From an uncultured Rhodospirillales bacterium (GTDB lineage: Bacteria; Pseudomonadota; Alphaproteobacteria; RF32; CAG-239), in the NCBI GenBank assembly GCA_902763185.1, contig CACWQT010000003.1, positions 62,001 to 126,000 on the forward strand: DNA of 64,000 nucleotides, in the 5' to 3' direction. Under the pieces are notes generated by a model. The model was not told the DNA's origin, did no database searches, and worked only from the letters and a program-made list of their open reading frames with translations. Positions 1 to 64,000 of this stretch are shown piece by piece. The number at the start of each line of letters is the position of its first letter. The first letter of the stretch is position 1. The translations under genes were made by a program, and so were the position numbers.

Positions 1-571
1 TCGGATGATAACCGGACAAGAAAAACCGGATAGTGGCGAGATTGTTATTGGAGATACGGTAGATTTAGGCTATGTTGACCAATCACGCGATGAATTAAGC
101 GCCGATAAAACGATATGGGAAGAAATCTCTGACGGTTTAGATATTATAGAATTAGGTAAAAAACAAATGCCATCGCGCGCTTATGTTGGACAATTCAATT
201 TCAAAGGCACGGATCAACAAAAGAAAATCGGCCAACTATCCGGCGGTGAACGCAACCGCGTTCATTTGGCAAAGATGTTGAAAAAGGGCGCTAACGTCAT
301 TTTGCTTGATGAACCGACTAATGATTTGGACGTGGATACATTACGCTCTTTGGAAGAGGGTATTATGAACTACCCGGGATGTGTTTTGGTAACATCGCAC
401 GATCGCTGGTTTTTAGACCGATTAGCAACGCATATTTTAGCCTACGAAGATGATGGCCATGTTGAATGGTTTGAAGGTAACTTTGAAGATTATGAAAAAG
501 ACAAGATTCGCCGCTTAGGTGAAGAAGCATGCAATCCGCACCGTATTCGTTATAAAAAGCTGGAACGCTGA
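1..571 (+). CDS. ettA: Energy-dependent translational throttle protein EttA, C-terminal part (cut by window edge)
   Basis: This is the C-terminal end of an ABC-F ATPase. The reading frame is already open at the left edge, so the true start lies outside. Visible are the ABC signature [15 protein letters not shown], Walker B with D-loop ([12 protein letters not shown]) and the H-loop ([14 protein letters not shown]), all belonging to the second ATPase half. The tail [21 protein letters not shown], followed by a basic PHRIRYKKL end, closely matches known EttA proteins and separates it from Uup and other ABC-F members. EttA binds the ribosomal E site and gates entry into elongation according to the ATP/ADP ratio; it is cytoplasmic. 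Its stop codon directly abuts the stop of the convergent DUF4340 gene with no spacer, so there is no room for a terminator between them. Confidence 0.93.
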
Positions 572-1516
572 TTAAATAGAAAAGCTATTAAGCATTTCTC
601 CGATATCTGGACTAATTTTGAAAAACCAACCGTCATATAGAGTATGGTTTTCTTTATAAAGACGCATATCTTCAGCATCTACGGTTGCTTCATGTTTCAT
701 TTGGATATTAAGCCAATATTCATTGCCGTCGGTAAATACATCCAGCAAATAAATAAGACCGCCGAGTGTGGTAATTTCATAACTCTGAGATTTTTGATAT
801 TTTTTCCGATCAAAATGAATAGCATGCTGCACATCAATAGCACTCAAATACCAAAGATTCGCAGTTAGACTTTGTATTTGCGGCACTGCAAGCTTGGTGT
901 TTATATCTTTTAAGTCTTCCGCGGCAAATCGTCTGTAAACTTGGAAATTCTTATTTTTAATCAGTTTAATCTGTTTATCTTTAATACTTAGCAACGGTGA
1001 TTGTATCCAATCCATCGGATTAAAAGACAAACTGAAATCTCCGGTAATTTGGTATAGAAGCAAGTTGTTGTTTAATATAGCATAATGGAATTTGCTTCCC
1101 TCTTTTTTGGGCTGGATGAAAGCTTCATCGACAGTATTACCATTATTATCAATAGTTTTAAGCATAAAAGCATTTTTCCTAAATTCCACGAAAGCCTGTT
1201 CATCAAGCGTATCAGCACGATAAACAGCAGATTGTCTGAGAAGTTTGGAAAGGGCGGAAATATTTCTAAAGACCGCAAAATAATCATCAGCTTCCTTAAC
1301 ATACCACAAGTTATTGCGTTTCTCTAAAGTAACGCTTTTATTATCCGGAGATGACATTGTAATTGTTTTAATATTTGCATTATCCCTTGTGGTGGCAAAA
1401 AAGTAATTGCCTCGAGACATAACCATAGCAAATTGAGCATTTCTGTAAATTCCTATGGTCAACAAAATAAGAATAACAAATAAAATTAAACTGGCATATT
1501 TAATCTGGTTAAGCAT
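572..1516 (-). CDS. DUF4340 protein of a Gld-type ABC export system
   Basis: A 314-residue protein with one N-terminal membrane segment (about residues 9-26, hydrophobic LILFVILILLTIGIY) and a large extracytoplasmic part. The region from about residue 65 has the DUF4340 pattern (SVTLEKRNNLWYV, then repeated short beta-rich segments). In other genomes DUF4340 proteins follow ABC-2 permease and GldG-like genes. Here the start overlaps the end of the fused permease/GldG gene by 8 bases, so it is the last gene of a three-gene operon (ATPase, permease-GldG, DUF4340). The exported substrate is unknown. In Bacteroidetes the related GldA/F/G set is linked to gliding, but that role should not be carried over here. 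The family call is from visible patterns; function is inferred from the operon. Confidence 0.8.
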   Translation of the reverse strand: MLNQIKYASLILFVILILLTIGIYRNAQFAMVMSRGNYFFATTRDNANIKTITMSSPDNKSVTLEKRNNLWYVKEADDYFAVFRNISALSKLLRQSAVYRADTLDEQAFVEFRKNAFMLKTIDNNGNTVDEAFIQPKKEGSKFHYAILNNNLLLYQITGDFSLSFNPMDWIQSPLLSIKDKQIKLIKNKNFQVYRRFAAEDLKDINTKLAVPQIQSLTANLWYLSAIDVQHAIHFDRKKYQKSQSYEITTLGGLIYLLDVFTDGNEYWLNIQMKHEATVDAEDMRLYKENHTLYDGWFFKISPDIGEMLNSFSI

Positions 1517-3875
1517 TGCTCATCAACTCCTTTATTTGCTTGTTCTTGTGTCGTTTGCCAAGATATAAAATTATCGCCAAAAGCAATAATAAGATTGCAG
1601 GAACTGCAAAGATAATCACACCGGTAAGCACCATAACAATCAATCGATAATCATGAGAAATAAGAAAATTTATTCTTCTTAAACTGTTTTCGGTTTCCTC
1701 CAAATTTTGTGAAAGTTCGCCGATATCTCCGATATTACGGACAGATGTAAAAGATTGCTGGCTCAAAAGTGTTTGGATATCTTTCTTCTTTTGAGCATAT
1801 TCATCAAGCTTGAGCTTCAATTCTTGAATTTGATTTTCATAACGGCGATTAACCTGATTAAACAAGGTATGGCCGATGCTGGCAGTATTGGTGGCATAGT
1901 GCCTGTAATTAAGTGTTTGTTCTACCGATTCGTCAGTAGCAAAGTTGACAAGTTGCAAACCAAACAATAAATTATCGGCCGTAGGTATAATTTCATAAAA
2001 TCCGTCACCGGCGGTTTCTTCAGAAACATAAAGATAGTCCTTAAAAATATCCGTATCATAAATGAAGAAAACTTTTCCGTTTTTCTTTGAAGAGGTCAAG
2101 AGTTGATCGGATTCGTCGGCCAAATAAATATAGTTGGAAAGGAACATCCCAGAAGAATACATCGCAATATTTTTATCTCCGAATTTAAGTAACGGAGTGA
2201 CAGTATAATCCTCACTTTGGAAAACATCAATTTGCCCTGCACCGTTAACCAAGACAGATCGAATATCATGCCATATTTGCGCATCGTCAGGATAGCTCGG
2301 CCCTATTTCCAAAGGATTATTACCAACATCAAGCGCAACATTTTTTCCGCCCTTGGGCTTAAATCCGAAATTAAGTAAAAAGCCATCTAAATTGTGTGCA
2401 TTGGCACGCACCGGCTCATCAAAAATAAATAAATTACCACCGTTAAGAACGTATTGTTCCAATGCCAAAAAAGACTCAGTAGAATAATCCGTCGGACTAA
2501 ATACAATTACAGCGTTATACGACGGAACGATAAACATCGGGGCACTGTCAACCACGGTCAGATTGTAAAATTCCTTGAGCATTGCCAGAAAAGCGGTAAG
2601 CTGCAAACGGAGTTTTTGCGGTGCAACCAATAAAACCTCTTTCTTTTCAATACCAAAGCGCTTTAATACGCGCATAATGTCGGCTTCAAGAAAATTTTGT
2701 CTGAGAGCAGAAAAGGCGTTAATCGTTGCACTATGTCCTTCGTTATCAGAAAAATCAGCGACCATAAATACTTTATTACCTTGTGCATCTTCTTTATAAG
2801 GAATATTTTGCTTTAATAATGCGCTTTCACGAGCGCTAAAAGGTTCCACACGAATAACTTGGGAGCGCACTGCCCCGCGAGAAGTTCGTTCAACCATTTT
2901 TAAGAACCGTTCAACAAATTCCGCATACACGGCATAATTTGTTCCGGCATCCTCACGACTGGCTTGCGATTCATATAAGACAATATCAATACGCTTATCC
3001 GTTTCACGTAAAAATTTTGCGCTCTGCTCGGTTAAAGTAAATTTATGATTATCGGTTACATCAAAAACATTGTTGAATAAGAGATTAACCCCAAGTGTTC
3101 CTAAGATAAAAATAAGAAACTGTAATCCGCAAAATCCCCAAAACAATTTTTTATCAGAAGATTTGACGGCTTTTTTGTGTCCCACGGAAACCACGTTAAG
3201 CCATAAGCATACGCCGATTCCCAAGACGAAATAAACCACATTGCTGATATAGATAACACCGGATAGAAAAGCCCCATAGTTCGTATCAAAATTAAGGCAA
3301 TTTAAGCTCAAAATCTGGTTATTTATATTAAGTGTGCCAAAACGGAACTGGGTAATAAATAAAAGCACAAAAATAGTGGATATGTAGCTTAGGATATTAT
3401 TTCTGTTAAACCAAGAAATCAAACATCCGATAGCCGTAAACAATCCGCCACATAAAAGAAGACCGATATAGCCACAAGATGTCGCACCTACATCTGCAAT
3501 GCTTAAGACATTAGTCAGATATAAAAACGGCAATGAGGTGATGACTAACAGTAAAAAGAAGGCGTATGCCGCAAAGAATTTAGCTAATACCAAGGTCGTG
3601 TAACTGATAGGCTGAGTAAGTAACAATTCTATTGTCCCGCTTTTTATTTCATCAGCCCAAGAACGCATGGTAACAGCCGGAAGAATTAAGAGCAAAATGA
3701 TGGACTGCGATGAGAGATAAGCATTAATAATTTCTGATTCTCGTAAAAAGTAATCACCGAAATAAATCGTGAAGAAAAAAGATAAAACATAGTATCCGCC
3801 AATAATGACATAAGCATTAAAATTGCTAAAATAAGCGCTGAAGTCTTTTTTTAATTGAAGTAAAAACTGTCTCAT
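1509..3875 (-). CDS. Fused ABC-2 permease (GldF-like) and GldG-like extracytoplasmic domain
   Basis: A 788-residue membrane protein. Residues 1 to about 235 hold six hydrophobic segments and the ABC-2 permease signature MRSWADEIKSGTIELLLTQP, as in GldF. A further membrane segment at about 245-270 (FLIFILGTLGVNLLF) leads into a GldG-type domain of about 450 residues that starts with the typical FTLTEQSAKFLRETDKRIDI pattern. A coiled coil (around 690-720) and a final membrane segment (about 745-775) with a basic tail follow. In many genomes GldF and GldG are separate genes; here they are one chain. The gene overlaps the ATPase gene by four bases (ATGA) and the DUF4340 gene by eight, so all three are translationally coupled. 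It should form the membrane channel with the neighbouring ATPase; substrate unknown. Confidence 0.85.
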   Translation of the reverse strand: MRQFLLQLKKDFSAYFSNFNAYVIIGGYYVLSFFFTIYFGDYFLRESEIINAYLSSQSIILLLILPAVTMRSWADEIKSGTIELLLTQPISYTTLVLAKFFAAYAFFLLLVITSLPFLYLTNVLSIADVGATSCGYIGLLLCGGLFTAIGCLISWFNRNNILSYISTIFVLLFITQFRFGTLNINNQILSLNCLNFDTNYGAFLSGVIYISNVVYFVLGIGVCLWLNVVSVGHKKAVKSSDKKLFWGFCGLQFLIFILGTLGVNLLFNNVFDVTDNHKFTLTEQSAKFLRETDKRIDIVLYESQASREDAGTNYAVYAEFVERFLKMVERTSRGAVRSQVIRVEPFSARESALLKQNIPYKEDAQGNKVFMVADFSDNEGHSATINAFSALRQNFLEADIMRVLKRFGIEKKEVLLVAPQKLRLQLTAFLAMLKEFYNLTVVDSAPMFIVPSYNAVIVFSPTDYSTESFLALEQYVLNGGNLFIFDEPVRANAHNLDGFLLNFGFKPKGGKNVALDVGNNPLEIGPSYPDDAQIWHDIRSVLVNGAGQIDVFQSEDYTVTPLLKFGDKNIAMYSSGMFLSNYIYLADESDQLLTSSKKNGKVFFIYDTDIFKDYLYVSEETAGDGFYEIIPTADNLLFGLQLVNFATDESVEQTLNYRHYATNTASIGHTLFNQVNRRYENQIQELKLKLDEYAQKKKDIQTLLSQQSFTSVRNIGDIGELSQNLEETENSLRRINFLISHDYRLIVMVLTGVIIFAVPAILLLLLAIILYLGKRHKNKQIKELMSNA

Positions 3876-4591
3876 TTGGTGCCTTTCTTCTGATTGCTTA
3901 AAATACGGAAAGCTTCTCCCATATCTTTATTTTTGGAAATTTTCTTAAAATCTTCAATCGTCGTATCTTTAATAATTTGTCCCAAAGCAAGCATAATTAC
4001 ACGATCTGCAATGCCAACATCTTCCAAAACATGAGTAGATATTAAAACAATATGTGTTTGGGCATACTCTTTCATAAACTGGCGAATATCATACTTTTGG
4101 TTAGGATCCAATCCGTCCGTCGGTTCATCCAAAACCAAAAAATCCGGTTGGTGCAAAATGGCCGAGGCAATTTCCACTCTTTTCTTAAAACCTTTGGATA
4201 AGCTCTCAATTTTATTGTTAAGCACCTCAACAATTTTCATTTGTTTAGAAACATTTTTAAGAGCAGCGTTTTTATCTTTAATGCCCCAGATTCCTGCAAT
4301 CCACATCAAAAAATCATATACGCACATATCCCCGTAAAGAGCAGAAATTTCAGGAACATAACCGATATGCTTAAGCGCAGAAATCCGTTCATCAAAAACA
4401 TCATGTCCATAGATTTTAATCTTTCCGATTGAGGGTAAAATATAACCGCACATAATACGCATTAATGTAGATTTTCCGGCTCCGTTTTCTCCGATAAGAG
4501 CAATAATTCCGTTATCAGGTAAAGTAAAATTAACATTATCAAGAGCCTGCTTTGCTCCAAAGTTTTTTGAAATATTCTGAACTTCTATCAT
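3872..4591 (-). CDS. ABC transporter ATP-binding protein (GldA-like)
   Basis: A 239-residue ABC ATPase. Walker A is GENGAGKST (about residues 34-42), the signature is LSKGFKKRVEIA, Walker B is FLVLDEPTDGLDP and the switch histidine lies in ISTHVLEDV. The EPTDGLDPNQ segment and overall length match the CcmA/GldA class that works with ABC-2 permeases. It drives the fused permease encoded just downstream, with which it overlaps by four bases. Two start codons are close together: an ATG at 4597 has AGG only two bases in front, while the ATG at 4591 has AGG seven bases upstream, so 4591 was chosen. The 144-base gap to the divergent mlaD gene must hold promoters for both operons; no strong hexamers were recognised there. 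Confidence 0.9.
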   Translation of the reverse strand: MIEVQNISKNFGAKQALDNVNFTLPDNGIIALIGENGAGKSTLMRIMCGYILPSIGKIKIYGHDVFDERISALKHIGYVPEISALYGDMCVYDFLMWIAGIWGIKDKNAALKNVSKQMKIVEVLNNKIESLSKGFKKRVEIASAILHQPDFLVLDEPTDGLDPNQKYDIRQFMKEYAQTHIVLISTHVLEDVGIADRVIMLALGQIIKDTTIEDFKKISKNKDMGEAFRILSNQKKGTK

Positions 4592-4741
4592 TGGCATACC
4601 TATTTATTTAAGTCTGAATACATATTTAGCATAAAATGTTTAAAATTTTCACAATTTAAGCAAGAAATAAAAAACGTTGATGACAAACAATTATTTAAGA
4701 GCTATAAATATGCCATAAACAATCTGACAACGGAGAAAACA

Positions 4742-5326
4742 TTGGAAGAGAAGTATACAAACGAAGAAGCAAAGTCCTTAAAAACAGGGATGGCTGCATT
4801 ACTTGTTATTTTAATAGGCGTTGTGGTAACAATTTCGCATAATGCCTCAATACAGCAAAAAAATATGGGCGATACATATAAAATCTATGCTAATTTTGGT
4901 AGAACTGATGGCTTAGAAATAGGTAGCCCTGTCCGCTTAGGCGGCATAAATGTCGGACGAGTCGTTGCCTCAGAATTAACGGAACATTTTCATTCAAAAT
5001 TGACGTTTGAAATAGATTCAGATTATAAAATACCAGAGGATAGCAGTGCCGCTATTGTAAGTTCCGGACTGCTCGGAGGAAAGTATGTAGAAATAGAAAT
5101 CGGCGGAGAGGAAGAATATCTCAAAGCCGGTAGCACAATGAGTTATACTCAAGACGCTATGGTGTTAGAAGAATTATTAGATAGAATAATTGCAATTGGT
5201 CGCAGTTCACGCGAAAATAAAGCAAACACGGAAGAAAAAGAAAATTCCGAGGTTACAATGCCGATTGCAAATACTGAAGAAACAGAAATTAAAGCAGATG
5301 ATGTAAAAGGAGACGAAAATGAATAA
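4742..5326 (+). CDS. mlaD: MlaD-family lipid transport protein, first copy
   Basis: A 194-residue inner-membrane protein with one N-terminal helix (about 17-35) and a single MCE/MlaD domain (about 40-140). Visible motifs are GLEIGSPVRLGGINVGRV and SGLLGGKYVEIEIG. MlaD forms a hexameric ring that passes phospholipids between the inner-membrane MlaFEB ATPase complex and periplasmic MlaC. The start is TTG: GGAG lies at 4732-4735, six bases before it, and no ATG is well placed. The C-terminal 45 residues are a Glu-rich acidic tail. A second mlaD overlaps its end by eight bases. mlaE and mlaF are not in the window, and mlaC lies 12 kb away at 17.1 kb. Confidence 0.9.
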   Translation: MEEKYTNEEAKSLKTGMAALLVILIGVVVTISHNASIQQKNMGDTYKIYANFGRTDGLEIGSPVRLGGINVGRVVASELTEHFHSKLTFEIDSDYKIPEDSSAAIVSSGLLGGKYVEIEIGGEEEYLKAGSTMSYTQDAMVLEELLDRIIAIGRSSRENKANTEEKENSEVTMPIANTEETEIKADDVKGDENE

Positions 5327-5777
5327 AAGACCGGTAGAAACAATAATGGGTATAGTCGTGTTGGTGGTGGCAACCCTTTTTATGCATTTTGCCTATCAGG
5401 TATCGGATTTGCGCGCTGTCAAAGGTTATGAGATAAAAGCACGATTCTTAAAAGTTGGTGGGCTTAATACTGGTGCGGATGTTCGCATAAACGGCATCAA
5501 AGTCGGCTCTGTGATTTCTCAAACAATAAATCCCGAAGATTATATGGTGGATATGGTATTGAGTATCAAACCTGAAGTATCGTTGCCCGCAGATAGCGTG
5601 ATTACTGTTGCCGGAGATGGTCTGATGGGAGACAAATTTATAAAAATTGAACCGGGAAAATCAACGGAAAAACTAACCGCCGGAAGTACCGCTCAAAATA
5701 CCAAAGACTCAAAGTCACTTGAAGATATGGTTGGTGAAATAATTTTTATGGTGACGGGAAATGATGAAAAAGAATAA
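5319..5777 (+). CDS. mlaD: MlaD-family lipid transport protein, second copy
   Basis: A 152-residue protein with one membrane helix (about 8-25) and an MCE/MlaD domain (about 38-120). Motifs are GGLNTGADVRINGIKVGSV and AGDGLMGDKFIKIEPG. It lacks the acidic tail of the first copy. The ATG is preceded by AAAGGAGA at a suitable distance and lies inside the end of the first copy, so the two are translationally coupled and probably made in similar amounts. This allows a mixed MlaD ring, or two rings; the sequence cannot tell which. The next gene (DUF2155) starts 17 bases before this one ends. Confidence 0.9.
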   Translation: MNKRPVETIMGIVVLVVATLFMHFAYQVSDLRAVKGYEIKARFLKVGGLNTGADVRINGIKVGSVISQTINPEDYMVDMVLSIKPEVSLPADSVITVAGDGLMGDKFIKIEPGKSTEKLTAGSTAQNTKDSKSLEDMVGEIIFMVTGNDEKE

Positions 5778-6534
5778 ACTCATCACAGTTGCTACAGTAG
5801 CAACAACGCTTTTAAGTGCTTCGGTATCGGCAACGGAAATCTCAACCAATGCGGCGCTTATGCAAGCGATGGATAAAGTAACGGGACGTGTAAACAAAAT
5901 TATCGTTCCGGTTAAAGGGCAAACGACATTTGGTGATTTCTCTTTAGTATTACGTGATTGTAAAAAACGTCCTGCCGAGGAAACACCGGAAAATTTTGCC
6001 TTTATAGATGTAACAGATAAAAGTTTTGGTACTGAGGAATATAATATTTTCCGCGGTTGGATTATATCATCTACTCCCGGAATTAATGCCATAGAACATC
6101 CGATATATGATGTTTGGTTATTGGAGTGTATAGATACTAAGGTAGATAAGAAAGAGCTTTTAAGCGATGAAACATTAGCGCAAAGAGACAGCCTCCCGAC
6201 AAAATCTATTTTTGCTGCTCAAAAGACTGAAACAGAAGAAACTCCCGAGGTGGAAACAGCTCAAGATACCGAGTCGAAAGCTATTCATATTAAAGAATTT
6301 ATCCAAGAAGATAAAGTGGCAGAAAAGCCCATAGAAAAAGCTCCTTCATATATCTCAGAAATATCTACCGGTTATGTAAGCGATATTGAAGAGGGTGAAG
6401 AGCCGGAAAACTTGCTGTTGTTTACCAAAATGCAAGAAGTAAATAGCGAGAAATCATCTTCTGAAACAGATGATAATGATTTAACCGAAGCTATAAATGC
6501 TGAAATGAAAGCTTTACACGATTCTAAGCAATAA
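5761..6534 (+). CDS. DUF2155 periplasmic protein
   Basis: A 257-residue exported protein. Residues 1 to about 24 form a signal peptide ending SVSA/TEIS. The DUF2155 core follows (about 30-122): MDKVTGRVNKIIVPV, LRDCKKRPAEETPEN, the FRGWIISSTPGINAIEHP block and YDVWLLEC. The remaining 130 residues are acidic, Glu-rich and poorly conserved in appearance, and look disordered. In alphaproteobacteria DUF2155 genes often follow mlaD, as here, so a role at the envelope alongside Mla is plausible, but the biochemical function is unknown. The 17-base overlap with the second mlaD places it in the same operon. A second ATG three bases downstream could also serve as start. Its end overlaps the convergent glycosyltransferase gene by 11 bases. 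Confidence 0.85.
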   Translation: MMKKNKLITVATVATTLLSASVSATEISTNAALMQAMDKVTGRVNKIIVPVKGQTTFGDFSLVLRDCKKRPAEETPENFAFIDVTDKSFGTEEYNIFRGWIISSTPGINAIEHPIYDVWLLECIDTKVDKKELLSDETLAQRDSLPTKSIFAAQKTETEETPEVETAQDTESKAIHIKEFIQEDKVAEKPIEKAPSYISEISTGYVSDIEEGEEPENLLLFTKMQEVNSEKSSSETDDNDLTEAINAEMKALHDSKQ

Positions 6535-8080
6535 CCGTGTAAATAAAACAGTTCAAAAGAGCATAGAAAATACTGGCGACGAATAAAATTTTTGTGGCCT
6601 TTAATTGTTGCGCAAACAGAGCAAGTAAAAGGACTTCTGGCAAAATAAGCGATGCAAATAACCGATAATCGCTAGAGCATGCATAGGGATAATCCATAGC
6701 ATACTTAAATGCATATCCCCAGATAACATAATATCCGATAACAAAAAAGATTAAAAAAGCTGAGGGAATATTGATTTTTTTCTTAAAAGTCAGGATCACT
6801 AACCAAATTCCGCCGATTCCACAACATAACTTAAATAAAATATTTAGCCAATATAACAATATTGCAGCCATACGGATAATACTATGATGAAGGCTAAAGT
6901 CCCACTCACCAAATAATTCTGTTTTAACAAGCGCCAACCAAATATTGCCTTCTACCACATTAGGGGAATTAATGAAAGGTTTTGTCAGTAGAGAAAAATC
7001 ACTTATGCGCTCAAAAAAAGTTAAGTATCTGAAATTCTGTCCGTTGGGAGATGTGTCCGGAATATTGTAAAAAGCCATATCAAAAAGAATGTGATTACGC
7101 ACAATCCATATCAGAGAAAGAGGAACGGCTATAATCACAAAAATTCCGATTCCCTCAAAGATATGACGTTTATTTGCACTTTCAAAAATTTTATAAAGAA
7201 ATAACACACATATAGCCGGCACCCAGACCAAAACAGAAAGTTTGGTAAGCGTGCCTAATCCCAAACAAATAGCTCCAAGAGCAAGTGAGGATACTTTTTC
7301 ACTATTAAACCATTTAATAAGAAAGTAAATCAACAATATGTTCCAAAACAATACCGCTGTATCGTCACTAATATAGCCGGCAAATAAAAATAGGGTAGGA
7401 TTAAATGCCAACAAAACTAAGGCCGTAATAGATAGTTTTGCCGGTAAATTTAACATTTTAAATATACCATAAGACACAATAGTTGATGCCGACACATAAA
7501 ACAAAGATAAGTATTGTAAACCTTCTTGTGCAACAGCCTCAGAATGCCATAGGAATAGCTCAGCAAAATAAATATATCCGGTTATCAAAAAATGAAGCGG
7601 TTGGTGGAAAAAATAATACATATACCATGGGTCAAATCCTTGCCAATTAACCCCACCTTTCGTAATCATTTTCATATAAAAGATTATACCGCCTAAATCA
7701 TGCTGGCGTTCTCCGACATCAGAAAACTGCACATAATACAGATGAAAAATAAAGCTCAAGGCGATAATCAAAAAAGCTACAACGTCATTTTCTTTTTGAT
7801 GTTGTTGCCAAACAAAAAAAACAAGTCCGGCTTCACCCAAGAGCAAAACTTGCGGTTGCGCCGACAGCATATAAATAACAAAAATAATCAGACCTGAAAT
7901 AAGAGCTAAAAGTCGAAATTTCTTTTGAGTGCAACAACCAAGAATTATCATCAATAATAAAAAGTGAACAGATGCTGTATCAGGCGTTTTTGAATAAAAA
8001 AATATGCCTGCCGTTATAAAAAACGACAAGCACATTATCAATATAGAACAAATTGGATTCTTTAAGATAAAGTGAAACAC
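6524..8080 (-). CDS. Polytopic membrane glycosyltransferase (ArnT/PMT-like, GT39/GT83 type)
   Basis: A 518-residue protein with about a dozen membrane segments and a large first periplasmic loop. The segment YISDDTAVLFWNILLIYFLI fits the conserved acidic loop of GT-C enzymes that use polyprenyl-phosphate sugars. Such enzymes transfer a sugar from a lipid carrier to an acceptor on the periplasmic face of the inner membrane; the exact sugar and acceptor cannot be told. The start is GTG at 8080, with AAGGAG nine bases upstream. It lies 16 bases after the TolC-type lipoprotein gene and is probably co-transcribed with it. Its 3' end overlaps the DUF2155 gene by 11 bases on the other strand. Confidence 0.72.
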   Translation of the reverse strand: MFHFILKNPICSILIMCLSFFITAGIFFYSKTPDTASVHFLLLMIILGCCTQKKFRLLALISGLIIFVIYMLSAQPQVLLLGEAGLVFFVWQQHQKENDVVAFLIIALSFIFHLYYVQFSDVGERQHDLGGIIFYMKMITKGGVNWQGFDPWYMYYFFHQPLHFLITGYIYFAELFLWHSEAVAQEGLQYLSLFYVSASTIVSYGIFKMLNLPAKLSITALVLLAFNPTLFLFAGYISDDTAVLFWNILLIYFLIKWFNSEKVSSLALGAICLGLGTLTKLSVLVWVPAICVLFLYKIFESANKRHIFEGIGIFVIIAVPLSLIWIVRNHILFDMAFYNIPDTSPNGQNFRYLTFFERISDFSLLTKPFINSPNVVEGNIWLALVKTELFGEWDFSLHHSIIRMAAILLYWLNILFKLCCGIGGIWLVILTFKKKINIPSAFLIFFVIGYYVIWGYAFKYAMDYPYACSSDYRLFASLILPEVLLLALFAQQLKATKILFVASIFYALLNCFIYTVIA

Positions 8081-8096
8081 TTATATCTGCTCCTTG

Positions 8097-9950
8097 TTAT
8101 ATCTCACTTGGACAAGGCTTTCCCGGTACACATTTATGGTAAACCTTGGCACGGCGATAACCGGTCAACCCCTTATATTCCATCGTTTGAAGGTAGATAT
8201 TATCAACTGTTATCGTAAAGCTTAAAACCGCAGAATTTCCATAGTCATCAAGGGCATAAACCTTTATCCGATAACTTCCTTCGTCACCGATTTGCGGATG
8301 TCCGGTAAAAGTCCTTGTGCTATCATCATAAGATAACCAACGTGGTAATCCGGCATCATCAAGAGTTCCGGCAAAGGTGCGATATTTCCCTCTCCAATTT
8401 ACGTGACTGAACACTTCATCCGGAATTTTGATGGTAACGTCCATACCTGTTCCGACAACCATATCCGGCACCAAAGCAGAAGAAATATCTACCGGCGGCT
8501 TTTTACCGGACAAAGAAAGTGCATCACCTTTGGGAACTGTATAAAAGATTCCCTGACGCCACTTGTCTAAGGTCTCGCGAATTGTTACGGCAATAGTTGA
8601 AGGACTCTCGTTTAACATATAAGCAGGTACGGCATCCATTCCGACACTGGCATACAAACGGCCGATAGCCTCTTGAACATCAATGTAAGATAAGAAAGCA
8701 TTTGCTTCATCAATAATAGCTCTTGCCGATTCTAAATGGCTGATAGCTTTTCTTGAACCTTGCTGTGTCGTAATATCTTCGGCAATATCTTCTGAAGTTG
8801 AAGCAACTCCCATATTTAAGAAATAGTTTTCAACTGCGGATTGATACAAAGCCCAAGATAAATAAACCTGATTTAAGATAATATGAGCCACTCTTTGTCT
8901 GGCAAGAGAATTATAGGTGCTCTCATCTTGGTAACGAATTTCTTCAAACAAATTCATCGATAAATCACGAGATTGTTTTGACCATTTTCTGTTATAGTAA
9001 TTAGGATCTTGACGATAATCACTGTTATCAATATCATCAAAGTCTTTAATCACAAGCTCTAATTCGCTTTTGGAAATTTCATTATCAAACATTCTGAGTT
9101 CTGGACGATTCGTTAAAGCTAACCATTCTAACTGTTGCATTTTGGCTCTTAAAGAGGGAATGGCAAAATTGCCGTATTCGGAACCGGCTAATTTGATTTC
9201 GGTGGAAGGATATAAACCAAGAAGTCCGGCAAACTCAGCTTGTGCCGTATCGAACTTGCTTCTAATCTGAGCTAATTCTTTAATGTTTTCTAAGTATTTA
9301 CGCTTTTTGAGCAACATATTTGTTGAAGGATGCTGACCTGTGCGTGCTGCCTCATTTGAGCGAGCATTGATTTCATCAACAACCCGAACCAAATATTCGT
9401 TCATATCATCAATTAACGGAATCAAACGTTGCGCAGCTAAAGCCTTCCAATATAGAGCTCTTGCCTCTAACATAATGTTGTTAATAACCTTACGGCTCTG
9501 CTCTTCAGCAACAATCTCAGGATTGCCTAATCCGTTTTGATAATAAAGTGCTGACAAATCCAACACATTCCAAGAAGCTTTCAAATCAGCAGGAATAGCA
9601 GAATAAGTTGCATTTTCATAACCTAAATTAGCTGTTAAACTCGGAAGTGCAGCAGGGGTAATGTTGCTTTTAACCAAGCTTTCCTGATAGCTGGCGAGTC
9701 GACGTGTATAATTGTATTTCAAAGCCAATGCCATGGCCATATACATATCAATCGGTTGAGTAATTTTAGACGGCGTGCCGGCATACATATTTTGCATATC
9801 GACATCAGCTCTGACGGCTCTATCCCAATCAGAATAGTAAGCAGACATCACCGGTGCTTCAGTTATAACAACATCCGGTTCATTTTCAACAGAAGAGCAA
9901 GCCGCCAAAAAAGCAGCAAAAGCGCCCATAAAACAAATAATTTTTTTCAT
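8097..9950 (-). CDS. TolC-family outer-membrane lipoprotein with C-terminal cadherin/Ig-like domain
   Basis: A 617-residue outer-membrane protein. A lipoprotein signal ends in LAAC with the lipidated Cys at residue 18. Residues about 60-470 are mostly long helices of the outer-membrane efflux (TolC) type, including ALALKYNYTRRLASYQE and LEARALYWKALAAQRLI. Residues about 495-595 form an extra beta domain with the CADG/He_PIG pattern LPRWLSYDDSTRTFTGHP ... GSYRIKVYALDDYGN. This domain is normally found on secreted adhesins, not on TolC proteins. TolC proteins form trimeric exit ducts; no membrane-fusion or pump gene is adjacent, so partners are unknown. The next gene downstream is a membrane glycosyltransferase. 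The fold of the N-terminal part is called from pattern and length; the beta domain is clearer. Confidence 0.75.
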   Translation of the reverse strand: MKKIICFMGAFAAFLAACSSVENEPDVVITEAPVMSAYYSDWDRAVRADVDMQNMYAGTPSKITQPIDMYMAMALALKYNYTRRLASYQESLVKSNITPAALPSLTANLGYENATYSAIPADLKASWNVLDLSALYYQNGLGNPEIVAEEQSRKVINNIMLEARALYWKALAAQRLIPLIDDMNEYLVRVVDEINARSNEAARTGQHPSTNMLLKKRKYLENIKELAQIRSKFDTAQAEFAGLLGLYPSTEIKLAGSEYGNFAIPSLRAKMQQLEWLALTNRPELRMFDNEISKSELELVIKDFDDIDNSDYRQDPNYYNRKWSKQSRDLSMNLFEEIRYQDESTYNSLARQRVAHIILNQVYLSWALYQSAVENYFLNMGVASTSEDIAEDITTQQGSRKAISHLESARAIIDEANAFLSYIDVQEAIGRLYASVGMDAVPAYMLNESPSTIAVTIRETLDKWRQGIFYTVPKGDALSLSGKKPPVDISSALVPDMVVGTGMDVTIKIPDEVFSHVNWRGKYRTFAGTLDDAGLPRWLSYDDSTRTFTGHPQIGDEGSYRIKVYALDDYGNSAVLSFTITVDNIYLQTMEYKGLTGYRRAKVYHKCVPGKPCPSEI

Positions 9951-10020
9951 TGGTTTACCTCAAACATTATTGCTCAAATAAATATTTACACTAATAATTT
10001 TTTAATTGGTAGTATTTTAT

Positions 10021-10048
10021 TTGATTTTATACAACTTTCATGTATAAT
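10021..10048 (+). promoter_or_regulatory. Sigma70-type promoter of the VirB8-like gene
   Basis: TTGATT (10021-10026) and TATAAT (10043-10048) are separated by 16 bases. Transcription should begin near 10055, only eight bases before an in-frame TTG at 10063. That argues for the ATG at 10084 as the start of the gene. Confidence 0.65.
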
Positions 10049-10083
10049 GACTTTAGATTAAATTGAGGCGAGCGGATATTTTC

Positions 10084-10884
10084 ATGTTTAATTTATTTTA
10101 CACACTATTTAAGTATAAAGAAAAGGCGCAAAAAGATGAGTTGGGTTATTACCCGGAAAAAGTAAATGTTAAAGCATTTCCTGAGCGGCGCTTTTTGTGG
10201 ACATCTCGGTTTTTAGCAATTATATCATGCCTGAGTTTGTGCATAAGTATGATTTTGGGGAGTGTCTTGTGTCTGCTTATTCCCTTAAAAAATATAGAAC
10301 TAATGTCCTTACAGATAGATTATCAACTTCACACGATTTCTTATATGAATACCTATAAAAAACGTGTTTATGCCGGAGACCTTGTTGCCGAGAGTCTGAT
10401 AACCGACTACATTACCAAACGCTACACCATAGGTGACAGCTTTGATGAAATGCAAAAAAGATACAATGAAGGTGAGTTTATTGCAGAAACAAATGGTCCT
10501 CAAGTGACCACGGAATTTAATAACCATGAACGAAAATATTTCGAAATGATGCAAAAAAAAGGTATCAGAAGAAAAGTGGTTGTTGAAAGAGTTTATCCTG
10601 TTTCATTTAACTTTTGGCAAGCAAGATTTAAAACCATTGATACTGCACCAAATTTATCAACAGAAGAACTATTGGAATTTATGGGGGTGAATTTAGATTC
10701 GGTTGTCGAAATGCCCGAAGAAGGTGAGCCGCTTATAAGCAATTGGATAGCAACGCTTCGTATGACATTTGGTTATGCAAAATACGAAAATAATCGTGTG
10801 GGGCTTATCAATCCGTTTGGAATGACCGTCCATACCTATGATATTTCTTATTTGGGTAATAACATTAAGACCAAACGAAATTAA
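10084..10884 (+). CDS. VirB8-like type IV secretion inner-membrane protein (orphan)
   Basis: A 266-residue bitopic protein: a basic cytoplasmic N-terminus (about 40 residues), one membrane helix (about 42-66, AIISCLSLCISMILGSVLCL) and a periplasmic domain of about 195 residues. Directly after the helix comes LIPLKNIELMSLQID, like the LxPLKxxxPxxxxVD start of VirB8 periplasmic domains, and near the end NPFGMTVHTYDI, like the NPLGFxVxxYxxD motif. VirB8 is a core scaffold of VirB/Tra type IV secretion machines. No other vir gene is visible nearby; clpP follows 100 bases downstream. It may be an isolated piece of a system scattered across the genome, as in Rickettsiales, or a relic or repurposed copy. 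The start was chosen from the promoter position; GAGG lies 15 bases upstream, which is rather far. Confidence 0.7.
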   Translation: MFNLFYTLFKYKEKAQKDELGYYPEKVNVKAFPERRFLWTSRFLAIISCLSLCISMILGSVLCLLIPLKNIELMSLQIDYQLHTISYMNTYKKRVYAGDLVAESLITDYITKRYTIGDSFDEMQKRYNEGEFIAETNGPQVTTEFNNHERKYFEMMQKKGIRRKVVVERVYPVSFNFWQARFKTIDTAPNLSTEELLEFMGVNLDSVVEMPEEGEPLISNWIATLRMTFGYAKYENNRVGLINPFGMTVHTYDISYLGNNIKTKRN

Positions 10885-10987
10885 ACACAAATTTCTTAAA
10901 AAAAATAAATTTATTTACCATTTATTGAGTAAATAACTTTTATGATGCAAAGAGTGAAAATAATTTAAATTGAAGGATTTAAGCGAC

Positions 10988-11614
10988 ATGAGTAAAAGTG
11001 CGATAGAAGTTTTTGATAACACTTTAGTGCCGATGGTTATAGAACAAACCTCCAGAGGCGAACGTTCTTTTGATATTTTTTCAAGATTGTTAAAAGAGCG
11101 TATAATCTTTTTAACCGGCGAAGTAAACGATGAAGTATCATCTTTGGTTTGCGCTCAGCTCTTATTTTTGGAGTCGGAAAATCCCAAAAAAGACATTTTC
11201 TTATACATCAATTCACCAGGTGGTGTTGTAACCTCAGGTCTTGCCATGTATGACACCATGCAATACATCTCATGCGATGTAGCCACATTATGTATCGGAC
11301 AGGCTTGTTCCATGGGGTCATTTTTATTAGCCGGCGGAACAAAAGGTAAGCGATTCTCTTTACCCAATTCACGTATTATGATTCACCAACCTTCCGGTGG
11401 TGCGCGCGGTAAGGCATCCGATATAGAAATTCAAGCCAAAGAAATCTTAGAATTAAAGAAACGCTTAAATAAAATTTACGCTGAAAACACCGGTAATAAA
11501 TTATCTGTCATAGAAAAGGCAATGGACAGAGATAACTTTATGAGTCCGGAAGAAGCAAAGTCCTTCGGCTTAATTGATAGTATTGTTAAAAACCGTTTGG
11601 AAATCATTAAATAG
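10988..11614 (+). CDS. clpP: ATP-dependent Clp protease proteolytic subunit ClpP
   Basis: A 208-residue serine protease that forms two stacked seven-membered rings fed by ClpX. The catalytic triad is intact: Ser108 in GQACSMGS, His133 in [11 protein letters not shown] and Asp182 in DRDNFMS. All three are offset by the same 11 residues from the E. coli triad 97/122/171. The oligomer-forming handle and the [14 protein letters not shown] oxyanion region are present. The ATG at 10988 is preceded by AAGGA (10973-10977); an in-frame TTG at 10970 would place the start upstream of this site and is less likely. clpX follows after nine bases in the order usual for alphaproteobacteria, so the two subunits are co-expressed. 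Confidence 0.97.
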
Positions 11615-11623
11615 GATAAAAAG

Positions 11624-12877
11624 ATGAGTGATACAGAAGATAAAGTTTTACATTGTTCTTTCTGCGGCAAGAGCCAAAACGAAGTTAAAAAGCTGATTGC
11701 TGGTCGCGGTGTGTATATCTGTGACGAGTGTATTGATGTCTGCATTAATATAGTCTCTCAAGAGGTCAAAGAAGAACGCAAAGCCGAAGAAGCAGCCCTT
11801 CAAGAACATCTGCCCACCCCGTCTAAGATTAAAGAATTTTTAGACCAATACGTGATTGGGCAGGAATATGCAAAAAAGGTTTTATCCGTTGCAGTCTACA
11901 ACCATTATAAGCGCTTAAACAATCAACGCCAAAATCCGGAAACGGAAATCTCTAAATCAAATGTGATTTTAATCGGCTCCACCGGCTCTGGTAAGACTTT
12001 ATTAGCGCAAACATTAGCCAAAGTTTTAGATGTGCCGTTTGCAATAGCCGATGCGACCACTTTAACAGAGGCAGGTTATGTGGGTGAAGATGTTGAAAAT
12101 ATTGTCTTAAAGTTGGTTCAGGCAGCCAATTATGACATCGAAAAAGCTGAACGCGGTATTGTCTATATTGATGAAATAGACAAGATTACCCGCAAAACCG
12201 ATGGTCCGTCCATTACCCGCGATGTATCGGGCGAGGGCGTTCAACAAGCGTTGTTAAAAATTATAGAAGGAACGGTTGCCAATATTCCGCCGCAAGGGGG
12301 TAGAAAGCATCCGCAACAGGAGTTCTTGCACGTTGATACCACCAATATTTTATTTATCTGCGGTGGCGCATTTTCCGGTCTTGAAAAGATTATCGGTCGT
12401 CGCGGACAAGAAACTTCTATCGGATTCGGTGCGCAAATTAAAGACGGCGAAGAAAAGACTTTGGGTGAAATTTACAAACAAGTTCAGCCGGAAGACTTGT
12501 TGAAATATGGTTTGATACCGGAGTTTGTAGGACGTTTGCCGGTTATTGCAACGTTAGATGACTTAAACGAGCAGGCCTTAATCAAAGTCCTAACCGAGCC
12601 GAAAAATGCTCTTATCAAGCAATATAAAACCTTGTTTGAGATGGAAGATGTTAAGTTAACAGTGACCGATGACGCTTTGATTGCCATCGCCAAAAAGGCG
12701 ATAGAACGCAAAACCGGTGCACGCGGCTTAAGGGCAATTATGGAAGAAAACCTTTTAGAATTGATGTATGATATTCCGGATAAAAAGGATATATCAGAAA
12801 TAGTCGTCAATGCAAGCGTGATAAATGAGGGAAAAGAGCCTGTATATGTTAAAAGACGCCATAAAAAGAGCGCCTAA
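11624..12877 (+). CDS. clpX: ATP-dependent Clp protease ATP-binding subunit ClpX
   Basis: A 417-residue AAA+ unfoldase that delivers tagged proteins to ClpP. The N-terminal zinc-binding domain has Cys11, Cys14, Cys33 and Cys36. The AAA+ core shows Walker A GSTGSGKT (the usual Pro is Ser), the pore loop GYVGEDVEN, Walker [11 protein letters not shown], the ClpP-binding IGF-type loop ([10 protein letters not shown]) and the sensor-2 region [12 protein letters not shown]. Length matches the family. It sits nine bases after clpP. lon, which often follows in alphaproteobacteria, is absent here: a strong terminator and convergent holA come next. Confidence 0.98.
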
Positions 12878-12900
12878 TAAGGCATACAAACCATAAAAAA

Positions 12901-12925
12901 AAGCAGGCATTCCGCCTGCTTTTTA
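12901..12925 (+). terminator. Bidirectional intrinsic terminator between clpX and holA
   Basis: AAGCAGGC (12901-12908) and GCCTGCTT (12914-12921) form a perfect eight-pair stem with a five-base loop. A T-run follows on the plus strand and an A-run precedes it, so it can stop both clpX and the convergent holA operon. Confidence 0.92.
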
Positions 12926-12936
12926 ATATTTAGATA

Positions 12937-13962
12937 TTATCTAAACCTCTTTACCCCGTTTGCGATTCGCATTAGGGCGAAACTCGCTGTTTCCTCAGCC
13001 GGAATGTCGGTCGTTTTGCACTCGCGCTCGGTTTGGTATAAAAGCCCCAAAGCACTCAAAAGCCGAGTTCTGTTCCATATGCGCAACTGACTTAAAAAGG
13101 CGTTCTTTCTGAAAAACATCAATGTCGGGCGTAATCCGGCTACCACCTTCTCGGCGGTATCGCCTTTCTCCATCTTAACTGCACAATCTAACAATTTCAT
13201 AAAGTGATAGCTGACTGCACGAACAATCGTGACCGGATTTTCGCCCTCAAAAATCAACCGATTATACGAGGCAAGCGCTTTATCTACTTGACCTGAAGCT
13301 ACAAAATAACATAAGTCTTCCTGTGAAGAAGCGGAAGTATCGCTAATAACCGTCTTAATGTCTTCCATACTGATAGTCTTGTTGTTGCCCATATAAGTAA
13401 TAAGTTTATCAAGCTCGTTTTGGCTGATTTTACGATCATTAGAAAGTCTGGCGCATAAGAGTTGAAATGCAGTCGTACCAATCTTAAACCCGTTTTTATC
13501 CATAAATTTTGAAGCAAATGCCGTAATATCTTCATCGCGGTCATCGTAGCACCCAATGCCGTAAAAATCATCTTCATCTTTGGCAAGCACGGCTAAAGAA
13601 TCTTTCGTCTTAAGTGATTGGGAAGTTATCACCAGTAAACTGTCTGAGGAACTTTCGGTTAAAAGCTCACGTAGAGGCTTAGTCAACAAATTCGTTGCCT
13701 CTTTAATCACTACTACGCGCCGTCCGCCCATCAGCGATTGAGCATTAAATTCGGCATAAAGTGCCCCGATATCTGCACTGACATCGGACATTTCCAAATA
13801 ACTCACATGAAACGCATCATATACGTCTGGAGATACCGCCTTAATAAATTGTTGCGATAAGGTTGCAATCATCCCTTCATTACTGCCATAAATAACCACA
13901 CCGCGAATTTTAGGCGGCAAAGCCTTTACAATACCATCAACTTGTTCCGGTTTAATATTCAT
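12937..13962 (-). CDS. holA: DNA polymerase III subunit delta (clamp loader)
   Basis: A 341-residue protein of the HolA family. Visible family traits are the N-terminal KPEQVDGIVKALPPKIRGVVIYGSNEG segment in place of a classical P-loop, the central RKISQNELDKLITYMG region and the C-terminal collar helices ending SFALMRIANGVKRFR. Delta opens the beta sliding clamp as part of the clamp loader. The ATG at 13962 has GAGG eight bases upstream; an earlier in-frame ATG at 14004 lacks such a site and would extend further into lptE. It overlaps lptE by 11 bases, giving the leuS-lptE-holA order common in alphaproteobacteria. Confidence 0.9.
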   Translation of the reverse strand: MNIKPEQVDGIVKALPPKIRGVVIYGSNEGMIATLSQQFIKAVSPDVYDAFHVSYLEMSDVSADIGALYAEFNAQSLMGGRRVVVIKEATNLLTKPLRELLTESSSDSLLVITSQSLKTKDSLAVLAKDEDDFYGIGCYDDRDEDITAFASKFMDKNGFKIGTTAFQLLCARLSNDRKISQNELDKLITYMGNNKTISMEDIKTVISDTSASSQEDLCYFVASGQVDKALASYNRLIFEGENPVTIVRAVSYHFMKLLDCAVKMEKGDTAEKVVAGLRPTLMFFRKNAFLSQLRIWNRTRLLSALGLLYQTERECKTTDIPAEETASFALMRIANGVKRFR

Positions 13963-14515
13963 CCGGATTGCCTCGCTTGGTTTGTAGCGAGTGGAAATAT
14001 GCACCTAACCTTAATGATATATCATTGGCGATAATCTTAGCCGCATTTTTCTCTGTTTTCTTTTGTGCAAAAGTTGTAGAGTAAGGATCACGCAAAATAT
14101 CATATCCCAAATACGCCACACTGGAACCGTTTATTAACTGTTGGTGTTCTGCGTTTTGCAATACATATTTCACTTTATAAATAACTTTTTTACGCGTAGC
14201 GGTAATATCATTACGAAGCGCCTGGTCAATTTCATCTTTTTCAATATTAACAACCTTAAGATAATATTTAGGCTTTTGAGGCTGACCTTTAGGAGTTAGC
14301 TTATCAAGCAAATCATTGCGAATAAGTTGACCTATTCTGTCTTTGATAAGTTCAACTTTTACTTTTGCCATTTCTTCGGTAATACCGGTATCAAACTCAT
14401 TATTATAATACCAATCCTCAGATGACTTTTTTTCAACATAAAGCGGCTCAAATCCACATCCGGAGATGAACGCCACTATCGCCATAACGGCTATGATTCT
14501 ACTCTTATAAAACAA
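13952..14515 (-). CDS. lptE: LPS-assembly lipoprotein LptE
   Basis: A 187-residue outer-membrane lipoprotein. The signal peptide ends ISGC with lipidated Cys20, followed by GFEPLY, the hallmark of alphaproteobacterial LptE. The rest matches the family's short mixed alpha/beta domain (LIRNDLLDKLTPKGQ, YLGYDILRDPYSTTFAQKKTE, IANDISLRLGAYF). LptE plugs the LptD barrel and helps insert lipopolysaccharide into the outer leaflet. It overlaps the end of leuS by 11 bases and holA begins inside its end, so all three are translationally coupled. Its presence implies that the cell makes LPS or lipooligosaccharide. Confidence 0.9.
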   Translation of the reverse strand: MFYKSRIIAVMAIVAFISGCGFEPLYVEKKSSEDWYYNNEFDTGITEEMAKVKVELIKDRIGQLIRNDLLDKLTPKGQPQKPKYYLKVVNIEKDEIDQALRNDITATRKKVIYKVKYVLQNAEHQQLINGSSVAYLGYDILRDPYSTTFAQKKTEKNAAKIIANDISLRLGAYFHSLQTKRGNPDEY

Positions 14516-16982
14516 TGTTCACAATCCTATTTGGCACAACAATGATTTTCTTTGGCTCGGCAATGGCCAGTTGCTTTGCCACGTTTTCTAAAGCCTTTGC
14601 CTGAGCAATGACGATTTCTTTGTCAGCATCACGAGCAACTTCTATCGTTCCGCGCATTTTGCCGTTAATCTGCACTGCAACGGTAATAGTGTTATCCTTT
14701 GCTAATTCGGCATTGCCTTTAGGCCAAGATTCTTTAACAATAAGAGAGGTTTTGCCCAAACGCGCCCACATTTCTTCTGCTAAATGCGGTGCAAACGGCG
14801 CAACCAACTTTAAGAGTGTAATATACATCTCCTCAGGAACAGTATTTAAGTTTGAGAGATAGTTAACGTACGTCATCAAAGAAGAAACTGCGGTATTAAA
14901 CTTCATTTGGTCGATACGTTCACTCACTTCAACAATACATTTATGCATAACTTGGGTGTCTTTAGCACTTAATGTCGCGGGTTTAACTTTACCAAACAAA
15001 GCAAAGATTTTATTTACAAACCGATACACACCGTTTAAGCTATCTTCAGACCACATTGCTGTTTGATCAAACGGTCCGATAAACATTTCATACATTCTGA
15101 AAGCATCAGCACCATATGCATCAATCACTTCATCAGGGTTTACGACATTGCCGCGAGATTTAGACATCTTTTCGCCATTCTCTGCTAAAATCATTCCGTG
15201 TGAAGTGCGCTTATTATAAGGTTCCGGTGTCGGAACATATCCGCAGTCATATAAAAACTTATGCCAGAAACGAGAGTATAAGAGGTGAAGTGTTGTATGC
15301 TCCATACCACCGTTATACCAGTCAACGTTCATCCAGTATTTTAAGGCTTCTTTAGAAGCAAATTCTTTATCATTGTGAGGATCACAATATCTCAAGAAAT
15401 ACCATGAAGAACCGGCCCAGTTCGGCATAACATCAGTTTCACGCCGCGCCTTACCACCACATTTCGGACAAGTGGTATTAACCCAATCAGTGGCTTTTGC
15501 TAAGGGTGAATCGCCGTTATCATTTGGTTGAAAATCGGTAATATTCGGGAGTTCCAAAGGTAACTCGCTCTCTGGTATCGGTTGCCATCCGCAATGTTCG
15601 CAATAAACCATCGGTATCGGTTCCCCCCAGTAACGTTGACGAGAAAACACCCAGTCACGTAATTTGAAATTAACTTTTGCTTCACCGAAATTGTTTTTCT
15701 TAGCAAAATCAATTGCTGCTTTAATGCCGTCTTCTTTACCCAAGCCGTTCAAGAATTCGGAGTTAATATGCGGTCCGTCTTCTTCAAAGGCTTTCTCGGA
15801 AATATCGCCGCCGTCCAAAACTTGGATAATCGGTAAATTAAATACTTTAGCAAAATCATAATCACGCTGATCATGAGCAGGCACCGCCATAATTGCCCCT
15901 GTTCCATAGCCGGTTAAGACATAGTCAGAAATAAATATCGGTACCAACTTTCCGTTAAACGGATTCTTTGCTTTAATGCCTTTTAATTCCACACCGGTTT
16001 TAGAATCATCAGCCGTGCGTTGTAAGTCGGATTTCTTAGCCGCTTCGCAAACATAAGCTTGCACTTCTGAATTGTTTTCAAACTTATCTTTAAGCTCTTG
16101 CACATAAGCGTGTTCTGGTGCCATAACCATATAAGTAACGCCAAAAGTCGTATCCGGACGCGTGGTGAAAACGCGCAACTTTTTGCCCAGCAACGCTCCA
16201 TTATTATCCGTAATTTCAAAATCTAATTCGGCACCATGAGAGCGCCCAATCCAGTTGATTTGTTGCGTTTTAACCCGATCAATAAAATCAACTTTCTCCA
16301 AATCATCAATTAATCTATCGGCATATTTAGTAATAGCAATCATCCATTGCTCTTTGTCTTTACGAACAACTTCCGCACCACAACGCTCACAGTGTCCGTT
16401 GACAACTTCTTCGTTGGCTAAACCGACTTTACATGCCGGACACCAGTTAATTGCGATTTTATCTTTATATGCCAACCCTTTTTCATAAAACTTTAAGAAC
16501 ATCCATTGTGTCCATTTATAATATTCAGGATCACAAGTATTAAAACATCTGTCCCAGTCAAAAGAAAAGCCGATTGATTTTAATTGTCTGGTGAAATTTT
16601 CTATATTTTGCTTAGTGGATATCGCAGGGTGAATACCGGTCTTAACCGCATAATTCTCTGCCGGCAAACCAAATGCATCAAACCCCATTGGATATAAGAC
16701 ATTTAAACCTTCCATACGCTTTTTACGTGCAATAACATCAAGCGCAGTATAAGAACGCGGGTGTCCGACGTGTAAACCGGCACCAGACGGATAAGGGAAC
16801 TCAACCAAAGCATAAAACTTTTCTTTATGAGGCTCTATCTCTACTTTATAAGCCTTTTCTTCATCCCAAATATTTTGCCATTTTTTCTCAATGACCTTAA
16901 AGTTATAGCGTTCTTCCAACGCCCAATCTTTTTTCCATTCATCAAAAGAGGATTTACCGTTATATCTGGCATTTGCACACAT
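14505..16982 (-). CDS. leuS: Leucyl-tRNA synthetase
   Basis: An 825-residue class I aminoacyl-tRNA synthetase that charges tRNA-Leu. The HIGH motif appears as HVGH within PYPSGAGLHVGHPRSYTALD, and KMSKS is intact in ENGEKMSKSRGN. A zinc-ribbon-like CPAC...CERC pair and the CP1 editing domain (about 230-430, including the VFTTRPDTTFGVTYMV segment) are present. The protein starts about 28 residues before the usual ERYNFKxIEKKWQ beginning; the ATG at 16982 has AGGAAG seven bases upstream, so this N-terminal extension looks genuine. It is first in the leuS-lptE-holA operon. Confidence 0.97.
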   Translation of the reverse strand: MCANARYNGKSSFDEWKKDWALEERYNFKVIEKKWQNIWDEEKAYKVEIEPHKEKFYALVEFPYPSGAGLHVGHPRSYTALDVIARKKRMEGLNVLYPMGFDAFGLPAENYAVKTGIHPAISTKQNIENFTRQLKSIGFSFDWDRCFNTCDPEYYKWTQWMFLKFYEKGLAYKDKIAINWCPACKVGLANEEVVNGHCERCGAEVVRKDKEQWMIAITKYADRLIDDLEKVDFIDRVKTQQINWIGRSHGAELDFEITDNNGALLGKKLRVFTTRPDTTFGVTYMVMAPEHAYVQELKDKFENNSEVQAYVCEAAKKSDLQRTADDSKTGVELKGIKAKNPFNGKLVPIFISDYVLTGYGTGAIMAVPAHDQRDYDFAKVFNLPIIQVLDGGDISEKAFEEDGPHINSEFLNGLGKEDGIKAAIDFAKKNNFGEAKVNFKLRDWVFSRQRYWGEPIPMVYCEHCGWQPIPESELPLELPNITDFQPNDNGDSPLAKATDWVNTTCPKCGGKARRETDVMPNWAGSSWYFLRYCDPHNDKEFASKEALKYWMNVDWYNGGMEHTTLHLLYSRFWHKFLYDCGYVPTPEPYNKRTSHGMILAENGEKMSKSRGNVVNPDEVIDAYGADAFRMYEMFIGPFDQTAMWSEDSLNGVYRFVNKIFALFGKVKPATLSAKDTQVMHKCIVEVSERIDQMKFNTAVSSLMTYVNYLSNLNTVPEEMYITLLKLVAPFAPHLAEEMWARLGKTSLIVKESWPKGNAELAKDNTITVAVQINGKMRGTIEVARDADKEIVIAQAKALENVAKQLAIAEPKKIIVVPNRIVNIVL

Positions 16983-17071
16983 TTTATTCTTCCTATATGA
17001 TTTATCTCAGTTCTAAAATTAACCTTAACTTACCATACAGAAATAAAATTACAACGTATTTTAAAACTTTT

Positions 17072-17740
17072 TTAAATTGTCCCGTTATTTGTCAGATTTG
17101 CTGCGGCACTTTCTTCATTTGCCGTCACTTGAGCTTCAAATCTCTCTAAGAACCAATCGATATTTTCACGCTCATCTTTTATCATCTGATAAAATCTTTT
17201 GCGGTATTCTATGACCATGCTGACATCGGATATAGCAACATCAACAGCCTGAATTTGATTATCATCTCCGCGAATGAGCTTAAATTGCACAGGAATATCT
17301 TCGATTGCAACATTCTCACTGATTTTAGGCGGTTTAACCACACAAACGACGCTGGCAAACTTTTCGTGCTCGGTAACACTTGCCACCTTAAAATCAATTG
17401 CACGGGCATCGAAATTCATTTTTGTTTTTTTATACAAGCTTTTTGCGTAACGGTGAAACAAATCCGTATAAGTTTTCTTTTGTTCCGGTGTCATCTTTTT
17501 AGCATATTTACCAATCACAAATTTAGATACATAATCCAAATTAACCTCTTTTTCCATCATACTGTCGAGTTTAGCATATTTGGCAGCAAGATTAGGTTCT
17601 GATAACGCCAAAATCAATTCATGTCCTTTGGTATTTGCCCAAAGCCGTGCTTCCGAGCTTGTGATCGTAACATCATCAGCATAAGCACTTGCTATAAACA
17701 CAAGTAACAGAGAAAAAATAAGTCGGATAAATTTAATCAT
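17072..17740 (-). CDS. mlaC: MlaC-family periplasmic phospholipid carrier
   Basis: A 222-residue exported protein with a signal peptide (about 1-21, ending SAYA/DDV). The MlaC/Ttg2D pattern is visible: LDYVSKFVIGKYAKKMTPEQKKTY, then LFHRYAKSLYKK, and a C-terminal QAVDVAISDVSMVIEYRKRF block. MlaC ferries phospholipids between the outer-membrane MlaA complex and the inner-membrane MlaFEDB complex. In many bacteria mlaC is in the same operon as mlaD; here it is alone, 12 kb from the two mlaD genes and between leuS and glycosyltransferase genes. A hydrophilic, Ala/Glu/Asn-rich tail of about 20 residues ends the protein. Confidence 0.88.
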   Translation of the reverse strand: MIKFIRLIFSLLLVFIASAYADDVTITSSEARLWANTKGHELILALSEPNLAAKYAKLDSMMEKEVNLDYVSKFVIGKYAKKMTPEQKKTYTDLFHRYAKSLYKKTKMNFDARAIDFKVASVTEHEKFASVVCVVKPPKISENVAIEDIPVQFKLIRGDDNQIQAVDVAISDVSMVIEYRKRFYQMIKDERENIDWFLERFEAQVTANEESAAANLTNNGTI

Positions 17741-17802
17741 AAGCCGTTCCTCTTTTAATATCAGACTATATTATAGCCCATAAAACTTTAAAAAAACATA
17801 AA

Positions 17803-19275
17803 TTATTTTAGCACAGCCAAATACTGAAAGGTCGTTGGCGCATAAAGCAATTCAATCAATTCTGGTAAAAACTGCTGCGAATATTTTATTTCTCCGTATT
17901 TACGCATAGCCCATAAATCTACATAGTCTTTGGTATAAATAAATTTGGGGCGATACTGAATAATTAAGTTATTTACATCTAATTTTTGTTCAAGGTTATA
18001 TTCCTGCTCCATTATTGGTAACAGCATATCAAGCCCAAACCAATAATAATGCACATCATTGCGATAAACATTAAAATTCATATCGTATCCGTTCATCACC
18101 AAATCGTTCTTAGTTGAGTTCTTGTGCACAAATTGCGAAAGCCTATAATGCATATAGCTATTATGCTTTTTAGAATTAGCATCAATCCGGTTAAATATCG
18201 CACCCAAATTAATAAACATTATGCACATCAAAATTATTGCGATAACTCTAGATTTATTGATACATTTTTCTGCTATAACACCCAAAATCATCGCTTCTAA
18301 AATCGTCAAAAGTGTGTAATAATTCGGATGCGGTGCAAAATAGAATGCACGCATTAAAAACTCTGCCACATAGAGTATAGCGATTATCTTAAAATATTCA
18401 TTTTCTCTTTTATAAAGAACAACAGATACAATAAGTGCAAGACCATAAATCTCAAGCCATAAATACCGATACCAAAACGACCCGCGCTCAAAGTAATAAA
18501 TCATCGCTTGGTTGAATCGATAATTAAGCTCCACATACTCCGGCAAAATGGCTGTCCACACCAAAAAAAACACAAAAGCACACATAACAATAAGTGTCGG
18601 CACTGAGGCGATAACGGCTGCCTTAATTGTCATCTGTTTACGGATAAGTTGCCACAAGATAATAACTTGCACCACCCCGAGAATGAGGGAAATTTTTTGC
18701 AAAAAGAGAGCAGAAACAGTCCATGCTAAAAACGAATAAACCAAACTTATTGTTCGCTTGTCTTTAAGATAACAAAACCAATAATAGACTCCCATCATAA
18801 AGCACAAGTTCATAAATACATCAGGTCTGAACTGATAAAAATTATATACGGTAATGAGGTTGCCGAGGTATAATGCAATTGCCAACCAACCGCATATTTT
18901 ACTACCGAAAAATAACACGGTTTTATACATATAGAACATAGTCAAGACTGTTGCTGCCGCGCTTATGCCGCGCATCACATAAAAGATAATCACATTATCA
19001 TAAAAAAGACTGACAATCGGCGCGCCCAAATACCACAACAGCGGATTATGATGTTCAAAAAAATCCCGATAGGGGGCTTTGCCGAGGCTGACAAGCCATG
19101 ACGCATGCAGGTGCTCAAATTCATCTACGACCTGAAAACCGCAAAACACAAAAGCATATAAAATAACCAATGCCGCAGCACCGCAAAAAATTTTAATCAG
19201 CCTCATTAGCGCATTGTTATCAAATGCATTGATTTGTGTTTGAAGATTACGATATATTTCAAGAAATTTATTCAT
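17803..19275 (-). CDS. Polytopic membrane glycosyltransferase (PMT/GT39-like)
   Basis: A 490-residue protein with about 10-12 membrane segments. After the first helix comes VDEFEHLHASWLVSLGKAPYRDFFEHHNPLLWYL, read as two adjoining blocks. The pattern of acidic residues in the first periplasmic loop followed by YxDFFxHHNP is typical of GT-C family membrane mannosyl- or galactosyltransferases that use polyprenyl-linked sugars. The ATG directly follows the TAG stop of the FAD-enzyme gene, so the two are translationally coupled. That pairing suggests a surface polysaccharide or glycolipid pathway; the sugar and acceptor are unknown. It differs clearly in sequence from the other membrane glycosyltransferase at 6.5-8.1 kb. 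Confidence 0.75.
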   Translation of the reverse strand: MNKFLEIYRNLQTQINAFDNNALMRLIKIFCGAAALVILYAFVFCGFQVVDEFEHLHASWLVSLGKAPYRDFFEHHNPLLWYLGAPIVSLFYDNVIIFYVMRGISAAATVLTMFYMYKTVLFFGSKICGWLAIALYLGNLITVYNFYQFRPDVFMNLCFMMGVYYWFCYLKDKRTISLVYSFLAWTVSALFLQKISLILGVVQVIILWQLIRKQMTIKAAVIASVPTLIVMCAFVFFLVWTAILPEYVELNYRFNQAMIYYFERGSFWYRYLWLEIYGLALIVSVVLYKRENEYFKIIAILYVAEFLMRAFYFAPHPNYYTLLTILEAMILGVIAEKCINKSRVIAIILMCIMFINLGAIFNRIDANSKKHNSYMHYRLSQFVHKNSTKNDLVMNGYDMNFNVYRNDVHYYWFGLDMLLPIMEQEYNLEQKLDVNNLIIQYRPKFIYTKDYVDLWAMRKYGEIKYSQQFLPELIELLYAPTTFQYLAVLK

Positions 19276-20841
19276 CTAAGCTGTCTTTTTCGATTCGTGG
19301 TAGTCAGATTCGGTATTAACCGACCAAATTTCTTCTCTGTTTTTACATTCGCCCAAAATATAATCAACAGTCTTCATTGCCGCCAAGGTGGAGTGATCCA
19401 TGTTGTTATAGTGGTGCATACCGTTCCGTCCGACAAGATACAGATTCTCTATGCCGTTCACAAAATTCTTAATTTCATCAAACTGATTATAAGTGCCGAA
19501 ATATGCCGGATATGCTTTTTTGACTTTATGCGTATAAGCATCTAACACATCTTTCTTGTCAAAAATACCGATTTTATCCGCCTCTTTAATGGCAAAATCA
19601 ATAAATGTTTTATCACTGTCTGTCCAAATTTTATCCTTTTCGTTGCAAAAGTATTCCAACCCGATCCATACCTTATTTTTAAAATCTTCCACTAAATAAG
19701 GGCTCCAGTTATTAAAAACTTGCACACGGCCAAGTTTAACTTCACGCTCCTGCACATAAATCCACGTATCAGGAACGATATTGTTAATTGTCTTAATTGC
19801 GGTGGTGTTTTTGAGCTTTAATTTGTTAAGCAACACCCCGACTACGCGGAAATCCCGATACATCAAACCGTTTGCAATTTTTTCCACTTTTTCCGGCACA
19901 TCGTTCATCCCGTTGATTAAGTCTTTAACCGGCATGGTAGATATAAAAATATCACCTTCATAAACAGATGTCTTACCTTTGTTATCAACCGCCTCAATCG
20001 CCACAATTTTATCATCTTGCTTAATAATGCGCGTAACTTTTTGCCTCAAAAGGATTTTACCGCCTTTTTTCGTAACATCATCAGCCACACTTTGCCACAT
20101 ATGCCCCGGACCGAATTTCGGATAAAAGAAACTCTCAATAAAGCTTGTTTCAACCGCTTGTCCTTTTTTACCGGTAAGGTTTTGCGCCATTTGCTTCAAA
20201 ACTTTTAAGATAGAAATCCCCTTAATCCGCTGCGCCCCCCAATCAGCCGATATCTTATTACAATCAATCCCCCACAGTTTTTCGGTATAATCCTTAAAAA
20301 ACGTGCGATAAAGCTCGCGTCCGAACCGGTTAATCATAAAGTCTTCCAATGATTTTTCGTTTTTTATCGGGAAGGCGAGAGCATACATATACGAGCATCC
20401 GATTTTAAACATTCGCCACAAACCAAGTCCCTTAATCGTATCCATATTAAGGCTCACCGGATAGTTAAAAAATGTTTTTAAGTAATAAATACGCGAAAGT
20501 CTCGGGCGTTTAAGCATCACCCGATCGGTTTTTTCCGGATTCGGTGCGCCTTTTTTTTTAGAGAGTTCAACTTCGCGCTTTAAGATAATATCATCTTTAG
20601 AGGGCTTTCCTTGGAGAGGCAAAATAGAAAGCCACCAATTAATTACTCTGTCTGATTTAGAAAAAAAGCGATGCCCCCCCATATCAATTTTGTTGTGTTT
20701 ATAATCAAGCGTAGCGCTGATACCACCCACAAAATCGTTTTCTTCTAAGATAACGGGCACAATATCCGAGCGCTCTAAAAGCTCATACGCCGCAGTTAAT
20801 CCCGCAGGTCCCGCACCGATAATCACAGCTTTTTTAGCCAT
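19276..20841 (-). CDS. NAD(P)/FAD-dependent oxidoreductase (protoporphyrinogen oxidase / UDP-galactopyranose mutase-like)
   Basis: A 521-residue flavoprotein. The N-terminal Rossmann motif [16 protein letters not shown] has Gly9, Gly11 and Gly14, followed by an acidic residue and [22 protein letters not shown]. The C-terminal [19 protein letters not shown] block closes the FAD site. This subfamily is common in surface polysaccharide clusters, often near GT-C enzymes as here, and is distinct from true haem-pathway enzymes. The substrate is unknown. The ATG at 20841 has GAGGAG six bases upstream; an earlier ATG at 20865 lies before this ribosome site and was rejected. The stop codon touches the start of the downstream glycosyltransferase. 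Confidence 0.82.
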
Positions 20842-20937
20842 CTCTATCTCCTCATAACAATACAATCATATACCCTGTATGTATCAGACAATTAAATATT
20901 TTTCAATCACCAAAATGCTGATGTTGATAATAAAAAA

Positions 20938-20958
20938 GGGGAGCTTAATAAGCTCCCC
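20938..20958 (-). terminator. Intrinsic terminator after the outer-membrane barrel gene
   Basis: GGGGAGCTT (20938-20946) and AAGCTCCCC (20950-20958) form a perfect nine-pair stem with a three-base loop. Read on the minus strand it is followed by six T, placing it 26 bases after the stop of the barrel gene. Confidence 0.93.
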
Positions 20959-20983
20959 GTTACTCTAGTATCAACTGATGATA

Positions 20984-21814
20984 TTAGAACAAGAACTTAA
21001 CATGAAGACCAAGTTCATATGTGGTGCTATCATGATATTTAGCAATACCGTCGGACTTATCTTTGCTATCCATCAAATAAGAACCATAAACACCGATAAC
21101 AACATTGTCTTTGAGGTAGTAATCAGCTGAAGCATCTAACCACCACTCAGTTGAGTTCTTTTCAAACCGATCTTTGTTGTTTTTGTCCCATTCATAGCGA
21201 ACAGCGCCATCCAAAGCCCACTTTCCGGTAAATTTATGAATACCTGCACTTATGGATTGCTCTAGCGGTCTGTGGTTGTCATCAATTACGCTATCAATGC
21301 TGTAAACGATATAAGGTGTAATACCGTTACCCAAATCCAAACCGGCTTTCAAGTCTAAACCAAGATCTTTTTGCCACTTGTTTCCTCTATCATTCCTTAA
21401 ACTACGTTTACCATAGTAATCATGCGGATCAGATGTTGTATAGTTAACAGCAGCCTGAAGCAATACATCATCTTTGCGTGTATTGTATTTTGCGCCTACA
21501 TTATACATAAAGTTATGGTCATTGTTGTAGTGACCTTCTTTATCAAATTCATTCATAATACCGGCATTAACACTGAATTGGTCAGTAACACCATATTCAA
21601 TAAATTCTTTAGCATATAATCCATCATCTGCTCTGGAACGCGAAAACCCTGGAGCTGTAAATTTGGATTTGGCACGTGTCATACCAATACTTGTGTCGGA
21701 AGAAATCTGGCCTTTGCCCGGAACAGCAAAAGCACCGGTAATATCTTGAGCAGCCATTGCTTGAGAGGAAATCAAAAGAGCAGCGCCTGCTAATAACATA
21801 GTTTTGTAGTTCAT
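20984..21814 (-). CDS. Small outer-membrane beta-barrel protein
   Basis: A 276-residue exported protein. Residues 1-21 are a signal peptide ending AMA/AQD. The mature part alternates hydrophobic and polar residues in about ten strands with many aromatic girdle residues, and ends in LGLHVKFLF: a terminal Phe is the recognition signal for BAM-dependent outer-membrane insertion. Periplasmic and loop segments are rich in Asp, Lys and Asn. No specific porin family was recognised; the strand count is an estimate. It is a single-gene unit with its own terminator. The leader carries a perfect ATAACC/GGTTAT inverted repeat just upstream of the ribosome site (AAGGAG), which may regulate expression. Confidence 0.75.
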   Translation of the reverse strand: MNYKTMLLAGAALLISSQAMAAQDITGAFAVPGKGQISSDTSIGMTRAKSKFTAPGFSRSRADDGLYAKEFIEYGVTDQFSVNAGIMNEFDKEGHYNNDHNFMYNVGAKYNTRKDDVLLQAAVNYTTSDPHDYYGKRSLRNDRGNKWQKDLGLDLKAGLDLGNGITPYIVYSIDSVIDDNHRPLEQSISAGIHKFTGKWALDGAVRYEWDKNNKDRFEKNSTEWWLDASADYYLKDNVVIGVYGSYLMDSKDKSDGIAKYHDSTTYELGLHVKFLF

Positions 21815-21844
21815 GATAAAACTCCTTAATCTAGTTTCAAAAGT

Positions 21845-21860
21845 ATAACCTAGAGGTTAT
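21845..21860 (-). promoter_or_regulatory. Perfect inverted repeat in the barrel-gene leader
   Basis: ATAACC-TAGA-GGTTAT is a perfect six-pair inverted repeat about 30 bases before the start codon of the outer-membrane barrel gene. It could be an operator or an RNA hairpin near the ribosome site; nothing in the sequence decides between these. Confidence 0.4.
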
Positions 21861-21953
21861 GACAAAAATATATACGCCAAAACGTTAATAAAAAGTAAAT
21901 TAGTCTTTTCGCCTTATAACATAATGTTTCAGAATATTTTGCATAACAAAAAA

Positions 21954-21973
21954 GAGCCCTCATAAGAGAGCTC
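21954..21973 (-). terminator. Intrinsic terminator after pgk
   Basis: On the minus strand GAGCTCTC and GAGGGCTC pair over eight positions (one G-U) around a four-base loop and are followed by a T-run. On the plus strand the same arms have a C-A mismatch, which supports minus-strand use, 38 bases after the pgk stop. Confidence 0.85.
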
Positions 21974-22011
21974 TCAATACTTGCCTTTATACGATAGAGG
22001 CGTGCAAAATA

Positions 22012-23244
22012 TTATATTGCCGCTTTTACCGCATCACGTGCCATCACAGCAACGCCCGGTAGTTCCTTCCCTTCCATCCATTCAAGGAAAGCACCGCCAG
22101 CGGTAGAAATATATGTAAACTTATTGGCAACACCGGCATTTTCAAGTGCAGAAACAGTATCACCGCCACCGGCAACAGAAGTCAATTTACCGGCTTGGGT
22201 TAACTCAGCCGCATGTTGAGCAACTTTGTTTGTTGCATTATCAAACGGCTTCATTTCAAACACACCCAAAGGACCGTTCCAAACCAAAGTCTTGCATTCA
22301 TCAAGTTTAGCGTTAATGGCGGCAATCGTCTTTTCACCAACGTCTAATAAGCTCCAACCTTCCGCTGGAATGTTTGTTAAATCAACAGTCTTATGCTCGG
22401 CCATCGGCTTAAATTCCTTAGAAACAACCACATCTTGCGGTAAAATGATTTCACAGTTATTAGCCTTTGCAGTTGCCATAATTTCTTTAGCGGTATCAAG
22501 CATATCCATTTGCACCAAAGAATTATTTTCGTTAATGGTGTCAATGCCGTTAGCTTTCATAAAGGTATGAGCCATACCGCCGGAGATAACGAGTTTATCA
22601 ACCTTTTTAACAAGGTTATTTAACAAATCTAACTTTGTAGAAACCTTAGACCCGCCAACAATAGCAATCAAGGGCCGAACCGGATTATTCAAGCCGGTTG
22701 TTAAGGCATTAACTTCTTCTGCCATCAAAAGACCCATTGCAGATGGAATTTGTTGTGCCGCGGCAACCATAGAAGCATGTGCACGGTGAGCGGTAGAAAA
22801 CGCATCGGAAACATATAAATCAGCAGGCTTTACTAATTCTTTGGCAAATGCTTCATTACCTTTCTTCTCTTCATCATAAAAGCGCAGATTTTCCAAGAGC
22901 AAAACTTCGTCTTTGCCCATATTGTTAACGGCATTTTGCACTTTTTCGCCAATGCAGTCGTCAACAAAAGTAACCTTTTTACCCAAAGCCTTCTCTAAAT
23001 CTTTAACAATGTGAGAAAGAGAATTTTTCATATCACCTTTGCCCTCAGGGCGACCAAAGTGAGAAATAACCACAACTTTTGCCCCGTTATTCATTAAGGT
23101 TTGAATAGTCGGCACTGTGCGGTCAATACGAGCAGTATTGGTCACATTAAAATTTTCATCCATCGGCACGTTCAAGTCAGCACGAAGCATAACGACTTTG
23201 CCGTTCAAATTTCCTAAATCTTTAATTGTTCTGTATTCTGTCAT
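22012..23244 (-). CDS. pgk: Phosphoglycerate kinase
   Basis: A 410-residue glycolytic enzyme that transfers phosphate from 1,3-bisphosphoglycerate to ADP. The N-terminal substrate segment VMLRADLNVPMD, the hinge-region GGSKVSTKLDLLNNLVKKVD, the NGPLGVFEMKPFDNAT loop and the nucleotide-binding SVAGGGDTVSALE motif are all present. Length fits the family. It follows gapA in the same direction with a 66-base spacer holding a stem-loop, and ends at a strong terminator, so the two form a gapA-pgk operon. Confidence 0.98.
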   Translation of the reverse strand: MTEYRTIKDLGNLNGKVVMLRADLNVPMDENFNVTNTARIDRTVPTIQTLMNNGAKVVVISHFGRPEGKGDMKNSLSHIVKDLEKALGKKVTFVDDCIGEKVQNAVNNMGKDEVLLLENLRFYDEEKKGNEAFAKELVKPADLYVSDAFSTAHRAHASMVAAAQQIPSAMGLLMAEEVNALTTGLNNPVRPLIAIVGGSKVSTKLDLLNNLVKKVDKLVISGGMAHTFMKANGIDTINENNSLVQMDMLDTAKEIMATAKANNCEIILPQDVVVSKEFKPMAEHKTVDLTNIPAEGWSLLDVGEKTIAAINAKLDECKTLVWNGPLGVFEMKPFDNATNKVAQHAAELTQAGKLTSVAGGGDTVSALENAGVANKFTYISTAGGAFLEWMEGKELPGVAVMARDAVKAAI

Positions 23245-23267
23245 CTATTTATCCTAAATATTAAACA

Positions 23268-23295
23268 ATCCCCGCCTTTAATCAAAGACGGGGAT
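23268..23295 (-). terminator. Intercistronic stem-loop between gapA and pgk
   Basis: ATCCCCGCCTTT (23268-23279) and AAAGACGGGGAT (23284-23295) form an 11-pair stem with one mismatch and a four-base loop, starting 15 bases after the gapA stop. On the minus strand the sequence after the stem is only moderately T-rich. It is therefore likely a partial terminator or an mRNA-stabilising hairpin that sets the gapA:pgk ratio. Confidence 0.6.
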
Positions 23296-23310
23296 AAGCT
23301 TTATTATCAA

Positions 23311-24366
<1,056 letters not shown>

Positions 24367-24386
24367 TCATTCTAAAAATCGTGTGT

Positions 24387-24414
24387 AAAATATCACGAAT
24401 TATTAAATTTTCAA
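24387..24414 (-). promoter_or_regulatory. Sigma70-type promoter of gapA-pgk
   Basis: On the minus strand TTGAAA (24414-24409) and TATTTT (24392-24387) are 16 bases apart. The predicted start of transcription is near 24380, giving a gapA leader of about 60 bases. Confidence 0.6.
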
Positions 24415-24469
24415 GTGAAATTTAAAAAAGAGGTCTGTAATGCCCAAAGTTATCCCCAAAAAGCAACAA

Positions 24470-24500
24470 AAAATCCCGTCTGAAAATAAGACGGGATTTT
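24470..24500 (-). terminator. Intrinsic terminator after the 1150-residue repeat protein
   Basis: AAAATCCCGTCT (24470-24481) and AGACGGGATTTT (24489-24500) form a perfect 12-pair stem with a seven-base loop. It lies 20 bases after the stop of the large minus-strand gene, and T residues follow on that strand. Confidence 0.93.
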
Positions 24501-24519
24501 AAGAACAAAGTAGCAGAAA

Positions 24520-27500
24520 CTATTTTGTCTGAACCCAATGTTGCAAATACGGATTTGTATTTGGATCTTTCATCAGAGCCTCTTCACGAGCTTTCTTTTT
24601 AGCCGCTTCCTTTGCTTTCTTTTTCGCTGCTTTTTGTTCAGCCTTTGTCAAAGATTTGGGCGCTTGATCTTGGCTCACATAAACACTGCTTGTATTGGAA
24701 GCGGCTTTATTACCGGCATCTAAAGCCTCGCCAACCGTGGCAGAGCCTGTATCTGTGATTCCGGTTATAGAGCCGTTGCTGGAAGTAGAAACATGACGCT
24801 TACTCACCTCAATACCCTTAATTTCAGTCATATTAACTTCTTTATAGTCATTAGCATAAACACCTAATCTTAATGCAGGTTGAGTGCGTGGTGCCATATA
24901 AACTTGTTCCAAATAAGGTGCATTCGGATTTGCAACAAAGCCACTACCACCTTGTTTGAAGGTTGGAACACCTTTTTCATCACACTCTTTACCAACTTTA
25001 TAAGCAGAATTGACTGTGTGGTTATTTGGATCGCCTTTAACATTATCAATAACACCATTGATATGAACAGCTTCCAACAATTCTCTGATAATAGGAGTTT
25101 CTTCAGCGCTAAAGGTATCTTTACAATCCTTAATTCCTTTAATAAAGTTCAACATTGACAAGACTTGCGGACGGAATTTTGCAAAATCACCATTAGGCTT
25201 AACGCTCCATTTCATAGAATATCTAAGGGCTAACATAAATTCGTCATAAGTTAATCCCTCAGCGGCACCGCCTTTAGCAGAGATTTCCGGATGTTGTTCA
25301 TATACAATTCTACCGGCGTCATAAACTTTAGAGCCGAAGTATTTTATAACTCTTTGACGAGCTTCTGCGGAAATACTCGAGTAATCAACACCACCACGTC
25401 CGGATTCTGGACCAAATGCTGCCGAAGTACCATCCGGAATACTATCTTTTTCAGGTCTTAAGTAATCAAAACCGATTGTATCAACCGGAAGTGCAAAAGT
25501 ATCGTTGCTGATATTGCTGGTCAAAGTTGAATTAGCTTGAGCATTTTTCACACTATCAGATGCAACAGCTGTGGTATCAGATTTGATTTCACCTGCAACA
25601 CCCAATTTAAGACCTTCATCTGAGGTCGCCGTAGAAGTTGTATAAGTTGTGGTAGCAGTAGATGATGTATTTGAATAAACCACACTTGAATTACTTGCGG
25701 CATTCTCACCGGTCTTAACAGCTTCACCTGTAGATGATTCACCAACTTTTGTAACGGCAGTTACATCACCTTTGTCATTAGTAGAAACATTTTGCTTGGT
25801 TAAGGTAGTTGCACCATTAGCCATATCACCAGAAGCATTGCCACCGGCAACACCTAATTGCAAATCAGGAGCAGCGGTAACAGTGGAAGTAGAATCAGTT
25901 TTTGCTTCAGCACCAGCAACACCCAAGTGAAAATCAGAAACATTCTCTGCATTGGTTTGAGTTTTGTTTTCGCTTACAAAAACAGTGCCTTTATTGTTGG
26001 CCGCATTACTACCGGCATCCAAAGCTTCATCAACTGTGGCAGGACCTTTGTTGGTAACAGCAGTTGTATTACCATCACTGGAAGTAGATGTGTTACGTTT
26101 TGCCAACTCAACTGATTTGATCTCTTTCTTGTTAACTTCTTCATAGTTACTAGGAGCAGTGCCAAGTTTCAAATCTTCCTCTTGAGTGTTATCATTGCCG
26201 TCAGGAATATTATTCTCTTCTTCTTTCTCTTCTTTTACTTCCTCTTTAGGAGTTTGAACAGAACCGAAAGATTTAACATCTTCACCGCAATCAGGTCTGT
26301 TGGCATACGGATTATTAACGATTCTGCCGTTCAGATCAACAGGAATAGCTGTATCAAACAACAATTGCATATCGCCTTTCATGCCTTCAATGTATTCAAA
26401 CTCTTGACCATTACAAGGACGATCTAAGGCGCTCATAACATTTTGTGCTGCAACATAGGCATCGCGCACAGTCCCATCTTGATTATATTGGAATCCCAGT
26501 TGTTGGCGAACTCTTCTTAATAAAGCATCAGGGGAAACTTGCGTAGCAACTGAATCACCTTTATGTTGGAATGTTGGAAGAGAATCTTGGATCAATGCCG
26601 CATTTCGATACATTCTGTCAAAACGTGCCGAATCAAGATGGTTGTAGTAATACAAAGTTGCTGCATAATCATCTTTACCTGTATGATACTTCATATCTGC
26701 ATTCCACTCATGCGGAACAGCCATATTCATGATAGAATCACGGTGAGCTTTTTTAGCTGCATCTGCTTTCGCTTTAGCATCTGCTTTGGCTTTATCTTCA
26801 GCAGCTTTCTTCTTTTGAGCTTCGGCAAAAGAGGCAGCTTTGGCTTTTTCTTCAGCCGCTTTCTTCTGCGCTTCAATTTCTTGTGGTGTTAAAGTTTTTG
26901 TATCTCCGGAATTAGAACAACTGGTTAAGAAGGTTGAAACAGTCATCAACCCAACCAAAACAGCAGCTTTGCCTCTCGGCTTCATTTGATGTAAAGTAAA
27001 CTCTGCACTGGCAACTTTTGTTTTTGCATAAATAGAAACTTTCTTTGCAAATCTATTCCATTTCGCTTGTGCTTTGTTGCAAACCTTTTCAACGCTCTCT
27101 TGAGAAATGCTGATTTTCTTTGTAAAATCCCAAGCACTTTTCATTTTTTGACGGAATGTAGCTAAAGGTTTTTCGGAATTTGTCTTGATTGCTTCAATAA
27201 CAGCTTCTTCGCGACCTTCATTAATTTCATCTAATCTCAAAGAAATAATGTGGGCCTTTGTTTGCTCTTTAACTAAATCCTCAACAGATTGCTCACTGAC
27301 ACCATTTTCTGCCATATTTTCAGCAACATTCGTTGCCGCAGCATAAGTCACACCTTGCAACGCCATTTCATTAGCAGCTTCTTGAGCTTCAGGAGCTACA
27401 TTATCAAAGGTAACAGGAGTTGCTTTTTGAGCTTGCTGAACTTCTTTGTCTTTGGCAACATTTTCAACAACTTGTTGAACATCTAATTGCTCAAAATAAG

Positions 27501-27972
27501 CCAAACCTTCTTCGCTGACTTTTGCTAAAGTTTCATCATCTGCATCATTAAAGGAAGTATTTGCTTCCGCAAACTTAATCAATATGGCGGCAAATTCCGG
27601 ATCTGTTGTATCTGCTTTCAAAAGTTCAATCGCTTGCTCAAACGTTCTTCTATCAACTTTGCCTTTGACGCATCCGCCGACAATATTATAAGCTTCTGTT
27701 AAATCTAAAGATTTTTTAACTTTAGGATTTTGTTTTGCTCTATCTTCTTGCAAAAGTTTTGCAAATTGAGCATCATCTCTTTGCACCATTTCTAAAGCGT
27801 GCTTATAAATAAGGATACGCTTCTCAGAGAAGTTTGAATGAATTTGTTTATATCCGCCGACAATAGCATAAGCGTCAGCTAAGGACATCTCTCTAATTTC
27901 CTTAAAGACTACAGCCTTCTTCTGAGTTTGAATTTTACCATTACTAAAACGTTTTTGACGAATTTTAGTCAC
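24520..27972 (-). CDS. Large repeat protein of unknown family with internal lipoprotein-like signal
   Basis: A 1150-residue protein that was not recognised. The start is GTG at 27972, with AGGAG eight bases upstream; the ATG at 28020 falls inside the promoter and can be excluded. Parts seen in order: a basic N-terminus; two related helical units of about 50 residues (about 28-80 and 90-140) sharing AYxIVGG; a Glu/Ala/Val-rich helical region; at about 330-352 a stretch that looks exactly like a lipoprotein signal (MKPRGK, hydrophobic core, LTSC with Cys352); a Lys/Ala/Glu-rich TolA-like helix; a Cys-containing mixed region; three Ser/Thr/Asn-rich repeats of about 70 residues, each headed LxLG; a helical domain between repeats 2 and 3; and a Lys/Ala-rich C-terminal helix. 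No ribosome site precedes the internal Met, so this reads as one chain, perhaps anchored at the internal segment. It is a single-gene unit with its own promoter and terminator. Confidence 0.85.
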   Translation of the reverse strand: MTKIRQKRFSNGKIQTQKKAVVFKEIREMSLADAYAIVGGYKQIHSNFSEKRILIYKHALEMVQRDDAQFAKLLQEDRAKQNPKVKKSLDLTEAYNIVGGCVKGKVDRRTFEQAIELLKADTTDPEFAAILIKFAEANTSFNDADDETLAKVSEEGLAYFEQLDVQQVVENVAKDKEVQQAQKATPVTFDNVAPEAQEAANEMALQGVTYAAATNVAENMAENGVSEQSVEDLVKEQTKAHIISLRLDEINEGREEAVIEAIKTNSEKPLATFRQKMKSAWDFTKKISISQESVEKVCNKAQAKWNRFAKKVSIYAKTKVASAEFTLHQMKPRGKAAVLVGLMTVSTFLTSCSNSGDTKTLTPQEIEAQKKAAEEKAKAASFAEAQKKKAAEDKAKADAKAKADAAKKAHRDSIMNMAVPHEWNADMKYHTGKDDYAATLYYYNHLDSARFDRMYRNAALIQDSLPTFQHKGDSVATQVSPDALLRRVRQQLGFQYNQDGTVRDAYVAAQNVMSALDRPCNGQEFEYIEGMKGDMQLLFDTAIPVDLNGRIVNNPYANRPDCGEDVKSFGSVQTPKEEVKEEKEEENNIPDGNDNTQEEDLKLGTAPSNYEEVNKKEIKSVELAKRNTSTSSDGNTTAVTNKGPATVDEALDAGSNAANNKGTVFVSENKTQTNAENVSDFHLGVAGAEAKTDSTSTVTAAPDLQLGVAGGNASGDMANGATTLTKQNVSTNDKGDVTAVTKVGESSTGEAVKTGENAASNSSVVYSNTSSTATTTYTTSTATSDEGLKLGVAGEIKSDTTAVASDSVKNAQANSTLTSNISNDTFALPVDTIGFDYLRPEKDSIPDGTSAAFGPESGRGGVDYSSISAEARQRVIKYFGSKVYDAGRIVYEQHPEISAKGGAAEGLTYDEFMLALRYSMKWSVKPNGDFAKFRPQVLSMLNFIKGIKDCKDTFSAEETPIIRELLEAVHINGVIDNVKGDPNNHTVNSAYKVGKECDEKGVPTFKQGGSGFVANPNAPYLEQVYMAPRTQPALRLGVYANDYKEVNMTEIKGIEVSKRHVSTSSNGSITGITDTGSATVGEALDAGNKAASNTSSVYVSQDQAPKSLTKAEQKAAKKKAKEAAKKKAREEALMKDPNTNPYLQHWVQTK
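24664..26172 (-). repeat. Three 70-residue coding repeats within the large unknown protein
   Basis: Copy 1 (25963-26172), copy 2 (about 25660-25863) and copy 3 (24664-24873) encode units starting LKLGTAPSNYEEVNKKEIK, LQLGVAGGN and LRLGVYANDYKEVNMTEIK. Each then holds an NxSTSSxG-like block, a GxxTVxEALDAGxxAA block and a TVFVS-like end. Copies 1 and 3 are closest although about 1.1 kb apart; copy 2 is more divergent. The LxLGVAG heading occurs twice more without a full unit. Confidence 0.8.
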
Positions 27973-28008
27973 CTTTTTTCTCCTGTTAAAATACTTAAAT
28001 TTAAAGGC

Positions 28009-28037
28009 AGTATATACCATTTTTTTATTAAATTCAA
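28009..28037 (-). promoter_or_regulatory. Sigma70-type promoter of the large repeat-protein gene
   Basis: On the minus strand TTGAAT (28037-28032) and TATACT (28014-28009) are separated by 17 bases, giving a transcription start near 28002 and a leader of about 30 bases to the GTG start. A TTGACA sequence lies further upstream but at an unsuitable distance. Confidence 0.65.
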
Positions 28038-28099
28038 CCCCTTTTTTGTCAATTTTTAAATTTTTTTAAAAAAATGTCAAAAGGGAGCATAAAAATCAG

Positions 28100-28128
28100 T
28101 TGCGAAATAAACTAAAGCACTTTATAAC
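28100..28128 (+). promoter_or_regulatory. Sigma70-type promoter of queA
   Basis: TTGCGA (28100-28105) and TATAAC (28123-28128) are 17 bases apart, placing transcription start about 26 bases before the queA ATG. It is divergent to the promoter of the large repeat protein. Confidence 0.55.
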
Positions 28129-28160
28129 AAGGAACAAATTAATCTTAAAAAGGTTAGAAA

Positions 28161-29243
28161 ATGCGCGTAGATATATTTGATTTTGATTTAGATAGAGATT
28201 TAATCGCCAAAGAACCGGCAAATCCCAGAGACACCTCAAAACTTTTGGATTTAACTGATGAAACAGCCGTTTATGATCGTCATTTTTATGATTTGCCGGA
28301 CATCTTGGAAAAAGGTGATGTGCTGGTATTCAATGATACCAAAGTTATTCCTGCGCGTTTATATGGTAAAAGAGGTGAAGCAGAGGTTGAGGTCACCTTA
28401 TATCACCCAGAAAACGGTCTGACTTGGTGGTCTTTTATCAAAAATTCCAAACGGTTACGCCCTAATGATGTTGTGATATTTTATACTTCGGAAATTCCGG
28501 TTGCTGACTCGAATTTTAAAGCAAAAGTAATAGAAAAAAATAGCGAGGACGGAGTATTACTAGAGTTTTTATGCCCGGTAGATAATTTGGCACATCAGCT
28601 TGAAACCTATGGACTGATGCCTTTGCCACCATACATCAAGCGCGAAAAGCCAACTACCGGTTTGTGGAACAGATATAATGATAAAGAAAATTATCAAACC
28701 GTATATGCCAAATATGAAGGAGCCGTTGCCGCGCCGACCGCAGGGCTTCATTTTACGGATAATGTCTTAAAGCGCTTAGAAGAAAAAGGTATTACGAAAG
28801 TATTTTTAACACTTCACGTTGGGGCAGGAACATTCTTACCAGTTAAAACGGATAACACCGAAGACCATAAAATGCACGCAGAATATGGCATTATTACACC
28901 GGAGGCTTGCAATATTATCAATCAGGCAAAAAAAGAGGGTAGGCGCATCATCGCTGTTGGCACCACTTCAGTGCGCCTGTTAGAAAGTGCCGCAGATGAT
29001 AAAGGTGTTTTACACCCTTTTAATGGCGAAACCTCAATTTTTATTACACCGGGTTATAAGTTTAAAATCATAGATTACATCATCACCAATTTCCATTTAC
29101 CGAAATCAACATTGTTTATGCTGATTTGTGCAATTGCCGGCACCGAGCGGATGAAACAGGCATATCAGCATGCTATTGATAAAAAATATCGTTTTTACTC
29201 CTATGGTGACAGTTCTATTTTAAAATGTGTAAATAAAATTTAA
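28161..29243 (+). CDS. queA: S-adenosylmethionine:tRNA ribosyltransferase-isomerase
   Basis: A 360-residue enzyme that adds the epoxycyclopentane ring, derived from the ribose of S-adenosylmethionine, to 7-aminomethyl-7-deazaguanine at tRNA position 34, on the way to queuosine. Family blocks are complete: DFDLDRDLIAKEPANPRDTSKLL, read as two adjoining parts, then LVFNDTKVIPARLYGKR, QTVYAKYEGAVAAPTAGLHF, FLTLHVGAGTFLPV and TNFHLPKSTLFML. Length is normal. A good promoter and AAGG eight bases before the ATG are present. The following GGDEF-like gene begins 48 bases downstream and may be co-transcribed. Confidence 0.97.
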   Translation: MRVDIFDFDLDRDLIAKEPANPRDTSKLLDLTDETAVYDRHFYDLPDILEKGDVLVFNDTKVIPARLYGKRGEAEVEVTLYHPENGLTWWSFIKNSKRLRPNDVVIFYTSEIPVADSNFKAKVIEKNSEDGVLLEFLCPVDNLAHQLETYGLMPLPPYIKREKPTTGLWNRYNDKENYQTVYAKYEGAVAAPTAGLHFTDNVLKRLEEKGITKVFLTLHVGAGTFLPVKTDNTEDHKMHAEYGIITPEACNIINQAKKEGRRIIAVGTTSVRLLESAADDKGVLHPFNGETSIFITPGYKFKIIDYIITNFHLPKSTLFMLICAIAGTERMKQAYQHAIDKKYRFYSYGDSSILKCVNKI

Positions 29244-29291
29244 CTTTTACATTTTATACTGCCCGCGAAAATAACTCAAAGGTGGATAAAA

Positions 29292-30473
29292 GTGTTGGGA
29301 TTAAGTTTAAATACTTCAAAAATTTTAGCATACAACAAAACGGCTTTATTACCGGCACTATTGGTGTGCGCGTTTATTTTGTATTTTTTCTCTATTTCAG
29401 AGTTTTCTGATGAAACTTATCATACAATTCACTTTGCATTTTTAATTACGGCAGGTCTGGCGCTTGCTTTTGGCGTAATTTTGCGTGTTCCTTTTGTGGC
29501 AATATCCATTTCAGTCATTTATATCAGCTATTTAATTATAAATAGCCAGCGTTACAGCTATGGTGAAGATTATATATTTTCCGCAGGGTATAATATATGG
29601 AGTATTCTGTTACTGCCTAATTTGCTCATATCTAATTACTTTTTTGCCGAAGAAAAAAAACATAGGCATTGGAGTTGGTTTTATATTTTTATTTTGGCAC
29701 AAACTGCAATATTGGAAAGGTTTCAAACCCAAAGCATTGATGCTGATTCACCATTTTTTTATAAACATATCGGGGATCTTAATTATCCGGCTTTTTATAT
29801 CGGATTGCTGTGCTTGACAATTTTATTTGTAAAACAGATACTTAACGGCAAAATCTTAAATGCTGCTACATTTTTTGTCTCGGTTGCTGTATTTTTAAGC
29901 CTGTTTTATTCGGATAACTTATTCGCTTACAGTTTGTTCTTTTTAGCAGCCGCAGTTGTTGAGCTGTTGACGGTTCTTTATTACTCTTATTATGTGCAAT
30001 ATAAAGATGAAGAAATAGACATTCCCAATCTGACAGCATTTTATAAAGAGGCCGATAATCCGCGGAAATATCCGCTGAAATATAGCATAGCTTTAATGTA
30101 TATAGATGAATATGACCGTTTATTGAAACGATTCGGTGAAAGTAAAGCTCTGATTTTAAAAAAGATGTTTTTAGCGCGGATTAAAAAAGTCAAACCCAAT
30201 GTTTTAATCTATAACTACAAGCCGGATGCTTTGATTTTGGCATTTAAGAACTACAATGTGTCAGAATGCTTTGATTTTGCCGAGGATATTCGTCGCTTGA
30301 TAGCAAAGTCCGTTTTTGTGTTTAACGAAAATAATCATTTGCAATTAACCGTATCACAATGTGTTTCAGAAAAGAAACGGAGCGATGCCGGTGCCGCAAT
30401 GGTTTTAGAACGTGCTGAAGAAAATCTAAAAAAGGCCTGCAAATTTACGCATAATATAACGGTCAGAGCTTAA
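29292..30473 (+). CDS. Membrane protein with degenerate GGDEF-like domain
   Basis: A 393-residue protein with seven or eight N-terminal membrane segments (about 15-235) and a cytoplasmic domain of about 155 residues. That domain has the layout of a diguanylate cyclase: SIALMYIDEYDRLLKRFGE where the substrate-metal aspartates sit, then an NVLIYNYKPDALILAF segment at the place of RxGGDEFxxLL. The GGDEF signature itself is lost (YKPDA), so cyclic-di-GMP synthesis is not expected; a sensory or GTP-binding role is possible. The start is GTG at 29292, with an AAAGGTGG site upstream; a TTG one codon later is an alternative. The 3' end overlaps convergent lgt by four bases. Confidence 0.6.
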   Translation: MLGLSLNTSKILAYNKTALLPALLVCAFILYFFSISEFSDETYHTIHFAFLITAGLALAFGVILRVPFVAISISVIYISYLIINSQRYSYGEDYIFSAGYNIWSILLLPNLLISNYFFAEEKKHRHWSWFYIFILAQTAILERFQTQSIDADSPFFYKHIGDLNYPAFYIGLLCLTILFVKQILNGKILNAATFFVSVAVFLSLFYSDNLFAYSLFFLAAAVVELLTVLYYSYYVQYKDEEIDIPNLTAFYKEADNPRKYPLKYSIALMYIDEYDRLLKRFGESKALILKKMFLARIKKVKPNVLIYNYKPDALILAFKNYNVSECFDFAEDIRRLIAKSVFVFNENNHLQLTVSQCVSEKKRSDAGAAMVLERAEENLKKACKFTHNITVRA

Positions 30474-31261
30474 TTTTTCTTTCTAAGTGATTTAATAAGC
30501 ACATATCCGCCAACCAACAAAAATGGTATTGAAAGCAACTGCCCCAAAGTTACTTGTCCAAAGATAAAGCCGATTTGCTCGTCAGGCTCTCTGAAAAATT
30601 CCATACACAACCGTGATAGCGTATAAATGATTAAAAAGACCGCGGAAATAACACCATGATGGCTACGCACAAATTCCTTTTTCCATAATAGGTTCAAGAT
30701 AATAAACATTAACACACCTTCGCTTAAAGCTTCATAAATTTGCGAAGGATGCCGAGGCATGTAACCGCCGCTTGGGAACTTAACCGCCCACGGTACCGTG
30801 GTCACGCGTCCCCATAATTCATCATTGATGAAGTTAGTCAGCCTGCCTAAGAATATGCCGATAGGCACATACAAAGCAACAATGTCTGTAATTTTTAAAA
30901 ATGGGAACATATATTTCTTTGCGAAATAATAAAGAGCCAAAATAACACCGGCAATCCCTCCGTGAAAAGACATCCCCCCATGCCAAACCGCCAAAATCTC
31001 TGCCGGATGATGCCAAAAATACGTTTTGCCATAAAACAAAACGTAGCCAAGCCGGCCGCCCAAAATAATTCCCAATGTGGTATAAAAGACCAAGTCATCA
31101 AGTTGGGCAGAAGTAAGCCCTAATTTATATTTATCAATATTGCGTTTGGTCAAAAACCAAGCTGAAAGAATCCCAATGAGATATGCAAGGGCATACCAAC
31201 GTAATTGAAAAGGTCCAATGGCAAAAGCAACCGGAGATATATTGGGAAAATCAATAAACAT
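30470..31261 (-). CDS. lgt: Prolipoprotein diacylglyceryl transferase
   Basis: A 263-residue inner-membrane enzyme that attaches diacylglycerol from phosphatidylglycerol to the lipobox Cys of prolipoproteins. It has seven membrane segments and the family motifs WHGGMSFHGGIAG and the Lgt signature GRLTNFINDELWGR with its essential Arg and Asn. The ATG at 31261 has GGAG six bases upstream; an ATG four codons earlier lacks a ribosome site. The lipoproteins encoded in this window (the TolC type at 8.1 kb, LptE, and the protein at 32.5 kb) are natural substrates. It overlaps the GGDEF-like gene by four bases tail to tail. Confidence 0.96.
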   Translation of the reverse strand: MFIDFPNISPVAFAIGPFQLRWYALAYLIGILSAWFLTKRNIDKYKLGLTSAQLDDLVFYTTLGIILGGRLGYVLFYGKTYFWHHPAEILAVWHGGMSFHGGIAGVILALYYFAKKYMFPFLKITDIVALYVPIGIFLGRLTNFINDELWGRVTTVPWAVKFPSGGYMPRHPSQIYEALSEGVLMFIILNLLWKKEFVRSHHGVISAVFLIIYTLSRLCMEFFREPDEQIGFIFGQVTLGQLLSIPFLLVGGYVLIKSLRKKN

Positions 31262-31439
31262 AAAACGCTCCATTACATCATTCTAATTTCTTAAAGCTAA
31301 CTTAATAAAAAAATATAATCCACACAAAAAAATATAAAAATCCGAAGATTTTGAACAAGTATTTGAAATAAAATAATTTACAAAAGTGCAAAAAGTTACT
31401 TTTTGGTTAAAAAAGTGGAAAACTGGATATTCTGATTGT

Positions 31440-31468
31440 TTTACTAAATTGCATCTATAAATTATAAT
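31440..31468 (+). promoter_or_regulatory. Sigma70-type promoter of the ybjN-like gene
   Basis: TTTACT (31440-31445) and a perfect TATAAT (31463-31468) are 17 bases apart, about 20 bases before the ATG. The remainder of the 227-base gap from lgt (31262-31439) is very AT-rich and shows nothing else recognisable. Confidence 0.65.
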
Positions 31469-31488
31469 ACATAACAAAAGGAATAAAA

Positions 31489-31974
31489 ATGGCGATATCC
31501 GCAGTAGAAAAACAAGATACATATAATCCGATAGACTCCATAGAATACATCTTAGGACGTGATAACATTATTTGTGAACGTCGCAAAGAAAATGAGTTAG
31601 TGGCAGAAGTTCACGGAAAATGGGATAATATGTTGATTTTCTTTGCTTTTGAACCCCATATGCGTTGTTTGCACCTTTCTTGTTTGTTAAATATCGGAAC
31701 AGCGGCCGTTGACCGGAGTAAAATGTTTGAGCTACTGGCTCTGTTAAATGAAAATTTATGGCTTGGTCATTTTTCTTATTGGAGCGAGCAAAAAATGCCT
31801 ATATTTAAGCACTCCATTATTTTACAAGATGATGAAGAATTGTTTGTTCATAAAATCGGACAAATTATAGAGTTGGCAATTATGGAGTGTGAACGTGTTT
31901 ATCCGATATTTAATGCTGTGATGAAACAAAATATCCCGCCGGCAGAAGCTCTCCACGCTGGTTTATGTAACTGA
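31489..31974 (+). CDS. YbjN-domain protein
   Basis: A 161-residue cytoplasmic protein with the YbjN fold pattern: NPIDSIEYILG, a GKWDNMLIFFAFEPHMRCLHLSCLLNI stretch (read as two parts) and LLNENLWLGHFSYW. YbjN proteins resemble type III secretion chaperones in fold and have been linked to stress and motility regulation in enterobacteria; the function here is unknown. The ATG has AAAGGA upstream and a strong promoter. The next gene converges and its stop lies directly at this gene's end, with no terminator between. Confidence 0.8.
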   Translation: MAISAVEKQDTYNPIDSIEYILGRDNIICERRKENELVAEVHGKWDNMLIFFAFEPHMRCLHLSCLLNIGTAAVDRSKMFELLALLNENLWLGHFSYWSEQKMPIFKHSIILQDDEELFVHKIGQIIELAIMECERVYPIFNAVMKQNIPPAEALHAGLCN

Positions 31975-32415
31975 TTACCAGATTTTTAGATAACGTAAGA
32001 TAAAAAGAAACGCCCCGACTTGAATAACAATTGTGGCAAAAAAGCCCAACATATAACTTTTTTTCTTGTATTTATGCTTAAAAATTTTTTGCCCCATAAT
32101 TGCCCCGATTGTGCCACCCAAAACTTCTAAGGTATGTAACTGTATTTCAGGGATGCGCCACTGATGATTTTGCGCCGCGTGTTTATCATGCCCGTATGCA
32201 ATAAATGTAAACAAGTTAATTAGCGGTATATGAAACAACAAAAACAATAGCAAACTTGTCTTTTTAAACCACGCCACATGCCATCCGAGATAATTTTCAC
32301 ATAAATAAGCGGCTAAAATCATCATACCGGCATAAAGCATAAAAAAAACATTATTGCGCAGTCCTCTAAAAAGGAGGCAAAGTGCAAACAAAATTCCTGC
32401 AAACGTAATAACCAT
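31975..32415 (-). CDS. DUF1294 membrane protein
   Basis: A 146-residue protein with four predicted membrane segments. The DUF1294 signature is clear: AYGHDKHAAQNHQWRIPE, then LEVLGGTIGAIMGQKIFKHK, followed by a KKKSYMLGF block. The family is widespread and uncharacterised; some members are fused to a cold-shock domain, which is absent here. The ATG at 32415 has AGGAG five bases upstream and was preferred to an in-frame ATG 63 bases earlier that lacks a ribosome site. Confidence 0.85.
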   Translation of the reverse strand: MVITFAGILFALCLLFRGLRNNVFFMLYAGMMILAAYLCENYLGWHVAWFKKTSLLLFLLFHIPLINLFTFIAYGHDKHAAQNHQWRIPEIQLHTLEVLGGTIGAIMGQKIFKHKYKKKSYMLGFFATIVIQVGAFLFILRYLKIW

Positions 32416-32539
32416 GGTATCTCCTGACAAAATAGCGATAACATAAAAAAAATTAAAAGTAAATCGTAAACTTAACAATTTTTTAATTGCTTTGCGGTAA
32501 AAAACAATTACATAGATAAATTTATTTAGGAGAAAACCT

Positions 32540-33502
32540 ATGAAAAAAGTTTTAAGTATCGTTGCATGCAGTGCCTTAGCAGCCTGTTCCTGCAGTGAAA
32601 ATCAGTGGGAAGCGGTAGATGTCGTAGATTACGAAGAACCGATTTATGAAGAGCAGGCCAAAGCTCCGGTAATTCAAGAATCGGAGGCAACAGTTCGTGA
32701 GGTTCGCCCATCCCCTGTATATGTATCATCCGCACCGCAAGTTGTTTATGATGCACCTTATACCGAAGTGGCAACGCCATGCGTTCAAGCAACACCGTGC
32801 TGCCAAGCCGTATATTATCAACCGCAACCATGCTGTGGGTATCAGGTAGCTACACAACCGGCACCTCAACCAAAGGTTACCAAAAGCCAAAAGATTATAA
32901 CCACTACAACTACTTATAAAGATTGCGGTGGTCAACCTTGCGATCCTGTAACAACCACTCATGAAGAAGTTGTGCCGGCAAATGTGAGCTATACCGGCTA
33001 TACTCAACCGACGGCTCAAGTTGCACCGTATGAATCAGGCTATCTTGATGTAACGGTTGAATCTAATCCGTATAATTCACAAGTTGTAGATGTTCGTCCG
33101 GCAAGTCCGAAAGTAGATGGCAAAATTGCTGCCAAGTATTCTCCGGAAGCCTACAATGTTGTAGCCAGACGTGCTACCAACCGTATGTTGCAAGATACAT
33201 CTTCTCTTTATGGTAATGGTCGCACCAAGAGAATTTTCTTAAAAGATACAAGACTCTTAAGTTCTGATTTACCGTATGGTAGCCAACGCTTAAGAGGTAT
33301 CACTAAAGAAATCATCAGCGGATCTGAAACCTATGATGTTATCAATAACGCAACAGATGCAGATTACATCTTAGATTCTGCCGCTGACTGGTATGTATCA
33401 GGTTCTGCCGCTCCGGCACTTCAATACAAGCTCACCATGTTTGATAAAAATGGTAGAAAAGTAAACGAGTGGGTAGAGATTATCAGACAATTACAGGATT
33501 AA
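32540..33502 (+). CDS. Cys- and Pro-rich lipoprotein with LpoB/CsgG-like C-terminal domain
   Basis: A 320-residue lipoprotein. The signal peptide ends in LAAC (Cys16), followed by CSCSEN. Residues about 60-190 are Pro/Thr/Tyr-rich with paired cysteines (TPCVQATPCCQ, QPCCGYQ, CGGQPC) and look unstructured or cross-linked. The C-terminal 120 residues form a compact domain with RIFLKDTRLL, TYDVINNATDADYIL and YKLTMFDKNGRKVNEW. That pattern recalls lipoproteins of the LpoB/CsgG fold, but this is a weak assignment. The next gene, eight bases downstream, encodes a related domain without the Cys-rich part, so the two are probably co-transcribed and may work together. The ATG has TAGGAG upstream. Confidence 0.65.
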   Translation: MKKVLSIVACSALAACSCSENQWEAVDVVDYEEPIYEEQAKAPVIQESEATVREVRPSPVYVSSAPQVVYDAPYTEVATPCVQATPCCQAVYYQPQPCCGYQVATQPAPQPKVTKSQKIITTTTTYKDCGGQPCDPVTTTHEEVVPANVSYTGYTQPTAQVAPYESGYLDVTVESNPYNSQVVDVRPASPKVDGKIAAKYSPEAYNVVARRATNRMLQDTSSLYGNGRTKRIFLKDTRLLSSDLPYGSQRLRGITKEIISGSETYDVINNATDADYILDSAADWYVSGSAAPALQYKLTMFDKNGRKVNEWVEIIRQLQD

Positions 33503-33509
33503 TCCTTAA

Positions 33510-34007
33510 ATGCTGAAGCTCTTTAGCATACTGTCTGCCTTTTGTTGGTTATTTATAACACCGGCAAAGGCAGACAGTTTTTTATTATCGAGAATAATTG
33601 AGCAAGAATCCATTATCCCTCTCGTTTTTATCAAAGATTTAGAATATTATAATCATACAAAAACCGCCGCATTTACCCAAAGAATAACCGATAAGCTTTC
33701 CTTAGAACCTCAAATTATTATTACCGATAACGAAGCTATGGCGGATTACTATATTGTTCCCCAGCTACTGCAATCAAAAATGGCACCGCTTAATCAGGAT
33801 ACCTCGCGTTACAGTATGTCGGTTAAAGTTGAATTATGGAGCAAAGGCGGCATTTTAATAGACAGTGCCACCCAAAACCGCTATATTGTCATAGAAAACA
33901 ACGAGAACACTCAAGAAATCGCAAAGAAATTATTGATTAAGCTCTTAGATGAAGCCTTAACCGAGTTGATGTTCAAATTTAAAGAAAAACAAACCGCAAA
34001 CAGCTAA
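33510..34007 (+). CDS. Secreted protein related to the preceding lipoprotein's C-terminal domain
   Basis: A 165-residue exported protein with a signal peptide (about 1-21, ending AKA/DSF). The mature part parallels the C-terminal domain of the preceding gene: PLVFIKDLEYY against RIFLKDTRLL, DNEAMADYYIVPQLL against NNATDADYILDSAAD, and YSMSVKVELWSKGGILID against YKLTMFDKNGRKVNEW. It lacks a lipobox, so it should be soluble in the periplasm. No family was recognised. The eight-base spacing to the lipoprotein gene and this similarity suggest an ancient duplication. It ends one base before convergent dtd. Confidence 0.6.
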   Translation: MLKLFSILSAFCWLFITPAKADSFLLSRIIEQESIIPLVFIKDLEYYNHTKTAAFTQRITDKLSLEPQIIITDNEAMADYYIVPQLLQSKMAPLNQDTSRYSMSVKVELWSKGGILIDSATQNRYIVIENNENTQEIAKKLLIKLLDEALTELMFKFKEKQTANS

Positions 34008-34008
34008 A

Positions 34009-34446
34009 TTACTTAGAAAGCCAAAACGTTGCCGGTCCGTCATTTATAAGCGAAACTTTCATTTCTGCCTGAAAAACCCCTGTTTGCGGCAATATTCCTT
34101 TATTTTTAAGAAGGCTGTTAAAATACGCATACATTTCTTTGGCTTTCAAGGGTTCTTCGGCATTATCAAATCCGGGGCGATTTCCACGGCTTGTATCTGC
34201 TGCCAAAGTAAATTGTGAAACGACCAAAATTCCGCCGCTAATATCCAAAACAGAGCGATTCATTTTGCCTGCATCATCTTCAAAAATCCGAAGATTAACA
34301 AGTTTATTGGCAAGATATTCGGCCTGTGTTTTGGTATCACCTTTTTCCACACCTAAAAAGACCAAAAGTCCCTTGCCGATTTGTCCGACAATCTCTTTAT
34401 TGACTTCAACGGAAGCCGTATCTACTCTTTGCACCAGTAACTTCAT
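34009..34446 (-). CDS. dtd: D-aminoacyl-tRNA deacylase
   Basis: A 145-residue enzyme that removes D-amino acids, and glycine mischarged on tRNA-Ala, from tRNA. Motifs are complete: [15 protein letters not shown] at the start, [17 protein letters not shown], and the C-terminal [11 protein letters not shown] containing the Gly-cisPro pair that gives chiral selection. The ATG at 34446 has AAGGAG six bases upstream. It follows the spmA-spmB fusion gene by 10 bases and is probably co-transcribed with it. Confidence 0.96.
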
Positions 34447-34456
34447 AATGTTCTCC

Positions 34457-35689
34457 TTAATGCTGATAAAACAGATAAGCAAGCGTAATCGCGGCAATAA
34501 TTCCGGCCAAATCGGAAATCAGCGCATACTTAACCGCATATCTCATCTTAGAAATATTAACCGCCCCGAAATAGACCGTTAACACATAAAACGTTGTTTC
34601 CGTAGAGCCTTGAATAACCGAAGCCGTAAACGCGGCAAAGCTGTCCGGTCCGAAGTTTTGCATAGTTTCAATCATCATTGCCCGAGCACCGCTTCCCGAT
34701 AATGGTTTCATAAACGCGGTGGAAAGAGCATCGGCAAATTGTGAATCAACGTGTATCTTACCGCAAATAAACCGCACACCGTCAACAATCATATCCAAAA
34801 CGCCCGATGCTCTGAATACGCCGATAGCAACCAACATAGCCAGTAAATAAGGGATAATGCGTATCGCCATATCAAATCCGTCTTTAGCTCCCTTTAAGAA
34901 GACCTCATAGCAGGCAAGTTTTTTCTTGACCGCCAACGCAATAATCCCGCCGATGAGCATAATAAGGATAATATTGCCCAAAGCCGATGAGACAACCAGC
35001 CTTTTTTCGGGGCTTATTGCATAAAATATCGCGGTAAGCCCGATAATCAAAAACAAAAATCCGCCCACCCATTTCAGCAAAATTGGGTGCAATAAATTGA
35101 TTCTTTGCTTTATTGCCACTAACAGAAAACCGGTAATGGTAGAAACCGATGTTGCAAGCAAAATCGGGATAAAAACTTCAGACGGATTGGTCGCGCCCAT
35201 TTGCGCCCGATACATAAAGATTGTAATCGGTATCAGCGTAACAGATGAAGCATTGAGTATCATAAACAGAATTTCCGCATCACTGGCGGTATCTTTTTGC
35301 TTGTTGTGTTTTTGCAACTGCTCCATAGCTTTCAGCCCCATTGGTGTTGCCGCATTATCCAAGCCTAAGAAATTTGCCGCCATATTCAGCACCACGGTAG
35401 AAATAGCAGGGCTGTTCTCCGGCACATCTTTCATAATCACCCGAAACAACGGAGATAACTTCTTAGCAATTTTATCGGCAAGCCCCGATTCTTCTATCAG
35501 CCGAAGCACACCGAGCCAAAAACACAAAATTCCGATGAGCCCTAACGAAACATCAACCGCCGTTTGCGTGTTCTTAAAAATCGCTTGTGTGATTTGGTTA
35601 AAAGTCTCGGCACTTTGGGTAAAAATCAAGTCATAAAGCGCAACAACAATTGCGATTAAAAACATTCCTGCCCATAAAATATTAATCAT
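34457..35689 (-). CDS. Fused SpmA-SpmB nucleoside-recognition (Gate) domain membrane protein
   Basis: A 410-residue polytopic membrane protein. The first half corresponds to spore maturation protein A ([22 protein letters not shown], read as adjoining parts, and [22 protein letters not shown]), the second half to SpmB ([24 protein letters not shown], in two parts, GSGARAM and [11 protein letters not shown]). Fused SpmAB proteins occur in many Gram-negative bacteria that do not form spores; the transported compound is unknown. The ATG has GGAG seven bases upstream. dtd follows 10 bases after the stop. Confidence 0.9.
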
Positions 35690-35770
35690 CCAGATTCTCC
35701 GTTAAGCAAATATTTAAGATATGCCACGCATAATAAACCAAAATGTTTAATATTTCTCAAAGGTGAGCCG

Positions 35771-36727
35771 ATGTTAGAAAATAATCCTGAATATCAAGCC
35801 AAAAAATATGAATTTGCCGACTATTATCAGCAAAATATCCTACCGGTGTTAAGGCCTTTTGAGCGCACGCGACGCAGATATTTACTGACTTTTGCGGTAA
35901 TCTGTGTGTTTATTATCGGTTGGGCTACGTTTACGTTTAATCATATACACGAGATTTTTAGCGGTGCGGAGAGTGGCTCCGAAAATTGGTTCGGTATAGG
36001 GTCTTGCTTGCTGATATTGTTGCTGTGCCTGCCGATGTTAAGCTATTATAAACGTAGCAAAGAAAACCTGCTTCCGCTCATCGCTAATTTCTTTGGAAAG
36101 TTCACTTATGTTTATCAACCGCCGCTGACAGACACGCTCTTAAAGCAATCCCAAATCGTCAAAACCTATGATAAGCTCATAACCGATGACGGTTTTAGCG
36201 GCGAATACACCGGCTTGCCGGTCATAATTGCCGAATACAGCGGTCTTCAGCTACAAAAGCCGACTAAACAAAACCCCAAAGTGAGCTACAAAAAGCAAGC
36301 GCACGGCATATTTTTTATTGCCGATATGCAAAAAAAGTTCCAAGGCGAGACTATTGTTGTCAAAGATAAAGGCATTTTAAATCGATTCGCACACTATAAA
36401 AACCTTGCCAAAGTCGGCCTTGAATCTCCGGAGTTTGAAAAAAAATACGAAGTCTATTCCGATTCTCAAATTGAGGCACGCTATATCCTAACCCCTGTAA
36501 TGTTGGAATATATGCTGGCGTTAAAAAACTCTTTTTCCGATATTGAGTTTAGCTTTTTTGATAATCGCCTGTTTATGAATATCCGTATCAAAGAGAATTA
36601 CTTTGAAGCCTCAAACTTCTTCACCCCCATAACGAGCCGTAAGAATATACAAAAAATCTTCACCGAGCTTTATCTTCTTTTCTCAATCGTTGATACCTTA
36701 AAACTCAATCAAAAGCAGTTATTGTAA
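35771..36727 (+). CDS. DUF3137 membrane protein
   Basis: A 318-residue protein with two membrane segments near the N-terminus (about 38-58 and 78-95) and a large cytoplasmic domain of the DUF3137 type: YDKLITDDGFSGEYTGLPVIIAEYSGLQL (two blocks), GIFFIADMQKKFQGETIV, and a C-terminal LALKNSFSDIEFSFFDNRLFMNI region. The family is uncharacterised. The ATG is preceded by AAAGGTGAG at a normal distance. Convergent galU lies 33 bases beyond its end. Confidence 0.8.
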   Translation: MLENNPEYQAKKYEFADYYQQNILPVLRPFERTRRRYLLTFAVICVFIIGWATFTFNHIHEIFSGAESGSENWFGIGSCLLILLLCLPMLSYYKRSKENLLPLIANFFGKFTYVYQPPLTDTLLKQSQIVKTYDKLITDDGFSGEYTGLPVIIAEYSGLQLQKPTKQNPKVSYKKQAHGIFFIADMQKKFQGETIVVKDKGILNRFAHYKNLAKVGLESPEFEKKYEVYSDSQIEARYILTPVMLEYMLALKNSFSDIEFSFFDNRLFMNIRIKENYFEASNFFTPITSRKNIQKIFTELYLLFSIVDTLKLNQKQLL

Positions 36728-36759
36728 TTTTTGAATTGTTAAAAACAGATCAAATTACT

Positions 36760-37653
36760 TTAGTTCGCTTTATCTAAATCGCGAATAGTCTTAACCGCTT
36801 CATCATAAAGCACTTTATTTTCACGAATGGATAGGCGAATATTTGATTTGGCCAACTCTTCATTGGTGCCGCAATCATAGCGCTCAGACGCGGTTAAAAC
36901 TCCGTAAAGCGGTGTTCCCTTTTGTGCAGCTAGGTTTATGGCATCTGTCAAATTAATCTCGCCGTTATTACCTTTTTTAACATCCGGCAATAAGTCTAAG
37001 ATAAGATTAGGCAACACATACGGCCCCATACTGGCAAAATCGGAATCAATCTGTTCTAAAGTCGGCTTTTCAATCACACCTTTGGCTTGCACAATATTGC
37101 CTTTTTGCTTAACTTGCGTTAAAACACCATAGCGCGAAAGTTGCTGTTTGGGGAATTTAATCACGTTTTCAACAATGCCGCCTTTCTCTTCATAAACGTC
37201 TAAAAGTTGCGACAAAATTCCTTTACCGCGACAAATATAAATATCATCTACCCACATTACCATAAAATCACGCTTGCCGATAATATCTTTGGCGCATAAT
37301 ACGGCATGTCCGTTACCTTTGGGTTCGGATTGGCAAGCAAAAGAAAACTTAACATTGTCAGGAACAGTGCGCTTTATGGCTTCCCATAGCTCCAATTTAT
37401 CCTTGCGCAAAAGAGATTCTTCTAATGATTTATTGGGTGAGAAATAGCGTTCATACATTTTTTTGTTTGTGTCATCACTGTAAATAAAAATAATTTCTTT
37501 TGCACCGGCTTCCGCACAGGCATCAACCGCATATTGGATAATCGGTAAATTATTAAGGCACAAAAAACCTTTATGCATGGCTTTAGTTGCAGGTAAATTA
37601 CGTGTGGAAAGTCCGGCAACAGGCAAAACAACCACTTCCGGTCTGGTAAACAT
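36760..37653 (-). CDS. GalU-type nucleotidyltransferase (UTP-glucose-1-phosphate uridylyltransferase-like, divergent)
   Basis: A 297-residue nucleotidyltransferase. The fold is clear: VVLPVAGLSTRNLPATKAMHKG at the nucleotide loop (shown split: VVLPVAGLSTR, NLPATKAMHKG), LPIIQYAVDACAEAGAKEI, GNGHAVLCA and a metal-site VDDIY. Canonical GalU reads GLGTR and PKEM where this has GLSTR and HKGF, so two positions around the UTP and sugar-phosphate sites differ. It may be a working GalU with drift or an enzyme for another sugar phosphate. UDP-glucose would feed LPS and surface-glycan synthesis. The gene stands alone between convergent DUF3137 and the AsmA-type gene. Confidence 0.8.
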   Translation of the reverse strand: MFTRPEVVVLPVAGLSTRNLPATKAMHKGFLCLNNLPIIQYAVDACAEAGAKEIIFIYSDDTNKKMYERYFSPNKSLEESLLRKDKLELWEAIKRTVPDNVKFSFACQSEPKGNGHAVLCAKDIIGKRDFMVMWVDDIYICRGKGILSQLLDVYEEKGGIVENVIKFPKQQLSRYGVLTQVKQKGNIVQAKGVIEKPTLEQIDSDFASMGPYVLPNLILDLLPDVKKGNNGEINLTDAINLAAQKGTPLYGVLTASERYDCGTNEELAKSNIRLSIRENKVLYDEAVKTIRDLDKAN

Positions 37654-37728
37654 GGCATAGCTCCTTTAAAATTCTTATAATAGCAAACTATACCTTTAGA
37701 ATTCCATTAAAGCAACATCTTAAAGCGA

Positions 37729-40700
37729 TTATTTAACACCTAAAAACATTCTTTTGCCGACATCACCGCTAAAGGCGGTTTCTTGGTCATTGGCAGCAAA
37801 GACATATTGTCTTAAAAGAATAGGCGCATCCGCATCATTCGTTTTCCCTTTAGCAAGGTTTTTGCCTGTCGCACCATAAAAAGATAATTCGACGTTATTT
37901 GCGGCATTGAAAACATACTTTTGAGGGGCAATGGAAAGAGGAGGTGTGGTATCTTTGCCGCGGAGCATATTTTTGCCGACATGACCTATAAACGGAATGT
38001 CCTTGGTTTCTTGATTAAAGACATATTGGGTTTTAGGCTCGGTCTTAGTCGTGGTGTCTTGGGCTACCGCTTGCGGTTTATTCAACTTTTCTAAAGAAGC
38101 ATTAACCACTCTCGAATTGGGCAATGTATTTTGAACGGTATGTTCCGATAAAACTTCGGTTTCTTTAACGTTTATGACTTTATCAAATCCGGATTTTTTG
38201 GCATTATCCAATGAAACACTGGCAAAAGTTTTGATCTCATCGGTTTTGACCATGTCCATTGCAACCACCGGATTAACTTTAAGAGAAGCGTCTATGTTAT
38301 CAAAACTCTTATCATTTTCATCAGGCAAAATAGGCGTAATATTATTGATTGTTTTAGCAATGTCTTCGGTTATGATTTTAGCTTGTTCAGAAACGGTTAA
38401 ATGTGTATCTGCCGGCTGAATTGATAAAGCGGCAACATTGTTGTCAATATCACAATGCAAAGCCTGATCAATAGCAGAGGATACAGTATTATTGTTTTCG
38501 GTTAATACCAGCGCTTGTGCATCAGGTAAAGGTGTCGCATCGGCTAAAGCAAAATCTTTTTCAACGACATCAACAGAGGTTGCTTTCTCGTTTTGCAGAG
38601 TATTTGCAGTTTGTTGAGGTAACGTAAACCCACCAGCACCTAAATCAGCTAATTGCACAAAGCTCTCCAAATCATTCTGCGACAAGTTTTCAGGAGATTT
38701 GGATTCTGTTTGCTTTTGATGAGTATCATGAGCTACGGGTTCATCAATTTTTTTTTTATCCTCTGATGTTTCAGAAGCCTTATTTTCTTCAACTGCTTCA
38801 GTCTTTTTATCATCAGTAACAGCATCGGTTTTTGTTTCTGCTTGAGTCTCAGTTTCAGTTTTAGCGGTAGTCTTTTCTCCCGGTTGAGATTTAGCTTCTT
38901 CCTTATTGCCCTCAGCAGGTGTTTCTTTCTTTTCTTTAATAATTTTCACCGTTGGCTGAGTGATATCAATATCATGAGGATTCTTTGGTGGGTAAACTAT
39001 GTATTGCTCATAATCCATTATATCGATATTCAAAGTCGCTTTGAACATATCAAAACTTGAGATAATATCGTTATTCATATTTTCTACGTATAACGAAAGC
39101 GTTTGCAAGGCTTGGTCTGCAATTTCGTTGTTTTCTTTCATATCAGCCGCACTTACGGTATCAATGATGACAAGATAATTATCGCGTATCTTGCTATGCA
39201 CTTCAGTGATTTTCTCCATATCATCAGCAACTTTTTTAACTGAGGCAGCAAGCTTATCTGTATCCTCAGAGGATATGCCGTTTTCTTGCTTAACTAGAGG
39301 TTTAATCTTGTCCATATAAACATCACTCAAGTTTTTGTAATAAGTGGAGTTGTTTTGCGCAACATTATATATCCAAGCAATTTTATTAAAGGTATCATCA
39401 AAAACATACTTGCTGTCAATTACAAAATTCTCTTCCAAAGCCTTTGGAATTGCTTGTAGCTTAGTTCTTTCCAATGCCAAATCATTTTCAATTTTAGCAA
39501 GTTTTTCCTCATTAACATCACCGTGCAATATCTCGTCCATATTACTTAAGGTTTTTTCGGAATCTTCTAAAGCTTTAATATTGGCGTCATATACAGAAAG
39601 CACATCTTTGTTATTGGTTACAGGCTTAAAGCGAATAACATCAAGAGACATTTGCGTTACTTCTTTTTGAAGTGCGGTAACAGCATTTTGAATAGCGGTT
39701 GTCCGAGCTATCAACCTGTTCTTAAGGGCGATACTTTCTTGATTTTTCACTTTATCTGCCATTTTTTTCACTTTATTGATACGTTCACTGCTTTCGCTCA
39801 AATCAACTTTAGCCTTAGGATTATCCAAATGTCCGTCAAAGGTAAATTTCAAGACATCGGAGAAACTGGCATTATGATATACCCCGTAAAATACAGCATC
39901 AAAGAGCCAGTTGTTAAAGTTTAAGTTGAGGTTCATATCAAGATTGATAACAGGCGATTCCCAAATTGTATTTTTTGTAACAAGTAAGCCCTTTGTTATG
40001 TCATAAGTACCATGAATTTTATCAAATGAACTTTGTCCGCTGGCAAGACTTTGTAAAACCGCGTCTTCAAATCCTTCAGTATTATCTCTTTGCTCAAGTT
40101 CAAATTTTATTAGAGCCAAGTCCCAACCTCTAAAAGCAGTGTTAGTGGCTTCAAAATCACCCTTTGAAGTTAAGTTTTCAAAAAAGTCATTTGGAGAGGT
40201 CGCCAAAGAACTGAAACTTCCCGAAGCGGTAATATTACCGCTGGTTAACCCATAAAGAGAACCCTTTAGGTTAGGAAATCTTAAACCGTTAACGGCATAA
40301 GTACCTTCAATTTTAGGCAAATCATTACTATTCATATCAAATTTTAACTCAACAGAGGCATTGCCGCTTAATGCTCTAAATTGAGAAACATGCAATACAC
40401 CATTTTCCAAAACAGTAGCAAGATTTGCCTCATGATAATTAGCTCCGTTGAAAACTAAAGTATCCGCGCTAAGATTGCCATGGAAATTATATTTCTTAAA
40501 TAGAGCATAATCAATTTTTTCGTCATTAAGTAACGGCTTACTTAAAAATGTGCCTTTATTTGCTTGTTCTGTTGATTTAAAGATACTCTTTTTGCTTAGA
40601 TTAAAAAGACGATCGGCATCAAATTTATCAAAATGAAGATTTGCCTCAGCTGTCGGCGTTGTCTTAATATCATGAACGGCCAAATCGCCTTTAATGGCAT

Positions 40701-42870
40701 TGGCACTTAAATAGGCGTTCAATTCAGTTATTGCAAAATTGTCGGCTGTTCCGGAAATCTTTCCGGCTAAAGAAAATGGAGTAACCGGCATATCTGGTTC
40801 ATAATTAAAGTTCAATGCTTTTACAAATTTAGTAAAGTTATTGGATTTAAGCTCTAATTCACCATTAACTTTCATGCTTTTTGACGCATCGCTAACTTGT
40901 CCTGCATAAGAAAATTCAATATCACCGAATTTTTGCAGGGAACTCAAATTAAAGTCATCAAAACTACCGCTTAACGCACCTTGAGAAACAAATAGTTTCC
41001 GCTTAAATAAGGGGATATCAGCAGGATTAAGCCCAAGTGCTGTGGCAAACTGAGGGAAATTCTCAGTTTTAACGTCATAAGATAAGTCGCTAAATAGAGG
41101 ATTGCTATAAACATTGTCCGCATTAAATTGTAAATTAAGATTACCGCCTGCAATATTAGCGATTGAAAGTTTTTTAATATTAAAGGCTTGGTCATAAGAT
41201 TTAAATTCCAATATCATATCTTCTAACGGAATATTGTTATAAACCGCACCTTTTAAGGCTATTGAAGCATCAACGTTAAGCTCGTGATTCCAAGGAATAA
41301 GGCTCATTTGATGAATAAACTTATCCTTAAAGCTCAAATTTTGACTGTTTTGCGGTAACAATTGAACATATTTATCAAATAAAATTTTAGATCCTTCAAT
41401 TACAGCCAAAACAAAAGTTTTTCCTTCATTGAGAACGAAACCGATATCTCCGCTCAAAACAGTAGAGTCAATGTTAACTTGTGGGGCAGAAATTTTGAGC
41501 TGGTTCATGTCACCGCTCAAAGCTATATCTGCTTTAGCATGCTTAAAGATAGCTTTTTTATTTTCATTATTGGCAAGTTTAGCTAAATCAATTCCGAAGA
41601 CGGAAATAAATTGCCGCAAATCATCGGTTTCAAAGATTTGATTAATCTGAAAAGCGAGATTTTCATTTAAATTAACCGCACCGATAAATTTGAGATTTGT
41701 ATTTCCCGGCATATTAAGTCCCATACGGGTAATTGTAAGCAGACCGTTCTGTAAAGTTAAACCTGTATTAAAATTAAGCACTTCCGCCCCATTATAAAGT
41801 GCATGCGCGGCCTTAATATCAATAATCCCGTTATATGTTGCCAAATTGCTATCTGCAAATTTTTTGCCTTGGCGCATACTTTGCAAAATATCCTTGCCGA
41901 TTAACTCAAATATCCCCAAGTCAAGTTGCGTCATTTCCAGATTAAGCGCAAATTCCTTGTTATTGGGGAAATTTTTAAGCATTAAGTCGCCGCTGCCGGC
42001 AGCCTTATCTCCGTATTTGATGACAAAATTATTTAATTTAGCAAAAGTTTTATCGTATTCAAATTTAAAGGAGGTATCTAAAGACACATTATACTGATTG
42101 CCAATAAAATTTTCACCAAATAAGGCCATCATAATATCGGCAAAATGTGCGGTCTTAAATGTTAAAGTTCCTTTAGATTGTTTATCAAAAACGCCATCAA
42201 GAGCAGCCTTACTTCCTGTTGGTGCATTTTCAAAAGTCATATTAACATGATATCCCTGACTTTTAGCAATAGCACCTTGGAATTTAATTTCGTTATTATT
42301 ATAAATCAAATTACCGTTTGTTTTATAAGGCCCCTTAATGGTTGATGCATTAACGGTTGCCGATATGTTAGGAAGCATAAGCTCTTTATTATCTTGCAGA
42401 TTTTTGTAATTTAATATTGAATTATTTAATCTCACATTATTAAAAGAAACTTCAACATTTCCCGTTTTACTGGCACCTCCGGCATTAATATTGTCCCAAT
42501 TTGAAACACCTTTTTCGTTAATAAGAACATTAACAGTGGCATTCGTTAAAGTCATAGAGTTAATCACAAATTTTTGTTGAAACATTGGTAAAAGCTCAAC
42601 ATTAGCCGATATTTCCTTAACAGTCACAAGCGGATCGCGAGGTGCGTTGCTCTTAAAAAATCTGACTGCATTTGCGGAAATTTTAGGAGAGGGTAATAAA
42701 TCTACCTTTAAATCACCTTCAATAGATGCGTTAAGCCCTGTGATTTGCGCAAAGCGTTCGGAAACAACGCTTTTGTGTTGATTCCAGTCCATCATATAAA
42801 TATATCCGCCCACACCAGCAATGGCTAAGATAATAAAGAGGACAACACCGATTACAATTTTTTTCAGCAC
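37729..42870 (-). CDS. Giant AsmA-family protein with coiled coil and C-terminal repeats
   Basis: A 1713-residue envelope protein. One N-terminal membrane helix (about 4-26) anchors it in the inner membrane. Residues about 27-1080 are a long AsmA-like beta-rich region (SERFAQITGLNASIEGDLKV, LLPSPKISANAVRF, TVKEISANVELLPMFQQKF) with the AsmA C-terminal domain (about 880-1060). Then come a helical coiled-coil region (about 1090-1300), a low-complexity Glu/Lys/Thr-rich stretch (about 1310-1400), an Asp/Ala-rich segment, and three tandem repeats at the extreme C-terminus. AsmA-type proteins are thought to bridge the periplasm and carry phospholipids. The added C-terminal 650 residues are not typical of the family. 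It is a single gene divergent from cdd. Confidence 0.88.
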   Translation of the reverse strand: MLKKIVIGVVLFIILAIAGVGGYIYMMDWNQHKSVVSERFAQITGLNASIEGDLKVDLLPSPKISANAVRFFKSNAPRDPLVTVKEISANVELLPMFQQKFVINSMTLTNATVNVLINEKGVSNWDNINAGGASKTGNVEVSFNNVRLNNSILNYKNLQDNKELMLPNISATVNASTIKGPYKTNGNLIYNNNEIKFQGAIAKSQGYHVNMTFENAPTGSKAALDGVFDKQSKGTLTFKTAHFADIMMALFGENFIGNQYNVSLDTSFKFEYDKTFAKLNNFVIKYGDKAAGSGDLMLKNFPNNKEFALNLEMTQLDLGIFELIGKDILQSMRQGKKFADSNLATYNGIIDIKAAHALYNGAEVLNFNTGLTLQNGLLTITRMGLNMPGNTNLKFIGAVNLNENLAFQINQIFETDDLRQFISVFGIDLAKLANNENKKAIFKHAKADIALSGDMNQLKISAPQVNIDSTVLSGDIGFVLNEGKTFVLAVIEGSKILFDKYVQLLPQNSQNLSFKDKFIHQMSLIPWNHELNVDASIALKGAVYNNIPLEDMILEFKSYDQAFNIKKLSIANIAGGNLNLQFNADNVYSNPLFSDLSYDVKTENFPQFATALGLNPADIPLFKRKLFVSQGALSGSFDDFNLSSLQKFGDIEFSYAGQVSDASKSMKVNGELELKSNNFTKFVKALNFNYEPDMPVTPFSLAGKISGTADNFAITELNAYLSANAIKGDLAVHDIKTTPTAEANLHFDKFDADRLFNLSKKSIFKSTEQANKGTFLSKPLLNDEKIDYALFKKYNFHGNLSADTLVFNGANYHEANLATVLENGVLHVSQFRALSGNASVELKFDMNSNDLPKIEGTYAVNGLRFPNLKGSLYGLTSGNITASGSFSSLATSPNDFFENLTSKGDFEATNTAFRGWDLALIKFELEQRDNTEGFEDAVLQSLASGQSSFDKIHGTYDITKGLLVTKNTIWESPVINLDMNLNLNFNNWLFDAVFYGVYHNASFSDVLKFTFDGHLDNPKAKVDLSESSERINKVKKMADKVKNQESIALKNRLIARTTAIQNAVTALQKEVTQMSLDVIRFKPVTNNKDVLSVYDANIKALEDSEKTLSNMDEILHGDVNEEKLAKIENDLALERTKLQAIPKALEENFVIDSKYVFDDTFNKIAWIYNVAQNNSTYYKNLSDVYMDKIKPLVKQENGISSEDTDKLAASVKKVADDMEKITEVHSKIRDNYLVIIDTVSAADMKENNEIADQALQTLSLYVENMNNDIISSFDMFKATLNIDIMDYEQYIVYPPKNPHDIDITQPTVKIIKEKKETPAEGNKEEAKSQPGEKTTAKTETETQAETKTDAVTDDKKTEAVEENKASETSEDKKKIDEPVAHDTHQKQTESKSPENLSQNDLESFVQLADLGAGGFTLPQQTANTLQNEKATSVDVVEKDFALADATPLPDAQALVLTENNNTVSSAIDQALHCDIDNNVAALSIQPADTHLTVSEQAKIITEDIAKTINNITPILPDENDKSFDNIDASLKVNPVVAMDMVKTDEIKTFASVSLDNAKKSGFDKVINVKETEVLSEHTVQNTLPNSRVVNASLEKLNKPQAVAQDTTTKTEPKTQYVFNQETKDIPFIGHVGKNMLRGKDTTPPLSIAPQKYVFNAANNVELSFYGATGKNLAKGKTNDADAPILLRQYVFAANDQETAFSGDVGKRMFLGVK
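37732..38028 (-). repeat. Three tandem coding repeats at the AsmA-type C-terminus
   Basis: Residues 1615-1713 consist of three units of 35, 38 and 26 residues. Each starts QYVF or KYVF, continues to an aromatic-x-G (FIG, FYG, FSG), then VGKNML, TGKNLA or VGKRMF, and finally RGK, KGK or LGVK. The last unit ends the protein. The DNA copies have diverged, so this is an old protein-level repeat. Confidence 0.85.
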
Positions 42871-42895
42871 TTTTTTCTCCTAACACAAAATAAAC

Positions 42896-42924
42896 TTTGC
42901 TAAATTTTTTTATCATTGTATAAT
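42896..42924 (+). promoter_or_regulatory. Promoter and possible operator of cdd-punA-deoA
   Basis: TTTGCT (42896-42901) and a perfect TATAAT (42919-42924) are 17 bases apart. Just downstream, AACGA occurs three times (42935, 42940, 42949), overlapping the expected transcription start, which would suit a repressor site. The gap also serves the divergent AsmA-type gene. Confidence 0.55.
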
Positions 42925-42992
42925 ATAAAAAATTAACGAAACGATAATAACGATGATTTTTTTTGAAAAAATTGTTTAAATGGAGGCATTTA

Positions 42993-43397
42993 ATGGAGAA
43001 ACTTGAAAAATTGTTATCAAAAGCGCTTGAGGCAAAAGACAATGCTTATGCACCATATTCCCAATATTGTGTCGGTGCGGCAGTTTTGACATCAAAAGAT
43101 AACATTTATGCTTCGTGTAATGTCGAAAATATATCTTTTCCATGTGGTATATGTGCGGAAGCCGGTGCTATTTCGGCAATGATAGCCGCCGGAGAACGAA
43201 AAATCAAAGCAATATTAGTAACATCAAACGGCAGTGATTTAGTGTATCCTTGTGGCGCATGCTTGCAACGCATTGCGGAGTTTGGCGATAAAAAAACAAA
43301 GATTTATTTGGCTGATGCAAAAGAAGTTCGTCAAACATATTGCCTAAAAGATTTATTACCCTATAATTTTAACACAAAGGATTTATCTCATGAATAA
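42993..43397 (+). CDS. cdd: Cytidine deaminase
   Basis: A 134-residue zinc enzyme that converts cytidine and deoxycytidine to uridine and deoxyuridine. Visible are AYAPYSQYCVGAAVL, the substrate-binding NVEN motif, the catalytic CAE (ICAEAGAI) and the zinc pair PCGAC. Length fits the tetrameric class. The ATG at 42993 has TGGAGG six bases upstream; an in-frame TTG 30 bases earlier does not. It overlaps punA by eight bases and opens a nucleoside-salvage operon (cdd-punA-deoA). Confidence 0.95.
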   Translation: MEKLEKLLSKALEAKDNAYAPYSQYCVGAAVLTSKDNIYASCNVENISFPCGICAEAGAISAMIAAGERKIKAILVTSNGSDLVYPCGACLQRIAEFGDKKTKIYLADAKEVRQTYCLKDLLPYNFNTKDLSHE

Positions 43398-44202
43398 CGG
43401 AGTTGCCGCATTTATTAAAGATTATTTAGGTGTGAAATCCCCCAAAACCGCTATTATTTTAGGGTCAGGGTTAAAAGACTTTATTGATAACATAGAAGAT
43501 AAAAAAGTGCTTAAATATAAAAGTCTTCCGGAATTTCCGGAAAGCACTGTGGAGGGGCACAATGGCGAGTTGATTTACGGCATGGTAGAAGGTAAGGAAG
43601 TTCTTTGTATCAATGGTCGAGTTCATTTATACGAAGGGAATAATCCGCGAAAGATTGCCGAAGCCATTTATTCTCTAAAAGATTTGGGTATTGAACAACT
43701 GATTGTAACCAACGCCGCCGGTTCGCTAAATGAAAAAATAGCACCGGGAAGTTTAATGCTTATAAACGATCATATTAATTTCAGCGGCAGAAATCCTCTA
43801 GTCGGTCCGAATGATGCACACTACGGCCCTCGCTTTTCACCGATGAACAATGCATACACGCCGGAGCTCTTAGAGAAAATAAAAAAAATAGCTAAACAAG
43901 AAAAAATAGATGTCTGTGAGGGGGTTTATCTGATGGTCCTAGGTCCTAATTTTGAAACACCGGCAGAAGTTCGGATGTTTGCCAAATTCGGCGCCGATGC
44001 AGTCGGTATGTCCACCGTCCCTGAGGTTATTGTTGCGGCGCATTGTTCACTTAAAGTATTAGGCATATCCGTCATCACCAATTACGGAGCAGGGCTCATG
44101 TCAAGTCTTCCGCCGTCTCATGAAGAAACATTAGAAATGGCAAACAAGGCTTCGGCAAATCTCTGCCATTTGCTGACCGAATTTATCAAAAAGGAGGGTT
44201 AG
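43390..44202 (+). CDS. punA: Purine nucleoside phosphorylase (trimeric class)
   Basis: A 270-residue enzyme that cleaves purine nucleosides with phosphate to free base and ribose-1-phosphate. Motifs of the trimeric, mammalian-like class are present: ILGSGLKDF phosphate loop, VEGHNGEL, GRVHLYEG, VTNAAGSLN, LGPNFETPAEVRMF with the base-binding Glu, GMSTVPEVIVA and ITNYGAG with the conserved Asn. The presence of both the Glu and Asn predicts 6-oxopurine specificity. It starts inside cdd and ends three bases before deoA. Confidence 0.94.
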   Translation: MNNGVAAFIKDYLGVKSPKTAIILGSGLKDFIDNIEDKKVLKYKSLPEFPESTVEGHNGELIYGMVEGKEVLCINGRVHLYEGNNPRKIAEAIYSLKDLGIEQLIVTNAAGSLNEKIAPGSLMLINDHINFSGRNPLVGPNDAHYGPRFSPMNNAYTPELLEKIKKIAKQEKIDVCEGVYLMVLGPNFETPAEVRMFAKFGADAVGMSTVPEVIVAAHCSLKVLGISVITNYGAGLMSSLPPSHEETLEMANKASANLCHLLTEFIKKEG

Positions 44203-44205
44203 ATT

Positions 44206-45519
44206 ATGTTGCCTCAGGAAATTATCCGTAAAAAGAGAGATAAAAAAAAGCTGACAGCCGAAGAAATTAACTTTTTTATTCAAGAGATGAGTAAAGGGAC
44301 AATTGCCGATATTCAGGCTGCATCATTTTCTATGGCTGCATTTCTAAATGGGATGACTGATGATGAAACCTTAGCCCTGACCTTAGCTATGCGCGATTCG
44401 GGGAGAATTTTATCTTGGCAAGATATAAAAAACGGACCGATTGTTGATAAACATTCGACCGGTGGTGTAGGTGATAAAGTAAGTCTGATGTTAGCTCCGA
44501 TGCTGGCGGCTTGCGGTGCTTATGTGCCAATGATTGCCGGCAGGGGTTTAGGCCACACCGGTGGCACACTTGATAAATTGGATTCGCTGTTAGGCTATAA
44601 AACAAATGTAGACATAGATACTTTTAAGGACACGGTAAAAGAAGTTGGATGTGCCATTATAGGACAAACAGCAAATTTAGCTCCGGCAGATAAAAAACTT
44701 TATGCTATTCGCGATGTTTGTGCTACGGTTGAATCAATTCCCCTCATTACCGCCTCTATTTTATCTAAAAAATTAGCGGCAGGATTATCCTATTTGGTTA
44801 TGGATATTAAATGCGGTAACGGTGCCTTTATGGAAACAACAGCACGCGCTGTGGAATTGGCACGTTCTATCGCTCGGGTTGCTAACGGTGCCGGCACCAA
44901 AACCACAGCTTTGTTAACCGATATGAATAGTGTTTTAGGCACAACCGTCGGCAATGCTTTGGAGTTGCGCGAGGCTATGGATTACCTCCAAGGTAAAAAC
45001 ATAGATTCGCGCTTAGATGAAGTGACCATGGCGTTATCAAGCGAATTACTTGTTAACAGTGGTTTAGCAAAAGATACCGATGACGCATTAAGACAATTAA
45101 AAAAGAGTATTTCCTCCGGTGCTGCCTATGAGAAATTTATCCAAATGGCGTCACACCTCGGAACAGACAAATCTATATTGGATAACCTTAGTGGTAAATT
45201 ACCCAAAGCCAAGTATATTGAACCGATATATAGCCGAGAAGAGGGGTATGTTTCAGCCATAGATACAAGAAAAGTCGGTCTAGGTGTTATTATGTTGGGT
45301 GGCGGACGCACTATTCCAACCCAAAAGATAAACTATACCACCGGTTTTACCTCATTTTGCCAGATTGGTGACAAGGTCGATAGAAAGACACCGCTTTGCT
45401 ATATTCATGCCGAGGATAAGGATAAAATCTCTGAAGTGGCCGCCGTGCTCATAGATGCTATCCGTATTACCGCCCATAAGCCGCAAAAGCACCCGACAAT
45501 TATTCAAAAAATTGCCTAA
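44206..45519 (+). CDS. deoA: Thymidine (pyrimidine nucleoside) phosphorylase
   Basis: A 437-residue enzyme of the thymidine/pyrimidine-nucleoside phosphorylase family. The N-terminal helical domain (AEEINFFIQEMSKGTIADIQ), the signature block VDKHSTGGVGDKVSLMLAPM, the glycine-rich GRGLGHTGGTLDKLDSL and the C-terminal barrel-sandwich domain (PIYSREEGYVSAIDTRKVG) are all seen. The choice between DeoA and Pdp specificity is not certain. GGAGG precedes the ATG. It is last in the cdd-punA-deoA operon and overlaps the convergent transglycosylase gene by four bases. Confidence 0.94.
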   Translation: MLPQEIIRKKRDKKKLTAEEINFFIQEMSKGTIADIQAASFSMAAFLNGMTDDETLALTLAMRDSGRILSWQDIKNGPIVDKHSTGGVGDKVSLMLAPMLAACGAYVPMIAGRGLGHTGGTLDKLDSLLGYKTNVDIDTFKDTVKEVGCAIIGQTANLAPADKKLYAIRDVCATVESIPLITASILSKKLAAGLSYLVMDIKCGNGAFMETTARAVELARSIARVANGAGTKTTALLTDMNSVLGTTVGNALELREAMDYLQGKNIDSRLDEVTMALSSELLVNSGLAKDTDDALRQLKKSISSGAAYEKFIQMASHLGTDKSILDNLSGKLPKAKYIEPIYSREEGYVSAIDTRKVGLGVIMLGGGRTIPTQKINYTTGFTSFCQIGDKVDRKTPLCYIHAEDKDKISEVAAVLIDAIRITAHKPQKHPTIIQKIA

Positions 45520-46790
45520 TCAGCTTTCTTAGGTTTCTTTGTTTGCGGTGGCGGCATAAAATCAGTATGAGATTTATAGTTTTTAATTTTGTTAAGAAGG
45601 GCATAATCCGGCACACCGTCTTGCGGAAGTTTCCATTTTTTCTGTAATTTTTTAACCGCAACGGCCGTTTTCGGACCAAATCTGCCGTCTTCTTTGAGGC
45701 CTGCTTTAATTGTTCTGTTGGCAAAATGTTGCACTTTAAGAATATCTTCATCGGTAAGTTTGTAGTTAGACTTCTCATAAATGGGCTGATACTTCTTATT
45801 TGTCGCGGTATAATCAGCCAAGGTAACAATTGCCAACGCATAATTAATAGAGCGATTCCATATCATAATCCGCCGGAAGTTACTAAGTGTAATATAAGCA
45901 CGCCCACGCCTGCCATCAGGCAATATAATTCCTGCGGCGGCATTATTGGGAAGGTGTAATGCTTTTCCGTCCGCACCGATAACCCCGAGTTTTTTCCACT
46001 CTTCAACCGTTTTATATTTTTTTAAGCCGATGAGACTATAATCAAAATTCCATGGCAAAAGCACTTCTTCGCCCCACGGCTCATTGGGCTTCCACCCGAG
46101 TTTAGAAAGATAATTTGCCGCTGAGGCAATTGCATCACCGAAATTATCCCAAATATCAGCCACGCCGTCTCCGTCATAATCAACTGCATAAGCATTGTAT
46201 GTTGATGGCATAAACTGGAAATGTCCCATAGCACCGGCCCAAGAACCTTTCATTTTATCACCATGCAAGTCGTATTTATCCATGATTTTTAAGACGTTGT
46301 AGAGCTCTTGCTTAAAGAATTTAGCGCGCCTGTTTTTATAGCTGAGATTGGTTAATCCGTCTATTAAGTGGTGCTTACCTTTATTATAACCGAAATGCGT
46401 TTCTACCCCCCAAAAAGCCACGAGATAATTAAGCGGCACACCGGTATTATCACTTAGTTTTTGATATTTTTTCTTTAATTCGGCATAATGCTTGCGTGCT
46501 TTGCTGACTTTATCTGCGGTCACCAATCTGTTAATATAGACATCAGAAGTCAAAATAAATTCTGCTTGTTTGCGGTCAAATTTCTGAATAGCCTTAACCT
46601 CATGGAAGTAATCATTTTGATAAGCACGATTAATTGTTTTTTTAGAGATTCCCTTAGCAATCATCTCTTGTTTTAATGAACTGAGCCATTTATCCCAGTC
46701 TTTACGTTGCTGTTCCACACTTTTAAGCGCCCAAGCCGACGGTGCTAAAAGGCTGAAAATCATTGTCATAAATAAAATTTTTTTAAGCAT
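45516..46790 (-). CDS. Lytic murein transglycosylase (MltB type) with peptidoglycan-binding domain
   Basis: A 424-residue periplasmic enzyme that cleaves peptidoglycan with 1,6-anhydro ring formation. A signal peptide (about 1-21, ending AWA/LKS) is followed by the MltB-like catalytic domain (about 25-325) with the catalytic Glu in FWGVETHFG, the GAMGHFQFMPSTY block and the DYDGDGVADIWDN segment. Residues about 345-405 are a peptidoglycan-binding domain (KEDGRFGPKTAVAVKKLQK). The tail is Pro/Lys-rich. There is no lipobox, so unlike E. coli MltB it should be soluble. It is convergent with deoA and overlaps it by four bases. Confidence 0.93.
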   Translation of the reverse strand: MLKKILFMTMIFSLLAPSAWALKSVEQQRKDWDKWLSSLKQEMIAKGISKKTINRAYQNDYFHEVKAIQKFDRKQAEFILTSDVYINRLVTADKVSKARKHYAELKKKYQKLSDNTGVPLNYLVAFWGVETHFGYNKGKHHLIDGLTNLSYKNRRAKFFKQELYNVLKIMDKYDLHGDKMKGSWAGAMGHFQFMPSTYNAYAVDYDGDGVADIWDNFGDAIASAANYLSKLGWKPNEPWGEEVLLPWNFDYSLIGLKKYKTVEEWKKLGVIGADGKALHLPNNAAAGIILPDGRRGRAYITLSNFRRIMIWNRSINYALAIVTLADYTATNKKYQPIYEKSNYKLTDEDILKVQHFANRTIKAGLKEDGRFGPKTAVAVKKLQKKWKLPQDGVPDYALLNKIKNYKSHTDFMPPPQTKKPKKAD

Positions 46791-46911
46791 AGTATTTGCC
46801 TTATTTCTTAAACTGATACTCTACCATAAAACAAAAATCTTTACTTTCTCCTAACAAACAACGCTTGCCATGAAAAAAAATGTATGCTACAAAAATCATC
46901 AGGAGAACACC

Positions 46912-47370
46912 ATGGATATTAAAGCTTTTAAACAACAATTACCGGAAAAAAGAGCGATTTTAGGCATAGATTACGGCACAAAGCGCATGGGTTTGGCTGT
47001 ATCGGATTTATCTTTAATGATTGCCACTTCCTATAAAATTTTATATAGGAAAGAATTATCTCAAGATTTAGCTGAACTCAAAAAAATAATAGCCGAAAAA
47101 GAAATCGGAGCCGTTGTCATGGGGCTTCCTTTGCAGATGAATGGGGTAGAGGGGGAAATTGCCGCTGAAGTACGCCGATTCGCAACAGTATTAGAGAAAA
47201 CTTTTGCTCTACCGATACTGCTTTGGGATGAACGCTTATCATCATCAGCTGTGGAGAATTTTTTAATTAAAGAAGTGGATTTATCGCGTAAAAAACGCGC
47301 CAAAGTATTGGATGCCTCTGCTGCTGCTTACATTTTACAAGGTGCTCTTGACGCTCTCAAATATGCCTAA
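46912..47370 (+). CDS. ruvX: Putative pre-16S rRNA nuclease / Holliday junction resolvase YqgF
   Basis: A 152-residue RNase H-fold nuclease. The first catalytic Asp lies in ILGIDYGTKRMGLAVSD, the Glu in LLWDERLSS and the final Asp in VLDASAAAYILQGALD. YqgF/RuvX matures the 5' end of 16S rRNA and has been proposed as a Holliday junction resolvase. The ATG at 46912 has AGGAG six bases upstream; an in-frame ATG 42 bases earlier lacks one. A cluster of short unknown genes follows. Confidence 0.93.
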   Translation: MDIKAFKQQLPEKRAILGIDYGTKRMGLAVSDLSLMIATSYKILYRKELSQDLAELKKIIAEKEIGAVVMGLPLQMNGVEGEIAAEVRRFATVLEKTFALPILLWDERLSSSAVENFLIKEVDLSRKKRAKVLDASAAAYILQGALDALKYA

Positions 47371-47378
47371 AATTTAGC

Positions 47379-47407
47379 TTGCCTAAAACCCAAAAATGTG
47401 GTATACT
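47379..47407 (+). promoter_or_regulatory. Sigma70-type promoter of the short paralogue cluster
   Basis: TTGCCT (47379-47384) and TATACT (47402-47407) are exactly 17 bases apart. Transcription should start near 47414, 28 bases before the first ATG of the cluster, so the short genes are expressed independently of ruvX. Confidence 0.65.
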
Positions 47408-47441
47408 ATTTAGGTATTCAGTCACAAAGGGAGCGCGCGTC

Positions 47442-47696
47442 ATGGATTTTAACTTTAACACATTTGAAGAGTTTATGAGCTTTGTCAAAACCGAAGGCAA
47501 AGATATTGATAGATGGTCTAAAGAGAAAATAAATAAGTTTAATAATCATGTATGGAAATTGCAGGAAAATCCGGAATTTAATGCCAAATATGAAGTATGG
47601 GTAGAGGATGTAATTGCCCATAAGCAAAGGAAAAGAGTTGAACTTTACGGCAAAGATGCAGTGATAACAAAGCCAGTAAAAACAATGTCTAAATAA
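47442..47696 (+). CDS. Short protein of unknown family, first of three paralogues
   Basis: An 84-residue, highly charged, cytoplasmic-looking protein with no signal peptide or membrane segment. Residues 4-56 form a helical unit with the pattern TFEEFMSFV ... WSKEKINKF ... LQENPEFNAKYEVW. The same pattern recurs in the next two genes. The ATG has GGGAG eight bases upstream and its own promoter. No family was recognised. It lies nine bases before the second paralogue. Confidence 0.7.
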   Translation: MDFNFNTFEEFMSFVKTEGKDIDRWSKEKINKFNNHVWKLQENPEFNAKYEVWVEDVIAHKQRKRVELYGKDAVITKPVKTMSK

Positions 47697-47705
47697 GGGG
47701 GAGAC

Positions 47706-48113
47706 ATGTTTAATAAACTACTTAATTGGGCTGAGAAGCTGGTAAATTGGGTAGAAAAAGATAAAGAAAAGCAAGCCCAGAAGATACGAGAGAAAAGAGC
47801 CGCTTATTTAGAAGAATGCCGTAAACAAGCCGAAGCAGAACAGCGCAAGGCATATAAGCAAGAAATAGAACGGCGTAAGGCTAATCGTATTCATCAATTA
47901 AGTAGCTATACTGATTTTAGCGAATTCAAAAGTTTTATAGAAAGCCCTCAATATAAAAGATTATCAGATGATGACCGCGACCTATTCCTAAAAAGGGCAA
48001 ACGATTTAAGAAAACAAAATCCCCAATTTGCCAAAGACTACCAAGCATGGCAAAATGAAAAATCTAAAAAATTTTCAAATCAGATAAATAATCGGGATAT
48101 ACCAAGTATTTAG
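47706..48113 (+). CDS. Short protein of unknown family, second of three paralogues
   Basis: A 135-residue protein. Residues 1 to about 65 are a charged, probably coiled-coil helix rich in Lys, Glu, Arg and Gln. Residues about 68-122 repeat the unit of the preceding protein: DFSEFKSFI ... LSDDDRDLFLKRANDL ... QNPQFAKDYQAW. There is no export signal. The ribosome site GGGGGAG precedes the ATG. Function is unknown. The nine-base gap to the first paralogue makes co-transcription likely. Confidence 0.7.
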   Translation: MFNKLLNWAEKLVNWVEKDKEKQAQKIREKRAAYLEECRKQAEAEQRKAYKQEIERRKANRIHQLSSYTDFSEFKSFIESPQYKRLSDDDRDLFLKRANDLRKQNPQFAKDYQAWQNEKSKKFSNQINNRDIPSI

Positions 48114-48195
48114 ATTAGTTTTATTTTCAACTAAAGTAGAATTGAATCCTCTACAATATAAGCATATCTCTCTTGTGCTACAAGGAGGGGAGAAT

Positions 48196-48609
48196 ATGTC
48201 AGAAAAATCATATCAAGAGTTCAAAACCGTTATGGAAATGGTCTATGTGGTGCAAAGGGCCTATTTTGCGTATCCGCGGTGGGCAATCAATCAAATTGAA
48301 GAGTTTGAGCAAAAGTTTGCCGCCAATTTGCTAGAATGCTATAAAAATCGCCGTTTTTGTAAAGAATACGCCGCCTATGAACAAGCCGTTGCCCTAAAGC
48401 ATCACTTGAAATCCCCACAAACCGCAACCGAAAAACGGTTAGTCAAAATCTTAAAGGAGTTGGAACTGATAAATCTTGCCTGCCAACCTTATCACTTAGA
48501 TAATAAAGAAATTTACCGAAAACAAGCCGATACCCGCTTAAAATACGAAAAGAGATTAAAAGACAATCAAAACAATTGTCATCAAGCAAGCGAAAAATGG
48601 ACAAGATAA
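48196..48609 (+). CDS. Short protein of unknown family, third and most divergent paralogue
   Basis: A 137-residue basic protein. The N-terminal half carries a loose version of the shared unit: SYQEFKTVM ... WAINQIEEFEQKFAANLL ... NRRFCKEYAAYEQAV. The C-terminal half is helical and very basic (KYEKRLKDNQNN). The ATG at 48196 has a strong AAGGAGGGGAG ribosome site. It is 82 bases after the second paralogue; a weak promoter (TTGAAT-17-TATCTC from 48142) could drive it separately. Membership in the family is less certain than for the first two. Confidence 0.65.
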   Translation: MSEKSYQEFKTVMEMVYVVQRAYFAYPRWAINQIEEFEQKFAANLLECYKNRRFCKEYAAYEQAVALKHHLKSPQTATEKRLVKILKELELINLACQPYHLDNKEIYRKQADTRLKYEKRLKDNQNNCHQASEKWTR

Positions 48610-48625
48610 GCAATCAATAAAAAAA

Positions 48626-48640
48626 GGAGCAAATTGCTCC
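48626..48640. terminator. Intrinsic terminator between the paralogue cluster and ileS
   Basis: GGAGC and GCTCC pair around AAATT, extended by A-T pairs inward and by AAG/CTT outward. An A-run on the left gives a T-run on the minus strand and a weaker T-rich stretch follows on the plus strand, so it can serve both convergent units. Confidence 0.75.
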
Positions 48641-48685
48641 CTTAAATTTTAGGAAGATACATCTTGCACAGTGTCATCCCAAACG

Positions 48686-48742
48686 CGTCATCCTGAACTT
48701 GTTTCAGGATCTAATGAGATGTTGAAAGAAATTCGCATGACG
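48686..48742. repeat. Palindromic repeat element, REP/MITE-like
   Basis: A 57-base element bounded by CGTCAT (48686-48691) and ATGACG (48737-48742). Inside is a perfect hairpin, ATCCTGAA (48690-48697) against TTCAGGAT (48703-48710). The CGTCATCCTGAACTTG-type sequence resembles dispersed intergenic palindromes seen in many alphaproteobacterial genomes. Only one copy was noticed in this window. It lies seven bases beyond the ileS stop and overlaps no gene. Confidence 0.6.
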
Positions 48743-48749
48743 AAATAAG

Positions 48750-51700
48750 TCAAGCCGCTTTGACAACATCAAATTTCACTTCGGCACCGCCCAGTTCATC
48801 AACCGTCGGTTCAGAAATGCTGTTTGTTTCGGCAATCTCAAGCGCCAAAACTTGCTCTTTGATGTAATCGGCATATTCCATAATTGCAGTCTTAACTTTG
48901 CTGTTATCTGAAGAATACGCGAGCTTGATTCTGTCTGAAATATCAAAATCCTTGGTCTTGCGGAGAGCTTGAATCATACGAACAAAGTCGCGCGCAATAC
49001 CCTCTTTTTCCAAGTTTTCATCAATTTCGGTATCCAAAATCACCACAGCCGTATTATCCGGCAAAGCCTGACCGCTCATACCGTCATTGATGACAAGACG
49101 AAGCTCATATTCTTCGGCAAACAAGGTCTGTCCGGCAATAGCAAGAGTGCCGTCTGCATTTTGGCTCCACTCGTTTGTTTTTGACTTAGCCATAATGTCT
49201 TTCATAAACGCACCCAAACGCTTACCGATAAGCGGCGTCTTGAGGTAGAGGAATCTTCCCGCCACATCGGCAATATCAGACTTTAACACAATCTCTTTAA
49301 CGTTAACCTCATCTTTTAACGCCTCGGCAAAGTCTTTAAGCGTTTCCGCCTTATCACCGGCAACAATCATAGATTTCAACGGCAAACGGTTGCGGAGCTT
49401 ATGTTCTTCACGGATAGCTTTGGCAACTGAAGAAATCGCACGCACCATATCCATTTGCTCAATTAATTTGGCATTATCGGTAATCGTGCTCAAATTCGGC
49501 ACATCAGCCAAATGAACCGATTCTTCACCGGTCAATCCTTTATAAACGAACTCGCTCATAAACGGCATTAACGGTGCAGCAATCTTCGCTACATTAATAA
49601 GAACGGTATAGAGGGTGTTAAAGGCGCTCAAATCTTCACCGTCCCAGAAACGTGCACGAGAACGACGAATATACCAGTTATTCAAAATCTCTAAGAAATC
49701 CTCAACCGCGGCACACGCACGAGCAATCTCATAGCTTTCCATATCAGCCTTAACGCTTACTGCTAAGGCCTTTAACTTCGCTAAGATGTAGCTATCCAAA
49801 ACATCATTTGATTGAGCAATCTCTTGGGCTTTAATCCCTTCGGCATTGGCATAAAGGGTGAAGAAATAATATGCATTCCAGAACGGAATAAGTGCTTTTC
49901 TTGCCGCTTTAGCAATTTCTTTACCTTCTTTATCAACCGCCACGTTGCCGCCTTTAAGGACAGGGGATGAAATCAAGAACCAACGGAGTGCATCCGAACC
50001 GATTGTTTCCAATATATCATTCGGATCCGGATAGTTTTTCAAACGTTTAGAGAGCTTTTGCCCGCCTTCAGCCATCAAAAGTCCGGTGCAGATACAGTTC
50101 TTAAATGCCGGCTTGTTATGAAGAGCCGTAGAAAGCACTGTCAATGTATAGAACCAACCGCGGGTTTGGTCAATTGCTTCCACAATAAAGTCAGCCGGAA
50201 AATGATTTTCGAACCACTCTTTGTTCTCAAACGGATAGTGGATTTGCGCATAAGGCATTGAGCCCGATTCAAACCAACAGTCAAATACGTCAGATACACG
50301 ACGCATCATTGTTTGACCTGAAGCATCATCAGGGTTCGGATAAACCACATCGTCAATATAAGGCTTGTGGAGATTGGTTACTTCAACACCGGTCTTTGCC
50401 TTAATTTCCTCTAAAGAGCCGAACACATCAACCCTCGGGAACTTCGGATTATCTGACTTCCATACCGGAATTGGCGTTCCCCAAAAGCGGTTACGTGAAA
50501 TTGACCAGTCACGAGCACCTTCAAGCCATTTACCGAAACGCCCGTCTTTAATATGCCCCGGAATCCAGTTGATTTCTTGGTTGTTCTTAACCATTTCATC
50601 GCGGAAATCCGTTACTTTTACAAACCAAGAACTCATTGCTTTATAAATAAGCGGGGTATCCGTGCGCCAACAATAAGGATAAGTGTGTGTATATTGCTCC
50701 TTTTTAACCAACAGATGATTTTCTTTAAGCCATTGCATAATCGGCTCATTGGTATCAAACACCTGCTGTCCGGCGTAATCTGTTACCTCTGCGGTGAATT
50801 TACCGGCTTCATCAACCGGACAAACCACAGGGAAGTTCTCATCATAAGTCCTGCAAACTTCAAAGTCGTCTTGACCAAAGCCCGGTGCAATGTGAACCAC
50901 GCCTGTTCCGTCTTCGGTAGAAACAAACTCACCGGATAAAACCTTAAAGCACCCTTTCTCTTTTAAATGCTTAAAATAAGGGAACATCGGTTCATAGCTT
51001 AAGCCCAACAAATCAGAACCTTTAATGGTTTTAACTTGGGTGGCATTCTCAAGTTGCTTTTTATAACTGCCAAGACGTGCCACGGCAATAATATATTCCT
51101 GCCCGTTTTCACTCATTACCGCATAGTCAATGTCTTTACCGACCGCAAGCATTAAGTTAGAGGGTAAAGTCCACGGAGTGGTTGTCCAAACAAGGATTTT
51201 TTGTCCGGTTTCAAGCGTAAACATTACTGTTATGGCATTATCCGTTTTATCCCGATAGCCGAGATTTACTTCAAAGTTAGAAAGCGGTGTTTCGGCAGCC
51301 CAAGAATATGGCAATACGCGATAATCTTCATAAACCAAGCCTTTATCATAAAGCTCTTTGAAGTTATGGATAACGCTTTCCATAAACGAAAGGTTCATCG
51401 TCTTATAATCATGGCTAAAATCAACCCAACGACCGATACGCTTAAACATATCTACCCAAATGCCGGAATATTTCAAAACGTCCGTGCGGCAAAAGTCATT
51501 AAATTTTTCTACGCCATAAGCTTCAATTTGCTTTCTGCCCGAAACATTAAGTTGTTTCTCAGCAGACATTTCTGCCGGCAAACCGTGACAATCCCAGCCC
51601 AAACGACGTTCAACTTTTTTACCGTTCATAGTCTGAAAACGCGCTACGGCATCTTTGACATAGCTTACCATAATATGCCCATAGTGCGGGGTTCCGTTAG

Positions 51701-51866
51701 CAAACGGCGGTCCGTCATAAAATACAAATTCTGCCGCATTATCGCGGTTATGCACAGACTTTTCAAAAGTTTTATCTTCTTCCCAAAAGTTTAAGATATT
51801 TTTTTCCATTTCAGGAAAGTTGATTTTGGCATTTAATTCTGGGTAATATTTCTTTTTTTCGGTCAT
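48750..51866 (-). CDS. ileS: Isoleucyl-tRNA synthetase, type 2 (eukaryote-like)
   Basis: A 1038-residue class I synthetase. The HIGH motif is HYGH (61-64, in PPFANGTPHYGHIM) and the KMSKS loop is KLSKR (604-608, in GGQKLSKRLKNYPDP). That loop, the length above 1000 residues, and the absence of the C-terminal Cys4 zinc finger of E. coli-type enzymes place it in the type 2 group shared with eukaryotic cytosol and Rickettsiales. Type 2 enzymes are often insensitive to mupirocin; the normal order of the HIGH residues argues against the hyper-resistant subtype. The editing domain (WTTTPWTLPSNLML) is present. The gene is divergent from the autotransporter and has a palindromic element just beyond its stop. 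Confidence 0.96.
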   Translation of the reverse strand: MTEKKKYYPELNAKINFPEMEKNILNFWEEDKTFEKSVHNRDNAAEFVFYDGPPFANGTPHYGHIMVSYVKDAVARFQTMNGKKVERRLGWDCHGLPAEMSAEKQLNVSGRKQIEAYGVEKFNDFCRTDVLKYSGIWVDMFKRIGRWVDFSHDYKTMNLSFMESVIHNFKELYDKGLVYEDYRVLPYSWAAETPLSNFEVNLGYRDKTDNAITVMFTLETGQKILVWTTTPWTLPSNLMLAVGKDIDYAVMSENGQEYIIAVARLGSYKKQLENATQVKTIKGSDLLGLSYEPMFPYFKHLKEKGCFKVLSGEFVSTEDGTGVVHIAPGFGQDDFEVCRTYDENFPVVCPVDEAGKFTAEVTDYAGQQVFDTNEPIMQWLKENHLLVKKEQYTHTYPYCWRTDTPLIYKAMSSWFVKVTDFRDEMVKNNQEINWIPGHIKDGRFGKWLEGARDWSISRNRFWGTPIPVWKSDNPKFPRVDVFGSLEEIKAKTGVEVTNLHKPYIDDVVYPNPDDASGQTMMRRVSDVFDCWFESGSMPYAQIHYPFENKEWFENHFPADFIVEAIDQTRGWFYTLTVLSTALHNKPAFKNCICTGLLMAEGGQKLSKRLKNYPDPNDILETIGSDALRWFLISSPVLKGGNVAVDKEGKEIAKAARKALIPFWNAYYFFTLYANAEGIKAQEIAQSNDVLDSYILAKLKALAVSVKADMESYEIARACAAVEDFLEILNNWYIRRSRARFWDGEDLSAFNTLYTVLINVAKIAAPLMPFMSEFVYKGLTGEESVHLADVPNLSTITDNAKLIEQMDMVRAISSVAKAIREEHKLRNRLPLKSMIVAGDKAETLKDFAEALKDEVNVKEIVLKSDIADVAGRFLYLKTPLIGKRLGAFMKDIMAKSKTNEWSQNADGTLAIAGQTLFAEEYELRLVINDGMSGQALPDNTAVVILDTEIDENLEKEGIARDFVRMIQALRKTKDFDISDRIKLAYSSDNSKVKTAIMEYADYIKEQVLALEIAETNSISEPTVDELGGAEVKFDVVKAA

Positions 51867-51919
51867 CTTAAAAATCCTAAAATAAACAAACTTCAGACAC
51901 TTTAGCCATAAAAACTTAC

Positions 51920-51936
51920 AAAATCAAGTTGATTTT
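51920..51936. promoter_or_regulatory. 17-base perfect palindrome between ileS and the autotransporter gene
   Basis: AAAATCAA-G-TTGATTTT is a perfect eight-pair inverted repeat around one base. It lies 54 bases before the ileS start and 74 before the autotransporter start, a natural place for an operator. No T-run logic fits a terminator here. Confidence 0.45.
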
Positions 51937-52009
51937 AAAAAAATGCCGGAATCTTAACTTATTTTTTAAACATTTGGCTCTAAAATGACAGAAAATAGAG
52001 CAGGTGAAA

Positions 52010-55000
52010 ATGAAACTGTTTGGTAAATATATGAAAATAAATAAAAAAATATACACCTTGTTAGCAGCATTAATGTTGTTACCAATAGCTGATGTTTACG
52101 CCGCCGGCGGAAAAATTACCGCCGCACAGGCATTTTATACGCTTGCACATAATAATAATGTTCAAAAAATCAATGAATTACAGAATCGCGGTTATTCTTT
52201 AGAAAGCACAGATGGCAGAGGATATAATCCTGTCTGTAAAGCAATTATGAATCAAGACAGGAATGCCTATCGGATATTAGTATCTCAAGGTGCTAATCGT
52301 TCTCCGAATTGCTTAAAACGCATACCGGAAGATACATATCGGCGTTTCTTTGGGATAAGACCAAATCAAACTGCCGTTGCTGCATCAGAGGATGGTACAG
52401 CATCTAAATTGAAGGATATTCCGACATGGGTGGCGGCCAGTGCTTTAACCGCTGGCGCCGTGGCAACAGCATATGCGTTGCGCGGTACAACCGGTAAAGG
52501 AGGTGGTTCACCTGGTCCTGGACCTATACCACCAACGCCGACAACCTGCCCGAATGGTACTTATGATGTCAAAACCAAAAAATGTATATGTAATGAGGGG
52601 TATTATCACTATGGAGATGATACAGCTTGTTATTTACCGGTTGCAAATTGTGAAAGTCAAACCAAGAGTATTTGTAATGCGTGCGTAACCGGATACATAC
52701 TGTTTAATAACGTTTGCTATATCAAAATACCTAATTGTGCTGTTCAATCAGCAGATAAATGTTCTCAGTGTGAGACAGGGTATGGCCTACATGGCGGAGA
52801 TGGATCGGCTTGCTATCATGATATAGATAACTGCGTAACTCAAGAATTAAATAAGTGCACACAATGTGTTGCAGGGTATGATACTTATGGTGATCCTTCC
52901 AAAATGCAATGTTACAAAAAGATAGAACATTGCTTAAATCAAGTTCAAACAGCATGTATGCAATGTGAAGCAGGATATGATACCTATGGCGATATCACGG
53001 CATCACATTGTTATCCTAGCAATCCTTGTACCGCGTATGCCAATACAGTTCCAACCATTATAGATGGCGAGGTTGAGTGTATTTGTAATATTAATAAAGG
53101 ATATGCCGGTGATAAAGAAAATTGCCAACTTGCAGAAGAAGGAGAGTATGAAGAAGGAGACGGCAATCGCGAAAAATGGGATAATCTCAACGAACTATAT
53201 TGCAATTCACATGGCAAATATATGGGAAATGGCATTTGTCAATGTTATACTAGTCGCGGTTATGCCGGTAAAAACAGTAATTGTAAGGTAGATGAATGTT
53301 GCACATCATGCATTGAACCGACGTATATTCAAGATCAAAATAACGGATTATGTTACATAAATTTGTATTGTTCGGATCATAAAGTGCAAAGAGGTAATAC
53401 TTGTGTGTGTGAAACGGGATATATTGCATATAACGACGGTTGTTATATAGATTTGAAATGCGAACAAGAATCAATTCATACATATCAGCAAGGCAATCAG
53501 TGTGTATGTAAGCCAAATTATGATGAAAATTGCGAGCAGTGCTTAGAAGGTTATGAGATGGACGCTCGTGGAAATTGTAATGCAATAGAGCCTGTATGTC
53601 CTGAAAATTGGACAGGTAAAGAATGTAATATATGTCCGGTGGAATTTCTATTATCAAGTGATAGCTTACATTGCGGACCGGAATGCGCCATAAATCGTGC
53701 TCCAAGAAGCGAAAATGATGAAAATTGTAGTCTTTGCGGTGCAGGATATGACAAAGATAGAAACGGATTGTGCATTGTTACAGAGTGCTCTTCAGGAAGA
53801 GAAGGATATGTCAAGGATGACGAAGGAAATTGTGTTTGTGACGAAGCTAATGGATATGCCATGACAAGATTAGGCATCTGTGAGAAGAAGGGGCAACCGA
53901 TAGTTGGCGTTTCAGATAGGAATATCAATAACGATACATTTACAATAACACATAATGGTGCGGATGACCCTATTTTCCGTGATGTCTATGGTATGAAACC
54001 GGTAGAATCAGAAGATGCCGAAGGCAATAAAACATATTATGAAAATGTATATAATGCCTTAACATCACCAAGCGACGCCACAGCAGAAGCAGAAAGCCAA
54101 ACCGCTACAATAAGAATAAATAATATGAACACGGGTGCTAACACGGTATATGGTATTTATCAACCCAATGCGATATATAATTCTGCCGTTATTAATAGAA
54201 CCATTAAAGATGCAACAGCTACCGGTAATATTATCATAAATGATACACACACATTATCGTATATATATGGCTTGTATAACACGGGTGAAACGGAAGATGA
54301 GGTATCAAAAGATATTTATAATGCTTTTGCATTTGGCTCTGGCGAAGGCAGTGCCGCATCACCGACTAATAATCAGGCAATAGGTAATATTACCGTAACA
54401 AAAGATGAAGAGAGTAAAGGTCGTATTGTTGGTATTCATGGTGTAAGTAATATTTTTAATGCATATGCCAATACCACAGATGGTGCTGCGGCAAATGCTG
54501 ATGCTCAAGGTTCGATAGTATTGACTAATAAAGGTGAGGGAGATGTAATCGGTATTGAGGGAACAAGCAATAAGGCAAAAATAAATAATGCCTTAACCTA
54601 TATGGATTCTGCAGTTTCAAAAACGATTTCCGAAGGAAACATAAAAATTGCCGGAACAGATGATGTATATGGAATATCAGCCAAAGGAACAGTAGCTAAT
54701 AGTGAAACACAATTTAGCAAAAGTTTCATATTACAAGAAGAATTTCGTTCCACCGGTGCCATAGATGCAACAACCGAAAAAACAACGAGCAAGGGCTATG
54801 GTATATATGTAACAGGGGAAAATGTAGCCGCCGATGTATATAATGCTTTAGGTTATCAAAGCACAGGTATTATTACGGTAACCAATAACAATGGCGGAAG
54901 TGCATATGGTATATGGAACGGTATAGCAACCTATATCGGGGATGAAGGGCAAAAATACTATAATAATACTTACAATGCTTTTCGGTCATCTGCAAAATAT

Positions 55001-57571
55001 GGTGGGGATAATAGCACGGCCAAAGGCACAATCAATGTAAATATCAAAGGAGAAGGAATAGGCATACAAAATGCCATTGGTTCTTACGCCGCCGGCGATA
55101 TATTTAATGCGTATGCCAATTCCGGATCAGATGTAAAATTAAGTGTAATCGGCAATATTAATCTCAATGATGAGAGCACTAATTCAGATATCGTGCTAAA
55201 AGGCTTAGAAGGTGACGGAGCGACGGTTGCAAATGCCTATGCGACAGGCCAAGGCCAAAATACAGAAACAAATGTTCTTGGTAATATAAATGTAACGGCA
55301 AATAACAGAAAAATAGGTGGTATCGCCGCTGGTATGTATAGCACTGGAGCAGTAGAGCAAAACGCTAAAGTTATTAATGCAGGACTAATCAACGATAAAA
55401 GCACTGTTGAAGGCAATATTCTGGTGCAGTCAACAGGTCAGCGACCACTGAGCACCATGTATGGTATGTATGTCACTAATTATGACGTAAACGGCGGCAA
55501 CTCTGAAACCGCACAACCCAAAGATATATATAATGCATATTACGATAATCCCGATAATGTGTCATCAGGTAAAGTGACCGGAACAATCAGAGTTTATGCA
55601 CCTAATGCCAGCTTAGGTTCAACAGCGGAATATTATGGTATCTTTACTAATGGTGGTAGAGCATATAATGTTTATAGCACCAATAGCGCCGCCAATGTCA
55701 AGGGCACTATAGAAGTAGACATCAACGGCAGTAACAATACGACGACCGCCGCAGGTATGAAGGGTGTAAACGGGGCATATTTATATAACACCGGCAATGG
55801 TGCAAATTCTCATATCAGTGTTACAACCTCAAGAGGAAGCAGTAATGCTTACGGTATGATGGGTGAAAACAGCTATATAGCAAATAGTGCCCTCATTGAT
55901 GTAAAGAGCCAAAGAGCCAATGCTTATGGTTTATATGTCCATAACGGCACGATTATAAATGAAAGCACCGGTGTCTTAAACGTAAATGGTTCAACCGGAA
56001 GTTATGGTATTTATGCCGTAAGTGATAATGCCATGGATACCTACGTTCAAAATGCTGGAACGATTAATCTGACGGGCGCTTCTAAAAATGTCGGTATTTT
56101 CGCCTCCGGATCCAATGCTAAAGTTAAAAACACTGGTCAAATCATCATCAATGGCACAGAGAACACTGATATCTGCACCGATGGACAGTGCGGAAACAAT
56201 GTTGCCATTATGTTGACAGATGGTGCCCAGTTAATTAACAACGGTTCTATCACCAGTGACAGCAATTTGGACTTATCGGCTATGGGGGGCACGGTATCTA
56301 TTGCTGAAGGTGGTAGCTTTAAGGCGGCCGGATTTATCAGCGGTGATTTAGATGTAGAACAAGACACCATCATGAATAATTTTGATAAAGAGATTGTGCT
56401 AGAAAACGCCCTAGATGCTGAAGATGTCAGCCAGACTAATGTTAATATAAAATCTTATCTTTATAATACCGGCATCAAGCCCAATAGCACAGGTTCAAAT
56501 GATATCGTGCTGGAAATGAAAGACTTCTCGGAAGTAACATCAAATACAAGTGAATCCGCATATTTGGAACAAAACTATAATGCTGAGAAGAACGCCGCTT
56601 TATTTAACAGCTTAAAAGCCGCACCAACGGCAACTGCTGCCCAACTTGTAGAAGCCAAAGCCATGGGATCTTCGTTTATCCCCAATATCCCTGAGGAAGA
56701 ATTAAAAATCCAGCGTAGCCTTAACCGCACTATGACCGATGAATTATTTAAGGAGGGTGGTGATGTGCGTAAGTTTATCGGTGTCGATGCGATGAAAGTC
56801 GGACGCTCTGACAGTGGCTCACTTACCGGCTATGATATTAATTCGCAAAGCTCTTATGCACTTTATGATAAGAAGATGAATAATCGTTATCGCTTAGGTT
56901 TAGGTATGAGCTTTACCCACACTGATACTGATTACAATGACGATTCGCGCCGCAAGAATTTCAATGTTCAAGCCTATGTCCCATTAACTTATAAGTTAGG
57001 CAATCATTTAACTGTCGTATCAATGGCCGAGTTAGGTTATTCCGATGGTGATTACACAAGAAAGAGCCTAAATCAATCTTTTAAGGCGGACACCTCAGCC
57101 ATAACTTATGGATTATTAAACGAAATCCGCTATAAATCAAATCTCGGATCGGTTAATGTCACACCGTTTGTCGGCTTAAATGCCCTCGGTTGGTATCAGG
57201 ATTCCATAAACGAGGGGCATGATGCTCAAGCACTGCATATTTCGGCAACTAACGTCTTTTCTTTAGAAAGTGCTTTAGGAATTTACGTTGATAAAGACAT
57301 TGAGCTTAACGAAGATAATCGCTTAAATATCGCTTTAGGTGCCGGATATTATCATGAGTTTGCCGATCCGTATCGCGGCTTTGACACGCATCACAGTGAC
57401 AGTATCGGTAAGTATAGGTTGAAGAATAAGATTCACTCTGATGACCGCGGCTTAATCTCTGCCAAACTCAAATATGATTACAAAGCATTTTCAATCTATG
57501 CTGAACTCCTACAATATTTAGAAGAAGAACACCCGACCGAATTTGACGGTGGCCTGCAATATCGTTTCTAA
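52010..57571 (+). CDS. Large modular autotransporter with ankyrin-like, Cys-rich and beta-solenoid regions
   Basis: An 1853-residue type V secretion protein. Parts in order: signal peptide (about 1-32, ending DVYA/AGG); an ankyrin-like segment (about 35-100, LQNRGYSLESTDGRGYNPVCKA in two parts and RILVSQGAN); a hydrophobic stretch (about 143-160) and a Gly/Pro linker; a Cys-rich region (about 178-625) with at least four units of the form NCxxQxxxxCxxCxxGY; a long Gly/Asn/Thr-rich passenger (about 640-1500) with about eleven YNA-type turns; and a C-terminal autotransporter barrel (about 1580-1853) ending LQYRF. The barrel exports the passenger to the cell surface. Start: ATG at 52010 with AGG five bases upstream; GTG at 52004 is an alternative. 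A surface adhesin is likely, but no ligand can be named. Confidence 0.85.
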   Translation: MKLFGKYMKINKKIYTLLAALMLLPIADVYAAGGKITAAQAFYTLAHNNNVQKINELQNRGYSLESTDGRGYNPVCKAIMNQDRNAYRILVSQGANRSPNCLKRIPEDTYRRFFGIRPNQTAVAASEDGTASKLKDIPTWVAASALTAGAVATAYALRGTTGKGGGSPGPGPIPPTPTTCPNGTYDVKTKKCICNEGYYHYGDDTACYLPVANCESQTKSICNACVTGYILFNNVCYIKIPNCAVQSADKCSQCETGYGLHGGDGSACYHDIDNCVTQELNKCTQCVAGYDTYGDPSKMQCYKKIEHCLNQVQTACMQCEAGYDTYGDITASHCYPSNPCTAYANTVPTIIDGEVECICNINKGYAGDKENCQLAEEGEYEEGDGNREKWDNLNELYCNSHGKYMGNGICQCYTSRGYAGKNSNCKVDECCTSCIEPTYIQDQNNGLCYINLYCSDHKVQRGNTCVCETGYIAYNDGCYIDLKCEQESIHTYQQGNQCVCKPNYDENCEQCLEGYEMDARGNCNAIEPVCPENWTGKECNICPVEFLLSSDSLHCGPECAINRAPRSENDENCSLCGAGYDKDRNGLCIVTECSSGREGYVKDDEGNCVCDEANGYAMTRLGICEKKGQPIVGVSDRNINNDTFTITHNGADDPIFRDVYGMKPVESEDAEGNKTYYENVYNALTSPSDATAEAESQTATIRINNMNTGANTVYGIYQPNAIYNSAVINRTIKDATATGNIIINDTHTLSYIYGLYNTGETEDEVSKDIYNAFAFGSGEGSAASPTNNQAIGNITVTKDEESKGRIVGIHGVSNIFNAYANTTDGAAANADAQGSIVLTNKGEGDVIGIEGTSNKAKINNALTYMDSAVSKTISEGNIKIAGTDDVYGISAKGTVANSETQFSKSFILQEEFRSTGAIDATTEKTTSKGYGIYVTGENVAADVYNALGYQSTGIITVTNNNGGSAYGIWNGIATYIGDEGQKYYNNTYNAFRSSAKYGGDNSTAKGTINVNIKGEGIGIQNAIGSYAAGDIFNAYANSGSDVKLSVIGNINLNDESTNSDIVLKGLEGDGATVANAYATGQGQNTETNVLGNINVTANNRKIGGIAAGMYSTGAVEQNAKVINAGLINDKSTVEGNILVQSTGQRPLSTMYGMYVTNYDVNGGNSETAQPKDIYNAYYDNPDNVSSGKVTGTIRVYAPNASLGSTAEYYGIFTNGGRAYNVYSTNSAANVKGTIEVDINGSNNTTTAAGMKGVNGAYLYNTGNGANSHISVTTSRGSSNAYGMMGENSYIANSALIDVKSQRANAYGLYVHNGTIINESTGVLNVNGSTGSYGIYAVSDNAMDTYVQNAGTINLTGASKNVGIFASGSNAKVKNTGQIIINGTENTDICTDGQCGNNVAIMLTDGAQLINNGSITSDSNLDLSAMGGTVSIAEGGSFKAAGFISGDLDVEQDTIMNNFDKEIVLENALDAEDVSQTNVNIKSYLYNTGIKPNSTGSNDIVLEMKDFSEVTSNTSESAYLEQNYNAEKNAALFNSLKAAPTATAAQLVEAKAMGSSFIPNIPEEELKIQRSLNRTMTDELFKEGGDVRKFIGVDAMKVGRSDSGSLTGYDINSQSSYALYDKKMNNRYRLGLGMSFTHTDTDYNDDSRRKNFNVQAYVPLTYKLGNHLTVVSMAELGYSDGDYTRKSLNQSFKADTSAITYGLLNEIRYKSNLGSVNVTPFVGLNALGWYQDSINEGHDAQALHISATNVFSLESALGIYVDKDIELNEDNRLNIALGAGYYHEFADPYRGFDTHHSDSIGKYRLKNKIHSDDRGLISAKLKYDYKAFSIYAELLQYLEEEHPTEFDGGLQYRF

Positions 57572-57667
57572 ACACCTGCAGGAAAAGTGCTAAATAATTT
57601 AAAAAAAACTCTTTTCTTTTAAAATTTATGTGTTATAAGCATAGCCATAATCTTTAATATAATTAGA

Positions 57668-57694
57668 AAGTGGGGTCAAAAGCCCCGCTTTTTT
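57668..57694 (+). terminator. Intrinsic terminator or attenuator ahead of rimP
   Basis: AAGTGGGG (57668-57675) and CCCCGCTT (57683-57690) form an eight-pair stem (one G-T) with a seven-base loop, followed by a T-run. It lies 97 bases after the autotransporter stop and 24 before the rimP ATG. An extended -10-like TGTTATAAG (57631-57639) just upstream would put the hairpin inside the rimP leader, so it may attenuate the rimP-nusA-infB operon, or simply end the autotransporter transcript. Confidence 0.85.
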
Positions 57695-57717
57695 GTTACT
57701 TTTTTAAGGAGTGTATA

Positions 57718-58221
57718 ATGCAAAGACATCATCTTGCAGACATCGTAGAGCCGGTTGTGGAAGGCCTTGGTTTTGAAACTGTGCGGATTCTCACGATCGG
57801 CGATTCTAATCCGGTTTTGCAGATAATGATAGATTATCCGGACGGTAACAAAGAAATTACCGTGGATGATTGTGCAAATGTCAGTCGTGCGCTTTCAAAG
57901 GAGCTTGATGAAAAAGACCCCATAGAAAATCGCTATACTTTAGAGGTTAGCTCTCCGGGGTTGGACAGACCGCTGACTAAGCTCTCGCACTTTGCAAGAT
58001 ACATCAATTATACGATTAAACTTGAAACCCTTGAGCCGATAGAAAAGCGCAAGCGTTTTAAGGGTATTATTAAAAATGTTTCGTCCGATGGCGTAATTGC
58101 TTTAGATATGGATGGAACAACCTATCAACTGCCTTTTGATAATATCTTAAAGGCAAAGATTGTTATAACGGACGAGTTATGGGCAGAATACTTAAAAACC
58201 CATAAACCGACTGCAAATTAA
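57718..58221 (+). CDS. rimP: Ribosome maturation factor RimP
   Basis: A 167-residue protein that helps assemble the 30S subunit. Family blocks are present: IVEPVVEGLGFETVRI, LQIMIDYPDGNKEITVDDCANVSRAL (in two parts), YTLEVSSPGLDRPL and a C-terminal SH3-like domain (KRFKGIIKNVSSDGVIAL). The ATG at 57718 has AAGGAG upstream; an in-frame ATG at 57670 lies within the hairpin ahead of it and was rejected. It is the first gene of rimP-nusA-ylxR-infB-rbfA. Confidence 0.96.
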   Translation: MQRHHLADIVEPVVEGLGFETVRILTIGDSNPVLQIMIDYPDGNKEITVDDCANVSRALSKELDEKDPIENRYTLEVSSPGLDRPLTKLSHFARYINYTIKLETLEPIEKRKRFKGIIKNVSSDGVIALDMDGTTYQLPFDNILKAKIVITDELWAEYLKTHKPTAN

Positions 58222-58247
58222 ACCTAACCCTGTTAAAAGAGGACAAA

Positions 58248-59762
58248 ATGGAAAATATTGTAAATATGCCCAGACCAGAAATTCTTATGGTAGCAGACGC
58301 CGTTGCCAGAGAGAAGAATATTGATAAAGAAGACGTATTTGAAGCCATGGAACAGGCTATCCAAAAGGCCGGTCGTTCCAAATACGGTTTTGACCATGAT
58401 ATTCGTGTAACCATTAGCCGCAAGACAGGCGCCATTACTTTGGCACGCTATCGTGCGGTGGTTGATGTGATTGAAAACGAAACAACCGAGCTGACTTTAG
58501 AAGAAGCACGTCGCATCAATCCGGATATCAAAGTCGGCGAGTATATCATTGATCCGTTACCGCCGATTGATTTTGGGCGTATTGCCGCACAAACCGCAAA
58601 ACAGGTTATAACCCAAAAGGTGCGTGAAGCCGAGCGTAATAAACAATACGAAGAATACAAAGAAAAAATCGGCACGATTATCAACGGTACGGTTAAGCGT
58701 TTGGAATTCGGTAACGTGATTGTTGATATCGGTAAGACAGAAGCCGTATTAAACCGTAACGAAATCATCCCGAGGGAGAGTTTCAAAAACGGAGACCGTG
58801 TTCGTGCTTATGTTTTGGATGTTCGTCGCGAAAACAAAGGCCCGCAAATTTTCTTATCAAGAACTTGTCCGGAATTTATGGCAAAGTTATTTACTTCCGA
58901 AGTTCCTGAAATTTATGACGGTATCGTAGAAATTATGGGCGTTGCACGTGATCCTGGTTCAAAAGCAAAGATTGCTGTTCGTGCCAAAGATTCTTCCATT
59001 GATCCGGTTGGTGCTTGCGTTGGCTTAAGAGGTATTCGTGTTCAAGCAGTTGTAACCGAGCTTCAAGGCGAAAAGATTGATATCGTTCCTTACTCTGCTG
59101 ACCGTGCACAATATATCGTAAGCGCTTTAGCTCCTGCCGAGGTTAGCAAAGTGGTTATGGATGAAGAAAACAATCGTATTGAGGTTGTCGTAACCGATGA
59201 ACAATATTCATTGGCAATCGGGCGTCGTGGTCAAAATGTTAAATTAGCATCACAGTTGTTAAATGCTGATATTGATATTTTAACCGAAGAGCAAGAACGT
59301 GAACGTCGTGCCACAGAAAATCGTATTCGTTCCGAGCGTTTTATTTCAGCCTTGGATGTTGATGAGATGATTGCTCACGTTTTAATCTCTGAAGGTTTCT
59401 CAACGGTTGATGAAATTGCTATGGTTGATAAGTCAGAGCTTGCCTCTATTGACGGCTTTGATGAAGATTTGGCAACAGAACTTCAAAATCGTGCCATAGA
59501 ATTTGTTCAAAAGCGCAACCGCGAATTTGAAGAAAAGAAAAAGACCTTGGGTGTGGACGAGAGTTTGCAAACCGTTGCCGGTCTTGATAAAGATATGATT
59601 TTAACCTTGGCAGAAAAGGGAGTTAAGACCTTGGATGACTTAGCAGACTTAGCTGCAGATGAGTTAATGGAAGCTTTAGGCGAAGGTGTAATCACCGAGG
59701 CCGAAGCCAATCGTATCATTATGGCCGCTCGTGAACATTGGTTTACAGACGAGGCAAAATAA
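58248..59762 (+). CDS. nusA: Transcription termination/antitermination protein NusA
   Basis: A 504-residue RNA polymerase-associated factor. The N-terminal polymerase-binding domain (1 to about 130), S1 domain (GTIINGTVKRLEFGNVIVDIG in two parts, about 135-200), two KH domains (VGACVGLRGIRVQAVV and LAIGRRGQNVKLAS) and two C-terminal acidic helix-hairpin-helix repeats (LISEGFSTVDEIA ... and KGVKTLDDLADLA ...) are all visible. NusA affects pausing, termination and antitermination. In several bacteria it controls its own operon through leader terminators, which makes the hairpin before rimP notable. AGAGGA precedes the ATG. Confidence 0.98.
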   Translation: MENIVNMPRPEILMVADAVAREKNIDKEDVFEAMEQAIQKAGRSKYGFDHDIRVTISRKTGAITLARYRAVVDVIENETTELTLEEARRINPDIKVGEYIIDPLPPIDFGRIAAQTAKQVITQKVREAERNKQYEEYKEKIGTIINGTVKRLEFGNVIVDIGKTEAVLNRNEIIPRESFKNGDRVRAYVLDVRRENKGPQIFLSRTCPEFMAKLFTSEVPEIYDGIVEIMGVARDPGSKAKIAVRAKDSSIDPVGACVGLRGIRVQAVVTELQGEKIDIVPYSADRAQYIVSALAPAEVSKVVMDEENNRIEVVVTDEQYSLAIGRRGQNVKLASQLLNADIDILTEEQERERRATENRIRSERFISALDVDEMIAHVLISEGFSTVDEIAMVDKSELASIDGFDEDLATELQNRAIEFVQKRNREFEEKKKTLGVDESLQTVAGLDKDMILTLAEKGVKTLDDLADLAADELMEALGEGVITEAEANRIIMAAREHWFTDEAK

Positions 59763-59771
59763 GGATAAAGC

Positions 59772-60359
59772 ATGTCAAGAGAGCAGATTGAGCGGAAATG
59801 TATCTTGGACGGCACGGTAAAGCCATTGGCTGAGCTGTTGCGCTTTGTCGAGCTCAATAATGAACTTTTACCGGATTTCAATAAAAAATTACCGGCCAAA
59901 GGGATGTATGTGACCGCCAATCGGCTCTCTTTGATTAAGGCTTTGGAAAAGAAGTTATTTCATAAAGTTAGCCGTCACAATCTGCGGATTAGTGAAGATT
60001 TTATGGAAAATGTAGAGAGGTTATTAAGGCAAAAAGCTTTGGATAGTTTGAACATTGCACGCAAATCAGGTGCTCTGTTAACCGGATTTGAAAAACTAAA
60101 AGAAGCTATCAAAAAAAATAAGGTAAGTTTTATTGTAGAGGCAGTAGATGCAGGGCTTGACGGCAAAGAAAAAGTCGCATTACTTGCTAAAAGTATTGAA
60201 ATATTTAATTTATTTAGTATAGATGAATTAGATAAAACGTTAAATAAAGAAAATACGGTTTATGTTGCCGTCTTAAAAGGTGATGTAAGCGGTATGGTAT
60301 ATCAAAACTTAAAAAAGTATCAGAACTTTTTTATTGTAAATGGAGAAAATAACGAATGA
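59772..60359 (+). CDS. YlxR/DUF448 RNA-binding protein with L7Ae-like domain
   Basis: A 195-residue protein between nusA and infB, the standard place for YlxR. The N-terminal DUF448 domain (about 5-60) has [20 protein letters not shown] and a KGMYVTA segment. The C-terminal half (about 90-185) resembles an L7Ae/L30e-type RNA-binding fold ([29 protein letters not shown]). Such fusions are common in alphaproteobacteria. YlxR (RnpM) has been reported to modulate RNase P in Firmicutes; whether that holds here is unknown. AAGGA lies upstream of the ATG, and the stop overlaps the infB start by four bases. Confidence 0.88.
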
Positions 60360-62848
60360 CAGAAGATAATGGCAAAAAATTAACATTATCCGGAAAATCA
60401 ACCCTCACCTTGAAAAAGACCAATACGTCTGCCAAAACCGATGGGCGTAAAATGGTGCAGGTGGAAGTACGTAAAAAACGTTTTGTAACGCAGGCTAATG
60501 CCACACCGACCGAACCGGCTAAAATAGATGAGGCTTTGGCACAAAAGCTGGAATTATTGGCAAAAGCCAAAGAACACGATGCCAAAAGAAAGCTAGAAGA
60601 AGAAGAAAAAGAAATTGAGTATCAAAAACAAAAAGAAGAAGCTGCTGCCTTAAAGAAAAAGCAAGAGGAAGAAAAGGCAAAAGCCGAAAAAGCCGCAGAA
60701 AAGAAAAAGGCAAGCGAAAAAGCTTCTCAACCGGTTTCAGAGAAGTCAGAGCCAACAAAATCTTATAATGTCAATAAACATAAAAAAGATAATTATGATG
60801 ACGAAGATGACGATGACGAAGATGTAAATTATAAAAAAGGCAAAAAGGGCGGTGCGCAGGAAAGTTCCAAACCTTTAACCAAAGAAGAAACTTTTGAACA
60901 AGAGCGCAAAAAAATTCAGAAGCGCAGTTTTGAAACGCCTAAGCGTAATACCAATAAAATCAACGTTAATTCATATATGTTTGGTTCTGATGATGAGGAT
61001 GAAGATGATTACGGCTATGGTGCGCCACGTCGTCGCTATAAAAAGAAAGCGCCTAAACCGCAAGTTCAGCAGACAGCTCCGCAAGAAAAAATCATTAAAG
61101 AGGTCATTATTCCGGAAATTATAACGGTTCAAGATTTAGCCAATCGTATGGCAGAAAAAAGCTCAGATGTGATTAAGAAATTGATGGCTTTAGGAGTTAT
61201 GGCAACCATTAATCAGGCCATAGATGCTGATACGGCACAAATTGTTGTCGAGGAAATGGGACATAAGTTCAAGCGTGTTGCGGAAAGTGACGTAGAAGAA
61301 GGCTTAACCGGTCCGGAAGACACGGTAGAAGACCTCTTGCCGCGTGCACCGGTTGTGACCGTTATGGGACACGTTGACCACGGTAAGACATCTTTATTGG
61401 ATGCTCTCCGTGAAACCAATGTTGCCGCGCGTGAAGCCGGTGGTATTACTCAACATATCGGTGCTTATCAAATCACCTTAAAAGGCGGTCAAAAAATCAC
61501 CTTTATTGATACCCCTGGACACGAGGCCTTTTCAGAAATGCGCGCCCGCGGTGCTAAGGTTACCGATATTGTGGTTTTGGTGGTCGCAGCTAATGACGGT
61601 ATCAAACCGCAAACCATTGAGGCTATTCGTCACGCTCAAGCAGCGCAAGTGCCGATTGTTGTTGCAATTAATAAAATAGACCTCCCTGGAGCAGATCCGA
61701 TGAAGGTAAAGACAGAGTTGTTGCAACAAGGTATTGCCGTAGAGGAAATGGGTGGTGAATGCCTATGCGCTGAAGTCTCTGCCAAGAAACGTATCAATAT
61801 TGATAAATTGGTGGAAGCGATTTTATTGCAAGCAGAAATTCTTGACCTTAAAGCCAATCCAAATCGTGCTGCAGAAGGTGCTGTTATTGAAGCTAAGATG
61901 GAAAAAGGTCGTGGTAACGTTGCGACTGTTCTCGTGCAAAAAGGCACATTAAGAGTTGGAGATATTTGTATTGCCGGTAAAGAATGGGGACACGTTCGCG
62001 CTATGTTTAACGAAAACGGTAAAAAGGTTTTTGAAGCCGAGCCGGCTATGCCTGTTGAGGTTTTAGGTTTACAAGGAACACCGTCGGCTGGTGATGACTT
62101 CATTATCGTAAAAGATGAAAACCAAGCACGCGAAGTCTGCAACTATCGTATTCGCAAAGAACGTGATGCTAAGTTAGTCAAGAGTGCCAAGTCTGCTATG
62201 GAGCAAATGTTGGATAAGATTAAATCAGGTGAATCCAAGCAATTAGCCGTTATCATCAAAGCAGATGTTCAAGGGTCCATTGAGGCTATTGAGGGCACAA
62301 TCAATAAACTTTCAAACGATGAAGTTTCAGTTCACGTTTTGCACTCAGCTGTTGGTCCGATTTCAGAATCAGATGTTACTTTAGCCAAAGCTTCTGATGC
62401 TTTTATCATTGGCTTTAATGTTCGTGCTATCCCGCAAGCGAGAGACATGGCACGCCGTGACGGTATCGATATTCGTTACTACTCGATTATTTATGATGTT
62501 GCAGATGATGTTAAGAAAGGCTTGGAAGGTTTATTGTCACCTGAGCTCCGTGAGAAATTCTTAGGCTATGCCGAAATTCGAAACGTCTTTAACATCACCG
62601 GTGTCGGTAAAGTCGGCGGATGTATGGTAACCGAAGGTCTTGTTAAACGTGGTGCTAAAGTTCGTTTGTTGCGTGATAACGTTGTTATTCATGACGGTAA
62701 CTTGGCGCAGTTGAAGCGCTTCAAAGAAGATGTCAAAGAGGTTAAGAACGGATACGAATGCGGTATGAGTTTTGAAAATTATAACGATATTCAGGTAGGC
62801 GACTACATTGAATGTTATGAGATAGAAACCATTGCCGCCAAATTATAG
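60356..62848 (+). CDS. infB: Translation initiation factor IF-2
   Basis: An 830-residue GTPase that brings initiator tRNA to the ribosome. The N-terminal 240 residues are a highly charged Lys/Glu/Ala helix with an Asp-rich stretch. An IF2_N domain follows ([20 protein letters not shown] in part). The G domain has G1 GHVDHGKTS (about residue 335), G3 DTPGHEAF, G4 [10 protein letters not shown] and G5 SAKK. Domains II-IV end with the initiator-tRNA-binding C2 region. The ATG overlaps the ylxR stop (ATGA), so translation is coupled. Confidence 0.98.
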
Positions 62849-62857
62849 GAGGTCATA

Positions 62858-63253
62858 ATGGTAAATGCCGTCTATAAAGAGCCGTCACAACGCCAGTTGC
62901 GTATTGCTCAAGAGATAAAAAAAATCATAGCGTCCGCTTTGCAAAAAGGCGAAGTACGCAATCCATTGCTTTTGGATAGTTTCATTACCATCACTAAAGT
63001 AGATATTTCGCCGGATTTAAAATTTTGTACCGTTTATTTTATGACCTTAAACGGACAGAACTTAGGCCAAATAGAAGACGATTTGAATGCCGAAACATGG
63101 GGGCTCAAGAAAACTATTGCCGCCAAGCTAAAGCTTCGCTATACACCGGATTTAAATTTCCGCATGGATACCTCTTTTGCAGAAGTTGACCGGATAGAAC
63201 AACTTTTGCGTGACCCTAAGGTTGCTAAAGACTTAGGTCACAAAGAAGACTAA
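62858..63253 (+). CDS. rbfA: Ribosome-binding factor A
   Basis: A 131-residue KH-type protein needed for 16S 5'-end maturation and 30S assembly in the cold. Family traits are the QRQLRIAQEIKKIIASAL start, the ITKVDISPDLKFCTVYF strand-helix block and KLRYTPDLNFRMDTSFAEVDRIEQLL (two parts). AGGAGG precedes the ATG, nine bases after infB. It ends the operon; truB and rpsO, common next genes, are replaced by mscL. Confidence 0.95.
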   Translation: MVNAVYKEPSQRQLRIAQEIKKIIASALQKGEVRNPLLLDSFITITKVDISPDLKFCTVYFMTLNGQNLGQIEDDLNAETWGLKKTIAAKLKLRYTPDLNFRMDTSFAEVDRIEQLLRDPKVAKDLGHKED

Positions 63254-63282
63254 TATTCATATTTTAGAAAAGGAGTAAAATT

Positions 63283-63723
63283 ATGTTTAAGAACTTTTTA
63301 AATGAATTCAAGACCTTCGCTATGCGCGGTAATGTAATTGACATGGCAGTCGGTATCATTATCGGTGGTGCGTTCGGCACAATTGTGAACTCTCTTGTTA
63401 ATGATGTTTTAATGCCGCCGATTGGTATGTTGTTAGGCAAAGTTGATTTTTCGGATTTGCAATTGGTATTGTCCGGCGAAGGTGAAACTGTGGTTGCCAT
63501 TAAATACGGTATGTTTATCAATGCATTAATCAGCTTTTTAATAGTTGCTTTTGCTGTATTTCTTTTGATTAAAGCAATTAACAAACTCCAAACAAGCGTG
63601 GCTAAAGCTGATGCAGCGGCAGAGGCAGCTGAACCGACAACGAAAGTTTGTCCTTATTGCTGTTCTGAAATCAATATCAATGCAAAGCGTTGTCCACATT
63701 GCACTTCAGAATTAAAGAAGTAA
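63283..63723 (+). CDS. mscL: Large-conductance mechanosensitive channel MscL with C-terminal zinc ribbon
   Basis: A 146-residue inner-membrane channel that opens under osmotic downshock. The N-terminal amphipathic helix and first membrane segment ([24 protein letters not shown], in two parts) with the glycine-rich gate, and the second segment ([23 protein letters not shown], in two parts), are intact. After an Ala/Glu linker the tail carries CPYC (Cys123, Cys126) and CPHC (Cys137, Cys140), a rubredoxin-type zinc ribbon placed in the cytoplasm where the usual helical bundle lies. GGAG is upstream of the ATG. A bidirectional terminator follows. Confidence 0.95.
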
Positions 63724-63740
63724 TCAAACATACACTAAAA

Positions 63741-63765
63741 AAGCTCGCCATTAGCGAGCTTTTTT
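63741..63765 (+). terminator. Bidirectional intrinsic terminator after mscL
   Basis: AAGCTCGC (63741-63748) and GCGAGCTT (63754-63761) form a perfect eight-pair stem with a five-base loop. T residues follow on the plus strand and an A-run precedes it, so it serves both mscL and the convergent membrane gene. Confidence 0.93.
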
Positions 63766-63786
63766 TATATCTGTAATTTGGTGTAT

Positions 63787-64000
63787 TCACACTCCTTCAC
63801 GTCTGTTTCTAAAATATTCATATGTGATAAGTACGATTCCAGAAACAATTAGGGGCAACAGATAATAAATAATCCGATAAGCAATCAAAGCCCCAAACAA
63901 AATAGCTTGATTATCTTGCCCCGGTAAAATGTTTGAGAATACCAATTCAAATACGCCAAGTCCCCCCGGAACTTGACTGTATACGCCTAATACTTGCGCA
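63787..64000 (-). CDS. Lysylphosphatidylglycerol synthase-like transmembrane protein, C-terminal end (cut by window edge)
   Basis: The last 70 residues of a minus-strand membrane protein whose start lies beyond the right edge. The reverse complement reads through without a stop from the edge to a TGA at 63789-63787. The segment SQVPGGLGVFELVF is the hallmark of the UPF0104/AglD-like transmembrane domain, also found in the flippase half of MprF. It is followed by a final membrane helix (YRIIYYLLPLIVSGIVLITY) and a basic tail ending RNRREGV. The family moves or flips lipids in the inner membrane; a catalytic LPG-synthase domain is not seen in this part. Confidence 0.82.
   Translation of the reverse strand, partial: AQVLGVYSQVPGGLGVFELVFSNILPGQDNQAILFGALIAYRIIYYLLPLIVSGIVLITYEYFRNRREGV

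Follow-up and report, generated by a model that had tools for sequence, protein, structure and literature searches.

How can a lipoprotein-type signal come to lie deep inside a long protein, and what kind of protein carries it there? The question is raised by one gene in the 64,000-nucleotide stretch of DNA analysed here (the window), whose product a sequence-only reading had described as an 1150-residue protein of unknown family with such a signal and three long repeats. The frame is uninterrupted, as that reading held, and runs on the minus strand, which it had left unstated; the GTG start is at 27972 and the stop ends at 24520 (Table 1). The sequence 5' of the start is ACAGGAGAAAAAAG, and AGGAG is the ribosome-site-like sequence of the 1150-codon frame. 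The one promoter and one terminator said to enclose the frame were found as a promoter-like site and a 12-bp stem flanking the gene, both consensus matches only. The gene is present in one copy in its own genome and, in the genus, is located between queA and gap.

Table 1. Features of the gene and its flanks, in positions of the window (aa, residues of the 1150-residue protein).
Feature	Position	Strand	Basis
Promoter-like TTGAAT-17-TATACT	28009..28037	-	Consensus match only
Whole gene, 1150 aa, GTG start	24520..27972	-	ORF call and single-ORF orthologues at the same locus
N-terminal helical unit 1, aa 28-85, AYAIVGG; additional to the single copy of relatives	27718..27891	-	Repeat alignment and profile
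N-terminal helical unit 2, aa 88-140, AYNIVGG; counterpart of relatives' DLxTAYEIAGGY	27553..27711	-	Alignments and profile
Conserved helical region, predicted cytoplasmic, aa 141-329	26986..27552	-	Family alignments; a relative's N-half is modelled as helical
Internal signal segment M330-S351: n-region rich in Lys/Arg, K335 and C352 flanking 16 uncharged residues	26920..26985	-	Matched by pattern to relatives' last hydrophobic segment
Cys352, putative lipidation site; counterpart Cys in 13/15 genus members	26917..26919	-	Segment comparison and PS51257 test
Lys/Ala/Glu helix, aa 365-409	26746..26880	-	Composition; seen in this species only
Possible degenerate first two-Cys domain, aa 416-575, Cys520/Cys562; tentative	26248..26727	-	Alignment A5; not significant pairwise or by profile
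Long repeat 1, aa 600-681	25930..26175	-	Repeat alignment
Long repeat 2, aa 704-798	25579..25863	-	Repeat alignment
C-terminal two-Cys domain, aa 855-1010; Cys950, Cys997	24943..25410	-	Relatives-only profile, i-E 2.6e-13; alignments
Long repeat 3, aa 1033-1107	24652..24876	-	Repeat alignment
Lys/Ala C-terminal tail, aa 1104-1150, ending NPYLQHWVQTK	24523..24663	-	Alignment
Intrinsic terminator-like 12-bp stem and T tract	24470..24500	-	Consensus match only

The signal is present in the translation as described, running from M330 through KPRGK and a hydrophobic core to LTSC352, and thus occupies aa 330-352 instead of the N-terminus as in ordinary lipoproteins. Thirteen of 15 full-length or near-full-length genus members have Lys or Arg, 16 uncharged residues (18 in one) and then a Cys, ending their last hydrophobic segment. 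Automatic alignments with the 1150-residue protein place its segment elsewhere, the first of them opposite a different region, and because that first alignment misplaced the lipobox segment we anchored the comparison by pattern. Among the 13 Cys-bearing members the Cys is the sole invariant column from -20 to +7, in a set chosen for the Cys and aligned on it, with the register set by the pattern; given that selection, the meaningful figures are the 13 of 15 and the test against the PROSITE PS51257 lipobox rule. Cys352 passes this rule, and so does the site in 11 of the 15 genus members; across 30 proteins, which hold 193 Cys, it passes at 13, of which 11 are at this site. In G009 and G011 the residue at -1 is Asn, which the rule does not allow, and a partial sixteenth genus member reads YILVSC. 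In other genera there is a hydrophobic segment near this place and the Cys is absent, so lipidation cannot be a family-wide function; some of them apparently have an Ala-x-Ala-like sequence after the segment. The segment comparison and the pattern test thus mark the putative internal signal as conserved within the genus and not as an accident of one protein. Elsewhere in the window, orthologues of the gene at 32540-33502 start with ordinary N-terminal lipoprotein-like signals (e.g. MKRIISVITCTMLAACSC), in contrast to the internal signal.

What precedes the signal is best understood from the relatives. The two related AYxIVGG units that had been noticed by eye are real, with a pairwise score of 46 against a shuffle maximum of 35 and profile i-E values of 9e-12 and 2e-10; we considered AYxIVGG as a double-glycine (bacteriocin-type) leader and dropped it on inspection, the GG not being retained outside the genus. 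In most relatives the N-terminal helical region is followed in family alignments by a long hydrophobic hairpin bearing a YxAYxAAxxWVxP-like signature, then by a second, Ala/Gly-rich hydrophobic stretch and finally by the last hydrophobic segment. Both hairpins are absent from the 1150-residue protein, G012 and G001, and all three keep the Cys; a tree built from neighbouring genes would fit loss of the pair in one event, without resolving it. Because the lipobox segment of most relatives is the last of several hydrophobic segments, the 1150-residue protein looks like a larger multi-segment membrane architecture minus two hairpins, not like a lipoprotein with a gained N-terminus.

The distribution of charge gives this architecture a probable orientation. 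The 30 residues before the segment carry a charge of +3 to +7, the charge after it is 0 to -5 in 12 of 13 members and +4 in one, and the loops between the relatives' hairpins are rich in Lys and Arg in the alignment. From this pattern we infer that the N-half and the loops lie inside and the C-half outside, a charge bias that agrees with the type II-like topology with a periplasmic C-half offered by the sequence-only reading. The genome encodes LspA (PF01252, E 8e-38), and the ORF at 30470-31273 we take to be Lgt, from knowledge of such sequences and not by profile.

We suggest, with a probability of about 0.45, that this is an inner-membrane protein whose N-half stays inside while its C-half lies in the periplasm, probably lipidated and possibly cut at Cys352 in this genus, and that it belongs to a vertically inherited family of undescribed large envelope proteins, confined to its lineage as far as we searched. 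The N-terminal 335 residues would be cytoplasmic, and in most relatives the N-half would also hold the two hydrophobic hairpins, each with both its ends at the cytoplasmic face. The aa 336-351 segment would insert N-in/C-out and export the remaining ~800 residues; because it ends in a lipobox in this genus, the likeliest course would be diacylation of Cys352 by Lgt. Cleavage by LspA would release the C-half as a tethered lipoprotein, one chain giving two products at different locations. This full scheme, a lineage-restricted “two-in-one” in which one chain would comprise both a cytoplasmic or multi-hairpin membrane part and a lipoprotein, to be split by LspA at an internal lipobox, is a more tentative proposal. 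Established lipoprotein signals are N-terminal, and the open literature that we searched yielded no precedent for LspA acting on an internal one.

A serious rival, which we regard as quite possible, is an uncleaved type II membrane protein whose segment at aa 336-351 serves as a permanent signal anchor and whose Cys is structural or incidental, the whole chain reaching from the cytoplasm into the periplasm. Retention of the hydrophobic segment without the Cys in other genera would make the anchor role the ancestral constant, and within the genus G004 and G006 also lack the Cys. Against this stand the invariance of the Cys in an otherwise variable segment of 13 members, the concentration of the lipobox pattern at this site, and a peak hydropathy of the segment in the 1150-residue protein of only 1.39, low for a stable span.

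Membrane export with probable lipidation at Cys352 has partial parallels in known systems. The segment shares with the lipobox signals of Lgt/LspA-processed bacterial lipoproteins, as reviewed (PMC8689077), a positive n-region, a short hydrophobic core, a lipobox-like end in Cys and a disordered-looking stretch thereafter, but comes 200-470 residues into the chain, preceded by a cytoplasmic region and in most cases by two hairpins. In its proposed working the protein would resemble TolA and TonB, with a predicted N-in anchor, a Lys/Ala- or Pro/Glu-rich periplasmic stretch and a C-terminal domain; it differs in its long cytoplasmic N-half, in its C-terminal domain and in having the Lys/Ala helix in one species. 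That helix is real (37 of 45 residues at aa 365-409 are Lys, Ala or Glu, among 30 family members in this species only), whereas its description as TolA-like found no TolA profile match: no member matched a TolA or TonB profile in Pfam, and profile matches were limited to the low-complexity linker. One member matched an NCBIfam TonB model (1.9e-5), and TonB in the PDB matched weakly (E 0.36) over the linker region. The cytochrome b/c1 precursor FbcH of Bradyrhizobium is likewise a single chain with an internal signal, which is cut to give two products, as is proposed here; the FbcH signal is of the signal peptidase I type, and the two proteins are unrelated in sequence and function. Use of the internal lipobox would mean that lipoprotein processing is not restricted to N-terminal signals, that prediction tools considering the N-terminus only miss such proteins and that LspA inhibitors have an unexpected target class; it would also offer a handle on the envelope of little-studied gut Alphaproteobacteria.

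Beyond the Lys/Ala/Glu helix the C-half is built of repeats and a two-Cys domain. The three long repeats align well above shuffled sequences (scores of 189, 108 and 105, the shuffles reaching at most 58, 66 and 70, respectively); the LxLG signature for which they had been named occurs five times (aa 600, 681, 704, 788 and 1033). The two Cys of the domain are 34-47 residues apart in the family, and across genera one is invariant and the other nearly so in the alignment. In the genus the domain is usually duplicated (aligned with each other, domains 1 and 2 of one relative score 136, shuffle maximum 68); in the 1150-residue protein the second copy is clear, and the first is suggested only by a Cys pair and its position. 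A disulphide in this domain is plausible; the genome encodes four DsbA-like proteins, and a search of it for DsbB and VKOR found neither. About half of the genus members share the NPxL ending. The long, disordered-looking low-complexity linkers, the compact two-Cys domain and the fast evolution of the linker suggest that the C-half may be a periplasmic or outer-membrane-facing tether or scaffold, but this is the least certain step, a doubtful guess from architecture.

The family was detectable only with an alignment of relatives: a contig scan using the 1150-residue protein alone found none. A profile of the N-half (A4) matched in 82 of 152 family genomes, spread over 12 of the 16 genera, and a C-domain profile in 64 of 136, its matches falling in the same large frames. 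At least 12 genera, of the 16 in a single family of gut Alphaproteobacteria, thus have homologues, and the named records are MAGs of gut Alphaproteobacteria. In a 289-genome sample of the class, A4 matched in two genomes only, both from this same family. A4 misses the source genome and the other hairpin-less members because their hairpins are absent. Reading the queA surroundings in ten A4-negative genomes (genera g2, g6, g7, g8, g11, g12 and g13) revealed no related gene there within the stretch covered; some of them carry the C-domain elsewhere. Searches of Pfam, NCBIfam, PHROGs and PADLOC gave no match beyond scattered ones in one or two members, and the PDB searched by sequence gave none of weight, so the claim of an unknown family holds against these collections; the family, with no annotated domain, is a lineage marker for these little-studied bacteria. 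Foldseek against the PDB likewise gave no clear homology, with nothing at E <= 0.001 for a model of the C-domain or of a relative's N-half (best E 0.56); the two AlphaFold models, largely helical, reach only modest confidence (mean pLDDT of 64.8 and 62.9, respectively), which makes this negative weak evidence. A phage, plasmid or viral origin was considered and rejected, no homologue being found in the phages, plasmids and viral contigs searched (the plasmid query being a relative).

These searches also bear on whether the protein is delivered elsewhere, for example as a secreted or pore-forming effector whose hairpins would insert into membranes. Hairpins rich in Ala and Gly, long helices and a rapidly evolving linker would suit such a protein, and alpha-pore-forming proteins are among the non-significant Foldseek matches; we nevertheless find it improbable, as no Foldseek match is significant, no secretion signal was recognised, the gene is single-copy at a housekeeping locus, and three species lack the hairpins altogether.

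Still less probable is that the C-half is additionally made alone by initiation at Met330, where an in-frame ATG directly precedes a canonical-looking lipoprotein signal. Met330 has no Shine-Dalgarno sequence before it (GAGTTTACTTTACATCAA), in agreement with the sequence-only reading, and among start candidates in the 48 codons examined in 15 members none has a ribosome-site match and most members have no ATG there. We rejected an internal translation start on this absence of a conserved start with a ribosome site and, the signal being internal, do not class the protein as an ordinary lipoprotein.

The gene is also one intact unit. An orthologue adjoins queA in 13 other species of the genus, each a single frame of 930-1182 aa, with gap and pgk beyond it wherever the contig extends that far (one of the 13, G014, reaches its contig end); gap follows the frame in a fourteenth (G006), and a contig end truncates it in a fifteenth (G002). 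Identity of genus orthologues to the 1150-residue protein is only about 14-25%, against 91-98% for gap and 80-86% for queA where compared. Whole-gene dN/dS is 0.12-0.23 in close pairs, versus 0.02-0.07 for queA, lgt and the gene between those two; within the gene it is 0.28-0.59 in the linker, plus one value made unreliable by a tiny dS, and 0.02-0.14 in the C-terminal domain. The gene thus evolves much faster than its neighbours, yet is under purifying selection. That two genes were joined by a sequencing error, a frameshift or a recent fusion is excluded by the conservation of single-frame orthologues at one locus in these 13 other species, together with single ORFs in about 80 genomes of the family, and the long single orthologues also count against the earlier suggestion that a cytoplasmic module was fused to an ancestral lipoprotein.

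No consistent split of the halves into separate genes was seen among the draft MAGs compared: the N-half profile lies nearly always inside one large frame in the about 80 family genomes that carry it. Short half-only frames are few, mostly situated at the ends of contigs. In G171 the N-half stands alone in a 396-aa frame (L184:4297-5484), about 650 bases from the end of its contig; in G161 a frame of 727 aa matches the N-half weakly; and G122, a draft MAG, has a 272-aa frame with part of the C-domain and no membrane segment (L179:3145-3960), a possible stand-alone copy. Further ones are cut off where their contigs stop. A 1387-aa frame adjoining the homologue in G026 (L087:9470-13633) has a weak N-half profile match (E 4.2e-4) and may be a tandem paralogue. 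Two other large proteins are encoded in the window, one of 1855 aa with an autotransporter beta-domain (52004-57571) and one of 1713 aa of the AsmA family (37729-42870).

Follow-up and report, generated by a model that had tools for sequence, protein, structure and literature searches.

A three-unit C-terminal repeat on a giant AsmA-family protein of an uncultured Rhodospirillales bacterium, and its possible role in docking

How does an AsmA-type lipid bridge meet the far side of the periplasm? To our knowledge, the route to the outer membrane is still open for most proteins of this kind, and the locus described here raises the question through an unusual chain end. The window analyzed (64,000 nucleotides; contig CACWQT010000003.1, positions 62,001 to 126,000) carries on its (-) strand, at 37729..42870, a gene for an AsmA-family protein of 1713 amino acids (GTG start, stop included; assigned by Pfam, orthologues, and synteny). 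Its last 99 residues (aa 1615–1713; 37732–38028) had been described from the DNA alone, in what is called here the original prediction, as a three-unit repeat on a giant AsmA-type protein; these coordinates were exact, the repeat exceeds chance in shuffles, and the AsmA assignment stands. The tail may contact the outer membrane or the cell wall, as was also suggested there. An AsmA bridge is a known kind of protein; what is new is the repeated tail at the end of the bridge.

The three units, all on the (-) strand, start at Y1616, Y1652, and Y1689. Unit 1 (aa 1616–1639, YVFNQETKDIPFIGHVGKNMLRGK; 37954..38025) resembles the penultimate unit of relatives; unit 2 (aa 1652–1676, YVFNAANNVELSFYGATGKNLAKGK; 37843..37917) is the lowest-scoring and presumably the extra copy; unit 3 (aa 1689–1713, YVFAANDQETAFSGDVGKRMFLGVK; 37732..37806) forms the chain end and fits the relatives' terminal unit best. 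Pairwise local BLOSUM62 scores between units total 155, whereas none of 2000 shuffles exceeds 80. An HMM built from 24 units of other species finds units 1, 2, and 3 at 14.0, 9.9, and 21.1 bits, respectively; among 20,000 shuffles of the tail scored with the unit HMM the best reached 12.4 bits and two reached 9.9 bits or more, so that unit 2, taken alone, is the weakest. Scored by type, unit 1 is penultimate-like (16.6 bits vs. 3.1 as terminal), unit 3 terminal-like (18.6 bits vs. 15.3 as penultimate), and unit 2 divergent and nearer to the terminal type (7.1 bits vs. -0.4).

Of the 31 units from 15 genomes, 27 were aligned (the exceptions being a near-identical unit of locus L008, both units of L012, and the first unit of L013, which is degenerate and lacks YVF). 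They share the core Y[VIL][FILW], 9 or 10 residues, and usually SG-x-[VI]-x-K, in which only the Y, the glycine of SG, and the first K never vary. The second GK of the unit form first described does not hold generally: unit 3 has GVK there, and relatives do not conserve it. Units are spaced 36–37 residues apart in all 15 readable termini of the genus. The shuffles, the invariant residues, and this spacing lead us to reject chance or low complexity as an explanation of the repeat. Structure prediction, proposed earlier as a check, was run: modelled alone with AlphaFold2, the tail is predicted to be disordered (mean pLDDT 55) with strands absent, and a folded repeat domain is rejected on the ground that no fold is returned. 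The tail matched no Pfam, NCBIfam, or PDB-sequence family (best E in the PDB profile search, 2.8).

The protein that carries this tail begins, after LKK, with a hydrophobic stretch (aa 5–26; 42793..42858, (-) strand), judged by eye from the translation and presumed to be an inner-membrane helix. The AsmA domain match (PF05170, aa 3–476; 41443..42864, (-)) scores 56.2 bits against a curated cut-off of 29.8 (E 3.7e-15). No other family was found in the 1713 residues with all of Pfam-A at E ≤ 1; NCBIfam gave a chance-level match alone (E 0.32), and no PDB chain was similar in sequence at E ≤ 1. Residues 560–1713 were modelled with AlphaFold2 from a 15-sequence alignment (mean pLDDT 55, pTM 0.39); the structure alignments drew on 14 of the 15 loci from a profile search of genome contigs, L082 being left out. 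In this model beta sheet continues until about aa 971, and the modelled portion of the remaining beta-rich body (aa 560–971; 39958..41193, (-)) has as its top PDB match in Foldseek the TamB of TamAB (9xdd_B), a weak match (E 6.7e-3) that is absent among the 50 VIA-align rows listed. Six helices follow (aa 1025–1280; 39031..39798, (-)), with block pLDDT 67–89 and 42–65 for the first ~25 residues; alignments to orthologues of other genera extend across them. The VIA-align rows listed for this stretch are generic bundles (Z up to 12.1, in the range of unrelated bundles according to the tool's own note). From aa ~1305 to the chain end the model is disordered (pLDDT 20–31), and the ~310 residues before the tail form a predicted disordered, fast-evolving linker (aa 1305–1614; 38029..38958, (-)), delimited by pLDDT, a drop in conservation, and pN/pS. 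The roughly 550 residues of coiled coil and low-complexity sequence originally placed before the tail are therefore better described, according to the model, as six helices and this linker. The protein is probably an inner-membrane-anchored AsmA-type bridge across the two membranes: its presumed N-terminal anchor suggests exposure to the periplasm, and membership of the AsmA superfamily suggests, by analogy, lipid transport.

An AsmA-type match was found in 47 of 57 related genomes and a long orthologue in 16 of 18 genomes of the same genus. Searching genome contigs with the single protein as query retrieved no relatives, and with the genus alignment 15. The order RuvX – SLT2 – DeoA – PNP – AsmA – NTP transferase – Gate – DTD is kept at 15/15 named loci, which makes the AsmA protein an inherited core gene; IleRS lies within reach in 10/15 and DUF3137 in 12/15 (RuvX, SLT2, PNP, NTP transferase, Gate, and DUF3137 named by Pfam; DeoA, IleRS, and DTD are our own labels). 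Identity across the genus is 38–47% for the AsmA protein versus 73–87% for the adjoining NTP transferase. The tail is present in all 15 readable orthologues, neither absent nor random in close homologues and no known domain, the outcomes named beforehand as speaking against it. Three copies are not the rule: the other 14 orthologues have two units each, confirmed under named records. L029 and L031, both cut by contig ends, and L015/L082 were excluded from the terminus counts. In L082 (5461–9450; same gene, L015) the orthologue stops at 1330 aa through a broken gene or an assembly error; farther along, a different frame of 512 aa holds a weak tail unit (E 0.003). In L157 (G011 contig 25), a 24,172-aa open frame is explained by a run of N (the first 12,000 of the 13,663 bases examined). 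Deer or buffalo gut samples are named in the record titles of six of the 15 orthologues.

Within the genus the linker is poorly conserved, apart from an island (aa 1530–1542, LKVNPVVAMDMVK; 38245..38283, (-); genus consensus K.NPV.ALNIGK) whose NP[VI][VI]A is found in 14/15 orthologues. In two close pairs, pN/pS was 0.13 and 0.17 for the body, 0.08 and 0.12 for the helices, 0.44 and 0.44 for the linker, and 0.11 and 0.37 for the tail (last 63 codons). Strong constraint on the tail is supported by one close pair, and apparently only slight constraint by the other.

The YVF-type unit is narrowly distributed. At E ≤ 0.001 its profile matched 15 of the 152 family genomes, every one of the same genus (15/18), and none of the 134 belonging to 15 other genera; the three same-genus misses are a broken gene (G006; unit E 0.003), a fragment only (G015), and a genome in which no long orthologue was found (G003). 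In a class sample of 385 genomes (E ≤ 0.01) only the source genome matched (0/384 others). Searching the repeat against other envelope proteins, as had been advised, found it on the AsmA protein only: no other protein rose above noise in 57 genomes at E ≤ 10 (best match outside the AsmA gene, E 0.02). The idea of a general sorting signal on envelope proteins finds no support, since only the AsmA protein carries the unit in the genomes searched.

Outside the genus, orthologue frames are mostly ~1350–1515 aa long, and many alignments extend into the helical region (e.g., query 1–1364, 1–1377); the helical part before the tail, which had been thought unprecedented, is an extension common to other genera of the family. 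A profile of the C-terminal 330 residues of other genera matched 119/134 other-genus and 10/18 same-genus genomes at E ≤ 1e-6, and did not match the source genome at that threshold. The claim that the tail itself is unprecedented holds for databases of known families and is qualified by a shorter C-terminal peptide in these genera, with consensus LL.K..G.ISKASG.I..K (25 of 27 motif-bearing termini of the first set aligned; two near-identical and four motif-less termini left out). The termini, 69 in all, are a non-random sample: 14 from orthologue loci (among them L032, which belongs to a different family of the order), 17 further distinct termini from the best 30 profile rows (119 other-genus genomes matched), and 38 picked by genus, this second set covering genera little represented before. 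The pattern [SATG]G.[IV], chosen like the doublet pattern after the termini had been inspected, occurs within the last 14 residues in 51/69 (27/31 in the first set, 24/38 in the second), against a background of 5.2% among the 14-mers of these proteins. Two copies 30–42 residues apart occur in 15/69 termini versus 24 of 30,430 background windows; spacings seen were 32–39, and the spacing given above for the genus used a looser pattern. By genus (labelled g), the second set gave g12 3/12, g11 5/6, g3 7/8, g14 3/5, g8 4/5, and g6 2/2, and the four first-set misses were three g11 and one g12; over both sets the SG motif is mostly missing from g12 (3/13), whose chain ends differ (around VVKKGR), and is found in 5/9 of g11. 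The SGDVGK core of our terminal unit (37753..37770, (-)) is the likely counterpart of the SG-x-[IV] of other genera, and genus tail and shorter peptide are likely one thing; a direct hhalign comparison was weak (probability 7%, E 0.005, 12 columns). The shorter peptide likewise finds no support as a sorting signal: its 12 matches at E < 0.001 all lie in AsmA-gene frames of 1401–1497 aa. The next match (E 0.016), in a 301-aa frame of G004 about 0.6 kb past the AsmA gene, is taken to be chance; from its position, that frame is probably the neighbouring NTP transferase.

Known envelope systems offer partial parallels. TamB (PF04357) was not found in the source genome at E ≤ 0.01, nor in 33/33 family genomes at E ≤ 0.001, a silence that is soft because at E ≤ 0.001 the model also misses 14/23 class-level genomes and the single further genome of the order. 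One Omp85 match was found in the source genome by Pfam (758-aa frame), which we assume to be BamA, since BamA is essential; together with the lack of a PF04357 match, this single Omp85 means that a TamA-type dock may be missing. The source genome also encodes one further AsmA-family protein (~713 aa) and three MlaD-type domains, and from the latter other lipid routes are likely present. Our protein resembles YhdP as a large and presumably inner-membrane-anchored, periplasmic member of the AsmA superfamily, and we know of no repeated disordered tail on YhdP. Unlike YhdP and YdbH, for which other Pfam models exist, it matches AsmA alone at E ≤ 1. Like TamB it is presumably an inner-membrane-anchored, beta-rich bridge of the AsmA superfamily, and Foldseek weakly matches its modelled body to TamB; unlike TamB it has no PF04357 match at E ≤ 1, and it ends in helices and a disordered arm, where TamB ends in a beta domain. 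The far end of TamB meets an outer-membrane partner, its last beta-strand pairing with the first strand of TamA (excerpt of PMC12800296). YdbH, also of the AsmA superfamily, has a separate outer-membrane lipoprotein partner, YnbE, and an interaction of YhdP with DedD is reported (excerpt of PMC12977461). Among the literature titles and abstract openings listed, none names such a tail.

By analogy with TamB–TamA strand pairing, we tentatively propose that short linear motifs on the disordered C-terminal arm dock with a partner at the outer-membrane or cell-wall side, a reading we regard as a serious possibility and still somewhat short of probable. From the inner-membrane anchor, a beta-rich groove domain would lead through the helices into a long disordered arm, whose end would display two (here three) motifs in which Y[VIL][FILW] is followed, after 9 or 10 residues, by [S]G-x-[VI]-x-K. 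The length of the arm would allow the tethered peptides to span the periplasm; each motif would bind, probably by beta-strand addition, to a candidate partner protein at the outer membrane or cell wall; docking would hold the groove's open end in place to deliver phospholipids; and multiple copies would raise avidity. The docking proposal is supported by units kept in all 15 readable orthologues at 38–47% protein identity beside a variable linker, by the lack of a PF04357 match together with a single Omp85, by the close pair in which the tail (0.11) lies far from the linker (0.44), by the similar C-terminal peptide and doublet in other genera, and by the predicted disorder, lack of strands, and net positive charge of the tail. 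It is weakened by the second close pair, in which the tail (0.37) is hardly below the linker, by the mostly motif-less g12 and the partial g11, and by the weak hhalign match, the soft PF04357 silence, and the likely presence of other lipid routes; no docking partner for the tail was found. Should the tail be the dock, its repeated short peptides would offer a direct means of fishing out the missing partner in a lineage that possibly lacks TamAB, and would show that a folded dock can give way to a disordered, multivalent arm. A broader scenario, which we consider doubtful, is that a family (perhaps an order) of alphaproteobacteria with small genomes, living at least in part in the gut, has lost TamAB, and that its principal lipid bridge between the membranes swapped a folded outer-membrane dock for a disordered arm with tandem C-terminal docking peptides. 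The peptide would predate the genus (as a doublet ~36 residues apart), would have been enlarged to YVF...SG.V.K within it, and would have gained a third copy in the source species.

The alternative that survives best, itself rather unlikely, is that the tail binds peptidoglycan or the inner face of the outer membrane directly, through basic charge and aromatic residues and without a protein partner. Its Tyr and Lys are invariant, the last 63 residues are net positive in 15/15 orthologues after a 340-residue stretch that is net negative in 12/15, and in 31 termini from outside the genus the mean charge is +2.2 over the final 22 residues versus -2.3 over the preceding 50; a pattern is nevertheless conserved beyond charge alone, the charge within the genus varies from +1 to +9, and no known wall-binding domain was found in the tail by Pfam, NCBIfam, or the PDB profile search. 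Somewhat less probable is an intramolecular role: the motifs would bend back to the helices or to the groove and act there as a lid or a regulator. Disordered tails commonly make intramolecular contacts, and the genus conserves both the tail and the helices; in the model of aa 560–1713 the tail stays unplaced (pLDDT 20–31), weak counter-evidence given an alignment of just 15 rows and a model that omits the first 559 residues.

A lineage-specific, low-complexity expansion without function is very improbable and largely refuted: variation in copy number (three here vs. two elsewhere), the degenerate copy in L013, the restriction of the unit to one genus, and the tail pN/pS of 0.37 in one pair would suit it, and the three residues invariant over 27 units, the tail in every readable orthologue, the value of 0.11 in the other pair, and the regular spacing speak against it. 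Braun lipoprotein (Lpp) is a periplasmic chain with a basic C-terminal end, as the protein studied presumably is too, and many termini here end in K, KK, or RK; a comparable covalent attachment to peptidoglycan through a C-terminal lysine has the slightest chance of all, and is rejected as a general mechanism because the terminal K is not conserved (16/31 outside the genus, 6/15 inside), in which our protein differs from Lpp, as it does in being giant and having an N-terminal hydrophobic stretch.

Other features of the window were recorded beside those bearing on the docking proposal. At 32540–33502 (+) lies the gene for a protein of 320 aa that starts like a lipoprotein (SALAACSC) and has no Pfam match; it is found near the AsmA gene in 14/15 named loci. 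Two overlapping short ORFs at 4742–5326 and 5319–5777 (+), each with one MlaD (MCE) domain and followed by a DUF2155 protein, represent two small MCE proteins or else one gene that has been split. An ABC transporter (ABC_transp_aux and ABC2 membrane domains) is encoded at 1509–3875 and 3872–4597 (-), adjoined by a weak DUF4340 match at 572–1516; a 1166-aa ORF at 24520–28020 (-) has no Pfam match at E ≤ 0.001; and an 1855-aa autotransporter with a C-terminal beta-domain is encoded at 52004–57571 (+).
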